From: Protonemura montana
Taxonomy: Eukaryota; Arthropoda; Insecta; Plecoptera; Nemouridae
DNA: 64,000 nt
Direction of reading: 5' to 3'
Assembly (NCBI GenBank): GCA_947568835.1
Contig: OX387612.1
Span: forward strand, 10,666,001 to 10,730,000
Part shown: piece after piece, positions 1 through 64,000 of the stretch
Position numbering within the stretch: the stretch's first letter is position 1
How the letters are laid out: every line of letters starts with the position of its first letter
Translations under genes and position numbers: made by a program
Notes under the pieces: generated by a model
What the model was told of the DNA's origin: nothing
Database searches by the model: none
What the model saw: the letters and a program-made list of their open reading frames with translations, nothing else

Positions 1-443
1 GCACAAGGACTGTCCCCTGCATTGCTACAGTCTAGCCCGTGAGAGAAGATACCAGCACAAGAACTGTCCTTGCATTGCTACAGTCTAGCCCGTGAGAGAA
101 GATACCAGCACAAGGACTGTCCCCTGCATTGCTACAGTCTAGCCCGTGAGAGAAGATACCAGCACAAGGATTGTCCTCTGCATTGCTACAGTCTAGCCCG
201 TGAGAGAAGATAACAGCACAAGGACTGCCCCCTAAATTGCTACAGTCTAGCCCGTGAGAGAAGATACCAGCACAAGGACTGTCCCCTGCATTGCTACAGT
301 CTAGCCCGTGAGAGAAGATACCAGCACAAGGACTGTCCCCTGCATTGCTACAGTCTAGCCCGTGAGAGAAGATACCATTACAAGGACTGTCCCCTGCATT
401 GCTACAGTCTAGCCCGTGAGAGAAGATACGAGCACAAGGACTG
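1..443. repeat. 54-bp minisatellite, about 8 copies
   Basis: The unit begins GCACAAGGACTGTCCCCTGC and ends AGAGAAGATACCA. One copy is 53 bp. Because 54 is a multiple of 3, the minus strand stays open as an 18-residue repeat (FSHGLDCSNAGDSPCAGI); I consider this a by-product. The array may continue left of the window. Confidence 0.95.
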
Positions 444-445
444 AT

Positions 446-741
446 GGTTAGCACGGTGCTACTGACAGTAATACCAGGGTCACTGCTTGGTGCTATGGTG
501 GTGCTATGGTGGTGCTATGGTGGTGCTAGTTAGCACGGTGCTACTGACAGTTATACCAGGGTCACTGCTTGGTGCTATGGTGGTGCTAGTAAGCACGGTG
601 CTACTGACAGTAATACCAGGGTCACTGCTTGGTGCTATGGTGGTGCTAGTTAGCACGGTGCTACTGACAGTAATACCAGGGTCACTGCTTGGTGCTATGG
701 TGGTGCTAGTTAGCACGGTGCTACTGACAGTAATACCAGGG
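446..741. repeat. 60-bp minisatellite (family M60), 5 copies
   Basis: The unit runs TTAGCACGGTGCTACTGACA to CTATGGTGGTGCTAG. The first copy carries an inner expansion of TATGGTGGTGC (about 493-528). The same unit forms an array at 59743-60040, inside a lectin intron. Confidence 0.95.
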
Positions 742-921
742 TTACGAATCACCACTCTAGGTATGCTTATTTTGATTATGGTTGTGTTTTGCTTATTGCT
801 CATAGCTCATCATTATTATTTTGCGCGTAGGGCATGTAGATACATGCAGGTTTGCGGATTATCTTTAAATTTCGAGGTTAATCTTAAACGCTCTATTGTC
901 GATTGGACTTCAGGTCATTAA

Positions 922-1371
922 AATATACCCATGGAAACATGAGGTAGAAGAATTGAGAAGCTCTGTCAGGCGATCTCAGCATCTCCATGGCTACCAAACG
1001 TTGAATCTACCATTGAACCTCCTATGCTAGGCCATGATATACCCGTGGTAACATAAGATAGCAGAATTGAGAAGCTCTGTCAGGTGATCTCAGCATCTCC
1101 ATGGCTACCAAACGTTGAATCTACCATTGAACCTCCTATGCTAGGCCATGATATACCCGTGGTAACATAAGATAGCAGAATTGAGAAGCTATGTCAGGCG
1201 ATCTCAGCATCTCCATGGCTACCAAACGTTGAATCTACCATTGAACCTCCTATGCTAGAACATGATATACCCGTGGTAACATCAGATAGCAGAATTGAGA
1301 AGCTCTGTCAGGCGATCTAAGCATTTCCATGGCTACCAAACGTTGAATCTACCATTGAACCTCCTATGCTA
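922..1371. repeat. 114-bp minisatellite (family M114), 4 copies
   Basis: The unit contains CCATGGCTACCAAACGTTGA, CCTCCTATGCTAGGCCATGA and TTGAGAAGCTCTGTCAGG. The same family forms a larger array at 49557-50372. The 180 bp between it and the M60 array looks unique. Confidence 0.95.
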
Positions 1372-1504
1372 GTTATAATTGTTTGATTTTTTAAGTTGGC
1401 ATTGAAAAAAACTATCTTATTTAACGTTTAGTAAGAACGTGAATTTAGTCTCTCAAAAAGTATACTTCAACAATATTTCCACAATATCAGGCGTTTGATT
1501 TAGT

Positions 1505-1510
1505 TTTATT
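1505..1510 (-). promoter_or_regulatory. Candidate polyadenylation signal overlapping the receptor stop codon
   Basis: Minus-strand AATAAA contains the TAA stop of the receptor (CAA TAA AAC). If used, cleavage near 1475-1495 would leave a 3' UTR of only a few tens of bases, all outside the minisatellites. Seen in sequence; use is inference. Confidence 0.35.
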
Positions 1511-1692
1511 GCCCTGCTTTTTGCCCGCTGGCGTCCCCCGTGGAATTACCATTGCGCATGACGCGGCACGCTCCTTCCGGCGAACCGGATACGCTGTACC
1601 TACTGGTGACTACCTCGCGTCGCGTCAGTCCTTCCGGTGTCAGTTCGACCCCCGGACACCAGGAGAAGAACTGCTTGAATCCGCGTCGGAAC
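1506..1692 (-). CDS. TkR86C-like: Tachykinin-like receptor last exon: helix 8 and C-terminal tail
   Basis: The acceptor is cttctgtgccagcag before G|TTC CGA CGC. The exon completes Arg and encodes FRRGFKQFFSWCPGVELTPE, an amphipathic helix 8 with a Cys that could be palmitoylated. A tail rich in Ser, Thr and Arg follows and ends TAA. The stop codon lies inside an AATAAA hexamer on the same strand. An alternative donor-like site (AATG|GTAATT, near 1549) could splice the last dozen residues to a further exon; I see no evidence for one. The receptor tail is more GC-rich than its flanks. Just downstream (plus 1-1373) lie three contiguous minisatellites. Confidence 0.85.
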
Positions 1693-4600
1693 CTGCTGGC
1701 ACAGAAGATAAGCGTCATGACGTTGGTGCATTTCTGGTGTTGGATTGATTGATTATTGGGGTTTAACGACGAAATGTTTTGACAACTAGCCGTGTGTCCC
1801 TGGTCTAATAGCGTCAGTGAATGAGTGGATGACGGTGAGGATAATAATGAATCTTATCTTGCTTAGAAAGAAGGAGGGGAAACCCGGTGCTGGGCACGTA
1901 GCCTACTCCTGTCGAAGAGCACCAAGAGGACCACCGGCTTAACGTACCTTCCGAAGGACGGTACAACTCGAACAACAGGATTCCTCCACAAATCCATGCT
2001 GTCGAGAGGTTGATAAGCAAGACGAGTGAAGTTGGTTTACTAACTTTCATCCTTCCAGCCTCTCTCCCGAACAGAACTGGTCATGTGTATGATGGTAACC
2101 CATCCAATACCTGACCCAGCGCAGTTTTGCTTAACTTTCATCCCTCCAACCTCTCTCCCGAACAGAACTGGTCATGTGTATGATGGTCACCCATCCAATA
2201 TCTGACCCAGTGCAGTGTTTCTTAACTTTCATCCCTCCAACCTCTCTCCCGAACAGAACTGGTCATGTGTATGATGGTCACCCATCCAACACCTGACCTA
2301 GCGTGCGCAATGTTCCTTAACTTCGGGGATCTCTCGAGAACCGGTTTTTCCAACACGTCAAACCGTTCGGTATTTGTGGTGTTAAACGAGGTATTATTTT
2401 GTTAACGGGCTCCATGGCAATGGTTTTATGTAGTCGTTCAATTGGCGAATGATGATACGGATGCTAGGGATATCTAGCTCAATATAAAAACACTTAATAT
2501 TAAACATATTTAAATTTACTACTGTATCGATTTACTACTCTACTGATTTACCACTGTGCCGATTTCGAATGGTTGACAAAAACACCCGAGCTTTATTAGT
2601 ACAAAGTACAATTAATTAAATAATTACCCAAGGGATGTGATGGGTCACAAGCAGCTAGCAAGAGTCGGGCTCGGCTCTCAGGTGCAATTAGTTTGCCGAC
2701 TGCCTGATTGTCCCCCGGTAATAACAGAGGAAACCTCTGTCCAGGCAAGTTACCAAAATAAACAACAGGCCTTGTTCTCATTTAAATCAGACAATATTGA
2801 CCTTTAAAATACCTCTGTTAGATTGGGCAACACAGCAAAGTTGGTCGAGTCAAGACAGATTAAAATGTTAACACCTGAGAAGATAAACACAATCAAAACC
2901 AAAACCCATCTGACTGCAAATAAAAAAAATAATGTATCATGAGTTGCTGAAACTTTGAACCATAATACCGAACGTTTTGTCGTGTTGGAAGCACTGGTTC
3001 TCATGAGATCAGTGAAGTTCAGCAACACTGCGTTGGGTCAGGTATTGGATAGGTGACCATCATACACATGACCAGCTCTGTTTGGGAGAGAGGTTGGAGA
3101 TATGAAAGTTAGTACAGTGACTGCACTCGCCTTGCTTATCAACCTCTCGACAGCATGGATTTGTGGAGGAATCCTGTTGTTCGCGTTGTACCGTCCTTAG
3201 GAAGGGACGTTAAGCCGGTGGTCCCCTTGGTGCTCTTCGACAGGAGTAGGCTACGTGCCGGCACCGGGCTTCCCCTCCTCTCTTCTAAGCTAGGTTAGGT
3301 TCGTTATTATCCTCATCATCATCCACTCATTCACCGAAGCTAATAGACCAGTGCCGCATGGCCAGATGTCATAACAGTGCGTTGTTAAACACCAAAAATC
3401 AATAAATTAGAACTATGATGAACCACCAATTTCACTTTGATCAATATCTCAAAACCATTAAAATATCAATTATTGACATGAATTATTAAACTGCAAGAAC
3501 AAATAACTGGTCCAACTAACTCATATCAGTAACAACGGCTTTAACAAGCCAATAACATAGTCTTGTGAGCAGCGTGTAGCGGCTGTCAGCTGCTAATGGT
3601 ATTAGTTTTCTAGAAATGGCCGCCATACACTCACTAGACAACATCTATATGGCGTAGCGTATCGCTGGTATGAATTATTCAGAGGGACACTTCGTCGAGT
3701 TCGTGGGGACACGGGGACGACCGCGGTTTTATTTCATTTTGCGGCTGTGTATCGCCGAGTGGTAGAGTTGTTCCAAGAACACTTCCGATGACTCAGGGTG
3801 TAGAACGTTGTGCGATTAGTTCTATAGAAACGACTGGCCTGTTAGTTGGAAAATTATCACCGTATATACGGTAATGATTTTTAATCATTTGATTTATAAA
3901 GAAGACACGAGTTTAAGAACTATCATAATTTGTTTCTGGTTTGTATAAGACAGTGTGCTTGATTTTTTATTTCATTTTGCCACATCGTTTATTTTTTGTT
4001 TGAAATATGCTCCTTTCATTCTGGTGGGCATACAATTATGGTAATTAGCCGTTATTTATAAACATACTTTATGACACAAATAAACTGGCAAAATAACACG
4101 CCTTTTTTGCTGGGAAGATAAAATATTACAGGACATTAATATAAAATTCACAAAACAAACGGCTCCACTAATGAACAAAACGCAGAAGATTAACAGACTT
4201 TTGTGCTGGAAAAGGGTAGTGAATGAAATAGATACGAAATAAAAACCACACATGTATCATATTTTGTGTTCCCGCAATGTGACTTTCATTTGCCACGGGG
4301 AACACGTGAAAGTAGCACTGGGACAGAGTCACATGCCCAGTCGAACACGTGAAAGTTGCACTGGGGCAGAGTCACATGCCCAGTCGAACACATGAAAGTT
4401 GCACTGAGACAGAGTCACATGCCCAGTCGAGCACGTGAAAGTTGCACTGGGACAGAGTCACATGCCCAGTCGAACACATGAAAGTTGTACTGGGGCAGAG
4501 TCACATGCCCAGTCGAACACGTGAAAGTTGCACTGAGACAGAGTCACATGCCCAGTCGAGCACGTGAAAGTTGCACTGGGACAGAGTCACATCCCTAGTC

Positions 4601-7600
4601 GAACACGTGAAAGTTGCACTGGGGCAGAGTCACATGCCCAGTCGAACACGTGAAAGTAGCACTGGGACAGAGTCACATGTCCGGTCGAACATGTGAAAGT
4701 TGCACTGGGACAGAGTCACATGGCCAGTCAAACACGTGAAAGTTGCACTGGGACAGAGTCACATGGCCAGTCAAACACGTGAAAGTTGCACTGGGACAGA
4801 GTCACATGCCCAGTCAAACACGTGAAAGTTGCAATGGGACAGAGTCACATGCCCAGTCGAACACGTGAAAGTTGCACTGGGACAGAGTCACATGGCCAGT
4901 CAAACACGTGAAAGTTGCACTGGGGCAGAGTCACATGCCCAGTCGAACACGTGAAAGTTGCACTGGGGCAGAGTCACATGCCCAGTCGAACACGACATAG
5001 AGGAGAAGAATTGGGCAGAGGATAAAAAATGATATGTTGTGATAATTTACTGACAGCGAATAAAATAAAAGTTCGAGAAATAATAACACACAAATAACAA
5101 AATGGTCTCAAGTGACTTTAGCAAAGTTTTTCTATTTATTTCAACTGCCACTCAGAAGTTTGACGCTTTATTTGAAAATCGTGCTCGGTATTTCAACAAC
5201 TTTTAACAAGGTGTTGAAGTTAAAAGTTTTGCTGGTTTATCTCTCACTAGTGCTTTTATAGTTTTCCTTTCCGCCGCTCAGTTCCTACAAAATCAGGTTA
5301 AATGTCGGTAGTTCAACAAATTTACACCAGACAGACTTCAATATGTCGTTGCTAGAAAGTAGTGCCATTGTGTTGATAGATGGTCAGAAGGACATCATTA
5401 AAATGTAAAGCTTTCAGCTGAGCTTGGTCCCGGTAGGCGCCACCTGATGGCGCTAGCCGCCTTCAACCTCCACAATTAAATAGTTGCGACTGCAATTATT
5501 GATATTTCTATATCAATAGTTGAGGTAAGCATTTATATGAGCTAATTGAGTGCAAAATTCTTTTGGTGGTGGAATGCGTGGAAGGTGATAGGAGATAGTT
5601 TGGAGAAGTTGAAGTTAAGGTTAAAACATGGATAGGAAATTTAATTGATAGAAAAAAAATTAGGAAAGGAAGGCATTGGGATTGTAGAGAGATATGTTGG
5701 TGAGTGGAATTGTGATGTGGTTCGGACGAAAAAGGGATGAAAAATGTAAAACGTTTTTGTGAATTTATAAAAGAGCGGATATGAATGGAAGAACGGAAGA
5801 AAATTCTCAGACATTTAACATAATTATATAAACCTGTTTGAAATAATATAAATATATTATTTAAATAAATCAGTTTTTAAAAAGATTTGCAGCGAGGGTG
5901 ATGTTGTCTAGCAGCATCATCCAGTTGTGATGGTAAAATTTATTTATTTGTGGTGTTTAACGACGCACTGTTTTGACAACTGGCCATGCGGCACTGGTCT
6001 AATGGCGTCGGTCAATGAGTGGATGATGATGAACTTAACTTAGCCTAGAAGGGAGGAGGGGAAACCAGGTACCGGCACGTAGCCAACTCCTGTCGAAGAG
6101 CACCAATGAACCACCGGCTTAACGTCCCTTCCGAAGGACGGTACAACGTGAAAAACAGGATTCCTCTACAAATCCATGCTGTCGAGAGGTTGATAAGCAA
6201 GGCGAGTGAAGTTGCTGTCCTAACTTTCATCCCTTCAACCTCTCTCCCGAACAGAACTGGTCATGTGTATGATGGTCACCCATCCAATAACTTACCCAGC
6301 GCAGTGTTGCTTAACTTCGGTAATCTAACGAGAACCAGTGTTTCCAACACGCCAAACCGTTCGGTGAACTGGTAAAAAAAAAAAATCGTTGGTGAATTTT
6401 TTTAAATTAGCGCTTTTGGTAGAATGCTTTAAACTGTATTTAATCAAAATGATATCAGAAACCTAGTGTCAGTCTATTAGACACGAATAATTATCTAAAT
6501 CAATCTGGTGACCCAAATCGAATGTTTGAGTCACAATTGCGAACGCTGAAAATTTAATCAAATTCAGCTGCATCTCCATTAAGTGCCGTTGAAAGCCTGG
6601 CAATGATAGAATGCAACGGTATTGTTTTAGAATTGTCATTGCGACCGAATTCAATTCGGCAGAAATCAAATAATAACGCCAGTCCGTAATGCACTAATTA
6701 ATTTGTATTGACGCGTTATTGCTGACAATGCATGATATCAATTAATTGGACATCAACTCGACCAATTATGAATTGGATAAATTATATGTGGACAGAACCG
6801 GGCCATTTGGGACAACATTTTTTGTAGTTTTTGTATTTTTTGCAATGACAGCTTAACAGAAGCGCTTTGGTCGTCTGGTAGGACAAGCGAAGTCAAGTTT
6901 CATCTTTTGTTGATTCAAACTAATTGGTAATTTATTATATTAATAATTATTGGTAATAATTTATTTTTTATTTTTCATATGCTTTTTAAAAGTTTAAAAA
7001 GCATATGAAATATATTTAAAAAAATCCCGATAAAAAAAACACAAGCGTATTTATATTTAAGAGGAAGTTAGGAGAATGAACTGCAAAAGGAATCTAAGAA
7101 TAAATACGGAGGAAAGAAATTAAGAAGCAAAGAAATAAAAAAAGAGTATTTGTAGAATTAATTAAAATAACAAGGAATGATTATGAAGACTGCAGGTAAA
7201 TGAAAGTGGTAATGAGGTAAATAAGAAAAGGAATGAAATGGAATTAAGAAACAAATTTGAGAAAACGGAGAAGTACGAGGATCATAGAAGCAAAGAGAGA
7301 ACAGAAGGAAGACATAATTAGAAATAAATTGAAATAACAAACAAAAACAACCTACACAAGTATTTCTAAGAAAAATTCAGAACTAAAATGGGAAAAATTG
7401 AGAGAAAGAAGAAACAATAAACAGTGGAATGTGTGGATGAGAAAGGAGATAGATTAGAGAATTTCAGAGGAAAAAATGGATTTAAATTAATAGTAAGAAA
7501 CGAGAAAAGAAAGATTCTAGAAAGAGGTGTTGGAAAGTGGAATGGAGCCAAAGGGATGAATGAAAAAGCGATGAAAAATGTGAAAGTTTGAGCAAATTTC

Positions 7601-10600
7601 TAAAGAAGGGGATGTGAAAAGAATTTAAGAGAATAGCTAGCCACATAATGTATAAATAGATGACATAATTGTATAAATCTGTTTCAATAAAAATATGTTT
7701 ATTAAGATCTGAAATTAATAACTTACGACCAAACCTTCGTGTGCAGACCACAAACGCGATTAAAACCTACGTGAAAATGTCGGGAAATTGCAGAGGGAAA
7801 TTGAACGGCTGTTGACGCCACTTAGTCGTCATTCTCGGAAATCAAATGAAAATGCAATTATATTTCCATCAGCTGGGCGGCCGTTTACGGTACCCGCGCG
7901 GTGGAAAATGAGTGGGAAAATGAGTGGAAACTGAACCCGAACGCAGAGCGATGGGGCAAAAGTGGAACCGAGTTACCGTAAAGTTTTAATTGCGTATATT
8001 TGCATGTGTTGACCAATTGTGCCGGTGTGCATATGTATTGAGTCAAAAGAGAACTTGAAACGCTCTGTCCGAACTGCCAATATGTTTAGTAATTGATTTT
8101 GCTATCAATACATATAACATTCAGATCATTTTGGTTAAGCTATGTTATGGTGTTTTTACCAGATACATTTTACCACAGGTTGAATTAGGAACATTTAAAA
8201 ATTTTGCATATCAAACACTTTGGATTTTTAATAAATCTTACAATATTTCTTCAGTCGGTCCAGCTTTTTTGTACAATAGATGCCTAACTTCGCAGTGTCG
8301 CTTAACTTAGATATTTCCACATAAACAAGTATTTCCCAATCACCACACTATTATGATGGTTTTTCGACTCATGTCTACTTGATTTATTCTTAGCACTAGT
8401 TTTAACAAAAACTATTTGAACTTGGTTTTGAATGCTAAGTGAAAGACAACTAAATTTCCCAACGTTTCGCAACATATACTAGTTACTTTTTCAAGGGTAA
8501 GAGCAGTCCTGACAATTTTCCAATAACTAAAGAACCACATAAAATTATAACAATTACCTAGTTCAAGCTTCCTAAATGCATCTAAATAAAATAATCAGGG
8601 TCAATAACTTAAAAACTAATGTTGGTAGGTATTATGTATTTTCTGAAATAAGATCTCGAACACATTGGCGTTTTTTACTAACTAATTATGCGTATGTTAT
8701 GTGTATATTAATTTTTGATAGGGCCAGTAAAGCGTTGTTACGGAAAACCATTCAAGACACAAGTAAGACAATTTGGGTTTAAGAAAATATTTGGACGGGT
8801 AGATTAAGAACTAAACGTAAAGAATAAGGAAATTTTGATTGTATCACATAACTTTAGGACAACCTCGAAAAATTGACGTTTTTTCTCAGTTTTTCTTACC
8901 ACACTATTATTTCTCATTAGCATTAAAACAAGGCAATTAAATATAGTTTTGCTATAATTTAGTTTCGTACACGCAACTTGAAATTAAAGTGTTCTCCCCA
9001 CCGGACGACTGTATATTCGAGCATCTGCGGTCCCCTTCATTTCGTGAGTGGAAGCTGGTGTCGAGCGACTCTCATCGATGATACCATCAAATATTTACTC
9101 GCGGCAAATGCGTTCGTAAGGCGATCAAAAATCCTTGGGGAAGAGACATTGGAATACCGTTCCAAGTAGAGTAGGTTTCATTCAAAATGTCTCCCAACAA
9201 CTAGGTCCACTTTTGCTAAATGTTTCAATAGATAGGCAGTGTTTCACGGAGAAAACTACACCAGATCTTGTAAATAGCAAGATTTTTGAAATAACTTAGT
9301 GTAACAAGAACCTTAATGGTAACGGTTAGGTGTAAAAAAATAGTCCCATGGTATGCAATTTATAATTGGAACCACTGACTTAAAAATATAATTTGTAGAA
9401 GCAATTAATAAACAATAATGTGTTTTCAAACGATCATTGATTGAGGTGTTTAACGACGCACTGTTTTGACAACTAACCCTACTGCCCTAGACTGAACTCG
9501 ATGTCGTATAGGAAATCCCATGAAAATCGATTTCATCGCCTAATGGATCCAAGAAAAAAAATCATCTGACATGCGTTTTCAAGTAGACGAACATTAGAAA
9601 AATATAAAGTTAGTTTAATAAATTGACGTTTTTACGCAAATTCCGAACCAATGTTTTTTTTTTTAATTTAAAATAAAGCTTAAAAAAAAACTAAAATCAG
9701 TCATTTTAAATCAAATAATATACTTTTCTTGGCTCACGCGCTGCAATAATGTCTCGATTGTGGAAACTTTTAAGCGCCGACCTGTCTTTTCCCCTTCTAA
9801 CTCCCCAAGGGTCTGTTGATCCCACTCGACGATTCTCCCTTCAGACTCGCGATCCACTGCCGCCTGGATGCCACTGTAGCGATCTAAGTGGCCGCGACAA
9901 ATGAATGAACTCTAAACAAGTGACAGATCTTTAGCAATGCGCTCGTCTTTCTTCAACGAATAGACCAAACAAAATATGAATATGTAAGAAAGTTCAAAAT
10001 GTATGATACCAGGTTATACTTAATGGTTATACTTTATTCCAATAGGTGAACAAATATCTAAGTGTGTTTTCTTATGGGACTTTCATCTCCAGGGGAAAAA
10101 CTGTCTAAAAGTTCTCTCTGAAGATATTTTAACTGGGACCCGGGAGAGTTTTTCCTTTTCCCTCTCGAAAATTCCTAGCATAGAAGTTTTAACCGCCAAA
10201 AAAAGTTTGGGTTGTCAGGTTGAAGCTCCTTAAACAAGCTTTATAGTTCTAAATGCAACAAACAAATATATTTTTGGTCTAGGTTACAAATGGCGTATTT
10301 AAATACCTTTCTCGGAACGCCCCAGGTGTGCACTGGGGGCGATCTGCGTGTTTGACTGGGCATGTGACTCTGTCCCAGTGCAACTTTCACGTGTTTGACT
10401 GGGCATGTGACTCTGTCCCAGTGTAACTTTCACGTGTTCGACTGGGCATGTGACTCTGTCCCAGTACAACTTTCACGTGTACGACTGGACATGTGACTCT
10501 GCCCCAGTGCAACTTTCACGTGTTCGACTGGGCATGTGACTCTGCCCCAGTGCAACTTTCACGTGTTCGACTGGGCATGTGACTTTGTCCCAGTTCAACT

Positions 10601-13600
10601 TTCACGTGTTCGACTGGGCATGTGACTCTGTCCCAGTGCAACTTTCACGTGTTGGACTGGGCATGTGACTCTGTCCCAGTGCAACTTTCACGTGTTCGAC
10701 TGGGCATGAGACTCTGTCCCAGTGCAACTTTCATGTGTTCGACTGGGCATGTGACTCTGTCCCAGTGCCACTTTCACGTGTTCGACTGGGCATGTGACTC
10801 TGTCCCAGTGCAACTTTAAAAGTAGCTCGCTTTCAGGTAACGCCGGATGCACTTTTCTTGCTCCAAGAATATTGACAGTTCAATTGAAAACAAAAATCAA
10901 TTCACTGACTTGTTGTGATCACGTGTTCGGTTGGGAGCGCTCTCGCTCAGAGCTGGTGCAAACCCGGTGGAAAATCAGATAAGTTAAATACCTGCCCCGG
11001 TGCAGGTCAGTCGAAAACGGCAAAAGTGAATTATAGTTTTGTCAAGCACATAGATAATATGAATCTGTAAGACAGTTTGTTTGTACCTTGAGTTCATCCA
11101 GAAGTAGATGATCGGGTTGTACATCGAGTTGGACATGGCAAGCCAGTAGATGGCCAGATAGATTTCCTGGATGTACGGCGAGTTGACCATCTCCGGGAAG
11201 AGGGACGTCAGTATGAAGTATGTGTGAAAAGGCAGCCAGCAGACGACGAAAATTGTCACGACGACCATCATCATTTTCACCACCTGTTGGAAGAAAGCAA
11301 CAGTTTGGTAAATGTTGTTAGATTTTACGTTTGGTTTGTCATCTGCAAGGCGGTTAGAACTTTGTGATTGTTTTTGGACGCATGTCTACTTTATATGAAC
11401 TTAGCGCTAGTTTTGAAAAAAGCTATTTGAACTGCGCTTTGAATGCTAAGTGAAGAACAGCACGGTTCGAATATATTTCCTCAAAAAGTTAGATCATTGT
11501 TTTCTTTTTAATCAGAATAACGAGGTTCAAGCCTCTTTGGTCATCGATAAAGAACTGAGTTAGTTGATGGTTTAAGACTCATGTCTACTTGATGTCAACT
11601 TAGCACTTGTTTTAAGAAAATTTATTTCAACTGGGTTTTGAATGCTAAGTAAAGGGCTACTAAATTTCCCGACGTTTCGCAACATATACTAGTTACTTCT
11701 TCAAGGGTTAGAGCAGTCAAAACCCAGTTTAAATAGTTTTTCTTAATTGAGATAGTTATTTGTATATTATTTAAATTTTAAAATCAATACTTTTTAAAAA
11801 TTACAATTGTGAGCGTTTTAAAGTTTTTAAGACTTTTGCAAAAATGATTCCTTGATACATGCACACTCAACGGTTGTTAAATATTAAAAAAAATTGTTTT
11901 CATCTTTTCAATTAAGATTGACTGTACACTTTGTCTGTTGTTCTCATGGGTTTATTTATTTATTTAAATATCATTTACAATTTTTAAAGTTTGAGTGCCG
12001 CTTTCTTAAAAGGTGATAACTTTAAAAGTTTTAAAAAAGAAGAACTACGACCTGCTCAGATAATTGAAATCATTTTCCACAGTCACGTGTTTTTAATGCG
12101 ATTGTAAATAATTCCTTATCGTGCATTGCCAACTCCTGAACGCAACCCGCACACCAATCATGGCTCCTCCACTAAATAGTAAACGCAACCCGCAGAACAA
12201 ACTCGGCTCCTCTTAACAAACAATTAAATATCATCACTGGTTACCATGACAACATCCGTACTTTAAGTTTGACAACGTCCAGTTAAAGACTGTTCTTCAT
12301 TGTCACAGCCAATCAGAAATAAAATGTTTTTATTTTATTGTTGGTTGAATTACAAACTAGAATTTTAGCTCAAAATCCTCAAATTTTGTTAAGTTGTTAT
12401 CACCATGGTTACAAACACCGCCTGTGATTGGCTGATAATCGTAAGCTCTCTTTATCTAAAGGACACTTAAAAAACCATTATTAAAAAAAGTAAATTTAAT
12501 CTTAAAGGATATAAATAATATTTAGAAGTGTCCATTTGAAAATGTCTGAACTACTGAAATTTTAACAAAAACTATTTCAATTGGGTTTTGAATGCTAAGT
12601 GAAGAACAACTGAATTTCCCAACGTTTCGTAACTTGTACCTGTTACTTTATCAAGGGTAAGAGCAGTCCTGACAATTTTCCGATAACAAAAGAACCACAC
12701 AAAGTTATAACAATTACCAAGTTCAAGCTTCCTAAATGCATCTAAATAAAATAATCAGGGTCAATAAATGAATAATAAATAAATGTAATTTAAATGTTTA
12801 ATGTTAAATAATAAATGTAAAGTAGACATGAGTCTACAGACCGTAATTATATTTGATTGTATTTTTTGTTTTCAAGATACCAAACTGATTCGGATCCCTT
12901 TCATCACTGCGTCCAGCCAAGAGAAGATATTCCGAGCTGAACACGAATCGAATGGATATGAACGGTCACCGGTACACCCGACAAATGGGGACCACGTCGT
13001 GTTGATCGATCGTCCTCCGAGGAATTTGACGCTCGTGATGATAATGTCAGGTACCGGCGATTGGAACGGAATTGGATCGGTGAACGGTCGGCTCTTGTCG
13101 CCCTCCGGCTAGCGGAAGAGGTGCTCGCGCATTTTACACGGATAATTGGATTCCTAGTGCATTTTGACACGCTGGTAGCGAGTTTATATGCCATCTCTTT
13201 TGGGATTCATTACACTTGGATAGAGTGAAATGGGGTTTTAATGATGGTGTCATGCAATGCTTGCGATACTCTTCTGAATTATATTAAAAGAAGTGATAAT
13301 ATGAGCTTTCAACAACGTGTTGTTTAATTATTTATAGAATGTTTATCAAAATAACGATTGTTTTAAATTTCACCGTTGAGTGTAGGTTCTAGGTAGAGTT
13401 TCAACGTCAATGTTACAGTCTCTGCGTGAAAGATGGCCGCCAAATGACTACCTTACCGACAAAAATGCAGAGTACCGGAACATCACGTTAAGTGGAGCCA
13501 CTGTCGTATGAAATTTAATTTCGATATTTCTTGTAGGTTAACTCGCTTTTTAATATCGTTACGTGTTTATCAATCGTTGAGGTAAACATTGATGGAGATT

Positions 13601-16600
13601 TTTTGAGCATGAAAAGTCTCAAAAAGCGAGTTAACCTACGAGAAATATTGAAATTAAATTTCATACGACAGTGGCTCCACGTAACGTGATGTTCCGGTAC
13701 TCTGCATTTTTGTCGGTAAGGTAGTCATTTGGCGACCATCTTTCACGCAGAGACTGTAACATTGACGTTGTTTCTCTACCTAGAACCTGCACACTCAACG
13801 GTTTCACTATGTTTCTAGTTGCATTATTCATGTAGAAAAAAAACACAATATATTTCAGAATTTTCTTTGACATATTTTTGTTTTTTTATTCAGATTCTGC
13901 CATTTACAGAAGCAAAACGTTTTTAATTACTTTGAAGCGGCCATGAATTCGTCTTTAGATGTTTGATACAGGTTTTAATTCATCCCGCTTATGCAAAGCT
14001 TCTGTAATATTTAGTATTACTGAATTCAGTAATCCTAGATATGTTTTAACAAGCACATAGACCTGTTCCGATATGAATGGTGCCAACTTAATAATACTTA
14101 TTTAAAATCAGGCTCGCTAGATATATATTTTTTAAGTACTTATGACCGATTACACCAACGCCATTAAAATCTTGCTTAATCGGCTTTTAACGGAAGTTTT
14201 AGGCTTACGTATATTTTCCCCTTTTAGCCTATCTTTTGTAACATTTGAAAGAGGATATTTAGATGAAACCACAAAAAAGGTGTTAATTTAAATTTGAATT
14301 TGGCAATGATTCAGGAAGGCTTTGTCCTGTCACATAAAAGAAATTTAATTTAGCAGCTGTCACTATTTTCTCTCTGTCCAAATCAGTGTTTAATATTTGA
14401 ACCTGGAAGGACGGGGTTTAACTTTTCAACTGTCATTTGGAGGTCAAAGTAAGAAGTCACATTGATATTTTGTTTGCATTTCCAAGTCACCAAATATTCC
14501 GTTTCGAAGCAAACACATTGTTAAAAACTATTTTATTCTTGGTCTTCGTGTGTTGTCATAGTTTCTTGGTTTGCAATTATTAAAATATCATTGTTTTAAA
14601 GCAAATTACTGCACCGATTAAAATCAAACCTAAACGTCGTTTAAGAGCGTTTTAAACGGCGTTTGTAGAATCGGTAACATCTGTCCAATCCTGTCCTGGT
14701 TTGCCAGTGGGAAAAAAAAGTTAATTGTTGAGTGGAGCGTGGATCAAAAAAAAAAATTCAAACCAATTTTTCTTAAAGCAAAAGCTATAAAAATCTTTAA
14801 AAATGAAACATCTGTTTCACCGATTGTTTTATGTTTAATATTGTTTAAAAGCCCCCACTTCTTCCTCTGTGCTCCAACAATATTCGAAACAAATAAAAAT
14901 AATTACTGTGCACCACAGCGAAACATTTTCCTGCTTCCGTCAGACACTACTTAGTCACGATCGTTGGCAAAATCGAGTCGAATAAAATCACAATCCCTTA
15001 ACATTTGTATTTCAAACAGTTTTCTGGGATTTTCACGCGTAGACAACGTCTGATAAAAGAGTGCCGTGAAAGTCATTAGAGACAAAATGAAGAGAAGCTG
15101 TCTTTAAGTTCGCAGAACAAAGACTCGGCGGCTTGAAGAGATATTTAATTTTTTTTTTACATTAACGCTTTCAGTGAAAAGGGAGCCTAGATTTACAGCT
15201 GTTTCGCACGCCAGTGGCAGCAACATTTTCGCTATGTTCTAGAATGAAAAAATTTAAGTAGACAAACCATTGTTTTATGTGATATATATGTACCTATTGT
15301 ATTCACACCAGAGTTTATTTGTGTAGATTGCATGTAAGCGATTGATTAAGTTGAATAGTGATTCAGTAAATATAACATTTCACTTAAAAGATAAACCCTC
15401 TTATACATTATCTATTAAACATTATTTATAATCAGCTCATTTTTGGTTTTCCTCCTATTAACTAGGTACTGTAACAACTAGCCCCTGACCTGTAACAACT
15501 TGCCCCGACATGGGGCAAGTTGTATCAACTTTACAATCAGGCAAAATTTACGTTATCACGTGTCTATTGAAAGAATTATCATTGTTATAAAAATTATTTC
15601 TATTAGTCAAAATATGTGCAAATACATTGCCAAATTTAAAATCCATGAAAATTGTGTTAAATGTCCACAAAAAAAATCAAACGTCGAAATTGTAACAACT
15701 CGCCCCAGTCTCCCTTACATATGTGATTTAGCCGCAAAACACAGATGGCTTAACATATTTAATGTTTGCTGTTGAGTATTTTTAAGGGCAAACAAACTTT
15801 TTAGAAAAAGGTGCAAAAAGACATCGTCTTAAAAAATGTGTTAAAGTTGTGATCTGTTTCTAGAAGATGTCTGAATTATTTCAGCCACCAACGCTGATGT
15901 TGCTTTATGAAAACTGGTAAATGTATGACCTTTTTTTGTTTGTGGACGCAAAGAAATTTATATGTTTAAGTTCAGGATATCAATGGATGTCTTGACTGGT
16001 GAAAAAATGAATAGAGCATCGCTTTCATCTTGGAACACTTGAAATAAATTCTGTTAAACGTTCCGTTTGTCGTGCATACTAATGAGATGCATTCAAGAAG
16101 ACCGTGGCTGTATTCAAATTTTGGTATGAAAGCAAATGTGGAATGCGATAAAGGTAAAAAAAATATATAAAAATAAAAACAAATTCAATTAAAGACAAAG
16201 ATTTAAAAAAAAAACGTTTGCAATTTAAATAAGGTTTCATCTAAATACAACGAATTCAACGTCAAATTGGAGTTATTCGAGTTTGACAGGTTGTGACGTG
16301 ATAAAGCGTCACTAGAATCAGAGTGACTGTGAGTATTCACAGCCCCTTGGTTCTACTCCTTGGAGATCCGTCATTCTCATCAAATACACTAAAATCATCT
16401 TAATAATTATGTGTCCAAGTAGCTCAATTGGTAAGAGCAACACCCGCGACAGGTGGAGATCGGGGTTCGAATCCTCTTTTAGGCATCAGTTTTTGAGACG
16501 GTTACAGTGTTGATAATAATAAAATACTAAATAATGTTGCGTTTGCAATTTAAATAAGATTTCAAATGTGGTGACTGATCTTTTGTGTACCATCAAATTT

Positions 16601-19600
16601 CGTAACAAATTCAGATCACCTTGGACTTTTGTTTTTGTTAAAATTAACGGCACTTGTCAAAAAATTAAGCACATTTTCTTATCAGCTGACAGCTGACAGC
16701 TGACAGCTAACAGTTGTTAGTTACAAAAATAGAAATCAGTTTAAACAGGGACACAAAGACAAAGTAAACGGAGAAGAGTTTTACCATTAAACTAAATAAA
16801 TTGTGTGATTCAAGTAAAAACTATTTTTTTACTGCAAAAAGTGAGATAAACCAGAGCACTCCCAGTTTAAGAATAATTTATGGATGATTTTAGAGAAACT
16901 ACATTTATACTCTCTGGATCGTGGAACAAAGATGGTATCCAGATTTTCTCTTGTTTCTTTTCATTTTGTGATAAATTTGCATTTCGGCCAAACGCGTTGG
17001 ATTTCACTTAGTTGGACATCTTCCAAAAATCCCATGATGTTCCGCTCGAGAAATTCTGAGTAATCGTTAATCGATTCTGAAACTACAAAGCACCGACTTT
17101 TTTCTTTCAACACCAAGCGATGACCGTTGTGCGCAAGTTTCAACCACGTTTTGCGTCTAGCAGATTTTAAGGAACTCTGACTACGCCTGTAAACTCAATG
17201 GTGTCTCCCATTTGCACCCAAATTATTCTCCCGTGGGTCCCAACGTTGAAACAACAAGCTAGCATTGAAAAAAACCCACACAAAAAAAAATTACAAGAAA
17301 ATAACACGGCGTGAAGAAAAGATAAGCCATGACCAGTACATTAAGTGTCTATTTGAAAATGTCTGAACTACCGAAATTATGACAAAAACTATTTTTAACT
17401 TGGTTTTGAATGCTAAATGAAGAACAACTTGATTTCCCAACGTCTCGTAACTTGTACCTGTTACTTTATCAAGGGTAAAAGCAGTCCTGACAATTTTCCA
17501 ATAACAAAATAACCACATAAAATTATAACAATTACCAAGTTCAAGCTTCCTAAATGCATCTAAATAAAATAATCAGGGTCAATAACTTAAAAACTAATGT
17601 ATTTTGTATTTTCTGAAATTATAATCCCAAAGAAATTGGTATGCATTGCCTTGATAAAGTAACAGGTACAAGTTACGAAACGTTGGGAAATTAAGTTGTT
17701 CTTCACTTAGCATTCAAAACCCATTTCAAATAGTTTTTGTTAAAACTAGTGCTAAGTTTAGATCAATTAGATATGAGTCTAGAAACTATCAGATATAAGG
17801 ATTTTTGTGATAAGGATTAAATGATGGTCAACCACGAAAAAAGTACGCAATCAAGTCACAGTGGTGCAAAAAGTCACTGAATATAATAAAAAAAAACTGA
17901 ATCAAAATGCGCCCTCTTGATATTTTCACGAAAATCAGCGTTCGCTTTGAACTTCGAAGAGCGCGGCTTCCTTTAGTCGCAAAATTTATGGGATTTTCTT
18001 TACCCCTTTTTGCAACCGTTTGAAGTCCAATTGAAAGTCCTCTCTGAACTTCATATAGCGTGAACGTCTTGAGTTGTCCGGGACAACCGAGTTGGATATA
18101 CTTGCGTTGCCTGCGTTGCTTCCCGCACGGGCTACATTTATTGTATTTTTATGGTAAAAAACCGTTGAGTGTAGGTTGTAGGTAGAGAAACAACGTTAAT
18201 GTTACAGTCTCTGCGTGAAAGATGGCCGCCAAATGACTACTTTACCAACAAAAATGCAGAGTACTGGAACATCACGTTAAGTGGAGCCACTGTAACATGA
18301 AATTTAATTTCGATATTTCTCGTAGGTTAACTCGCTTTTTAATATCGTTACGTGTTTATCAATCGTTGAGGTAAACATTGATGAAGATTTTTTGAGCATG
18401 AAAAGTCTCAAAAGCGAGTTAACCTACGAGAAATATCGAAATTAAATTTCATACGACAGTGGCTCCACTTAACGTGATGTTCCGGTACTCTGCATTTTTG
18501 TCGGTAAGGTAGTCATTTGGCGGCCATCTTTCACGCAGAGACTGTAACATTGACGTTGTTTCTCTACCTAGAACCTACACTCAACGATAAAACCATGGGA
18601 ATCTGTGTGATTGATTTTTATGTTTTAACGACGCATTATTTTGATAACGGGCCATGCGGCACTGGTCGTATGGTTTCGATGAATATGTCAATTATGATGA
18701 GAATGAAGATTAACGCTAACTCAGCCTAGTAAGAAGAAATGTATGTAATCCGGTGCCGGCACGTAGCCTACTTCTGTCGAAGAGCACCAAAGGGACCACC
18801 GACTAAACGTCCCTTTCGAAGGACGGTACAATTACTGTTCATTTTTTATTTATTTAGCGCTTATATTTAATTCTTTTATTAATTAATGCTTAAAACAACA
18901 CTTTTTATAGCATCTACAAATCCAAATATAAAGTTTATTTAAATGTCTGTCAAAATTAAATAGAGTGCATTCCCAGATGATGCCGGATGCAAGGCAAATA
19001 ATTATAATATTTTGTTTTATTAAAACGCACACGAAGAAGGACTTGACGTGAAGTATTTTCTCTTTGATGGCTTAACATCTTAGAGATTCCATGGCCAGAA
19101 GCAATCTTCCTGCTGGTCTGCCCACCGCAGAGATCTTGGCATGCTTCAGACGGGAAGAGAAATCCAGCAAGTTTGTGCTCCGAATACAAAGTGGGGTTGG
19201 AAATAAATTCTACATAATTTTCTTCCATTTTTCGAAATGATGACGCAGTAGCGATGAATGACGGTTCATAACGTGCAATCACAAATGCAATGAGTTTAAG
19301 TAACATCGGAGTGCGTTCAGTTCTGAATGACAATTTCTCTCAAAACTTGCTTCAAAAACAATTATTTGTCACAAAATAAGTCAATTCAGTAATGCAATCC
19401 CCATGTTCAAGCCTGAGATCTCCTGAATGCAGGACAGACATGGCGCTCTCACTACCAAAATAGCCGGCCACCAGGATCGAACCTGGGACCTTCTGAATGC
19501 AATGCAGACATGGCGCTCTCACTACGAGGATAGCCGGCCACTAGGATCGAACCTGGGACCTTCTGAATACTAGGCAGACATGGCGCTCTCACTACCAGGA

Positions 19601-22600
19601 TATCCGGCCACCAGGATCAAACCTGGGACCTTCTGAATACAAGGTAGACATGGCGCTCTCACTACCAGGATAGCCGGCCACCAGGATCAAACCTGGGACC
19701 TCCTGAATACAAGGCAGACATGGCGCTCTCACTACGAGGATAGCCGGCCACTAGGATCGAACCTGGGACCTTCTGAATACTAGGCAGACATGGCGCTCTC
19801 ACTACCAGGATAGCCGGCCACCAGGATCAAACCTGGGACCTCCTGAATGCAAGGCAGACATGGCGCTCTCACTACGAGGATAGCCAGCCACCAGGATCAA
19901 ACCTGGGACCTTCTGAATACAAGGTAGACATGGCGCTCTCACTACCAGGATAGCCGGCCACCAGGATCAAACCTGGGACCTTCTGAATACAAGACAGACA
20001 TGGGGCTCTCACTACCAGGATAGCCGGCCACCAGGATCGAACCTGGGACCTCCTGAATTCAAGGCAGGCATGGCGCTCTCACTACCAAGATAGCTGGCAA
20101 TCAGGATCGAACCTGGGACCTTCTGAATACAAGGCAGACATGGCGCTCTCACTACCAGGATAGCCGACCACCAGGATCGAACCTGGGACCTCCTGAATGC
20201 AAGGTAGACATGGCGCTCTCACTACCAAGATAGCTGGCAATCAGGATCGAACCTGGGACCTACTGAATACAAGACAGACATGGCGCTCTCACTACCAAGA
20301 TAGCTGGCAATCAGGATCGAACCTGGGACCTTCTGAATACAAGGCAGACATTGCGCTCTCACTACCAGGATAGCAGACCCACAATAATCTGAAACAATTG
20401 AAAACTCACCCGTCTTTTGGATCGAATGTTATCCAACTGGCGTTGTGTGCACTCGCCGATGCTTTGACTTCCCCACAGTTCAATGCCCACACGTGCGTAG
20501 GTGAACGTCATCGAGCAGATCGGCAGGAAGTAGGTCAGCACCATGAAGAACACGTTGTACCTGTAAAAACATTCAAATATTGTTAGAAGTCATAAAGAAA
20601 GTTGTCAAAAACTTTGGTCGATTCTGCAAAGCAAGATTAAACGCTGGTTAAAATCACCCCTAAACGGCTTTGGTGTAATCGGTCATAATAAATTCCTGAC
20701 ATGCTTTGAGGCTCATGAAGCTAAAAATGATTTTAACAGCCACGACTAGAACTGAATTCCACGTTTTTCGTACCATTTGGTGATGATTTTTGATATGCGC
20801 TGTCATAATGGAAATAAAGAGTTGAAAATCGACATGATTTACGATTAATAAAACTTTTGGTCTACTGCCAAAGATGGCGGAATCTTGAGTTGTCTTCACG
20901 GCGTCTTGGAGCCAAATGTACAATGCGATTTAAAAAATCAGCATACAGAATGCATAACCATAAATTAACGCAAAAAATCGATAAAAAGCTTTGTTCTATT
21001 TCGGTAAATTAAAAAAGTAATGTGTCTCGCAATGTTTTTCTTAGAATTGAATTTACTTGTATGGCAAATTGCTGAGGAAACTTGCTGGCCCATTTGTATT
21101 TGATTTCTTCAATAAAACTGTCTATAGAACCAATGACCCGTGGGATTTATAAAAGCAATTAAGTATTTAAAACCTCGCTGTAATCTATGCATAACCTCAT
21201 TGTTTAAATGAAAAAATCTACTTAATTTCCCCTCCCAATTTGCATGGAGATGATCGCATCGCCCATTAAATGGGGTAGTCACATTTTTAACAATGCCATT
21301 TGATTGTTCAGATTTGTAATGATCGTGCGCTGGATGGAGGGGGCGGGAGGAAAACGACAGGGAAATTACTCTACTTTTCAGCTACCGAATGAGACAATAA
21401 TATGGCAATTTAAAACCGTTGAGAATTTCTGTAGCGAGACCTACACGTCGAGGCAGCGGGGAAAATTGGAAAATGTTTAAAGAGCGATGTGCTATTCAAT
21501 TAGCGAACAAAGTAGGACGGATTAAATTCTATTCGTGGGCACTTTTAATGGATTTTATCCGTAAAAGGTCAATCATTTGAGCTTTATTTGTAGCAAAAAA
21601 CGTGATGGCTATTTATAGAGGTAACATAAAAATGAAATAAATGATTTGATCAAATATTTTTTATTGTGGAAGGTTTTAAATTTATGGCTATAGCTATTTT
21701 TTTTAAAGCCTAGCTGATACCAATAGGCAATAAGCCAATTATTATTATTTGTGGTGTTTAACGACGCACTGTTTTGACAGCTGGCCATGCGGCACTGGTC
21801 TAATGGCGTCGGTGAACGAGTGGATGATGATGATGATGAGGATGATGATGAACCTAACCTAGCCTAGAAGGGAGGAGGGGAAACCCGGTGCCGACAAGTA
21901 GCCTACTCCTGTCGAAGACCAATGGGACAACCGGCTTCACGTCCCTTCCGAAGGACGGTAAAACGCGAACAATAGGATTCCTCCACAAATCCATGCTGTC
22001 GAGAGGTTGATAAGCAAGGCGAGTGAAGTTGCTGTACTAACTTTCATCCCTCCAACCTCTCTCCCGAACAGAACTGGTCATGTGTATGATGGTCACCCAT
22101 TCAAGACCTAAACCAGCGCAGTGTTGCTTAACTTTCATCCCTCCAACCTCTCTCCCGAACAGAACTGGTCATGTGTATGATGGTCACCCATCCAATACCT
22201 GACCCAGCGCAGTGTTGCTCAACTTCGGTGATCTAACGAGAACCGGTGTTTCCAACTTGACAAACCGTTCGGTGCAATAAGCCAAACTACAGACACAAGA
22301 GAACAACGGGGATTGCCTTGTTTCAGAGCTTGTAGGGTGATGTCAACCACCCTTGTCTCAGACAAATAAGCGATTTATTCAGAGGGCTGTAGACTCACTC
22401 GAAGAGGAAACCTTGTCAAGTGGATGTTGGTCATTCAATCGACTCGATTTAGTTGTTCGTAACATTGGTCTCGTTGGTCAATTGACTAAAATTCGACATT
22501 TAGGAGACATTTGGACCCGTTTTTTTTACTCTTTCCTGTCTGAACTGTCGAATATTATTCGAATTTTTATCTTTTTATTTCAAAATAGTTAAATGCAAGT

Positions 22601-25600
22601 ATTGGCAAATGCTTTCACTGTTATTATACTTGAAATGTTTAAAAAAAATTATATAATAAAGAAATTATTACAAATACTTTAAAATTCAATGTTATTTTTA
22701 CTATAAATTGGTATATTTTTTATGAAACTATTAGTTACCCTTGAAAAAGAAGGGTTAAAATTTGCCTATATCGACTTTTACAACTTAAATACCTACTTAC
22801 ACTGAATGCAAATTTATAATGCACTTTAAAAATTTTCAGCACTGAAAGACACTATAACTACACACAACTATAAGTTGGATCTCTAGCTCACAGAAACATC
22901 TGAATTTCACTGCATGTGATTGGAAGTCGTCATGGCAACAGTTTCAACAAAATGTTCAACTATAAGTTGGATCTCTAGCTCACAGAAACATCTGAATTTC
23001 ACTGCATGTGATTGGAAGTCGTCATGGCAACAGTTTCAACAAAATGTTCAACTATAAGTTGGATCTCTAGCTCACAGAAACATCTGAATTTCACTGCATG
23101 TGATTGGAAGTCGTCATGGCAACAGTTTCAACAAAATGTTCAACTATAAGTTGGATCTCTAGCTCACAGAAACATCTGAATTTCACTGCATGTGATTGGA
23201 AGTCGTCAAGGCAACAGTTTCAACAAAATGTTCAACTATAAGTTGGATCTCTAGCTCACAGAAACATCTGAATCTCACTGCATGTGATTGGAAGTCGTCA
23301 TGGCAACAGTTTCAACAAAATGTTGAACTATAAGTTGGATCTCTAGCTCACAGAAACATCTGAATTTCACTGCATGTGATTGGAAGTCGTCAAGGCAACA
23401 GTTTCAACAAAATGTTTAACTATAAGTTGGATCTCTAACTCACAGAAACATCTGAATTTCACTGCATGTGATTGGAAGTCGTCATGGCAACAGTTTCAAC
23501 AAAATTTTCAACTATAAGTTGATCTCTAGCTCACAGAAACATCTGAATTTCACTGCATGTGATTGGAAGTCGTCATGGCAACAGTTTCAACAAAATGTTC
23601 AACTATAAGTTGGATCTCTAGCTCACAGAAACATCTGAATTTCACTGCATGTGATTGGAAGTCGTCATGGCAACAGTTTCAACAAATACTGCAATTAGGA
23701 GGCGAGATTTTGGTAAAACAGGACCAAGGAGGAAAAACGAGGTTCCAGTCTTTGAACCTAAGCAAATAGAATTGTATTTAAAAGCTTATGCCCGTGGTGA
23801 ACCGACGTAGAAATTTAAGAAAAAAAATGCTTTGCAAATAAGCCATGAAACTAATTTAAAGATCGTATCAGAAAGGGTAAAGAGGGATTGAATCAAAATG
23901 AGTGTAAACACGGGCACGCGCACGCGGTGGTCGCTGCTGGCACCGATAAAAGTTTTTCAATCAGTTTCGTCGGTCTGCCGTTTGAAGTGCATTTTAATTA
24001 CCCGTCGAGCTCAGTGGTGCCAACCTCCGCGTTAGTCCGGACAGGAAAACTTGCTGCCAACTTAATTAGCATGAAGCGCAACAAGCTGAAACAAGTTTGC
24101 CAACTATTGAACGCTACATTTATTTGTGATACCCGGGTTTTGTGGATGGAATTTTAGTTGCAAATTGTGGTTGGTTGAATTTTGTTGGATATTTTATGTA
24201 AAAATCGTTAATGTTTTTTTTCGGTGTCTTTGGTTAAAAAGGCTCTTTTAATTTTTGTTATGATAATTCTTAGTATCTACAAAATACAACTTCACAATAT
24301 TTTTGGATTTTTTTACGAAACGTTGATAAAAAGTGGTTACATCTTAAATTCATACGAATTTATGAAAGAAATCAATTAAAAAAAATATATATATTATACT
24401 TACGTTCAGATAAAAGAAAGATGGACCTGCAAATATAACTGAAATCGTTTCAGATTTCTTGCATCGTTACTTGCATTGGATATTTTGCTCTTAAATGGCT
24501 ATGCAAATTTTTTAAATTTTTTCGTGTCTCTTGATAAAAAAAAAAAATAATAATAATAATAACACTGAGCTGACTTTTTTTTAAATGAACTAGGTAATTA
24601 TTGTTATAATTTTATGTGGTTCTTTTGTTATCGGAAAATTGTCAGGACTGCTCTTACCTTTGAAGAAGTAACAGGTACAAGTTACGAAACGTTGGGAAAT
24701 TTAGTAGCCCTTTACTTAGCATTCAAAACCCAGTTCAAATAGTTTTTCTAAAAAAAAATTTTTTGTTCAAAGAAATTCGCCACCGATAACTTTTAGAGTG
24801 AAATGCAGATTTAGTCACATATTCTTAAACACTGATAACCTTCTTTACTGAATTTTCCGAATTTCCTTTTGATAACAATATAAATCTGGAAATTAACAAT
24901 TCAGAGGCGAATTTTTTGTAGATAAATTTTTTATTTAAAAATCAACTCATGTGTTAGAAGATCACCAGCTACATTTTGAAAGTGTGTAAAGCTGGTTTTT
25001 ATTCGAAAAAATGTCTTAAAACTGTGCTTTTCTGCGGTAATCTTCTCAGAGTATCCAGGTGGAGGAGCCGAGTTTGCTCTGCGGGTTGCGTCTGGAAAAA
25101 TTCCTTAGCAAATGACTGGAAAAAGTTAATCTTTTCTTGGCGATTTATTTTTGGAAAGTTCACATAGAAAATTCACTAAAAATTTCACATGTTCGTAAAC
25201 ACCGATAATCGTTCTCACTGCATTTCCCGAATTTCCTTTCGCTCCTAAAGTATATGTCGTTTAAGGTTGCCGTGTTTTCCTGAGAAATTATAACACTAAA
25301 ACATCTTAGATAATATTTTGCAAACATAAGTTTAGGGAGCGCACTCATCTCAAGACCCTTAAAAACGAAACAATTTTGCCAAGTATTTTTAGTTTTGTTT
25401 CAAAAACTCGCGGTTCACAGTTCTCCATCTGTTTTATTTCTCCATCTTGAGCTGGCGCCCGCCACGATCTCAAGCTCGAGGAAGAAAATCGACTTGAAAA
25501 GTTCTATCATTACCGAACAAAACCATTTAAAATTAGTTTTATACAATTTTAGCTGTTTTAAAATATCTGCCATGCGCTTTCACCGCTAATTGCAATGAAA

Positions 25601-28600
25601 AGAAAAATACCATGACGAAAGCCACTTTGAAGAAACTTCAAGAAAACTAAACGATTTACTTAGAATAATGCCGTATATTATAATCATGATATTAAGAATG
25701 AGTCTCATTGCTTAGATGAAACATTTTAAATGAAAATTAAATAAAACTTAAATGTAAATAGATAATTTGGATGCTTTGAATGAACGGATAGTGGAGTTAT
25801 TGTCAATATTTTCAGCATATTTGTTCATTTTTGATAACTTTTAAAAAAATCAAGAATTGTTCAGTGTTTTTAAACGTTGCTTTTCCAAAACATATTGTAA
25901 TTTTGGTTCATCAAAAACATGTCCCACAGCTATTGGTAAAAATGTTGTCAAATTAATTTGTCAACAGTACAAGAACAGGTAATTACACCAAAGAGTTTGT
26001 CTGAATTTACTTCCTTAAATTAGAGTTTCCGAGCATTGTCGTTGAACTTCGGTTTATAACGTTTTTTTTTGCTGTTAACTTCTTTATTAATAATTTGTAT
26101 TAATGCCGTAAACTTGTCTGAAATATTTCTTTTAAAAACTTTGTTTTTAAGCAAACAAATTCAGTTAAATAATTCCTAAACGTCGTTTGAATACATTTTT
26201 TAAATTACAAACTGCCATTTTTACTAGTTTTATATTTCTGAAATAGGTACATAAAAATGATTTATTTTTTTAATATAAGTATTTTGCTTTCATCGCTGCA
26301 CTAATTGGCTATGAAACCAGCAAACAAAATAAATGCTGCTTTGGTTTTCAATTGCTTAGGGATTTACTATTTTGCCCTTTACATAAATTAAGAATCACTT
26401 GCGCAATTAGAAAAGTTACATTGTTCCCTTATAATTGAAACTAATTTTTATGGTATTCTGACAAAGTGAGAGAAAAGGTCAGATCACAAATTAATTATCT
26501 GAAATGCAATCCCAGACGATGAAAGTTTTTTTCTAGATATAGCCATTGTAAGCAAACTTGACTTTTAAATACTGATACGATTTAATTGGATGTAAAGTTG
26601 ACATTTTAAAACACTGCAAATTAAAATATGAAATCAGATTATTATTTTTTTTTTTACAGTTCTGAAGATGTTGGCTCCGACGAAACGTCCACTTTTCAGA
26701 TTATTTTTAAGATCACAAGTCCGATCCTCAACCAGACCATTTTAATTTTAAACAAATCTGTTGGCTAAAATCTGGAAATAACAATTCAGAGGCGAATTTT
26801 TCGTAGATTAATTTTTTATAGAAAAGAAGATCATGCTTCAAAAGATTACCAGCTAGATTTTGAAAGTGTGTAATGCTTGAAGTGGAAAAATAGCGTTCTA
26901 TTTGAAAAATATCTCAATCCTTTGTGTTTTTTTTTTAAGATATTCCTTTCGGATTATTCAGGTGGAGGAGCCGAGTTTGCTCCGCGGGTTGTCTTGTCTC
27001 GGCGATTTATTTTTGGAAAGTTCACACAAAAAATGCATTGAAAAACATATTGTTGACTTATAAAAAATAATTTTGACAAGAAGTAGCTATAAACAGAAGC
27101 TACTGGAAGGTTCCATCACACGCAGACAGTAAATTTAATATATAAATAAATTATTATTAATTTTCCGGTAAATCTGACTGGTATAAATATGCCAGATGCG
27201 AAATTTGTTTTGTTAAATTTAACTTGTACATAATTCAATCTTATTCATCTGATAGCTTTAAGCGCTATTTAGCGTTAACCAAAATAATATGACCAGGACA
27301 TAGTATTAAGTCACGTCCCAATCATAAACGTTGATTCACTGCAAAGCTTTATGCTCCTAACGGAACCTATTTTAAATATCTGGCCATCGCATGCACACTT
27401 TAGACATGAATTATCAATCAAGCTAATTAGGTCATGAAATCACTCTGTCTTTACTCTGGTACATGTAGTAATGATATTATATTTGTCATGCGTATAGTTG
27501 AAGTGTGCTACGGAAATTAAAATTTTCTGAAAATTATTGTCCAGTTCTGGGTGACTTGGCATCCAATAACAAAAACACAACAATCATCGAGTCTTATTGG
27601 CAACTTTCACGTGTTCGACTGGGCTTTAAAATTAAATTTTATTTTTATTAGATATAATCATTTTGAAAATTTTTGTTGAGTAATTTTAAGTCGAGATTTT
27701 CCCTTTTTTTACAGGAAAATATAGAGAAAATAGTAATTCAATTTTACAAAAAAAAAAAATTGCAAATAAAAGCTTTAAAAGAATTCTGATTATATCCAAA
27801 TTTAATATCAAAATAAACGCATTAAAGAAACAAAATTCAATCTGGCAAATTGAGTCTTAGCTTTGCTAATTCAAAATGTACCCACCCATCTTGTTTTTTA
27901 GCAAAACAACATGTTGAGTATTTAGATCTTTTGTTGATTTAATAGGCTACATTTCTGGCAATCTCTTTGCTACCCAAGTATCACTCGTCGCAAAGCACCT
28001 TGGTCCATCTGTTTTGTTTCCACGAAACCAACCACAGAGCCGTTATTGTCGAGACCCATCGCAATGATTCTCTCCGTTCCTAGAAGTTCTACGCTCGTGA
28101 CCCCTACAGTGGTAAAGGTCAACGGTTCCTCCACAGCACAGTCGACTTGCGGTGAATGTTATTTGAATCTAGCATAACAGATAACGTCTATCAGGGCAGT
28201 GAAATCTGGAAGGGAGATCCCTTTAACGGTTCGTGGAATGTTTTGGACGAGATTCGTGGAACAGGCAAGCTTAGCTCTTTGGAGAAGTAGACAGCATGAA
28301 TATTGTTTTCGTTTCGCTTGTTTTATTGGTTTAATCAAAGTGAATTGGCCGTCGCCTTGTGATTTATTTCATGTCGTTTGAAAGATAGTAGTTGATATTG
28401 GTTGAATTTAGAGAAAATAAGTTTTGACATGTGCGCTGATTGGGTCAATTCTTAACATTGCTGAACGATTGTCTTTTCCGGGTGAATTTCGAAGATGCAA
28501 TAGAAAAAAAATTAATGTTCGGTTGGGAGCGCTCTCGCTTGGAGCCGGTGAACCCGCCCTGGTGCAGGCCAATCGAAATCGCTATTAATTAAAAGCTAAT

Positions 28601-31600
28601 GATAGTAAATTGAATAAATTGACAAAGTTGCTTTAAACAAAAAATAATTTGTATTTACGTATTCCAATTCCATTTTTTGTTTTTAGCTTTTTCGACATTA
28701 GGTTTTTATCTTGCTTCATTTCTAAAATACTTTCAAAGAAACTGAAGAGAGAATACAAAAGTGTGTGCTTGTACAAAGTGTACAAGTTAAATTGTAACTT
28801 AGAAACAGTTCTATGCATCGAACGGTGTGGTCTATTTTTAAAAGCGAGACACCCGAGTTTTTGGGATAGCCTTTCATCACAAAACTAAGAAGGTGAAACC
28901 AAACATTTTAAAACTTGTCTGCACTTTAATGTTCACTGTGGTAGGAAACACAGCGGTGCGACACATTTACTTTTTGAGAGCTCTTATAGGAAATTACTTT
29001 ACAATCTAAATTCATTTCCTTTCATTGGTCTAAAATCTGTCGTGACCGGCATTATCGGGCAAATACATAAGTGCAAAAAAATAAAAAATAAAATAACGGT
29101 GCTTCCTCAGTGAAGAACAACTAAATTTCCCAACGTTTCGTAACTTGTACCTGTTACTTTATCAAGGGTAAGAGCAGTCCTGACAATTTTCCAATAACAA
29201 AAGAACCACACACAATTATACTACAATTTATCTACTAACTTCCCACGTCTCTCCCCATAGAGATTAATTATGATCGTTTTAAGACTCATGTCTACTTTAT
29301 CTCACCTTAGATACGAGTCTAATAACTAGTCCAACGCTGCATCCCACTTGACTCGCTAAAAATGCATGTCACGCAAAGTGAATGCCAAATTAATTCCATC
29401 AAATATCTGATGAAATTATATTTCCCGAACGGTAAGTGGAACTCGGACTGCGTCTGGTGCTGAATAATTCGATTGAAGAAATTCTTCGCGACGCCATTAG
29501 CCTTGCGGGGGAAGAACTTTGCCCGGGGAATTGTTGGCGAGCTAGAAGTTGTGGCCGTTGTCGAAATTGTTCGCGCTCGAATAATTGTCAAGACAATTTA
29601 CTCAGAGTGCTGGTCGTTGGGAATTACATAAGTTGGGAGCTGTTTAAACGGACAATATCTTACATCATTACATCTATCGTACTACCAGAGCGCTAATGTT
29701 AAATTATGCTATGCTAATGTTTTAATGCTAATACCAAATAAAAACAAATATGGACGATGCTGCAATATGACTCATCGTCGACATTTATTTATACATTGCT
29801 CGCAAATTAATTACATTTTAATCCGTTTTACTTTCAAATTAATCTGTAATTATGCTAACCTTGACTGGTTTACCGATATTACTCATCGTATCGGTATTGC
29901 ATTGATAAATGTATGGCAATATTTTGATTCGTAATAATTTAACTGTAAAGGTTAAGGTAAAGTAACTGTAACTGTGTAACTGTAAAGGTAAAGGTTCAAA
30001 AGGGCGGCCGCAAGCGCCATCGGGTGGCACCGACCGTTACCACTTGTTGCCGACCTCGTTTGCTCAGCACCAAGCGCTATCGGGTGGCACCTACCGTTAC
30101 CACGTGTTGTTGGCCTCGTTTGCTCAGCAGCAAGTGCCATCGGGTGGCACCTACCGTTACCACGTGTTGCCGGCCTCGTTTGCTCAGCAGCAAGCGCCAT
30201 CGGGTGGCATCTACCGTTATCACGTGTTGCCGGCCTCGTTTGCTCAGCAGCAAGCGCCATCGGGTGGCATCTACCGTTATCACGTTTTGCCGGCCTCGTT
30301 TGCTCAGCAGCAAGCGCCATCGGGTGGCACCTACCGTAACCACGTGTTACCGGCCTCGTTTGCTCAGCAGAACGTTAAGCCACGAATACTCTGCCAGAAA
30401 TAACTAAATGAGACATAATACTCCATTTTTGTTCCAGTCAAGAAGTCATTTGCGGTTATCTTTCGCAAAGAAAGTTTAACTTTACTTGATACTTGATACT
30501 TGATACTTTTGTATCCCCTTTAAAAAGTCTCTGATTCAACGTATCACGCTCGGCAATTATTTGCTTAACGACTGCGTCATGTTTGCCTAACGAAGCATCG
30601 CGTTCATAAAGCGTACAAACACGCTCGACGTAAACGACTGTTACTAAGTCAACATTTGCTTAGGATTCTCACACTTAGAGCCGACAAAGTTTTGTGTAGA
30701 GAACAGAATCAGTGAGAGGGTGAAAGTCAGAAGGTGAAGATGAATGGAAAGCAGGCAACTCGTGAGGCATTATTGGATGTTTCTTGATGATTTCACTCAG
30801 AATGTTTGTGTTGTGTTGTTTTTGACAAACAATTTGCTTCTAGATATTCTCTGAGCCGGGAAAATACATTTTTTAGGACAAAGCACCTTAAAATCGCTTG
30901 CTGGTTTCAGCTCCAATACCTCATCCAATACCTGACCCAGCGCAGTGTTGCTTAACTTTCATCCCTCCAACCTCTCTCCCGAACAGAACTGGTCATGTGT
31001 ATGATGGTCACCCATCCAATATCTGACTCAGCGCAGTGTTGCTCAACTTTCATCCCTCCAACCTCTCTCCCGAACAGAACTGGTCATGTGTATGATGGTC
31101 ACCCATTCAATACCTGACCCAGCGCAGTGTTGCTTAACTTACATCCCTCCAACCTCTCTCCCTAACAGAACTGGTCATGTGTATGATGATCACCCATCCA
31201 ATACCTGACCCAGCGCAGTGTTGCTTAACTTTCATCCCTCCAACCTCTCTCCCGAACAGAACTGGTCATGTGTATGATGGTCACCCATCCAATATCTGAC
31301 TCAGCGCAGTGTTGCTTAACTTTCATCCCTCCAACCTCTCTCCCGAACAGAACTGGTCATGTGTATGATGGTCACCCATTCAATACCTGACCCAGCGCAG
31401 TGTTGCTTAACTTACATCCCTCCAACCTCTCTCCCTAACAGAACTGGTCATGTGTATGATGATCACCCATCCAATACCTGACCCAGCGCAGTGTTGCTTA
31501 ACTTTCATCCCTCCAACCTCTCTCCCGAACAGAACTGGTCATGTGTATGATGGTCACCCATCCAATACCTGACCCAGCGCAGTGTTGCTCAACTTTGGTG

Positions 31601-34600
31601 ATCTAACGAGAACCGGTGTTTCCAACTTGACAAACCGTTCGGTGCAATAAGCCAAACTACAGACACAAGAGAACAACGGGGATTGCCTTGTTTCAGAGCT
31701 TGTAGGGTGATGTCAACCACCCTTGTCTCAGACAAATAAGCGATTTATTCAGAGGGCTGTAGACTCACTCGAAGAGGAAACCTTGTCAAGTGGATGGTGG
31801 TCATTCAATCGACTCGATTTAGTTGTTCGTAACATTGGTCTCGTTGGTCAATTGACTAAAATTCGACATTTAGGAGACATTTGGACCCGTTTTTTTTACT
31901 CTTTCCTGTCTGAACTGTCGAATATTATTCGAATTTTTATCTTTTTATTTCAAAATAGTTAAATGCAAGTATTGGCAAATGCTTTCACTGTTATTATACT
32001 TGAAATATTTAAAAAAAATTATATAATAAAGAAATTATTACAAATACTTTAAAATTCAATGTTATTTTTACTATAAATTGGTATATTTTTTATGAAACTA
32101 TTAGTTAAACCCTTGAAAAAGAAGGGTTAAAATTTTACAACTTAAATACCTACTTACACTGAATGCAAATTTATAATGCACTTTAAAAATTTTCAGCACT
32201 GAAAGACAGTTTAAAACTTGACTACACGCTTTTTGGTTGACTCTTATTTGTACAATGTCAATGAGTTTTTTTAATTTTGTTCAACTGCAAAAAGTTCTCC
32301 TATTGGCGGAAGTCGGGTGAATGGAAATCCACTAAAAAATGATCTGTACTATAAAACAAAACTATAAGTTGGATCTCTAGCTCACAGAAACATCTGAATT
32401 TCACTGCATGTGATTGGAAGTCGTCATGGCAACAGTTTTAACAAAATGTTGAACTATAAGTTGGATCTCTAGCTCACAGAAACATCTGAATTTCACTGCA
32501 TGTGATTGGAAGTCGTCGTGGCAACAGTTTCAACAAAATGTTGAACTATAAGTTGGATCTCTAGCTCACAGAAACATCTGAATTTCACTGCATGTGATTG
32601 GAAGTCGTCATGGCAACAGTTTCAACAAAATGTTCAACTATAAGTTGGATCTCTAGCTCACAGAAACATCTGAATTTCACTGCATGTGATTGGAAGTCGT
32701 CATGGCAACAGTTTCAACAAAATGTTCAACTATAAGTTGGATCTCTAGCTCACAGAAACATCTGAATTTCACTGCATGTGATTGGAAGTCGTCATGGCAA
32801 CAGTTTCAACAAAATGTTCAACTATAAGTTGGATCTCTAGCTCACAGAAACATCTGAATTTCACTGCATGTGATTGGAAGTCGTCATGGTAACAGTTTCA
32901 ACAAAATTTTCAACTATAAGTTGATCTCTAGCTCACAGAAACATCTGAATTTCACTGCATGTGATTGGAAGTCGTCATGGCAACAGTTTCAACAAATACT
33001 GCAATTAGGAGGCGAGATTTTGGTAAAACAGGACCAAGGAGGAAAAACGAGGTTCTAGTCTTTGAACCTAAGCAAATAGAATTGTATTTTAAAGCTTATG
33101 CCCGTGGTGAACCGACGTAGAAATTTAAGAAAAAAAATGCTTTGCAAATAAGCCATGAAACTAATTTAAAGATCGTATCAGAAAGGGTAAAGAGGGATTG
33201 AATCAAAATGAGTGTAAACACGGGCACGCGCACGCGGTGGTCGCTGCTGGCACCGATAAAAGTTTTTCAATCAGTTTCGTCGGTCTGCCGTTTGAAGTGC
33301 ATTTTAATTACCCGTCGAGCTCAGTGGTGCCAACCTCCGCGTTAGTCCGGACAGGAAAACTTGCTGCCAACTTAATTAGCATGAAGCGCAACAAGCTGAA
33401 ACAAGTTTGCCAACTATTGAACGCTACATTTATTTGTGATACCCGGGTTTTGTGGATGGAATTTTAGTTGCAAATTGTGGTTGGTTGAATTTTGTTGGAT
33501 ATTTTATGTAAAAATCGTTAATGTTTTTTTTCGGTGTCTTTGGTTAAAAAGGCTCTTTTAATTTTTGTTATGATAATTCTTAGTATCTACAAAATACAAC
33601 TTCACAATATTTTTGGATTTTTTTACGAAACGTTGATAAAAAGTGGTTAAATCTTAAATTCATACGAATTTATGAAAGAAATCAATTAAAAAAAATATAT
33701 ATATTATACTTACGTTCAGATAAAAGAAAGATGGACCTGCAAATATAACTGAAATCGTTTCAGATTTCTTGCATCGTTACTTGCAATGGATATTTTGCTC
33801 TTAAATGGCTATGCAAATTTTTTAAATTTTTTCGTGTCTCTTGATAAAAAAAAAAAATAATAATAATAATAACACTGAGCTGACTTTTTTTTAAATGAAC
33901 TAGGTAATTATTGTTATAATTTTATGTGGTTCTTTTGTTATCGGAAAATTGTCAGGACTGCTCTTACCTTTGAAGAAGTAACAGGTACAAGTTACGAAAC
34001 GTTGGGAAATTTAGTAGCCCTTTACTTAGCATTCAAAACCCAGTTCAAATAGTTTTTCTAAAAAAAAATTTTTTGTTCAAAGAAATTCGCCACCGATAAC
34101 TTTTAGAGTGAAATGCAGATTTAGTTACATATTCTTAAACACTGATAGGTAACCTTCTTTACTGAATTTTCCAAATTTCCTTTTGATAACAATATAAATC
34201 TGGAAATTAACAATTCAGAGGCGAATTTTTTGTAGATAAATTTTTTATTTAAAAATCAACTCATGTGTTAGAAGATCACCAGCTACATTTTGAAAGTGTG
34301 TAAAGCTGCAAGTGAAAAAATTCCATTTATTTTTTCGTTGTTTTTATTCGAAAAAATGTCTTAAAACTGTGTTTTTCTGCGATAATCTTCTCAGAGTATC
34401 CAGGTGGAGGAGCCGAGTTTGCTCTGCGGGTTGCGTCTGGAAAACTTTCTTAGCAAATGACTGGAAAAAGTTAATCTTTTCTTGGCGATTTATTTTTGGA
34501 AAGTTCACATAGAAAATTCACTAAAAATTTCACATGTTCGTAAACACCGATAATTGTTCTCACTGCATTTCCCGAATTTCCTTTCGCTCTAAAGCATATG

Positions 34601-37600
34601 TCGTTTAAGGTTGCCGTGTTTTCCTGAGAAATTATAACATTAAAATATTTTAGATAATATTTTGCAAACATAAGTTTAGGGAGCGCACTCATCTCAAGAC
34701 CCTTAAAAACGAAACAATTTTGCCAAGTATTTTTAGTTTTGTTTCAAAAACTCGCGGTTCACAGTTCTCCATCTGTTTTATTTCTCCATCTTGAGCTGGC
34801 GCCCGCCACGATCTCAAGCTCGAGGAAGAAAATCGACTTGAAAAGTTTTATCATTACCGAACAAAACCCTTTAAAATTAGTTTTATACAATTTTAGCTGT
34901 TTTAAAATATCTGCCATGCGCTTTCACCGCTAATTGTAATGAAAAGAAAAATACCATGACGAAAGCCACTTTGAAGAAACTTCAAGAAAACTAAACGATT
35001 AATTTAGAATAATGCCGTATATTATAATCATGATATTAAGAATGAGTCTCATTGCTTAGATGAAACATTTTAAATGAAAATTAAATAAAACTTAAATGTA
35101 AATAGATAATTTGGATGCTTTGAATGAACGGATAGTGGAGTTATTGTCAATATTTTCAGCATATTTGTTCATTTTTGATAACTTTTTAAAAAATCATGGA
35201 TTTTTCAGTGTTTTTAAACGCTGCTTTTCCAAAACGAATTGTAATTTTGGTTCATCAAAAACATGTCCCACAGCTATCGGTAAAAATATTGTCAAATTAT
35301 TTTGTCAACAGTACAAGAACAGGTAATTAAACCAAAGAGTTTGTCGGAATTTACTTCCTTAAATTAGAGTTTCCGAGAATTTTCATTGAACTTCGGTTTA
35401 TAACGTTTTATTTTGCTGTTAACTTCTTTATTAATAGTTGGTATTAATGCCGTAAACTTGGCTGAAATATTTCTTCTAAAAACTTTGCTTTTAAGCAAAC
35501 AAATTCAGTTAAATAATTCCTAAACGTCGTTTGAATACATTTTTTAAAATACAAACTGCCATTTTTACTAGTTTTGTATTTCTGAAATAGGTACATAAAA
35601 ATGATTTATTTATTTCATATAAGTATTTTGCTTTGATCGCTGCACTAATTGGCTATGAAACCAGCAAACAAAAGTAACGATGCTTTGGTTTTCAATTGCT
35701 TAGGTATTTACTATTTTGCCCTTTACATAAATTAAGAATCAGGTGCACAATTAGATAAGTTACATTGTTCCCTTATAATTGAAACTAATTTTTATGGTAT
35801 TCTGACAAAGTGAGAGAAAAGGTCAGATCACAAATTAATTATCTGAAATGCAATCCCAGACGATGAAAGTTTTTTTCTAGATATAGCCATTGTAAGCAAA
35901 CTTGACTTTTAAATACTGATACGATTTAATTGGATGTAAAGTTGACATTTTAAAACACTGCAAATTAAAATATGAAATCACATTATTATTATTTTTTTTT
36001 ACAGTTCTGAAGATGTTGGCTCCGACGAAACGTCCACTTTTCAGATTATTTTTAAGATCACAAGTCCGATCCTCAACCAGACCATTTTAATTTTAAACAA
36101 ATCTGTAGGCTAAAATCTGGAAATAACAATTCAGAGGCGAATTTTTCGTAGATTAATTTTTTATAGAAAAGAAGATCATGCTTCAAAAGATTACCAGCTA
36201 GATTTTGAAAGTGTGTAATGCTTGAAGTGGAAAAATAGCGTTCTATTTGAAAAATATCTCAATCCTTTGTGTTTTTTTTTTAAGATATTCCTTTCGGATT
36301 ATTCAGGTGGAGGAGCCGAGTTTGCTCCGCGGGTTGTCTTGTCTCGGCGATTTATTTTTGGAAAGTTCACACAAAAAATGCATTGAAAAACATATTGTTG
36401 ACTTATAAAAAATAATTTTGACAAGAAGTAGCTATAAACAGAAGCTACTGGAAGGTTCCATCACACGCAGACAGTAAATTTAATATATAAATAAATTATT
36501 ATTAATTTTCCGGTAAATCTGACTGGTATAAATATGCAAGATGTGAAATTTGTTTTATTAAATTAAACTTGTACATAATTCAATCTTATTCATCTGATAG
36601 ATTTAAGCGCTATAAGCGTTAACCAAAATAATATAGCCAGGCAAGGTATTAAGTCACGTCCCAATCATAAACGTTGATTCACTGCAAAGCTTAATGCTCC
36701 TAACGGAACCTATTTTAAATATCTGGCCATCGCATGCACACTTTAGACATGAATTATCAATCAAGCTAATTAGGTCATGAAATCACTCTGTCTTTACTCT
36801 GGTACATGTAGTAATGATATTATATTTGTCATGCGTATAGTTGAAGTGTGCTACGGAAATTAAAATTTTCTGAAAATTATTGTCAAGTTCTGGGTGACTT
36901 GGCATTCAATAACAAAAACACAACAATCATCGAGTCTTATTGGCAACTTTCACGTGTTCGACTGGGCTTTAAAATTAAATTTTATTTTAATTAGATACAA
37001 TCATTTTGAAAATTTTTGTTGAGTAATTTTAAGTCGAGATTTTCCCTTTTTTTACAGGAAAATATAGAGAAAATAGTAATTCATTTTACAAAAAAAAAAA
37101 ATTGCAAATAAAAGCTTTAAAAGAATTCTGATTATATCCAAATTTAATATCAAAATAAACGCATTAAAGAAACAAAATTCAATCTGGCAAATTGAGTCTT
37201 AGCTTTGCTAATTCAAAATGTACCCACCCATCTTGTTTTTAAGCATAACAACATGTTGAGTATTTAGATCTTTTGTTGATTTAATAGGCTACATTTCTGG
37301 CAATCTCTTTGCTACCCAAGTATCACTCGTCTCAAAGCACCTTGGTCCATCTGTTTTGTTTCCACGAAACCAACCACAGAGCCGTTATTGTCGAGACCCA
37401 TCGCAATGAGTCTCTCCTTTCCTAGAAGTTCTACGCTCGTGACCCCTACAGTGGTAAAGGTCAACGGTTCCTCCACAGCACAGTCGACTTGCGGTGAATG
37501 TTATTTGAATCTAGCATAACAGATAACGTCTATCAGGGCAGTGAAATCTGGAAGGGAGATCCCTTTAACGGTTCGTGGAATGTTTTGGACGAGATTCGTG

Positions 37601-40600
37601 GAACAGGCAAGCTTAGCTCTTTGGAGAAGTAGACAGCATGAATATTGTTTTCGTTTCGCTTGTTTTATTGGTTTAATCAAAGTGAATTGGCCGTCGCCTT
37701 GTGATTTATTTCATGTCGTTTGAAAGATAGTAGTTGATATTGGTTGAATTTAGAGAAAATAAGTTTTGACATGTGCGCTGATTGGGTCAATTCTTAACAT
37801 TGCTGAACGATTGTCTTTTCCGGGTGAATTTCGAAGATGCAATAGAAAAAAAATTAATGTTCGGTTGGGAGCGCTCTCGCTTGGAGCCGGTGAACCCGCC
37901 CTGGTGCAGGCCAATCGAAATCGCTATTAATTAAAAGCTAATGATAGTAAATTTAATAAATTGACAAAGTTGCTTTAAACAAAAAATAATTTGTGTTCAC
38001 GTATTCCAATTCCATTTTTTGTTTCTAGCTTTTTCGACATTAGATTTCTATCTTGCATCATTTCTAAAATACTATCAAAGAAACTGAAGAGAGAATACAA
38101 AAGTGTGTGCTTGTACAAAGCGTACAAGTTAAATTGTAACTTAGAAACAGTTCTATGCATCGAACGGTGTGGTCTATTTTTAAAAGCGAGACACATGAGT
38201 TTTTGGTATAGCCTTTCATCACAAAACTAAGAAGGTGAAACCAAACATTTTAAAACTTGTCTGCACTTTAATGTTCACTGTGGTAGGAAACACAGCGGTG
38301 CGACACATTTTCTTTTTGAGAGCTCTTATAGGAAATTACTTTACAATCTAAATTCATTTCCTTTCATTGGTCTAAAATCTGTCGTGACCGGCATTATCGG
38401 GCAAATACATAAGTGCAAAAAAATAAAAAATAAAATAACGGTGCTTCCTCAGTGAAGAACAACTAAATTTCCCAACGTTTCGTAACTTGTACCTGTTACT
38501 TTATCAAGGGTAAGAGCAGTCCTGACAATTTTCCAATAAAAAAAGAACCACACACAATTATACTACAATTTATCTACTAACTTCCCACGTCTCTCCCCAT
38601 AGAGATTAATTATGATCGTTTTAAGACTCATGTCTACTTTATCTCACCTTAGATACGAGTCTAATAACTAGTCCAACGCTGCATCCCACTTGACTCGCTA
38701 AAAATGCATGTCACGCAAAGTGAATGCCAAATTAATTCCATCAAATATCTGATGAAATTATATTTCACGAACGGTAAGTGGAACTCGGACTGCGTCTGGT
38801 GCTGAATAATTCGATTGAAGAAATTCTTCGCGACGCCATTAGCCTTGCGGGGCAAGAACTTTGCCCGGGGAATTGTTGGCGAGCTAGAAGTTGTGGCCGT
38901 TGTCGAAATTGTTCGCGCTCGAATAATTGTCAAGACAATTTACTCAGAGTGCTGGTCGTTGGGAATTACATAAGTTGGGAGCTGTTTTAACGGACAATAT
39001 CTTACATCATTACATCTATCGTACTAACAGAGCGCTAATGTTAAATTATGCTATGCTAATGTTTTAATGCTAATACCAAATAAAAACAAATCTAACGATG
39101 CTGCAATATGACTCATCGTCGACATTTATTTATACATTGCTCGCAAATTAATTACATTTTAGACCGTTTTACATTCAAATTAATCTGTAATTATGCTAAC
39201 CTTGACTGGTTTACCGATATTACTCATCGTATCGGTATTGCATTGATAAATGTATGGCAATATTTTGATTCGTAATAATTTAACTGTAAAGGTTTTCTCA
39301 AAAGGGCGGCCGCAAGCGCCATCGGGTGGCACCGACCGTTACCACTTGTTGCCGACCTCGTTTGCTCAGCACCAAGCGCTATCGGGTGGCACCTACCGTT
39401 ACCACGTGTTGTTGGCCTCGTTTGCTCAGCAGCAAGTGCCATCGGGTGGCACCTACCGTTACCACGTGTTGCCGGCCTCGTTTGCTCAGCAGCAAGCGCC
39501 ATCGGGTGGCATCTACCGTTATCACGTGTTGCCGGCCTCGTTTGCTCAGCAGCAAGCGCCATCGGGTGGCATCTACCGTTATCACGTTTTGCCGGCCTCG
39601 TTTGCTCAGCAGCAAGCGCCTTCGGGTGGCACCTACCGTAACCACGTGTTACCGGCCTCGTTTGCTCAGCAGAACGTTAAGCCACGAATACTCTGCCAGA
39701 AATAACTAAATGAGACATAATACTCCATTTTTGTTCCAGTCAAGAAGTCATTTGCGGTTATCTTTCGCAAAGAAAGTTTAACTTTACTTGATACTTGATA
39801 CTTGATACTTTTGTATCCCCTTTAAAAAGTCTCTGATTCAACGTATCACGCTCGGCAATTATTTGCTTAACGACTGCGTCATGTTTGCCTAACGAAGCAT
39901 CGCGTTCATAAAGCGTACAAACACGCTCGACGTAAACGACTGTTACTAAGTCAACATTTGCTTAGGATTCTCACACTTAGAGCCGACAAAGTTTTGTGTA
40001 GAGAACAGAATCAGTGAGAGGGTGAAAGTCAGAAGGTGAAGATGAATGGAAAGCAGGCAACTCGTGAGGCATTATTGGATGTTTCTTGATGATTTCACTC
40101 AGAATGTTTGTGTTGTGTTGTTTTTGACAAACAATTTGCTTCTAGATATTCTCTGAGCCGGGAAAATACATTTTTTAGGACAAAGCACCTTAAAATCGCT
40201 TGCTGGTTTCAGCTCCAATACCTCATCCAATACCTGACCCAGCGCAGTGTTGCTTAACTTTCATCCCTCCAACCTCTCTCCCGAACAGAACTGGTCATGT
40301 GTATGATGGTCACCCATCCAATACCTGACCCAGCGCAGTGTTGCTTAAGTTTCATCCCTCCAACCTCTCTCCCGAACAGAACTGGTCCTGTGTATGATAG
40401 TCACCCATCCAATACCTGACCCAGCACAGTGTTGCAGACAATTTAAAACAGTTTAAAAAAAAATTAGCAATATGCAAATTTAAAAAAAATAACGGTTGCT
40501 AAAATTCTTGATTTTCACAAAATCAAACAAAAAAACTTGAAACAAAAAATGAATGGGTAGAAAATGGGGTTCACTTACAGATATTCCTGGTAGCTTTCGT

Positions 40601-40794
40601 TGGTCGGCCCGTCAGGCCACTCTGAATAGCAGACGGTTCGCATTTCACCGCTGGGAAACACGTGGACATAGGTAGTGAAGAAAAGAATCATCGGTGACGA
40701 CAGCAGAGACCCCAGCAGCCAGATGCCACCAGCGATACACAAGGTTGTCCTTCTACCCATCCGTGGTCGCAGTGGCTTCATGATAGCCATGTAT
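1506..40794 (-). CDS. TkR86C-like: Tachykinin/natalisin-like neuropeptide receptor (GPCR), partial gene, four exons
   Basis: Complement join of 40579-40794, 20410-20560, 11087-11283 and 1506-1692. All junctions have GT-AG borders, and the phases (2, 0, 2) keep one open frame of about 249 residues ending in TAA. The product is the C-terminal two thirds of a rhodopsin-family receptor: RYMAIMKPL after TM3, TM4, an extracellular-loop-2 Cys (RTVCYSEWP), TM5, a basic third intracellular loop, TM6 with FVVCWLPFH, TM7 with NPIIY, helix 8 and a Ser/Thr-bearing tail. Family knowledge: tachykinin receptors have introns after DR(Y), before TM5, before VVKMM and inside NDR/NSR-FR; the visible junctions are at these places. 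The MNSR end of TM7 and WGSQSIGE in loop 3 favour the arthropod TkR86C (natalisin receptor) branch over vertebrate NK receptors; this subtype call is inference. The protein would sit in the plasma membrane of neurons or target tissue and couple to G proteins. The TM1-TM3 exon(s) are missing from the window. Confidence 0.9.
1757..2371 (-). mobile_element. 5S-rRNA-derived SINE, with three head units
   Basis: On the minus strand it starts ACCGAACGGTTTGACGTG with a 5S-like head and ends in the ...GTCGTTAAACcccaataat tail. The head unit is repeated between about 2050 and 2330. A short second tail fragment (atttgtggtgttaaacgagg) abuts it at 2372-2413. See the 21739-22273 copy for the full description. 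Confidence 0.85.
2414..2966. other. Intronic sequence, nothing recognised
   Basis: AT-rich sequence in the last receptor intron. Short open frames on the minus strand (61 and 74 codons) have no protein-like motif. Confidence 0.6.
2967..3405 (+). mobile_element. 5S-rRNA-derived SINE, single head, plus orientation
   Basis: It starts ACCGAACGTTTTGTCGTGTT and includes the 5S-like stretch with GGTATTGGATAGGTGACC. The body has CTTGCTTATCAACCTCTCGA, and the tail is CAGTGCGTTGTTAAACACCA. It is one of the few plus-strand copies, so it shows the element in its natural 5'-3' order. Confidence 0.85.
3406..4299. other. Intronic stretch with a GC-richer patch at about 3570-3860
   Basis: No gene is seen. 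The patch around 3570-3860 is less AT-rich than its flanks (atggccgccatacactcac, cgaccgcgg), has no long open frame, and could be conserved noncoding DNA or an old element. Confidence 0.35.
4300..4994 (+). repeat. 43-bp minisatellite (family M43), about 16 copies
   Basis: The unit is GAACACGTGAAAGTTGCACT followed by GGGACAGAGTCACATGCCCA and gtc. Each unit carries CACGTG and TCACATG (E-box-type hexamers). The same family is present in opposite orientation at 10348-10817. Confidence 0.96.
4995..5569. other. Intronic sequence, nothing recognised
   Basis: AT-rich, with a short GC-richer stretch near 5425-5470 (taggcgccacctgatggcgc). No gene or known repeat was identified. Confidence 0.5.
5570..5865. 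repeat. Purine-rich dispersed repeat, copy 1
   Basis: It shares GGGATGAAAAATGTAAAACG-like sequence, the order of blocks and an end like ATAAACCTGTTTGAAATAA with 7430-7705. It is probably a remnant of a LINE-like element, which is inference from composition and layout. Confidence 0.5.
5946..6365 (-). mobile_element. 5S-rRNA-derived SINE, single head
   Basis: Minus-strand copy from ACCGAACGGTTTGGCGTGTT (at 6365) to the TTAAACACCACAAATAAAT tail (5946). Near full length, with one 5S-like head. Confidence 0.9.
6366..7429. other. Intronic sequence, AT-rich and purine-rich
   Basis: Around 6640-6790 there is a patch of TAAT-core homeodomain-like words (cactaattaatttg, atcaattaattgg). A perfect inverted pair (aagcatatgaaa / catatgctttttaaa) lies at about 6977-7008. 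No gene is supported. Confidence 0.4.
7430..7705. repeat. Purine-rich dispersed repeat, copy 2
   Basis: Homologous in layout to 5570-5865 (gatgaaaaatgtgaaagttt, then tataaatctgtttcaataaa). Minus-strand open frames here are Phe-rich by-products of purine-rich DNA. Confidence 0.5.
7740..8090. other. GC-richer intronic island, possible conserved noncoding element
   Basis: Composition changes sharply (gctgttgacgccacttagtc, cggtacccgcgcggtggaaa, gagtaccgagttaccg-type words). No frame is open for long and no repeat copy was seen. A regulatory function is inference. Confidence 0.3.
8335..8655 (+). mobile_element. GAAACGTTGGG-type element (Penelope-like terminal sequence), copy
   Basis: Contains CTAAATTTCCCAACGTTTCG, TCAAGGGTAAGAGCAGTCCT and TTCCTAAATGCATCTAAATA, shared with about ten other places. 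On the minus strand the core reads (T/C)TTGAAGAA, a hairpin, then GAAACGTTGGGAAATTT. This resembles the hammerhead-like core of Penelope-type retroelement termini; the assignment is inference. Confidence 0.6.
8656..10347. other. Intronic sequence with one short SINE tail fragment (9440-9480)
   Basis: gaggtgtttaacgacgcactgttttgacaa at about 9443-9472 is the tail of the 5S-SINE family. The rest is AT-rich with no gene or repeat I recognise. The stretch near 9770-9890 is GC-richer without an open frame. Confidence 0.5.
10348..10817 (-). repeat. 43-bp minisatellite M43, inverted copy, about 11 units
   Basis: Reverse complement of the 4300-4994 array (GTTCGACTGGGCATGTGACT, CTGTCCCAGTGCAACTTTCA, cgt). 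Together the two arrays could pair over hundreds of bases in the receptor pre-mRNA, where they lie 5.4 kb apart in one intron. Confidence 0.96.
10925..11020. repeat. Dispersed motif shared with the duplicated block
   Basis: TTCGGTTGGGAGCGCTCTCG followed by gctcagagctggtg and, a little later, a cggtgcaggtcagtcgaaa block recur at 28519-28590 and 37859-37930. A GC-rich dispersed element; type unknown. Confidence 0.5.
11087..11283 (-). CDS. TkR86C-like: Tachykinin-like receptor exon: TM6 and TM7
   Basis: The acceptor is cttccaacag before GTG GTG AAA ATG; the donor is AACTCAAG|GTACAA, in the middle of an Arg codon. The 197-bp exon encodes VVKMMMVVVTIFVVCWLPFH (TM6 with the CWLP motif), loop 3, and TM7 with YLAIYWLAMSNSMYNPIIY followed by FWMNSR. 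The NPxxY motif is intact. Continued open reading past the donor is intronic. The phase-2 end joins perfectly to G|TTC CGA at 1692. Confidence 0.95.
11365..11740 (+). mobile_element. GAAACGTTGGG-type element, two partial copies in tandem
   Basis: CATGTCTACTTTATATGAAC / CATGTCTACTTGATGTCAAC starts, each followed by TTTGAATGCTAAGTGAAGAA-type blocks. The second includes CCCGACGTTTCGCAACATAT. Confidence 0.55.
11741..12529. other. Intronic sequence with two copies of an ACGCAACCCGCA motif
   Basis: ACGCAACCCGCACACCAATC and ACGCAACCCGCAGAACAAAC (about 12140-12215), each before ggctcctc, match the 47-bp minisatellite unit at 59398-59587 and single copies in the duplicated block. Nothing else was recognised. 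Confidence 0.5.
12530..12770 (+). mobile_element. GAAACGTTGGG-type element, copy
   Basis: Carries TGAATGCTAAGTGAAGAACA, CCCAACGTTTCGTAACTTGT and the downstream TTCCTAAATGCATCTAAATA block also found at 8335-8655 and 17335-17610. Confidence 0.6.
12880..13200. other. GC-rich intronic island
   Basis: Open frames exist on both strands (103 codons plus, 96 minus), which is typical of GC-rich noncoding DNA. The sequence (aatggggaccacgtcgtgtt, ggtaccggcgattggaacgg) has no repeat copy in the window. Candidate conserved noncoding element; an unknown exon cannot be excluded. Confidence 0.3.
13372..13802. mobile_element. Foldback MITE, copy 1
   Basis: A 431-bp palindrome-like element with ends ACCGTTGAGTGTAGGTTCTA and its reverse complement. 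Arms of about 165 bp are nearly complementary around a loop of about 100 bp. No open frame codes a transposase, so it is non-autonomous. A second copy lies at 18161-18586. Confidence 0.85.
13803..15469. other. Intronic sequence, nothing recognised
   Basis: AT-rich throughout. Short frames only; no known repeat copy identified. Confidence 0.6.
15470..15715. mobile_element. Small element with perfect 11-bp hairpin, copy 1 (tentative)
   Basis: It begins TGTAACAACTAGCCCCTGAC, has a hairpin CAACTTGCCCC / GGGGCAAGTTG (15496-15522, 5-nt loop), and ends with GTAACAACTCGCCCCAGTCT. The same layout, strongly diverged, occurs at 45880-46130, which suggests a small transposable element. Confidence 0.4.
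15716..16339. other. Intronic sequence, nothing recognised
   Basis: AT-rich, no gene or repeat copy identified. Confidence 0.6.
16340..16500 (+). mobile_element. tRNA-derived SINE (CCAAGTAGCTC family), single copy
   Basis: The tRNA-like head at 16412-16487 has an A box (TAGCTCAATTGGTAAGAGC) and a B box (GGGGTTCGAATCC), but the acceptor ends do not pair fully. The upstream TTCTACTCCTTGGAGATCCG block is shared with 42842-43035 and partly with 58255-58400, so this is a repeat, not a tRNA gene. Confidence 0.65.
16501..17334. other. Intronic sequence with a CAGCTGA heptamer run
   Basis: (CAGCTGA)n at about 16684-16715 contains three CAGCTG hexamers. The rest shows no gene or repeat I recognise. 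Confidence 0.5.
17335..17800. mobile_element. Two GAAACGTTGGG-type elements in opposite orientation
   Basis: A plus copy (about 17335-17620, with CCCAACGTCTCGTAACTTGT) faces a minus-type copy (about 17648-17800, with ACAGGTACAAGTTACGAAAC). The pair can form a hairpin. Confidence 0.6.
17801..18160. other. Intronic sequence, nothing recognised
   Basis: Mixed composition, GC-richer near 17940-18130, without a supported frame. Confidence 0.5.
18161..18586. mobile_element. Foldback MITE, copy 2
   Basis: Very similar to 13372-13802 over its length, with inverted ends ACCGTTGAGTGTAGG / CCTACACTCAACG. The flanks both show TAAAA, a possible target-site duplication. Confidence 0.85.
18608..18831 (-). 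mobile_element. 5S-rRNA-derived SINE, 5'-truncated (tail and body only)
   Basis: tttatgttttaacgacgcat through ggacggtaca. The 5S head is missing. Confidence 0.75.
18832..19414. other. Intronic sequence with an unsupported 125-codon open frame
   Basis: The minus-strand frame 18956-19333 has ordinary-looking composition but no domain, and lies in a receptor intron on the same strand. No splice or promoter support was found. Confidence 0.3.
19415..20375 (-). repeat. 70-bp tandem array of tRNA-SINE heads, 14 copies
   Basis: Minus-strand units carry TAGTGAGAGCGCCATGTCTG, CAGAAGGTCCCAGGTTCGAT and CCTGG, that is, the A-box-to-B-box part of a tRNA-derived SINE (B box GGTTCGATCC). A single dispersed copy of that SINE is at about 55060-55310. 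The array ends about 35 bp from the 5' splice site of receptor exon 20410-20560. Confidence 0.92.
20410..20560 (-). CDS. TkR86C-like: Tachykinin-like receptor exon: TM5 and intracellular loop 3
   Basis: The acceptor is gtttttacag before G|TAC AAC GTG; the donor is CGG|GTGAGT. The 151-bp exon encodes YNVFFMVLTYFLPICSMTF (TM5), YARVGIELWGSQSIGE, and a basic loop ending SKRR, where G-protein contacts are expected in this family. It ends in phase 0, so the next exon begins VVKMM. The exon lies between an intron holding a large duplication (upstream) and a 14-copy tRNA-SINE-head array that begins only about 35 bp after the donor. Confidence 0.93.
20561..21726. other. Intronic sequence; island at about 21180-21570
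   Basis: The island includes CCCAATTTGCATGGAGATGA, an octamer-like word, with cgcatcgcccattaaatggg. Possible regulatory element; no gene. Confidence 0.35.
21739..22273 (-). mobile_element. 5S-rRNA-derived SINE with 12-bp target-site duplication (reference copy)
   Basis: Minus strand, 5' to 3': ACCGAACGGTTTGTCAAGTT, then the 5S-like GATCACCGAAGTTGAGCAAC, then GGTATTGGATGGGTGACC, one extra head unit, and a body with GGAGGAATCCTATTGTTCGC. The tail is cgcatggccagctgtcaaaa, then GTGCGTCGTTAAACACC, ending in (AAT)n. Perfect direct repeats GCAATAAGCCAA lie at 21727-21738 and 22274-22285. The head keeps the type-1 Pol III internal promoter region of 5S RNA. It is a SINE of the 5S (SINE3-like) class; which LINE mobilises it is unknown. 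Confidence 0.92.
22866..23686. repeat. 91-bp minisatellite, 9 copies (copy A)
   Basis: The unit contains ACTATAAGTTGGATCTCTAG, CTCACAGAAACATCTGAATT and TGGAAGTCGTCATGGCAACA. It is unrelated to the 91-bp SINE head despite equal length. Confidence 0.95.
23885..24160. other. GC-rich island with 89-codon frame (copy A)
   Basis: The sequence (gcacgcgcacgcggtggtcg, cagtggtgccaacctccgcg) is unchanged in copy B at 33195-33470, while the flanks vary. The frame's product (with FVGLPFEVHFNYPSSS) matches no family I know, lacks a signal for splicing, and has no codon evidence beyond length. Conserved noncoding element or unknown exon. Confidence 0.3.
24590..24755 (-). mobile_element. GAAACGTTGGG-type element (copy A)
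   Basis: Reads TGAAGAAGTAACAGGTACAA, then GTTACGAAACGTTGGGAAAT. GTAAC and GTTAC form a 5-bp stem around an 8-nt loop, immediately followed by GAAACG. Confidence 0.6.
24756..27960. other. Duplicated intronic sequence (copy A): AT-rich with small motifs
   Basis: Contains a CTGAAGATGTTGGCTCCGAC then GAAACGTCC hairpin motif (26662-26690), GGTGGAGGAGCCGAGTTTGC motifs at about 25060 and 26962, one partial M43 unit at 27601-27625, and a TAAT-rich patch near 27405-27440. No gene is supported. Confidence 0.5.
27970..28150 (-). other. Candidate short exon or coding relic (copy A)
   Basis: A minus-strand frame of about 60 codons, closed by TAG at 27970-27972, reads VDCAVEEPLTFTTVG, then VELLGTERIIAMGLDNNGS and VVGFVETKQMDQGALRR. 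The alternation of hydrophobic strands and Asn-Gly turns looks beta-propeller-like, but I cannot name a family. The duplicate (near 37312-37492) stays open with one silent and two replacement changes. A GC-richer block continues to about 28380, where several frames on both strands are open, so chance cannot be excluded. Confidence 0.3.
28519..28590. repeat. Dispersed GC-rich motif, copy A
   Basis: TTCGGTTGGGAGCGCTCTCG and GGTGCAGGCCAATCGAAA blocks shared with 10925-11020 and 37859-37930. Confidence 0.5.
29105..29310 (+). mobile_element. GAAACGTTGGG-type element, copy A of a second location in the duplication
   Basis: GTGAAGAACAACTAAATTTC, CCCAACGTTTCGTAACTTGT and TCAAGGGTAAGAGCAGTCCT. The duplicate is at 38453-38650. 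Confidence 0.6.
29340..29610. other. GC-richer island (copy A)
   Basis: aattcttcgcgacgccatta, ggaattgttggcgagctaga and neighbours. Both strands have frames of about 90 codons with no known motif. Candidate conserved noncoding element; the duplicate at 38680-38950 has a few changes. Confidence 0.3.
30009..30376. repeat. 60-bp GC-rich minisatellite, 6 copies (copy A)
   Basis: The unit contains GCCATCGGGTGGCACCTACC, GTTACCACGTGTTGCCGGCC and TCGTTTGCTCAGCAGCAA. Most units hold a CACGTG. All-frame open reading is a by-product of a stop-free unit whose length is a multiple of 3. Confidence 0.95.
30483..30510. repeat. (TACTTGA)n short repeat; duplicate at about 39786
   Basis: Three to four ACTTGAT heptamers, followed by unique sequence to 30910. 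Confidence 0.8.
30915..31643 (-). repeat. Tandem array of 5S-SINE heads (91-bp unit, about 7 copies) at the duplication junction
   Basis: Minus-strand units: GTTAAGCAACACTGCGCTGG, GTCAGGTATTGGATGGGTGA, CCATCATACACATGACCAGT, TCTGTTCGGGAGAGAGGTTG, gagggatgaaa. Variants repeat with a 273-bp (3 x 91) period, for example GATGATCACCC and TTACATCCC variants at about 31140-31195 and 31410-31470, so a trimer was duplicated. The array ends with the 5' tip of a SINE and the target-site copy GCAATAAGCCAA (31644-31655). Confidence 0.95.
32358..32996. repeat. 91-bp minisatellite, 7 copies (copy B)
   Basis: Same unit as 22866-23686. The copy-number difference shows the array has changed length since the segmental duplication. 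Confidence 0.95.
33195..33470. other. GC-rich island with 89-codon frame (copy B)
   Basis: Identical counterpart of 23885-24160. Confidence 0.3.
33899..34057 (-). mobile_element. GAAACGTTGGG-type element (copy B)
   Basis: Duplicate of the 24590-24755 element. Confidence 0.6.
37312..37492 (-). other. Candidate short exon or coding relic (copy B)
   Basis: Counterpart of 27970-28150. The same frame is open, with Ile to Leu and Thr to Lys changes. Confidence 0.3.
38453..38650 (+). mobile_element. GAAACGTTGGG-type element, copy B
   Basis: Duplicate of 29105-29310. Confidence 0.6.
38680..38950. other. GC-richer island (copy B)
   Basis: Counterpart of 29340-29610. Confidence 0.3.
39311..39678. 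repeat. 60-bp GC-rich minisatellite, 6 copies (copy B)
   Basis: Same array as 30009-30376, almost unchanged. Confidence 0.95.
40215..40436 (-). repeat. 5S-SINE heads, two and a half units, right border of duplication copy B
   Basis: Same 91-bp units. After the last one, sequence becomes unique (gttgcagacaatttaaaaca). Confidence 0.9.
40579..40794 (-). CDS. TkR86C-like: Tachykinin-like receptor exon: DRY end, TM4, extracellular loop 2
   Basis: The acceptor is ttattcccacag before A|TAC ATG GCT; the first base completes the Arg of DRY. The donor is CT|GTAAGT. The 216-bp exon encodes RYMAIMKPLRPRMGRRTT, then the TM4 helix (CIAGGIWLLGSLLSSPMIL), then loop 2 with the conserved disulfide Cys in RTVCYSEWP and a possible N-glycosylation site (NES). 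The frame enters with one base and leaves with two, matching the next exon. A 5S-derived SINE lies just upstream (40.84-41.27 kb). The preceding exon with TM1-TM3 could not be found in 40.8-64 kb. Confidence 0.92.
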
Positions 40795-40841
40795 CTGTGG
40801 GAATAAAACATGTCTTGATTACTTAAACGTCTTCAAAATAG

Positions 40842-41266
40842 CACTGTTTTGACAAAGGGTCATGCGGCACTGTTCTTATGACGTCAGTGAACGAGTCAAT
40901 GATAATGTAGATGATAATAAAACTAACCTAGCCTAGAAGGGAGGGGGGGAAACACGGTGCCAGCACGTTGTATACTCCTGTTGAAGAGCACCATGGGGAC
41001 CACCGGCTTAACGTCTCTTTCTAAGGACGGTACAACGCGAACAACAGGATTCTTTCACAAATCCATGCTGTCGAGAGGTTGATAAGCAAGGCGAGTGAAG
41101 TTTCCGTACTAACTTTCATCCCTCCAATCTCTCTCCCGAACAGAACTGGTCATGTGTATGATGGTCACCCATCCAATACCTGACCCAGCGCAGTGTTGCT
41201 TAACTTTTATCCCTCCAACCTCTCTCCCGAACAGAACTGATCATGTGTATGATGGTCACACATTTC
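40842..41266 (-). mobile_element. 5S-rRNA-derived SINE, 5' tip missing
   Basis: Begins on the plus axis with gcactgttttgacaaagggt and runs through the body to two head units; lies just upstream of receptor exon 40579-40794. Confidence 0.85.
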
Positions 41267-41872
41267 AACAGTTAAAATGCTATAAAATGATATGATTGTC
41301 AACTCCATGAGGTCTTGTCAACATTGGAAGCGTCTAAAATCAGAATCTCGAGGAAAAGTTCACCTTGGAGCACAGGTTTACTGACAATTTTTTTCCTGCC
41401 ACCTCAACGTCTCGACGGAGATAAATCAGGATTTGTTACTCGTCGTTACACGAGATTGCACTCGAGGGTCGGGTCATGTGACCGCTCAGGATTGGTCCAG
41501 AGCTGGTGGCACGTTGTGACATTCCAAGATTATTCGGAGATGTGCTTCTTAAAAATATTTTTATGGGGAAGAGTCCATGCATTTGACTCGAACTGCGTAA
41601 TGCACTAAGCCACCGACGGCTTGCCAGACTTTGATAATTACCCTGAGATGGAATTCGAAAAGCAAAATATCTGAGAACCCCAAATTTAAAGATGATCAAT
41701 CAAACTCAAAACGTAATTTCATATTTTCAGAACTTTTTGCCATGGTGAAGAAAACTTTTCTTCCAGATGTGATATAGCTTAATTAAAATACAAATTATAA
41801 ACACAAAAAGGGTTTTTGACAGAAAACTTCAATGACTTTAACGTTTCAGACCCCTTGAGAAGGGCAGAAAAT
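41267..41872. other. Unassigned sequence with frames on both strands
   Basis: GC-richer between about 41310 and 41620. Frames of 97 (plus) and 87 (minus) codons have no known motif and no TM1-TM3 receptor signature. Confidence 0.4.
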
Positions 41873-42396
41873 TAAGTAACCCGTGCTCGGCATCGGGCAG
41901 TTCATCACAATGTAATAGTTATGGGTGGGTGAAACAAGGGTTGTCATGACAATCTAAAACAAGTAACCCGTGCCCGGCATCGGGCAGTTCATCACAATGT
42001 AATAGTAATGGGTGGGTGAAACAGGGGTTGTCATGACAATCTAAAACAAGTAACCCGTGCCCGGCATCGGGCAGTTCATCACAATGTAATAGTAATGGGT
42101 GGGTGAAACAAGGGTTGTCATGGCAATCTAAAACAAGTAACCCGTGCCCGGCATCGGGCAGTTCATCACAATGTAATAGTAATGGGTGGGTGAAACAAGG
42201 GTTGTCATGGCAATCTAAAACAAGTAACCCGTGCCCGGCATCGGGCAGTGCATCACAATGTAATAGTAATGGGTGGGTGAAACAAGATTTGTCATGGCAA
42301 TCTAAAGCAAGTAACCCGTGCCCGGCATCGGGCAGTCCATCACTATGTTATAGTAACGGGTGGGTGAAACAAGGGTTGTCATGGCAATCTAAAACA
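41873..42396. repeat. 87-bp minisatellite, 6 copies
   Basis: The unit contains AAGTAACCCGTGCCCGGCAT, CGGGCAGTTCATCACAATGT and GGTGGGTGAAACAAGGGTTG. The hairpin-forming core GCCCGGCATCGGGC is present in nearly every copy. Confidence 0.95.
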
Positions 42397-42404
42397 AATA
42401 AGAA

Positions 42405-42662
42405 TTGTTTAAACAAAATCGCAAGAACATCAAAACAGATGATTGCAGAAGCCCACTCTTGAAACCACTAAAGCTCTCTCCCAGAGAAGCAGCTAAGAGC
42501 TGGTCTGAGGAAATGGAAATGGATTGCGAATTACATGAAGGAGACGCGGACACGAAGCTATGGGTAAATGAAGAACGATCGAATGCTAAAGTGAAGAAGA
42601 CGGTCCGGTGGCGGACACTGGCGAAACTGATTTTACAGCAAGAAAAAACTGACTTGCGATAA
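42405..42662 (+). other. Possible short coding exon or gene relic (85-codon frame)
   Basis: The frame runs out of the 87-bp array into unique sequence. Its product is charged and hydrophilic (REAAKSWSEEMEMDCELHEG, then KVKKTVRWRTLAKLILQQEK) and ends TAA. KKTVRW fits the RVxF-type protein-phosphatase-1 docking pattern. There is no in-frame ATG near the start, so it would have to be a downstream exon. No homologue recognised. Confidence 0.25.
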
Positions 42663-42841
42663 ACGGACAACGATATGAGTTTGATTCTGGATTTTGCTGA
42701 CTCAAGATAGCGACTGCATGGTTCTCGGTTTGATTGCTTTCAGATGCTATCGCTGCTATGTTTTTACGTATTTTATTAGGTGGTTTAAAAATGGAATGAA
42801 ATCTTTGACAAGTTTAGGTTTTCAGTCTTTCGGAGCACGTT

Positions 42842-43035
42842 TACAGGTTTTACTCCTTGGAGATGCGTCATTCTTAGGGAATACACTTTAATCGTCTCAA
42901 AAATGATATGTCCAAGTAGCTCAAATGGTTAGAGCAACACCCGCGACAGGTGAAGATCGGGGTCCAAGTAGTTCAATTGGTTAGAGCAACACCCACGACA
43001 GGTGGAGATGGGAGTTCTAGTCCCGGTTTGGACAT
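42842..43035 (+). mobile_element. tRNA-derived SINE (CCAAGTAGCTC family) with a duplicated 53-bp head
   Basis: TACTCCTTGGAGATGCGTCA precedes two successive heads (TCCAAGTAGCTCAAATGG, TCCAAGTAGTTCAATTGG). The second ends with B-box-like AGTTCTAGTCCC. This looks like the first step to the array at 57765-58178. Confidence 0.7.
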
Positions 43036-43242
43036 CAATTTTTGATACGTTTATAGTGTTTAAAAAAATAAAAAAAGTTCAAAAACCTCTTTCACTAAAA
43101 ACACCCAAATAGTACAAATGCTCTTTATCAGGAAACTAACAAATGGGTCACTAGGGGATGGCGTGCGTGGTACGTTAATAAACCCATGTCTTTAGGGGTT
43201 TGTCACTACCCGGGCAGGTGTGCAACGAATGTTTATTGATCA

Positions 43243-43322
43243 ATTTATGCTGTTTAACGACGCAATATTATGGAATTATTTTGAGAACGGTCTTGAATGA
43301 GTGAATGATGATGATGAATCTA
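43243..43322 (-). mobile_element. 5S-SINE tail fragment
   Basis: gctgtttaacgacgcaat to gatgatgatgaatctaac. Confidence 0.6.
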
Positions 43323-44160
43323 ACATTGCACAAACATTTGTTTAGTTTTTTATTTTCTCTAATTCCTCTTAAATATCTCTTATGTTTGTAGACTATCGAA
43401 TATTTACAGTGTTTCTAATTTAAATTTTTTTTTTAAACTTATATAATTGATATTTTAAATAACTTTCTAATATTTTATGTTTGTAATATGCTACCTAATT
43501 TCATTTCATATTCAACCGGTGTTTCTGTCATGCCAAAACCGTCCGGTAATATTCGTTAAGCATGAAAATAAATCACGAATTAATTATATTGAAGTTAAGC
43601 AATGCTTAAACAATTACAATCATGAATTAACTAGTCTTTTTCAAAGAAAAACTTACTCACAAGCTTTAGCCTGAAACTTGCAACCCTTCTCAAAAGACTA
43701 AACACATAGAAAATAACCAAATAATGACACAACTTTTTCTAAAAACAGCACAGCACTGTCAACAGCACTGAAACTAGAGTAAGCGATCACGCTTCGATAT
43801 TGACAAGGCGTTCCACCTGACTCGGCAGATTTCCGAGCCGATGGGCGTTGGCTGTGTCCTGTCACGATATGTCAATCAGATGACAGCTACTCTGTTCTGA
43901 GTGATGATCGACGTTGGGGTGCATTCTATACGCTTGGTCTAGTACTGGGTGTCGACTCGTATCAGGGTTCAATTTATGGTCTAATGTTTATTTGTAATTC
44001 TGTTTGACAATTATGTCAAACTGATCAGATGTAGCTGCATAAAAAGATAGATTGGCTTTAAGCAATTATTTATATCATGCATTTTAAACCTTCAATTTGT
44101 CTTCTTTAACTTGAATTGAAAGTAAGTATATCAAAATTGGCAATATCAAATACATCGGTG
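43323..44160. other. Sequence without recognised features
   Basis: AT-rich, then a GC-richer stretch at about 43770-43965 (tccgagccgatgggcgttgg) with no supported frame. Confidence 0.5.
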
Positions 44161-44164
44161 TGAG

Positions 44165-44690
44165 GCGCAGTGTTGCTTAACTTTCATCCCTCCAACCTCT
44201 CTCCCAAACAGAACTGGTCATGTGTATGATGGTCATCCATCCAATACCTGACCCAGCGCAGTGTTGCTTAACTTTCATTCATCCTAAATTTCTCCCGAAC
44301 AGAACTGGTCATGTGTATGATGGTCACCCATCCAATACCTTACCCAGCGCAGTGTTGCTTAACTTCGGTAATCTAATGAGAACCGGTGTTTCCAACACGC
44401 CAAACCGTTCTGTGGTCACCCATCCAATACCTAACCCAGCGCAGTGTTACTTAACTTTCATCCCTCCAACCTCTCTCCCGAACAGAACTGGTCATGTGTA
44501 TGATGGTCACCCATCCAATACCTAACCCAGCGCAGTGTTACTTAACTTTCATCCCTCCAACCTCTCTCCCAAACAGAACTGGTCATGTGTATGATGGTCA
44601 CCCATCCAATACCTGACCCAGCGCAGTATTGCTTAACTTCTGTGATCTCATGAGAACCGGTGTTCCAAACACGCCAAACCGTCCGCTAAC
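44165..44690 (-). repeat. 5S-SINE head array, about five units, with an internal 5' tip
   Basis: 91-bp units. One stretch (about 44365-44412) contains the SINE 5' tip aaccgttctgtgg followed directly by another head, showing an element joined or inserted within the array. Confidence 0.85.
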
Positions 44691-45879
44691 TGTGGGTATT
44701 TTGAAGCAACGGCTCAATTTCTAAGTACACAATTACCGAACAATTTTGTTTACAATGCATTCGTTTCTTTGAGAATTATCTCGAATCGGTTCAGTTCCAA
44801 TAGAGATATTCACCTTTAAAGCAGAAGGTCATACTTATTAAGCGTACAAATCCTACTAAATCGACTAAATCCTTTTAGGCGATTTGTGTTTTCAGCAAAG
44901 TTCAAAATCTATTCAAATATGACTGGAGAAAAAAGGAAAAAAAAAAAAAAAAACGAATCGCTCGCCACAGATTACTGGATTATTAATAAATGAAACAAAA
45001 TCTCGCTTTTGGTCGACTTACAAGCCACATGGTTCGTAAATCTGGAATTCGTGCGGGAGAATGGTCGACAATGTTTACTTCTAATTGACTAACCAATGAA
45101 AATAAATCTACTTTCAAATCCCCACACGCGACCGTGAATTGGATGTAACTTGTCCACTGTTATTTAGCATTCGACGCGGATTATTTTCTAAAAAATAGAT
45201 ACATATCAAAAATCCACATTGCGGATTATAAAGACGTGAAGCTGGACGGTCACAGATGTCCATCCGTATTTCACCAAATATTCACTTTCATTTAGGTGTA
45301 TCAAGATGTAATCAATTTAAAAGTAGCCAAGGTATAGGAAACTTAGGTAAAAGAAATTTAAATTGAAAACTGAAAATAACTGTCCCATGCATCTGTTACC
45401 TATATAAGGCTTGAGCTGGTAACACCGTGTGAATTCAACTAACTTCACGGCTGTCTTGCCAGCCAGTCTGATACATATGTGACACAATTAATATGCGTCC
45501 AAGGCTGTGATAAAAATCTGAAATTTCAGCTCCCTTAATGAGCGATGAGAGTTAAAATTAATTTTTAACTATGAATGACATAACCCCAGACTTAGCTTTC
45601 AGTATAAGTTAATTGTGTTTGTTTTGTAAATAATTGATTTTTTTTTTTACAAATTTACAGAACCAATTTACAAAAATTACCAATTACGAGTTTATAACGA
45701 GTTTATAACTCATCGGGGGCTGGTAGCACCCGATGTCATGTTACGCGCTGCTCAATTTGTGTTGCAGGAAAAAATGGCAAAATATTTTGACATAAATTAT
45801 CGAACATTGACTCGGTATTGTCATTAAGTAACTGATGCAGATTTTAATTAAATTAATTTTATGATCACAAGATGAAATT
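44691..45879. other. Sequence without genes; GC-richer patch at about 45010-45180
   Basis: The patch includes ggtcgacttacaagccacat and ccccacacgcgaccgtgaat. Possible conserved noncoding element; otherwise AT-rich. Confidence 0.4.
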
Positions 45880-46130
45880 TCTCACTGAGACAACTAGCCT
45901 TGGTGTGTGAGACAACTTGACCCACACGTGGGTTTAAAAGTCTCAAACATTTTTAGGTCAACGAAGAGACATAGCAATTCAACTGATGGTCTAATAAATC
46001 GCAAAAAAAATTCACATTATAACCAAATGTGTATTAATCAATAAAAAAAAAATAACTTTAAAATAACTTAATTTTTCTAGAAGATATGCACATATAGGCA
46101 GATTTTGAGACAACTAGACCCCTCCTTCCC
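45880..46130. mobile_element. Small hairpin element, copy 2 (tentative)
   Basis: GAGACAACTAGCCTTGGTGT, hairpin ACCCACACGTGGGT, and an end with TTGAGACAACTAGACCCCTC; same arrangement as 15470-15715 but strongly diverged. Confidence 0.35.
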
Positions 46131-46194
46131 TAATGTATTGAGACTTGCTTATCAAATATTTGTTTATGTTTAAATACAAAATATCTTCATAGAG

Positions 46195-46380
46195 ATAGTT
46201 TTTAGACTCATGTCTACTTTATCTAAACTTAGCACAAGTTTTAGCAAAAACTATTTCAACTGGGTTTTCAATGCCAAGTGAAGAACAACTAAATTTCCCA
46301 ACGTTTCGTAACTTGTACCTGTTACTTTATCAAGGGTAAGAGCAGTCCTGACAATTTTCCAATAACAAAAGAACCACTGA
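46195..46380 (+). mobile_element. GAAACGTTGGG-type element, copy
   Basis: TTAGACTCATGTCTACTTTA, GTGAAGAACAACTAAATTTC, CCCAACGTTTCGTAACTTGT, TCAAGGGTAAGAGCAGTCCT. Confidence 0.65.
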
Positions 46381-46427
46381 AAAGCTAAAATTAAGCCTAG
46401 AAATGTTATATATGTTTATATTTCCAT

Positions 46428-46545
46428 GAAACGGCACCGGGTGTTCTCTGTTCCCTGGTATGTTTGGTTAGGTCCCCATTTGTACTGCGTTTCGTCACCC
46501 ACTCATTCAACAATGCGTCGTCAAACACCACAAATAATCCAGCTA
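46428..46545 (+). mobile_element. 5S-SINE, 3' part only
   Basis: acggcaccgggtgttctctg to gcgtcgtcaaacaccacaaa. The plus-strand 72-codon frame here is a by-product. Confidence 0.65.
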
Positions 46546-47749
46546 AGATTTATTGAAAAAAATATATGGTTGTTGAATTATCATTTATTATACAGTCTCA
46601 TTGTTAGAATTTATTATTCTTATTATTATTATTATTATCAGTAAAAAATCTTGCAATTTAAATCAGGTTACAGACAATCTCGTAGCACTTGTTTTTTTTA
46701 TGTCAAGTCAGCGCCGATTTTACCAACGCCACTTAAATCTTACATCTTAATTCTTGCTGAATCGCTTTCAAAATTGTATTCATTGGTGATATTTTGGCGT
46801 TGAAACACGAGCAGAGTTTAATACTCATTTAAACACAATTAAAAACAATAATTTTATTTGTAAATAGATAAATAAGATGTCTGAAAACTTGTCATTCTCC
46901 CAAGATCAGTATTGTAGATGTAATAAATAATTGCAAATCACTCAACTCTTTAACTTTTTGGAAAACCTAAGGCGACAGCAAAAAGTTAGTTTTTCTGAAT
47001 TTTCCACAAATTTCTCACAGAAACGCCTGAGAATACAGCCATACAAACAGATTTGCTCTAATCTCGATCATCACGGTCCATATGAACCATCTTAACACTT
47101 GAAACGACAGTGGCTCCATCTAGAAGAATCCTCCATTTTGTCGCGGTTAATTGGCGGCCATTTTGTTGTGAAAACAGTTGAAAATAACGGTTTAAACTGT
47201 GATTCAAATGCATTCTTATATTTGTTTTGCTTGTGCGCTAATTTTCAAATGATAATTAGAAAACAAAATTAAGACACGTCGTGTTCGAAATGGAACAAAA
47301 CGAAATTAAACACCTGCGCTGACTGCACCCATTGGCACAACACATTTTTTTTTCATATCCGTACTGGGAAATAAAGAACTCGCCCTACTATTACATCAAC
47401 CCCTTGCACGATGGCCCCATTATTCAGCACACAAACCTCCCTTAGCTGCCATACAAATGTTACACAGCTCTCTCTTGTGGTATATTTTCCTCCAAATTCA
47501 TTTGGTGTAATTCACCCTGCCATCCCCCGCCCTCCCAACGCCCCACGAGGAGCTACGTTGGTTGCAGAAAACACATTCAGTTTGCATTGTGCTTGAATTG
47601 GTTAACGCTTTCTAGGTCAAAATCTGAGAGTGTTGTGGGTGTTTTTTTTTCCAGGCAAGTTTTTTTTTTTTAAATAAAACTGACAATGAAACAGTATGTG
47701 AAAAATAAGGTTCTGATTTTTTTTGAATTGCTATTATAGTAATCATAAG
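46546..47749. other. Sequence without supported genes
   Basis: Around 47100-47180 there is a weak relative of the foldback MITE arms (acgacagtggctccatctag). At 47380-47600 a GC-richer patch (ccctgccatcccccgccctc) has a 61-codon frame without motif. Confidence 0.4.
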
Positions 47750-47995
47750 TCATGGCATCTCGCGCCCTGGATGGTTTGGAAGGGATTTTAAGTTTTCGAA
47801 ATTGTAATCGTGGTCACTTTGGAATTTACAGAGTTTCCACAATGCAGTGACCCCGAGTGACATAAGCGGCAAATTTTAAATAAAATAATTGGGGGTACTG
47901 TATGGTATTGCATGGTAGGCTTTACATTTAAACCAAAATGCCCACTTTCTCAAAATCTAAAGCGGCCGTAGGCAGCGGGTACTGCTAGTAATAAT
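47750..47995 (-). pseudogene. Broken copy of the CRLCHSG fragment
   Basis: The minus strand matches 53168-53380 in two blocks: AGATTTTGAGAAAGTGGGCA... and TGCCGCTTATGTCACTCGGG... A one-base loss after CGCTGCCTA shifts the frame to a stop, and the middle part differs. It is an inverted, decayed paralogue. Confidence 0.45.
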
Positions 47996-48469
47996 AATAT
48001 AATGTTTATTTCAGAGTGATCTTTTACAGATATTGAAACGTCATGTAATGTACAATACATAATATAACATACATAATAATAAGTAATATATATTAAATCT
48101 AGAATGTGGATAAATGCGGCTGTCATTGCCACTTGTCATGTATTAAAAATTTATTAAAAATTATGACAAAATTCTTTAATGGTACAGAAACATTGATCTA
48201 CTAAAAATGATTTCAATTTACATTTGAATTCTTTGCCGTTAATAATTCGGAAATTAGTGGGAAGCGCATTGTTTAATCTTATACCTGCCTGTACAGTATG
48301 TTGGGTAATGGTTGACCTCAGCCGTTAGTGGGTTTGTTTTGGTCTAGGGTCACCTATCGTCCTTGCTCTTGTCAAAATGACCGCGCTTGACTGATTTTCT
48401 TGTGTGTTTAAAACTGTTCTGGTCCCTGACATATAAAATTACATAAAGCATATACAAGCAAGTTAAGTC

Positions 48470-48625
48470 CGTAGTCCCCTTGGAGCTTCGACTGGAGCAG
48501 GATTCGTGACGGCACCGCGTTCCCTTTTCTCCCTGCTAGTCTAAGTTCAGTTTATCATCACCCTTATCATCAACCATCCATAGTGCTATTCGACGAGTGG
48601 CACAGAACAATGTGGCGTTTTAATT
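48470..48625 (+). mobile_element. 5S-SINE, 3' part, diverged
   Basis: agtccccttggagcttcgac, then gacggcaccgcgttcccttt, then gacgagtggcacagaa; old copy. Confidence 0.55.
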
Positions 48626-49556
48626 CACTTTACTACCGAAATAAGACTTGGCAATGAGCAAAATAAATTGTGTCAATCTTTCTGTCAGGTTGCCCAGGTT
48701 CTTAAAAACCCGATTAAAAGTTAACTGTCCGTTAAGGACTCATATCTATGGTTACAGCCTATCAAACACATACATTTTATTTAAAATATGACGGTTATAT
48801 TTAATATAGCCCGATATTTTCAAACTTTTAAAATTAATTCTAAAGTTTGTAGATTTATGATGCTGAAATTGTTGCTATATGATTCATGATGTAATCAATT
48901 ATACTTCTTAGCAAACAGCAAAGTACCAGATGCGAACAAAATAATGATAAAAAATAAGAATTTCTAAAAAATATACATCAATCAATTTTTAAGAAGTGAT
49001 GTAAGGTTTTTGCTTAAAAAAATAACTTAAAAAAATATATAATAGCATAAAGAAAAGACTCGTTTCACAAGGCATGTAGGTAAAAACAATAGAAAAAATA
49101 TGTATTGTAAATGTCAAAGAAAATGCAAAAAAAAGAGTTTCGTTTAGCAAAAAGTAAGTTGCAAACCAGAATTTACACAATTCAAAAAGGTATGAATTTT
49201 GTATTTGATCCCAAAGAAGATCATAAAAGAATAAAAATATTCTATCGGCAGATGTCCACGTCACGTGCAACGACCTGTTATTGTTGACGTGTTCTTGTAA
49301 AATAAACTTGAAGATGGAAGGCACTTCGAAGATCCCGGCCAAGTCTTTAAGAATGAAAGGGTGAAATTTGATGAAAAGAAATCGCTGTTTTCTACACCGA
49401 GCTACTTGCTTTAATGGCACAATCTATCGACTGTTCTTTCATGTAGAGCACAAGAAGTGTTTGCTTCGACTTCAGATCACAGTTTGGATTAAAGTACCTA
49501 CAAGATTGTTGCAATAATTTCATCTTCGATTGAAAGCATTCCGCAACTTTACTATA
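48626..49556. other. Sequence with an unsupported 143-codon minus frame
   Basis: The frame 48989-49420 is Phe/Leu/Ile-rich in its 3' half, as expected from T-rich DNA. The first 60 codons lie in a GC-richer patch (49250-49480). No motif was recognised. Confidence 0.35.
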
Positions 49557-50372
49557 CCATGGCTACCAAACGTTGAATCTACCATTGAACCTCCTATGCT
49601 AGACCATGATATACCCGTGGTAACATAAGATAGCAGAATTGAGAAGCTCTGTCAGGCGATCTCAGCATCTCCATGGCTACCAAACGTTGAATCAACCATT
49701 GAACCTCCTATGCTAGGCAATGATATATTCGTGGTTATATAAGATAGCAGAATTGAGAAGCTCTGTCAGGCGATCTCAGCATCTCCATGGCTACCAAACG
49801 TTGAATCTACCATTGAACCTCCTATGCTAGGCCATGATATACCCGTGGTGACATAAGATAGCAGAATTGATAAGCTCTGTCAGGTGATCTCAGCATCTCC
49901 ATGGCTACCAAACGTTGAATCTACCATTGAACCTCCTATGCTAGGCCATGATATACCCGTGGTAACATAAGATAGCAGAATTGAGAAGCTCTGTCAGGTG
50001 ATCTCAGCATCTCCATGGCTACCAAACGTTGAATCTACCATTGAACCTCCTATGCTAGGCCATGATATACCCGTGGTAACATAAGATAGCAGAATTGAGA
50101 AGCTCTGTCAGGCGATCTCAGCATCTCATGGCTACCAAACGTTGAATCTACCATTGAACCTCCTATGCTAGGCCATGATATACCCGTGGTAACATAAAAT
50201 AGCAGAATTGAGAAGCTCTGTCAGGCGATCTCAGCATCTCCATGGCTACTAAACGTTGAATCTACCATTGAACCTCCTATGCTAGGCCATGATATACCCG
50301 TGGTAACATAAGATAGCAGAATTGAGAAGCTCTGTCAGGCGATCTCAGCATCTCCATGGCTACTAAACGTTG
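49557..50372. repeat. 114-bp minisatellite M114, about 7 copies
   Basis: Same unit as 922-1371 in the same orientation (CCATGGCTACCAAACGTTGA, TGAACCTCCTATGCTAGGCC). Confidence 0.96.
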
Positions 50373-51536
50373 CATTTTGTGTGAAAAAAATTGGCCAATA
50401 TTTGTTCCTGCATCTGAAGCTCCTCGAGCGCTTGGGTTCCTAGCGCCGAGTTTATATAACTTACAGAATGATCAGATGATCAGAGACGGTGTTTCTAGAT
50501 TTTCAGGGACTTTAACAAAAGTGATCATAATGCTATCCTACATTAATGGGGATTTAGCTGAAACCTTGCTCGGTAGATTGGAAATAAATTTACATTTGAA
50601 ATTTTGATGATTTTATTTTGTCATTATGATCTATTTATATCAAAAATTAAATAATTAAAGTAATCCTCAAATGCTAAATTACATTTGATAACAATTCGAA
50701 ACTAGGTTATGTTCTTATTCGGTCCAGTCTAGGATTAAATAGTAATTTTATTCAATTTTGATTGATAGTTTTCAGGTAATTGCTCTGATATTATCATAGT
50801 TACATTGTCTATATCTCAGTGTTCCATCAAGCATGAAAATAACAGTAAAAAACATTATTATCAAAGTTAAAGAAACTAATTTACATTTTACCCAACGAGC
50901 TTTCACCAAAATTCCGTTTGACTTTTGTCAAATTGCTTATTCAAATTCACTTACCATACAACATCATCAACATGTAAAGCAGAAATCATCAGAAATCGTC
51001 ACTGAATTGATTTAAAATATTGAATACTAATTATTTCTGAGCTTCAGGCCTAGCTCCCAAATACTCGATACCTGAAACTCTGATTTAATATCAAGTCATT
51101 AGGGTAATGGAAATTCCTCTCTTCTAAAATGTGATGCCGGTCTCCCCCCCCCCCCCCCCCCCGTCTCGTCAAAACGGCTGGTACTTAAACATTCAAACTC
51201 AATTTTATTCAATGGTCTCCCTGATTAGCCATCACAGAAAGCCAATGTATAAAGCTTGAATTTCAATGCAAAATACGACCAAGAATATTCGACGATTGGC
51301 ATATTTGGTTTGCATCGATCGATTCGGTCGAGCGAACGGATCAAACTCTCGTAGCGTGAAATGAAAACTGCTGTGGTGTCCATTCATTGCTCTGCCCACA
51401 GATTGGAGCCATAGAGAAACAACTAACTGCTTGGAATGGCTAACTCAAACGTTAACAGTTTCTTTTATATACCTTTTGAGTGATCCTTGAATTCATTGCT
51501 ATGTTTAAAGAAGGATTGTGATATGGGAGGAATGAT
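50373..51536. other. Sequence without genes; C-run and a GC-richer patch
   Basis: A run of 19 C at 51144-51162. The patch at 51230-51470 (catcgatcgattcggtcgag) is compositionally distinct and repeat-free, a candidate regulatory element. Confidence 0.45.
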
Positions 51537-51675
51537 TTTTTGAGGTTTGACGACGCACTGTTTTGACAACGGGTCTTATGACGTCAGTGAATGAGTGGAT
51601 AGTTACTAAATTGAAGATGAACCTACCCTGCGTTATAAGGGGGTAGGGGAAACCCGGTGCCGGCACGGGGTAAGT
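51537..51675 (-). mobile_element. 5S-SINE, 5'-truncated
   Basis: tttgacgacgcactgttttg to ggggaaacccggtgccggca. Confidence 0.7.
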
Positions 51676-51884
51676 TGTAAGGTAATTGCAATAAGGAAAT
51701 CTCTTTAAGATTATTATTTAATTATTATCATTGTGTTCAAATACGCGTTTAAAATAAAATCTGACGTATTTTTTCTTTTTATAATCCGATCATAACTTTT
51801 CTATTTCTATTTGTTTTAAGAATGGCTAAAATATGAATTCTCGTGGCGGGATTAAAACGGGCTGTGATTAACTACACGTAGTTC

Positions 51885-51945
51885 TGACGTCATTTTGTTG
51901 TATCCTTTGCGTTCGCTTCTGTTTCTTGACGTCATACTGACGTCA
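51885..51945. promoter_or_regulatory. Cluster of three perfect TGACGTCA sites
   Basis: The 8-bp palindrome bound by CREB/ATF factors is at 51885-51892, 51927-51934 and 51938-51945. A half site (TACGTCAT) follows at about 51957, and a fourth perfect site is at 54094-54101. No gene start is evident next to the cluster. Confidence 0.5.
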
Positions 51946-52313
51946 GATTTCACTATACGTCATAAAAAATGGCGACCCTCGTTTTCGTACGAGATTCAAA
52001 CGCAAACATTTTAAACAGAGATATTTTATTCAAAATTGAATTTAGAAGAAAATAAAAAACTAGTTACAAATCTGAAGTGATTTCCCTATTCCTGAATATA
52101 TATATATATTCAATTCAATTTCAGGTCAGGTCATTTTCCTGACCACCCGTTAGTTACCAAGGTCCTGTTTTTTGTGGTAATTCAGGAAAATCCTGAAACT
52201 TGCACTCAGCGTTTAAAACATTTAACCTCGAGTTAAGTTTCTCACAAGCGAGTTGATTAACAGAGTTAATTTAAACCAGGACTTCGTGAACACAGTTTAA
52301 TTTGCGACGTTGT

Positions 52314-52445
52314 AGGTTGAGCGTAGCGATCTTTAGGGATGGTAACACGTGAAGCCGATCTGTTGTTTAGATCAAAGCAAAACAGATGAAATTCACAAAA
52401 ATTAAGTCGGATCTTTGTGAATAAAAAGAGAAATAAAACACATGC
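52314..52445 (+). repeat. Dispersed repeat, copy 1
   Basis: Shares GTTGAGCGTA, CACGTGAAGCCG-type and TTTAGATCAAAGCAAAACAG blocks with 53772-53955, in the same order. Confidence 0.55.
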
Positions 52446-53167
52446 GGTCTCAAAAACTTCACAACTTCTTAATTTTGACGTATTTCACATCTTTGCAAAG
52501 TTTGGTGAACAAATTTTGAACACTTTTGGCTGTACAACTCAAAAACCTTTAAGAAAAATCTGAAAATTGACATGAATTCTTCATTAGTTTCAAAACGTTG
52601 TAACCGATTTTTCTGAAAACCACAGGGCATTCAAGTTATAAACACTTAAATATGCACTAAAAATTTAGTTTAAATCGGAGCAGGCGTTTGTAAACAAAAA
52701 CAAAAAGACTACAATAAAAAATAAAAAAATTCCGCTCCGCTCGCTCCTCTCCAATCATTCAATCCAATCAAATCATCATCAAATTCAATCTTTTCCAACC
52801 ACCTCCAGTTGCCCACTCTTGACCTGCGATGACTCTCTATCCTCACGCACGAACCCTTAATGCCGTGCTGCGTGTACAGCGCACAGATTTTCTGATTGAA
52901 TAATTAGAAATTATTTTCAGGCCTGCCAATCTGCGTGCACGATCTACACTTCGGCATGAAATCGTCTAAACTTGAAAGACGAACTGCTTGCATTTCTGTG
53001 ATTATGAATTATATGATGACGCGTTCACAGGGGTCGTTGGTTCGTATCCCGAGAAGATGCTCGTGTGTAAATACATTACAAGATTGAAACGTAATGTAGT
53101 TAGATTATTGTTGGAAAATTGAAGTGGATACGCTACTTGATGCATAGTTAAGAGCAAATATAACATA

Positions 53168-53506
53168 ACTAGCAGTGCCCGCTGCCTAACGGCCGCTTTA
53201 GATTTTGAGAAAGTGGGCATTTTGGTTTCAAATGTAAAGCCTCTAATGGGACCACAACCAAAAGAACCCCCGTTTATTGAATTTGAAATTTGCCGCTTAT
53301 GTCACTCGGGGTCACTGCATTGTGGAAACTCTGTGAATTCCAAAGTGACCACGATGACAATTTCGAAAACAAACGACGTTGGCTGTCAAAAGATTTCCGT
53401 GTATGATTTCTTGAAATTTTTCTTAGAGAGTGAAACTTGTGAAAAACCTTTTACATTTCGCCCAGATCTTACTAAAAACATGTTTAATGAACAGATAAGC
53501 GCCTAA
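53168..53506 (+). other. Open CRLCHSG-containing fragment (possible exon or processed relic)
   Basis: A frame open from at least 53168 to 53506 encodes TSSARCLTAALDFEKVGILV, later EPPFIEFEICRLCHSGSLHC, and ends NMFNEQISA. EICRLCHSG resembles the first Cys pair of RING-CH (MARCH-type) fingers, but the other zinc ligands do not follow at the expected places, so this is a hint, not an identification. A broken inverted copy is at 47750-47995, which argues for a duplicated gene fragment or a repeat carrying it. Confidence 0.3.
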
Positions 53507-53771
53507 AATTGACAAAATGTAAGTTTCTTTGGTAATTAAGTTGTTTGACATTGTTGGAGAACTGTCAAAACCGGTTCCTTGCCAGCCAGTTTTAAATAAA
53601 ATTCATTATGAAAATCCCATCAAATCAGCGTAGAAATGTCGCGTTGAGTCATGTACACTTGGGAATATACATTTGATCTAAGGTATTTTATAATGTTTTC
53701 AATGTAACTATATCTTCATCTTTTATGTCTGTGTTTCTCCTATGTATCTGACTTTCCAAATGTTGAGCAAG

Positions 53772-53955
53772 TAAGTTGAGCGTAACGATTTTTTTGGATG
53801 AAAAGATGTAAAGCCGTTCCTTGAGTTGGACTTTAGATCAAAGCAAAACAGCTAAAATTACCAAAAATTTGGTCGGAAGTAATCCTTTATTTCCAAGATG
53901 ATTCACTCAAGGATATGACCAACAAGAATTTAATGATTAATAAAACACAATCTTC
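53772..53955 (+). repeat. Dispersed repeat, copy 2
   Basis: Counterpart of 52314-52445 (GTTGAGCGTAACGATTTTTT, TTTAGATCAAAGCAAAACAG, aataaaacaca). Confidence 0.55.
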
Positions 53956-54541
53956 TTTTCATTTACTGGTTGAAACTTTTTAACTCTGACGTCTAGAGCG
54001 ACTGGAGAACAAATCATTTAGATTCATATTTGAACTGAATTTCAGCCTCCAGGATGATTAAATCGTCAGATGGAACATAACAGAAGGCTGTGGTGACGTC
54101 ATCATTGCCCAAACGGTTGTCAAGCGGTTGACACGTTATTTACCCTAGCAACAGTCAAAATTCACGAAATTAAACCGAAAAAAAATATAAATTACCTAAA
54201 AAAAAACTTCACAAATGTTTAATGAATAATTAGCAACCAAACCGTGACATGGGCCCAGGATTAGTGGTCGGGTGCTCTATTAAATGAGCTATCCGGACTC
54301 ACATATTCTGACCTGGTGGGAAATGGGTTTTCCTTAAGGATGTTGAAAACCCAAACGGTTACAAAAATTGTAACCCAATATACGCTTTCAACTAACGATC
54401 CCGTAATCTGTCCAATGTTATTATTACCTAGCTTCCAGCATCAGCCGTTGTTCTCCAGGGAAGATTATCCCTTTTATGAGCAGGATCTTTATCTTAGAGC
54501 GACGTGGCTTAAAAGCAAACCTGTAATTACCTACTAGACGT

Positions 54542-54544
54542 CGA

Positions 54545-54574
<30 letters not shown>
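54542..54574. repeat. (GGCGTC)n hexamer microsatellite
   Basis: Five tandem GGCGTC/GTCGGC units directly after an open frame of no known product. Confidence 0.9.
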
Positions 54575-54575
<1 letters not shown>

Positions 54576-55059
54576 TACTTCAAGTAATTCTCAACGCAAA
54601 AGACTGCTCTTGTCTTGGATTTTCATGTATAGAGCATATTCCACTTATGTTCTCCATGTTAAATGGCAAGGATTTCAAGCTTCTGCCACTTCTAGTCACC
54701 TGCATGTTTGCATGTTTGCTCTTAAGGAATTTTAATATATAATGTTACAACGCTCACTCTGGTCGCATTAAAATTAAGTTAAATCTCTTCTTCGTGGTTG
54801 GCTAGTAAAAAAGGTGAAAGGCAGAGCTGCATCTTCTCTGGGATTTAAAAGCTATATTGATTTACCGATGGATATTTCACAATGCCCAGCTTAAAAGATG
54901 ACTGGCACTTTCTTTTTCGGTCATATTCTTTTCTGTACAGAAATAAACTATAAATTGATGATAAAGAACATAAATTTGTATGCAGTGTTTTTTGGTTTTC
55001 TGGCATTTCCACCATGGAGCTGAAACCAGCAAGCGGATGAAGAATTTTTTTTTTTGTTA
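54575..55059. other. Sequence without recognised features
   Basis: AT-rich; no gene or repeat copy seen. A short tRNA-Asp-like SINE fragment lies just before it at about 54262-54300 (tggtcgggtgctctattaaa). Confidence 0.5.
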
Positions 55060-55310
55060 GCCTTTATGACAGACAGGTATGTAGGACCCAGGTATGTGCC
55101 ATATAGTAAGGGGATGTATGGGATCAGTAAGGGATGGTGTTAGGAGACGGCCGTGCCCTTTTGGTGGTAAAACTATCCCAGCATTGGCCTGGAATGGATG
55201 TGGGAAATCACGGAAAAACCACAACCAGGATAGCCGGTCTCCAGGATCGAACCTGGGACCTACCGAATGCAAGGCAGACGCGCTCTCACTACGCTACCGT
55301 GCTCGGTAGC
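55060..55310 (-). mobile_element. tRNA-derived SINE, dispersed full copy of the 70-bp array family
   Basis: Minus strand: a head with GTAGTGAGAGCGCGTCTGCC, B box GGTTCGATCC, then CCGGCTATCCTGG, TGGTTTTTCCGTGATTTCCC and a variable tail. It is of a type familiar from insect genomes, from general recollection. Confidence 0.75.
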
Positions 55311-55324
55311 TAGACTGGAAAAAT

Positions 55325-55402
55325 GTGCAACTGAACCGGGATACGAACCCGGGACCTCTCAATTGACGGTCGGGTGCTCTACCAACTGAGCTATCCGGAC
55401 AC
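55325..55402 (-). mobile_element. tRNA-Asp-like SINE head (GTC anticodon position)
   Basis: GTCCGGATAGCTCAGTTGGT, then GAGCACCCGACCGTCAATTG, then GGGTTCGTATCCCGG. The A and B boxes are good and the loop would hold GTC, but the 3' acceptor strand does not pair with GTCCGGA. A diverged piece is at about 54262-54300. Confidence 0.6.
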
Positions 55403-55704
55403 ATATATCCTAGCTTTCGCGGGGGTGAGATAAGGGATTCCCTCAAAGGGGGAAGAGGCCGAGGTGTCTCGTATGGACGAGTTCGTCAATGGCCACAGGA
55501 CAGAATGGTCTGTCACTATTCCTCGAATCCCGGTTATCTCAATTTTTCCAGTCTAGCTTCCTTCCCATACATTTGTATGTTTTATGAAATAATTAAACGG
55601 CAACGCAAGCCATTTTTTCATAGCTGAATCACTTAAGTTAGTACTTTAAGATTTATTAGATCCAGTTTTACAGTTTTCCTAGCTTCTAGATAAAGTAGGA
55701 GTTA

Positions 55705-55920
55705 AATTGAATGTTTTTAGACTCATGTCTACTTTATCTAAACTTAGCGCTAGTTTTAACAAAAACTATTTCAACTGAGTTTTCAATGCTAAGTGAAGAA
55801 CAACTAAATTTCCCAACGTTTCGTAACTTGTACCTGTTACTTTATAAAGGATTGATCTGATTTAGTTTTTCTTAACTTAGCATTGAAAGCCCAGTTAAAA
55901 TAGTTTTTCTTGATGGACGT
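55705..55920 (+). mobile_element. GAAACGTTGGG-type element, copy
   Basis: TTTAGACTCATGTCTACTTT, CCCAACGTTTCGTAACTTGT; the 3' block is replaced after tgttactttat. Confidence 0.6.
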
Positions 55921-56496
55921 TTAATTAATTGCCATGGCAACAACCAAGCTAGGGGCTTTATGAATTATGAGTAAATTAATGCTGTAATACCGGGTCTAAG
56001 GGGATTTACTTTTAGGTTGGGGAGCAAAAATTTTTATTCGATTGCAATTTTTTGCTCATTTGTCTTCATTTCAACTCAGCAAACGAATTTTAACCTTCGT
56101 GACTTTAACTGATTATTGTATTTCAGTTAATTTGAACCTCAATTTTAGGCCATCTTATCGTACAACCACGTTCAATGTCTGTTTATCTTTCAAAGCAATT
56201 TTTTTGAAATAATTACGCTAAACAACTTGTAATTGGTTTTATCAGTCTGGAAACTTCCAGGAAAATAAGAATGCTTTCAAAACCGACGCAATTTATTATG
56301 ATAAAAATGAATATGTGGATAATACTTGATAAAGACTATGAAGGCTGTCACCTTCACCTACGTTTAAAATCATATATTTCACTTCAAAGAACCGTGGTTT
56401 CCTAGTAGAATGTTTTTCTTTTATAAAAGCATTTAAAGATTATCTCTTGAGCTGTAGGTATATTAAAAAAAAATAAAATAAAAATGCTAAACATGG
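55921..56496. other. Sequence without recognised features
   Basis: AT-rich spacer before the 50-bp array. Confidence 0.6.
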
Positions 56497-56988
56497 CAAG
56501 TCATGTCTTGAGCTGGACAACAGCATGAACTGCAAGCTTTGTTTGGCAAGCCATGTTTTGAGCTGGACAACAGCATGGACTCCAAGCTTTGTCTGGCAAG
56601 CCATGTCTTGAGCTGGACAACAGCATGGACTGCAAGCTTTGTTTGGCAAGCCATGTCTTGAGCTGGACAACAGCATGGACTGCAAGCTTTGTATGGCAAG
56701 CCATGTCTTGAGCTGGACAACAGCATGGACTGCAAGCTTTGTTTGGCAAGCCATGTCTTGAGCTGGACAACAGCATGGACTGCAAGCTTTGTTTGGCAAG
56801 CCATGTCTTGAGCTGGACAACAGCATGGACTGCAAGCTTTGTTTGGCAAGCCATGTCTTGAGCTGGACAACAGCATGGACTGCAAGCTTTGTTTGGCAAC
56901 CCATGTCTTGAGCTGGACAACAGCATGGACTGCAAGCTTTGTTTGGCAAGCCGTGTCTTGAGCTGAACAACAGCATGGACTGCATGTT
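56497..56988. repeat. 50-bp minisatellite, about 10 copies
   Basis: The unit contains GGCAAGCCATGTCTTGAGCT and GGACAACAGCATGGACTGCA. It is stop-free in three minus-strand frames, which explains the 132- to 181-codon frames there. It lies about 300 bp upstream of the CTLD gene start codon. Confidence 0.95.
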
Positions 56989-57279
56989 TAGATACTTTAA
57001 ACAAACCTAGGTACATAAACCGTTATGGGCAATCCGTGCCGATACGAGAGTTTGCAAAATAACTTGTAAAACCTCCATGAAGCCCTTTTTAAGATCATAA
57101 TTTCGAACGCATTCAAACGAGACCTGCCATGCCAATGTACTAATTCCACTTGCTGTTCGTTTATCGGTGTCGCGTCGATAGCAAAATGGTGACCTACAAA
57201 AGTGGGGGTTCATACAATCGCAAAACACACTTCAAGTTTGGCCTTCTGCAGTTAAAGAGCTTAACACTAGCTCAAGAAA

Positions 57280-57304
57280 ATGGGTCGTTTTTATTTCACA
57301 GCTG
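57280..57304 (+). CDS. CTLD gene exon 1: start codon and first half of signal peptide
   Basis: ATG GGT CGT TTT TAT TTC ACA GCT G|GTAAGT. The 25-nt coding part is followed by a consensus donor. Joined in phase 1 to exon 2 it gives MGRFYFTAG followed by LVLVFTLLANEGNA, a typical signal peptide that neither exon has alone. A TATA-like ctacaaaag lies at about 57193-57201; no stronger promoter element was seen. Confidence 0.75.
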
Positions 57305-60300
57305 GTAAGTTATAAATGCCTGATGTATACAGTTTTTACTGTACATCACATACGTATTGAGTTGATAGTTTCCAAAGTGTTTCACGTATACATGTTTCTA
57401 TTAAGATATTATAGTTTTTAGACTCATGTCTACTTTATTTAGCCTCAACACTTGTTTTGACAAAAACTATTTGAACTGGGCTGTGTGTTTAGCGACAATT
57501 GTTTATCGACTACTTTTCAAAAACGGAATACGCTTAAAGAAATACACGATATTTGTTTTTCTTTTTTGCATATTCTGATTAGAAATCTGTTTGTGCGTCG
57601 CAATCTGCGACAAGGGAGCCAATTAAACTGCGGGGCATAATTTTACGTTATTTAATTAAAAATTATTTTAGAAAGTCGTGAATTTATATCTTAATTTCAT
57701 AAGTTTGTAATGGGTAAAATACCATTTCAAACGGATCACTGAAAACCTTAAAACAAGCTGGAGACTTGAACCCTGAACTCTACCCGTTGAGGGTGTTGCT
57801 CTAACCAATTGAGCTACTTGAACCCCGATCTCCACCTGTCGCGAGTGTTGCTCTAACCAATTGAGCTACTTGAACCCCGATCTCCACCTGTCACAGTTGT
57901 TGCTCTAACCAATTGAGCTACTTGGACCCCGATCTCCACCTGTCACAGTTGTTGCTCTAACCAATTGAGCTACTTGCACCCCGATCTCCACCTGTCGCAG
58001 GTGTTGCTCTAACCAATTGAGCTACTTGGACCCCGATCTCCACCTGTCGCGGGTGTTGCTCTAACCAATTGAGCTACTTGGACCCCGATCTCCACCTGTC
58101 GCGGGTGTTGCTCTAACCAATTGAGCTACTTGAACCCCGATCTCCACCTGTCGCGGGTGTTGCTCTAACCAATTGAGCTTTAATACGTCATGCATGTTTC
58201 TACGTGCATTTGATAAGTATGATGGATCTCCAACGACTTTCACAGACTCATGGCTCAACTTTTTGGAGATCTGTTATTATTCACAAATAAATTGAAATCC
58301 TCACGAAAAGACCGTGTCCAATTAGCTCAATCTGTAAAAACAGCATCCTTAACAATTGGAGACCGGGGTTCGAGTCCCTGGCTGAAAACACGCATTTTTG
58401 AATAATTTTAATAATCTAATAATATCGAATATCTATATCTAATAATTTTAACAACCGTGTTCTACTCTTTTGTCTCCCTTAATACATTTCAGGATTGGTA
58501 TTGGTCTTCACGCTTCTAGCTAATGAGGGAAATGCTGACTCTCGGAAGAAGCGATCTCCAGGTCCCAAGGTAGCAACTGGTTCAACTTGTTTAACCTTCG
58601 CTCTTCTCAAAGACGGATGCCACTTGCTTTTAATTATATTGTCAGATCAAATTAATTAATTAATTAATTTTATTATAACTCTAGCTGGTAATTTTACAAT
58701 TTGCATCAATAGCCACACCATTTGAGTACCATTTTATAAAATAATTTTTCAGTTTAAAGACGATTAACTTTTATTTTTTAATATAAAATTATGACCCAAT
58801 CCAGCTAAAATAAAACATCTTTACGGGACACACATAACCTTAACATAACTGGAAACATTTTGAAACCAGAAAACCACTAAAGTATTCAATAACTTCCAGG
58901 GAATAACTTTAACAACAGTTTCGCGAGCTGATCTGGTTTGTGACTAACAATGCCATCTATGTGACTGAATCCGGACAGAAAGGCGACAAACAAGGAGGTG
59001 ACAGAGACGGAGACAAAAGAGGGGACAAAGACAACCGCGGTCCTCCTAACAAGTGGATTACAATGTCACAAAATGGCGGAGTCAAGGCAACTAACAACCA
59101 ATGGAAGAACGGTAATTCAGATACGTTACCATGGAGATAATAGACAACGCCATAACACTAAATAAGCTTATCATTTTTTTATTGAGGTTATTATTTCCGT
59201 AGAATTAAAAGGATTAACCTACATTTATTTGAGTGTTTTTTTTTATTGTTCCTATAACACAGAGGGTTTTGTCCCGCAAGCCTTTGTTTCGGTGGTGACC
59301 ATAGCAACACCAAATCACAGAAGTTGTTGTTTAAAGTGTGTGAAGTTCATTTGTTTCCTAGCAGTCTAGAAAATGTAAGATAATAGATCAACCATCGACA
59401 CACGAACCCCTAAACGCAACCCGCACAGCAAACATGGCTCCTTCACTCACAAACCCTAAACGCAACCCGCACAGCAAACACGGCTCCTCCACTCACAAAC
59501 CCCTAAATGCAACCCGCACAGCAAACACGGCTCCTCCACTCACAAACCCCTAAATGCAACCCGCACAGCAAACACGGCTCCTCCACTAACTTGTATCACG
59601 TACGCGTCCTTCATAGCAGAATCAAACATTTTAAGCAGCAAATCATTAATTACAACGTAGGTGACCAAAAGCAGCCAATTGCAAGAAGCGTTACTGAAGC
59701 CAGAGTCACTGAAAATAAAGCTCATTAATACTGCCGCTCTAGGTCGGGGTCACTGCTTGGTGCTATGGTGGTGCTAGTTAGCACGGTGCTACTGACAGTA
59801 ATACCAGGGTCACTGCTTGGTGCTATGGTGGTGCTAGTTAGCACGGTGCTACTGACAGTAATACCAGGGTCACTGCTTGGTGCTATGGTGGTGCTAGTTA
59901 GCACGGTGCTACTGACAGTAATACCAGGGTCACTGCTTGGTGCTATGGTGGTGCTTGTTAGCACGGTGCTACTGACAGTAATACCAGGGTCACTGCTTGG
60001 TGCTATGGTGGTGCTAGTTAGCACAGTGCTACTGAAATTAATTACTATAATGTGCATTCTCCACCCTTGAAGCCATAATGAACGACGTGATGGACTACAA
60101 CAACTGGCAGTGCTCGGTGGTGGACAGAGCAGATGGGTCCAAGCAGCCTTGTGTAATCACTGGCTCTTCGACCGCATTAACAACTCCACCCCAGACGATC
60201 ATCACGGGTTGCGGATGGACTTTGCCTCTGTTTTGTGACAACACTGTGAACAAAATGGTGGCCGCGTTTCTCGCACCGCCATCGACAAGTAGGTTTGAAC

Positions 60301-61600
60301 GTAAAACACTTTTGTCTTAATGTATTGGTCACCATCTGGATGGGGTTTGAAGGTCATGGCCTCCACCGGATTTGGTGCCAAACATTTTCTAATGACATTG
60401 ACAGTCTGACTGGAAACACTATGATAGTCCAGGTTTAGGAAAATGATAGGTCATCGATACACAAGCACTGGCTTGGCGTGGACGCTATAGCCGGAGAATG
60501 TGTCGCGATGTCGTCATCGATACACAAGCACTGGCTTGGCGTGGACGCTATAGCCGGAGAATGTGCCGCGATGTCGTCATCGATACACAAGCACTGGCTT
60601 GGCATGGACGCTATAGCCAGAGAATGTGTCGCGATGTCATCATCGATACACAAGCACTGGCTTGGCATGGACGCTATAGCCAGAGAATGTGTCGCGATGT
60701 CATCATCGATACACAAGCACTGGCTTGGCATAGACGCTATAGCCGGAGAATGTGTCACGATGTCGTCATCGATACACAAGCACTGGCTTGGCATGGACGC
60801 TATAGCCGGAGAATGTGTCGTGATGTCGTCGTCGATACACAAGCACTGGCTTGGCATGGACGCTATATCCGGAGAATGTGTCGCGATGTCGTCATCGATA
60901 CACAAGCACTGGCTTGACATGGACGCTATAGCCGGAGAATGTGTCGCGATGTCGTCATCGATACACAAGCACTGGCTTGGTATGGACGCTATAGCCGGAG
61001 AATGTGTCACGATGTCGTCATCGATACACAAGCACTGGCTTGGCATGGACGCTATAGCCGGAGAATGTGTCGCGATGTCGTCATCGATACACAAGCACTG
61101 GCTTGGCATGGACGCTTTAGCTGGAGAATGTGTCGTGATGTCGTCATAGATACACAAGCACTGGCTTGGCATGGACGCTATAGCCGGAGAATGTGTCGCG
61201 ATGTCATCATCGATACACAAGCACTGGCTTGGCATGGACGCTATAGCCGGAGAATGTGTCGCGATGTCGTCATCGATACACAAGCACTGGCTCGGCATGG
61301 ACGCTATAGCCGGAGGATGTGTCGCGCATTCTGTTTCAGCGATCCTAGCTGCTCAAGTCGTACCAGCTGGCTACACGTTGTCTTCTGGTTCCGGTTATTA
61401 CAAAGTGTACACTGCTAAGCTTACATGGGCCGCCGCCAAGAAGACGTGCGAGGACGAGGGCGGCCATCTTGCGGTTCCCAACAATGCTACTGACTACGCT
61501 GCATTGTTGACGGCGTTGAACGCTGCGGATCCGACGCACGACGGGGCGTTCATTGGACTCTCAGACTTGGCTCAAGAAGGCACTTTTGTCGCGGTCACAG
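57280..61600 (+). CDS. Secreted C-type-lectin-domain protein, 5' five coding exons (gene incomplete)
   Basis: Join of 57280-57304, 58493-58569, 58919-59111, 60073-60288 and 61340-61600, all GT-AG, phases 1, 0, 1, 1, leaving phase 1; about 257 residues so far. The order is: a hydrophobic signal peptide (residues about 1-23), a dibasic SRKKR site (25-29) that looks like a proprotein-convertase site, a short segment FRELIWFVTNNAIYVTES, a linker of GDK/GDR repeats, a middle domain with four Cys, then the first half of a CTLD with WAAAKKTCEDEGGHLAVPN and FIGLSD. Family knowledge: insect secreted CTLD proteins of the LPS-binding/regenectin type bind microbial sugars with this fold. That role is inferred here because the ligand-binding (WND/QPD-region) exon is not in the window. 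All introns are short and three are filled by repeat arrays. Confidence 0.82.
57765..58178 (-). repeat. 53-bp tandem array of tRNA-SINE heads, about 8 copies, in CTLD intron 1
   Basis: Minus-strand units: AAGTAGCTCAATTGGTTAGA, GCAACACCCGCGACAGGTGG, agatcggggttc. Each joins a tRNA A box and the start of a B box. The same family occurs singly at 16412-16487 and doubled at 42908-43035. Confidence 0.93.
58255..58400 (+). mobile_element. tRNA-derived SINE, diverged single copy
   Basis: GTGTCCAATTAGCTCAATCT, then GACCGGGGTTCGAGTCCCTG. Upstream TTTTTGGAGATCTGTTATTA matches the family's leading block. It ends about 90 bp before CTLD exon 2. Confidence 0.6.
58493..58569 (+). CDS. CTLD gene exon 2: signal-peptide core and basic processing site
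   Basis: The acceptor is a pyrimidine-rich tract ending tacatttcag; the donor is CCCAAG|GTAGCA. It encodes GLVLVFTLLANEGNA then DSRKKRSPGPK. Signal cleavage after the Ala is plausible. RKKR followed by Ser fits furin-type cleavage, so the mature protein may start at SPGPK (inference). Confidence 0.75.
58919..59111 (+). CDS. CTLD gene exon 3: short N-terminal segment and Gly/Asp/Lys linker
   Basis: The in-frame acceptor must be aacaacag|TTT, because the frame has a stop nine bases upstream; its pyrimidine tract is weak. The donor is AAC G|GTAATT. It encodes FRELIWFVTNNAIYVTESGQ, then a hydrophilic run of GDK, GDR and GDK triplets, then WITMSQNGG and NNQWKNG. The triplets look collagen-like but lack Pro at the usual places, so I call it a charged linker, not a collagen helix. 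Confidence 0.72.
59398..59587. repeat. 47-bp minisatellite, 4 copies, in CTLD intron 3
   Basis: The unit contains CTAAACGCAACCCGCACAGC and AAACACGGCTCCTCCACTCA. Single relatives lie at 12140-12215 and, inverted, at about 25060, 26962, 34405 and 36306. Confidence 0.9.
59743..60040. repeat. 60-bp minisatellite M60, 5 copies, in CTLD intron 3
   Basis: Same unit as 446-741 in the same orientation. It ends about 37 bp before the acceptor of exon 4. Confidence 0.96.
60073..60288 (+). CDS. CTLD gene exon 4: four-cysteine middle domain
   Basis: The acceptor is ctccacccttgaag before CC ATA ATG; the donor is ACA A|GTAGGT. It encodes MNDVMDYNNWQCSVVDRADG and, further on, KQPCVITG, TGCGW and LFCDN, giving four Cys, and ends PPST. 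Phase 1 on both sides makes it a symmetric, skippable exon. No named domain was recognised. The 60-bp minisatellite of the preceding intron stops about 37 bp before this exon. Confidence 0.75.
60451..61326. repeat. 63-bp minisatellite, 14 copies, filling CTLD intron 4
   Basis: The unit contains TCATCGATACACAAGCACTG, GCTTGGCATGGACGCTATAG and CCGGAGAATGTGTCGCGATG. As 63 is a multiple of 3, both strands keep long open frames (up to 287 codons minus, 223 plus); these are intronic. The last unit runs into the acceptor (tcgcgcattctgtttcag). Confidence 0.96.
61340..61600 (+). CDS. CTLD gene exon 5: N-terminal half of the C-type lectin domain
   Basis: The acceptor is gcgcattctgtttcag before CG ATC; it restores Thr with exon 4. 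The donor is ACA G|GTATGG. It encodes GYTLSSGSGYYKVYTAKLTW, then AAAKKTCEDEGGHLAVPN, and later GAFIGLSDLAQEGTF. These are CTLD hallmarks: first-strand aromatic motif, helix 1 TW..A...C, GGHLA, and a WIGL-like FIGL. The partner Cys residues and sugar-contact motifs expected in the next exon are absent downstream to 64000. The exon is GC-rich compared with its flanks. Confidence 0.85.
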
Positions 61601-62499
61601 GTATGGGTTTTGTTTTTAAATAGCTTATGATAGGTTTTTAAAAACAGGCAAGAAAATTTCTTTGTATTGAAGACACGTGTCTTAGAAAGTCATGCAGTTA
61701 GTGTGCAGTTCATTTTATAAGTAAGTTTGATCAACGTTTTGTATGTATATATTTTTTTTGTATATATATATTTTTTAACCCTCTCTCCCGAACAGAACTG
61801 GTCATGTGTATGGTGGTCACCCATCCAATACCTGACCTGGGTTGGTGTTTGAGATTACTATAAAAATATGACTGTAGCAAAGGGAAAAATCACAAACCAA
61901 GTAAAACAAAATTATTGGAAGTATCCAAATTATTAAATATTGAAGATAAAGCTACTAAGAGGAATACAATAAAAAATTGAATAGTATTAAAAATCATTAT
62001 TTTATGAAAAAAAGCTTCATAAAGCCAAATAAAAATGTCTTTGCAAGAAATTTCTTCAAAACATCTTTTATCCGAGGAAGGAAAAGTATACATTAATTTG
62101 GTGGCTTGTTAAGTTCTGACCTCTTTGTTATATTTTCACAGAACAAAGGATTACAAAGATCTCAAACAAAAGGTGTATTCAACATCTGATCATTAAAATA
62201 CCTAATTATGTGGAAGAATTGAGGTCATAACTTACATTATTAAACATATATTATTTGCATTTACTTTATGTAGAGATTCTTACAAATAACGTTCAGTTCA
62301 AACTCATTAAAGTAGCTTAACCAGTTTTTTTTTTTTCAAAGAAAATAATCATTGTCTCTGATTTGGAAAGTGAATTATTTTTCTGTATTTCTGTCCGTCA
62401 ACTTTATTCGTCTATTTGGAAAATAACAAAAAATTAGCAAATGTTTTGAAAAATTGTTCGGGGTAACGGACAGTTTATTCTTTAACTTCGTGTAATTTA
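61601..62499. other. CTLD intron 5 sequence, no further exon recognised
   Basis: AT-rich with a TATATA-rich run at about 61741-61775, and a 5S-SINE head fragment at 61778-61850. No phase-1 exon with the second CTLD half was found. Confidence 0.5.
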
Positions 62500-63165
62500 T
62501 TGATTTGTGCGTCGGGTTAATGACGGACAAAGAGCCGTGTAGCACTGGCCTCATGGCGTCATTCAATGATAAAATTATGATAACGATAAACCTTACCTAG
62601 CCTGGAAGGGACAATAGGAAATCTGGTACCGGCACAAAGCCTACTCCTGTCGAAGAGCACCAAGGGGACCACTGGCTTAACGTCCCTTCCGAAGGACGGT
62701 ACAACGCAAACAACAGGATTCCTCCACAAATCCATGCTGTCGAGAGGTTGATAAGCAAGGCGAGTAAAGTTGCTGTACTAACTTTCATCCCTCCAACCTC
62801 TCTCCCGAACAGAACTGGTCATGTGTATGATGGTCATCCATCCAATACCTGACCCAGCGCAGTGTTGCTTAACTTTCATCACTACAACCTCTCACCCAAA
62901 CAGAACTGGCCATGTGTATGATGGTCACCCATCCAATACCTGACTCAGCGCAGTGTTGCTTAACTTTCATCCCTCCAACCTCTCTCCCGGACTGAACTGG
63001 TCGTGTGTATGATGGTCACCCATCTAATACCTGACCCAGCGCAGTGTTGCTTAACTTTCATCCCTCCAACCTCTCTCCCGAACAGAACTGGTCATGTGTA
63101 TGATGGTCACCCATCCAATACCTGACCCAGCACAGTGTTGCCTAACTACGGTGATCGCATGAGAA
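62500..63165 (-). mobile_element. 5S-rRNA-derived SINE with four head units
   Basis: The tail tgatttgtgcgtcgggttaa is at the left, the body at 62570-62780, then four 91-bp head units with small variants and a partial 5' tip at about 63145-63165. Confidence 0.88.
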
Positions 63166-64000
63166 CAGATGTTTTCTGCAGACGTTCAAACATGTAACGC
63201 ATTGTGAATTGCATCTAGTAAAATATTGTGAATGTTTTAATACGGTCAGTTCCTCTCATAGAAATGCGTTTTAAAATATAAATACAATTCACATCGTTAT
63301 CTTTTGAAATATTTAGCAAGTCATCGTTTTCAAATGACAGGATGTAGAAAAGTCTCGCTTCTTCCATTGTACTTTACAAACTGTGGATCGAAGCTGAGAA
63401 AGACGAAGCAAACGCCGCATGACTCGTGTCACATTCTAGGCTGATAGCCGAACATTATTTGATTAATCAAAAGTCCCTTGTGGCTCGGCGCTAGCAAATA
63501 TACAATTATCAAAGGTCTAATTTGCAAGTTTGTTAGGAAAATCCGATTCTTAAATTAGATCACCTTGAAAGTGAACAACGAATCGAATGTTTCTGAGATT
63601 CCTGGACCGACCAGCAGATTCGTTCGCGTACTTTGTCAGTTTTATTATTTGCATAATTTCTTCAATCCTTGCAATTCAGCGATCAGGGAATTAGAGCAGT
63701 CTAAATGCAATACCTGATTTTTAGATGTTTTTATGAATTGTCTATTTTGTTGTTGTTTAGGGAAGAACTTGATATTGACATAAAGATCATTCATCATTAA
63801 GAATCATCAAGAATCTTTAGGAATTAATTACTGTTCGAAATGCAAAGTAAGCTTGACCTGGAACCCATGGCTGACCGGTTAGCGAGACTCCAACGTGGCG
63901 GTCCCAGGGACTTGGTCTTGGTAAGAATCACCAAATCGGTAATGGCACCTTGACTATTCAGATGCCAGTACAGTAGCAGATACTTAAATATTTTTTTTTT
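63166..64000. other. Sequence to window end, nothing firmly recognised
   Basis: At 63855-63925 TGGCTGACCGGTTAGCGAGA and GGTCCCAGGGACTTGGTCTT look faintly like a tRNA-type head (A-box-like, no good B box). No CTLD exon was seen. Confidence 0.4.

Follow-up and report, generated by a model that had tools for sequence, protein, structure and literature searches.

What kind of element is the 535-bp repeat on the minus strand at 21739-22273 of the window (by which we mean the whole stretch of 64,000 nucleotides that was analysed), and how did the region that looks like its promoter come to be doubled? The repeat proved to be a complete SINE, headed by a segment derived from 5S rRNA, as the first-pass annotation had proposed, although the tandem 91-bp promoter units in this copy went unmentioned there. 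Its parts follow one another in the order 49-nt 5' segment, two 91-bp units, body, GTCGTTAAACACC and (AAT)n, and the body, GTCGTTAAACACC tail, (AAT)n and perfect 12-bp duplication that the annotation had described were each found where it had placed them:

22274..22285, minus strand: 5' target-site duplication TTGGCTTATTGC, 12 bp, perfect, read from the sequence
22225..22273, minus strand: 49 nt at the 5' end of the 5S-derived head, within the Rfam 5S match at 22153-22273
22134..22224, minus strand: promoter unit 1 (91 bp), its promoter activity being predicted only
22043..22133, minus strand: promoter unit 2 (91 bp), a tandem copy of unit 1
21766..22042, minus strand: body, first letters AGTTAGTACAGCAAC, with AAGTTA common to the body start and the A-box region
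21753..21765, minus strand: tail motif GTCGTTAAACACC
21739..21752, minus strand: ACAAATAATAATAA, the element's end, with (AAT)n to 21739
21727..21738, minus strand: 3' target-site duplication TTGGCTTATTGC, 12 bp, perfect

Both GATCACCGAAGTT with the A-box region and GGTATTGGATGGGTGACC are present on the minus strand of the element, and ACCGAACGG is the start point, exact or near, of most of the copies that were fetched. The AAGTTA common to the A-box region and the start of the body is, to judge from its placement, likely the point of the first duplication.

Is the head truly derived from 5S rRNA, on the minus strand, as had been claimed? The first 121 bases of the element (22153-22273) match the Rfam 5S_rRNA family at 54.9 bits, against a cut-off of 38 and over the full model (1-120), and four other 5S matches were found in the window, at 6245-6365, 31523-31643, 44298-44413 and 44568-44686. 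The best 5S genes of the host score approximately 117 bits. The annotation had suggested aligning the heads to 5S rRNA and, with one host 5S gene as the reference, 86 of 117 aligned positions of the head consensus were identical (13/21 over 5S positions 1-21, 25/28 over 22-49, 35/48 over 50-97 and 13/22 over 98-119), which together with the Rfam score bears the claim out. The alignment score was 39.5, compared with at most -1.0 for 1000 shuffled heads. The C-box core, TGGATGGGTGACC, is identical in the head consensus and the host gene, and the predicted folds of the two have the same overall branching and differ in the letters of the terminal stem; a scan of the consensus for a TTTT run found none. 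A tRNA or 7SL origin of the head, which the annotation had set against the 5S reading, was ruled out: Rfam at E values up to 1 returned no tRNA or 7SL match in the 21739-22273 element (its non-5S matches there were two snoRNA families, both below their cut-offs), and ARAGORN found no tRNA in the consensus. Judged by the sequence of its head, the element belongs to the SINE3 class of 5S rRNA-derived SINEs.

The genome in which we searched for further copies comprises 258.5 Mb in 34 contigs. For the two-unit form the best 40 of 3504 first-look candidates were scored: besides the copy in the window these included 39 more, at 91-94% identity. Searches with the one-unit and three-unit forms as queries were likewise scored for their best 40 each, of 6241 and 8305 candidates, respectively. 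The 40 two-unit copies, which were chosen for similarity, diverge from their own consensus by 0.015-0.048 with CpG sites excluded. Of the 40 two-unit copies, 39 were tested for target-site duplications, among them the one in the window, with a single partial copy set aside; perfect duplications of at least 8 bp flank 23 of the 39, whereas 200 re-pairings of the flanks gave a mean of 0.35 and a maximum of 2.2; for the one- and three-unit forms the matches were 7, 8 and 7 bp, from the three window copies only and without a control. The exact 28-base extended tail occurs at 672 places in the genome (reversed control, 0). Copies of the family lie scattered through the genome, and two-unit copies with target-site duplications exist among them, a point on which the annotation had let its reading depend. 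Other copies in the window are:

1757..2371, minus strand: family copy, three units
2967..3405, plus strand: family copy, one unit
5937..6365, minus strand: family copy, one unit (Rfam 5S match 6245-6365)
18624..18831, minus strand: copy lacking its 5' part, with only body and tail present (76% identical)
40841..41263, minus strand: family copy truncated at both ends, adjoining a 7tm_1 exon
44165..44686, minus strand: array containing two heads, with 5S matches at 44568-44686 and 44298-44413
62526..63174, minus strand: family copy, four units

The exon, at 40578-40832 on the minus strand, encodes part of a receptor of rhodopsin type (7tm_1, E 3e-9) and directly adjoins the truncated SINE. Of 94 window frames of 75 codons or more, 68 lie outside minisatellites and 59 of these were scanned, with 7tm_1 matches in three. 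At 44165-44686, and likewise in locus L111, a second SINE head follows directly after the C box (GTGACC, then ACAGAACGG or ACCGAACGG), which constitutes a second kind of internal duplication.

How widespread is the doubling of the promoter region? In this family the 5S promoter region is duplicated as a 91-bp unit (AAGTTAAGCAACACTG occurs twice in the consensus, 91 bp apart), of which SINEs with both ends contain 1 to 15, and arrays contain up to 29. Where only one unit is present, the sequence is GAAGTTAAGCAAC in the A-box region and GAAAGTTAGTACAGCAAC at the start of the body, with AAGTTA at either end of the future unit; because AAGTTA bounds the unit on both sides, we suggest that the first duplication may have occurred by slippage or template switching at this motif. 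Genome-wide, with up to 1 mismatch, there are 23,702 unit-unit, 7,356 unit-body and 4,263 head-unit junctions, and the reversed-pattern controls for all three gave 0. The last figure is not an element count, because the head pattern recurs at 91-bp steps in one array on contig C2. From the other two we estimate approximately 31,000 units, equal to 2.8 Mb or about 1.1% of the genome, and approximately 4.2 units per unit-body junction, an estimate that presumes each unit to end in a unit-unit or unit-body junction and that misses more diverged units.

We fetched 20 array loci out of 40 scored places, which had been chosen as matches to an array. The stretches read hold 7-29 units, and all 20 loci hold 7 or more; all are thus tandem arrays of at least four SINE-derived units, the definition that applies to SINE-derived satellites (sSats). 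Nine of the 20 run from a head through 8-15 units into a body that reaches the 3' end; the remaining 11 are without one or both of the head and the complete-3' body, and the longest array (L118, 29 units) has neither. Among the nine head-to-body elements, perfect duplications of at least 7 bp flank two and of at least 6 bp flank four, compared with 2/72 and 7/72 in a re-paired control, the best being a perfect 14-bp duplication around a 15-unit element (L106).

Have the promoter boxes of these units been maintained by selection? In 285 array units the mismatch per site was 0.017 in the A box, 0.035 in the intermediate element and 0.024 in the C box, compared with 0.010 and 0.013 in the rest, so that by this measure the boxes are not better kept than the remainder of the unit. 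In two-unit copies the A box had the lowest mismatch (0.013) and the intermediate element and C box had the highest. Selection on the boxes is unsupported; the intermediate element and C box vary more than the rest.

The genomic positions of all four groups of copies are non-uniform. Within 10% of a contig end lie 26/38 arrays, 11/39 one-unit, 10/39 two-unit and 19/39 three-or-more-unit copies, the samples being best matches to window copies and the distance being that to the nearest contig end, not all ends being proven telomeres. Arrays lie closer to contig ends than do copies with one unit (p 0.0002) or two (p 0.00006), and no difference in position was found between arrays and three-or-more-unit copies (p 0.26). 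The arrays show the subtelomeric preference by which sSats are also recognised, insofar as contig ends, not all of them proven telomeres, stand for chromosome ends. Contig C16 opens with (CCTAA)n; the other chromosome-sized contigs whose first bases were read do not, and three of them open with N. The (CCTAA)n of C16 fits the arthropod host that the annotation presumed, as does the gene order of the mitochondrial contig C34, which marks the host as a pancrustacean.

Taken together, we consider it quite likely that this is a 5S-headed SINE that is mobilised via its 3' tail by a LINE, and whose 91-bp promoter unit amplifies tandemly into SINE-derived minisatellites. By analogy with the class it resembles, the element would be transcribed by Pol III from the 5S box region, and a LINE reverse transcriptase would read the GTCGTTAAACACC(AAT)n end and insert the copy. 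The first duplication would have taken place between two copies of AAGTTA that lie 91 bp from each other, one in the A-box region and the other at the start of the body, and the resulting dimers would then have been copied as dimers. After insertion, arrays would expand, contract and mix through unequal exchange, chiefly in distal chromosome regions, and such exchange would now and then rearrange the flanking DNA.

The window itself contains what may be an instance of such a rearrangement, in the form of a 9.3-kb tandem duplication in which 23050-31133 aligns to 32360-40435 (8.1 kb aligned, 97.5% identity). Two arrays bound this duplication, beside the receptor exon:

30922..31643, minus strand: hybrid SINE at the duplication junction, containing seven units plus a partial unit, whose head and 5' flank correspond to those at 22 kb and whose 3' flank corresponds to that at 40 kb (Rfam 5S match 31523-31643)
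40224..40435, minus strand: partial unit array at the other end of the duplication

The right flank of the hybrid is that of the 22-kb SINE (96.4%) and its left flank is that of the 40-kb array (96.3%); none of three further comparisons between flanks gave a match. Because the hybrid pairs the right flank of the one with the left flank of the other, we read it as the product of unequal exchange: an array of this kind is expected when two arrays that point the same way recombine unequally.

Is DNA exchange really needed, or could the multi-unit elements be the mobile form, with long arrays copied via RNA and unit number varying by template slippage in reverse transcription? The order of units within arrays bears on this directly. 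When units were coded by 21 variants, each found in four or more loci, blocks were seen to repeat within single loci (L112, for instance, has one eight-unit block twice), and over the 20 loci 15 three-unit words were repeated within loci compared with 2.8 when unit order was shuffled (at most 11 in 1000 shuffles), whereas different loci had 2 such words in common against 3.8 expected. Because words repeat within loci beyond chance and between loci do not, these data support growth of the arrays in place, block by block, and speak against the copying of long arrays, as do the more distal position of arrays relative to one- and two-unit copies and the finding of a perfect duplication of at least 7 bp in only two of nine array elements. 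Nevertheless, copying via RNA would account for the 14-bp duplication around the 15-unit element and for the two-unit copies, which appear to move as dimers: 23 of 39 have target-site duplications, and rare variants are in both units of the same copy in 14 of 132 occurrences (7 sites, 6/38 copies), a proportion that mostly rejects unit-by-unit duplication of these copies after insertion. The two units of a copy are slightly closer to one another (0.0463) than are units of different copies (0.0542; 0/2000 re-pairings as low), and from this slight likeness some conversion or later duplication or exchange is likely. On balance we regard a mobile multi-unit form as the source of the arrays as unlikely. 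Growth in place is, however, not the whole account, for unit divergence in the 20 array loci averages 0.0348 within loci (means of individual loci ranging from 0.012 to 0.056) and 0.0375 between them. Such similar values imply that the arrays did not each arise from a single recent unit, and that inter-locus exchange or older heterogeneity must contribute; fresh local amplification alone falls short of explaining the arrays.

Two further alternatives concern the arrays as such. That they are assembly artefacts or unmerged alleles, and the 9.3-kb duplication with them, is improbable in our view: assemblies do err at tandem repeats, and duplicate copies that are 97.5% identical over 8.1 kb could be allelic, yet arrays were found at some forty scored places, the orders of units differ among the 20 that were read, and the unit-unit junctions number 23,702. 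We give hardly any credence to the alternative that the 91-bp arrays are an independent satellite, of which the SINE captured a piece or which it merely resembles, as the unit is exactly the segment from A-box region to body of the one-unit SINE, with AAGTTA at both ends, nine of the 20 array loci run from head through units to body, and there are 7,356 unit-body junctions. It would be consistent with such a satellite that the other 11 loci do not pair their units with both a head and a 3'-complete body, and that the 29-unit array has neither.

If, as we prefer, the arrays grew out of the SINE by tandem amplification of its promoter unit, then which LINE would have mobilised it? Among the RVT_1 places and tail places compared, no LINE that ends in the same tail was found. 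The RVT_1 profile search covered the best 150 of 1781 first-look candidates, among which were groups of intact LINEs with open frames approximately 1000-1260 codons long, and 100 of the 672 exact tails were compared, all from contig C1 and the first 25.0 Mb of C2; none of these 100 was nearer than 13 kb to any of the 14 RT places on the two contigs (10 in the covered stretch). Tails in a non-SINE context number 118 (reversed control, 4), and among 100 of these, one came nearer than 10 kb to an RT place; it lies 7.7 kb downstream on C4, which is too distant to count as the end of a partner LINE. Another tail locus, L119, was ruled out as a LINE as it is a 5'-truncated SINE copy, and in the window no RT domain was found in the 59 frames scanned. 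The first 1 Mb of C11 is crowded with RT places (33 among the 150 listed, many with long open frames), and these are possibly LINEs aimed at histone or telomere repeats. At the start of the same contig (L089, G000:C11:1-9600), three 5S genes share a repeated unit of approximately 9.5 kb with genes for histones (frames for H3 and an H1-like protein were read), and TTAGG occurs there 98 times.

What would a SINE gain from additional promoter units? Mouse LINE-1 elements have tandem promoter monomers in variable number at their 5' ends, and the present SINE resembles them in its variable count of promoter-bearing units, the promoter here being a predicted one; in LINE-1 it is a Pol II promoter in an autonomous LINE, whereas in the SINE it is a Pol III type 1 region. 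It is conceivable, albeit doubtful enough that we offer it as speculation, that extra tandem 5S control regions add TFIIIA/TFIIIC sites, raise transcription and give more internal start points, such that unit number would be a selfish trait under selection, with the same genome appearing to do likewise with a tRNA-type promoter. Were this true, internal Pol III promoters would be a recurrent seed of satellites. The tRNA-type arrays in question include a 52-bp tandem array of approximately 8 copies at 57764-58179 of the window, the unit of which, with CAAGT at the joins, resembles the segment of a tRNA that spans A box and B box; the repeat also occurs with two units at 42910-43009 and as a single tRNA-Ser-like copy at 16412-16487. 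Rfam gave the array 18.8 bits only, which is under the cut-off, and the arrays look like a promoter doubling of the same sort on a tRNA-type head.

The first-pass annotation had taken the rarity of 5S SINEs in arthropods as a hint of a new family. This argument for novelty is weak, as such SINEs have already been published for Tribolium (SINE3-1_TC), Helicoverpa (HaSE3), Plutella (PxSE4 and PxSE5) and other Lepidoptera, and the insect SINE3 class also includes LaSE2 and CsSE2 (PMC3272025, PMC8010984, PMC10886601; excerpts). In these excerpts, members of the class have a body and a 3' tail, as does the present element, and target-site duplications are given for some of the families; the four tabulated insect families have 532 to 4415 copies, with tails that are (TGA)n twice, (ATGT)n once and in one case not determined, as opposed to GTCGTTAAACACC(AAT)n here. 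A tandemly repeated promoter unit such as that of the present element is undescribed in the excerpted accounts of the insect 5S families in PMC3272025, PMC8010984 and PMC10886601. The element is possibly a new family within the 5S class. The open-licence literature, searched for letter strings of the body, tail and head, yielded one unrelated paper and did not yield the promoter-repeat form, and for the string TTAAACACC there was no SINE title among the matches listed.

The closest parallel to the arrays is found in the SINE-derived satellites of squamates, the restriction of which to squamates is called uncertain by the authors in the excerpted text (PMC10702118). As described there, sSats and the present arrays are alike in having SINE-cut tandem units, few to many in number, with primordial SINE sequence at the ends, in their di- and trimeric patterns and in a subtelomeric preference that is stronger at longer loci. 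They differ in that the sSats of those excerpts derive from tRNA-headed SINEs and ours from a 5S-headed one, that the snake unit comprises box B and part of the body whereas ours comprises the whole 5S box region, that both SINE ends are kept in nine of our 20 arrays, unlike in squamate sSats, and that the host is here a pancrustacean. What is new, insofar as open-licence papers can tell, is a variant of the SINE-derived satellite with a 5S head, outside squamates and with a unit that holds the whole 5S box region. The arrays consequently bear on whether SINE-derived satellites occur beyond the scaled reptiles. One element joins two kinds of repeat here, being a dispersed SINE and, by growth of its own promoter region, a satellite as well, and the thousands of copies in this genome, from one unit to 29-unit arrays, let the birth of a satellite be followed.

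Other repeats abound in the window: minisatellites, with unit lengths from about 43 to 114 bp, are numerous over positions 1-61326. Several of these are present twice, and 43-bp arrays at 4300-4994 and 10347-10817 are inverted relative to each other. Among the contigs, C34 (15,885 bp) is mitochondrial: the COX1 frame in its first 9,000 bases is open under codes 5, 9 and 13 and not under code 2. Nineteen tRNAs were predicted on it, of which two overlapping COX1 were disregarded, and its gene order includes COX1-trnL(taa)-COX2 and A-R-N-S-E-F, the ancestral mitochondrial order of insects and crustaceans.
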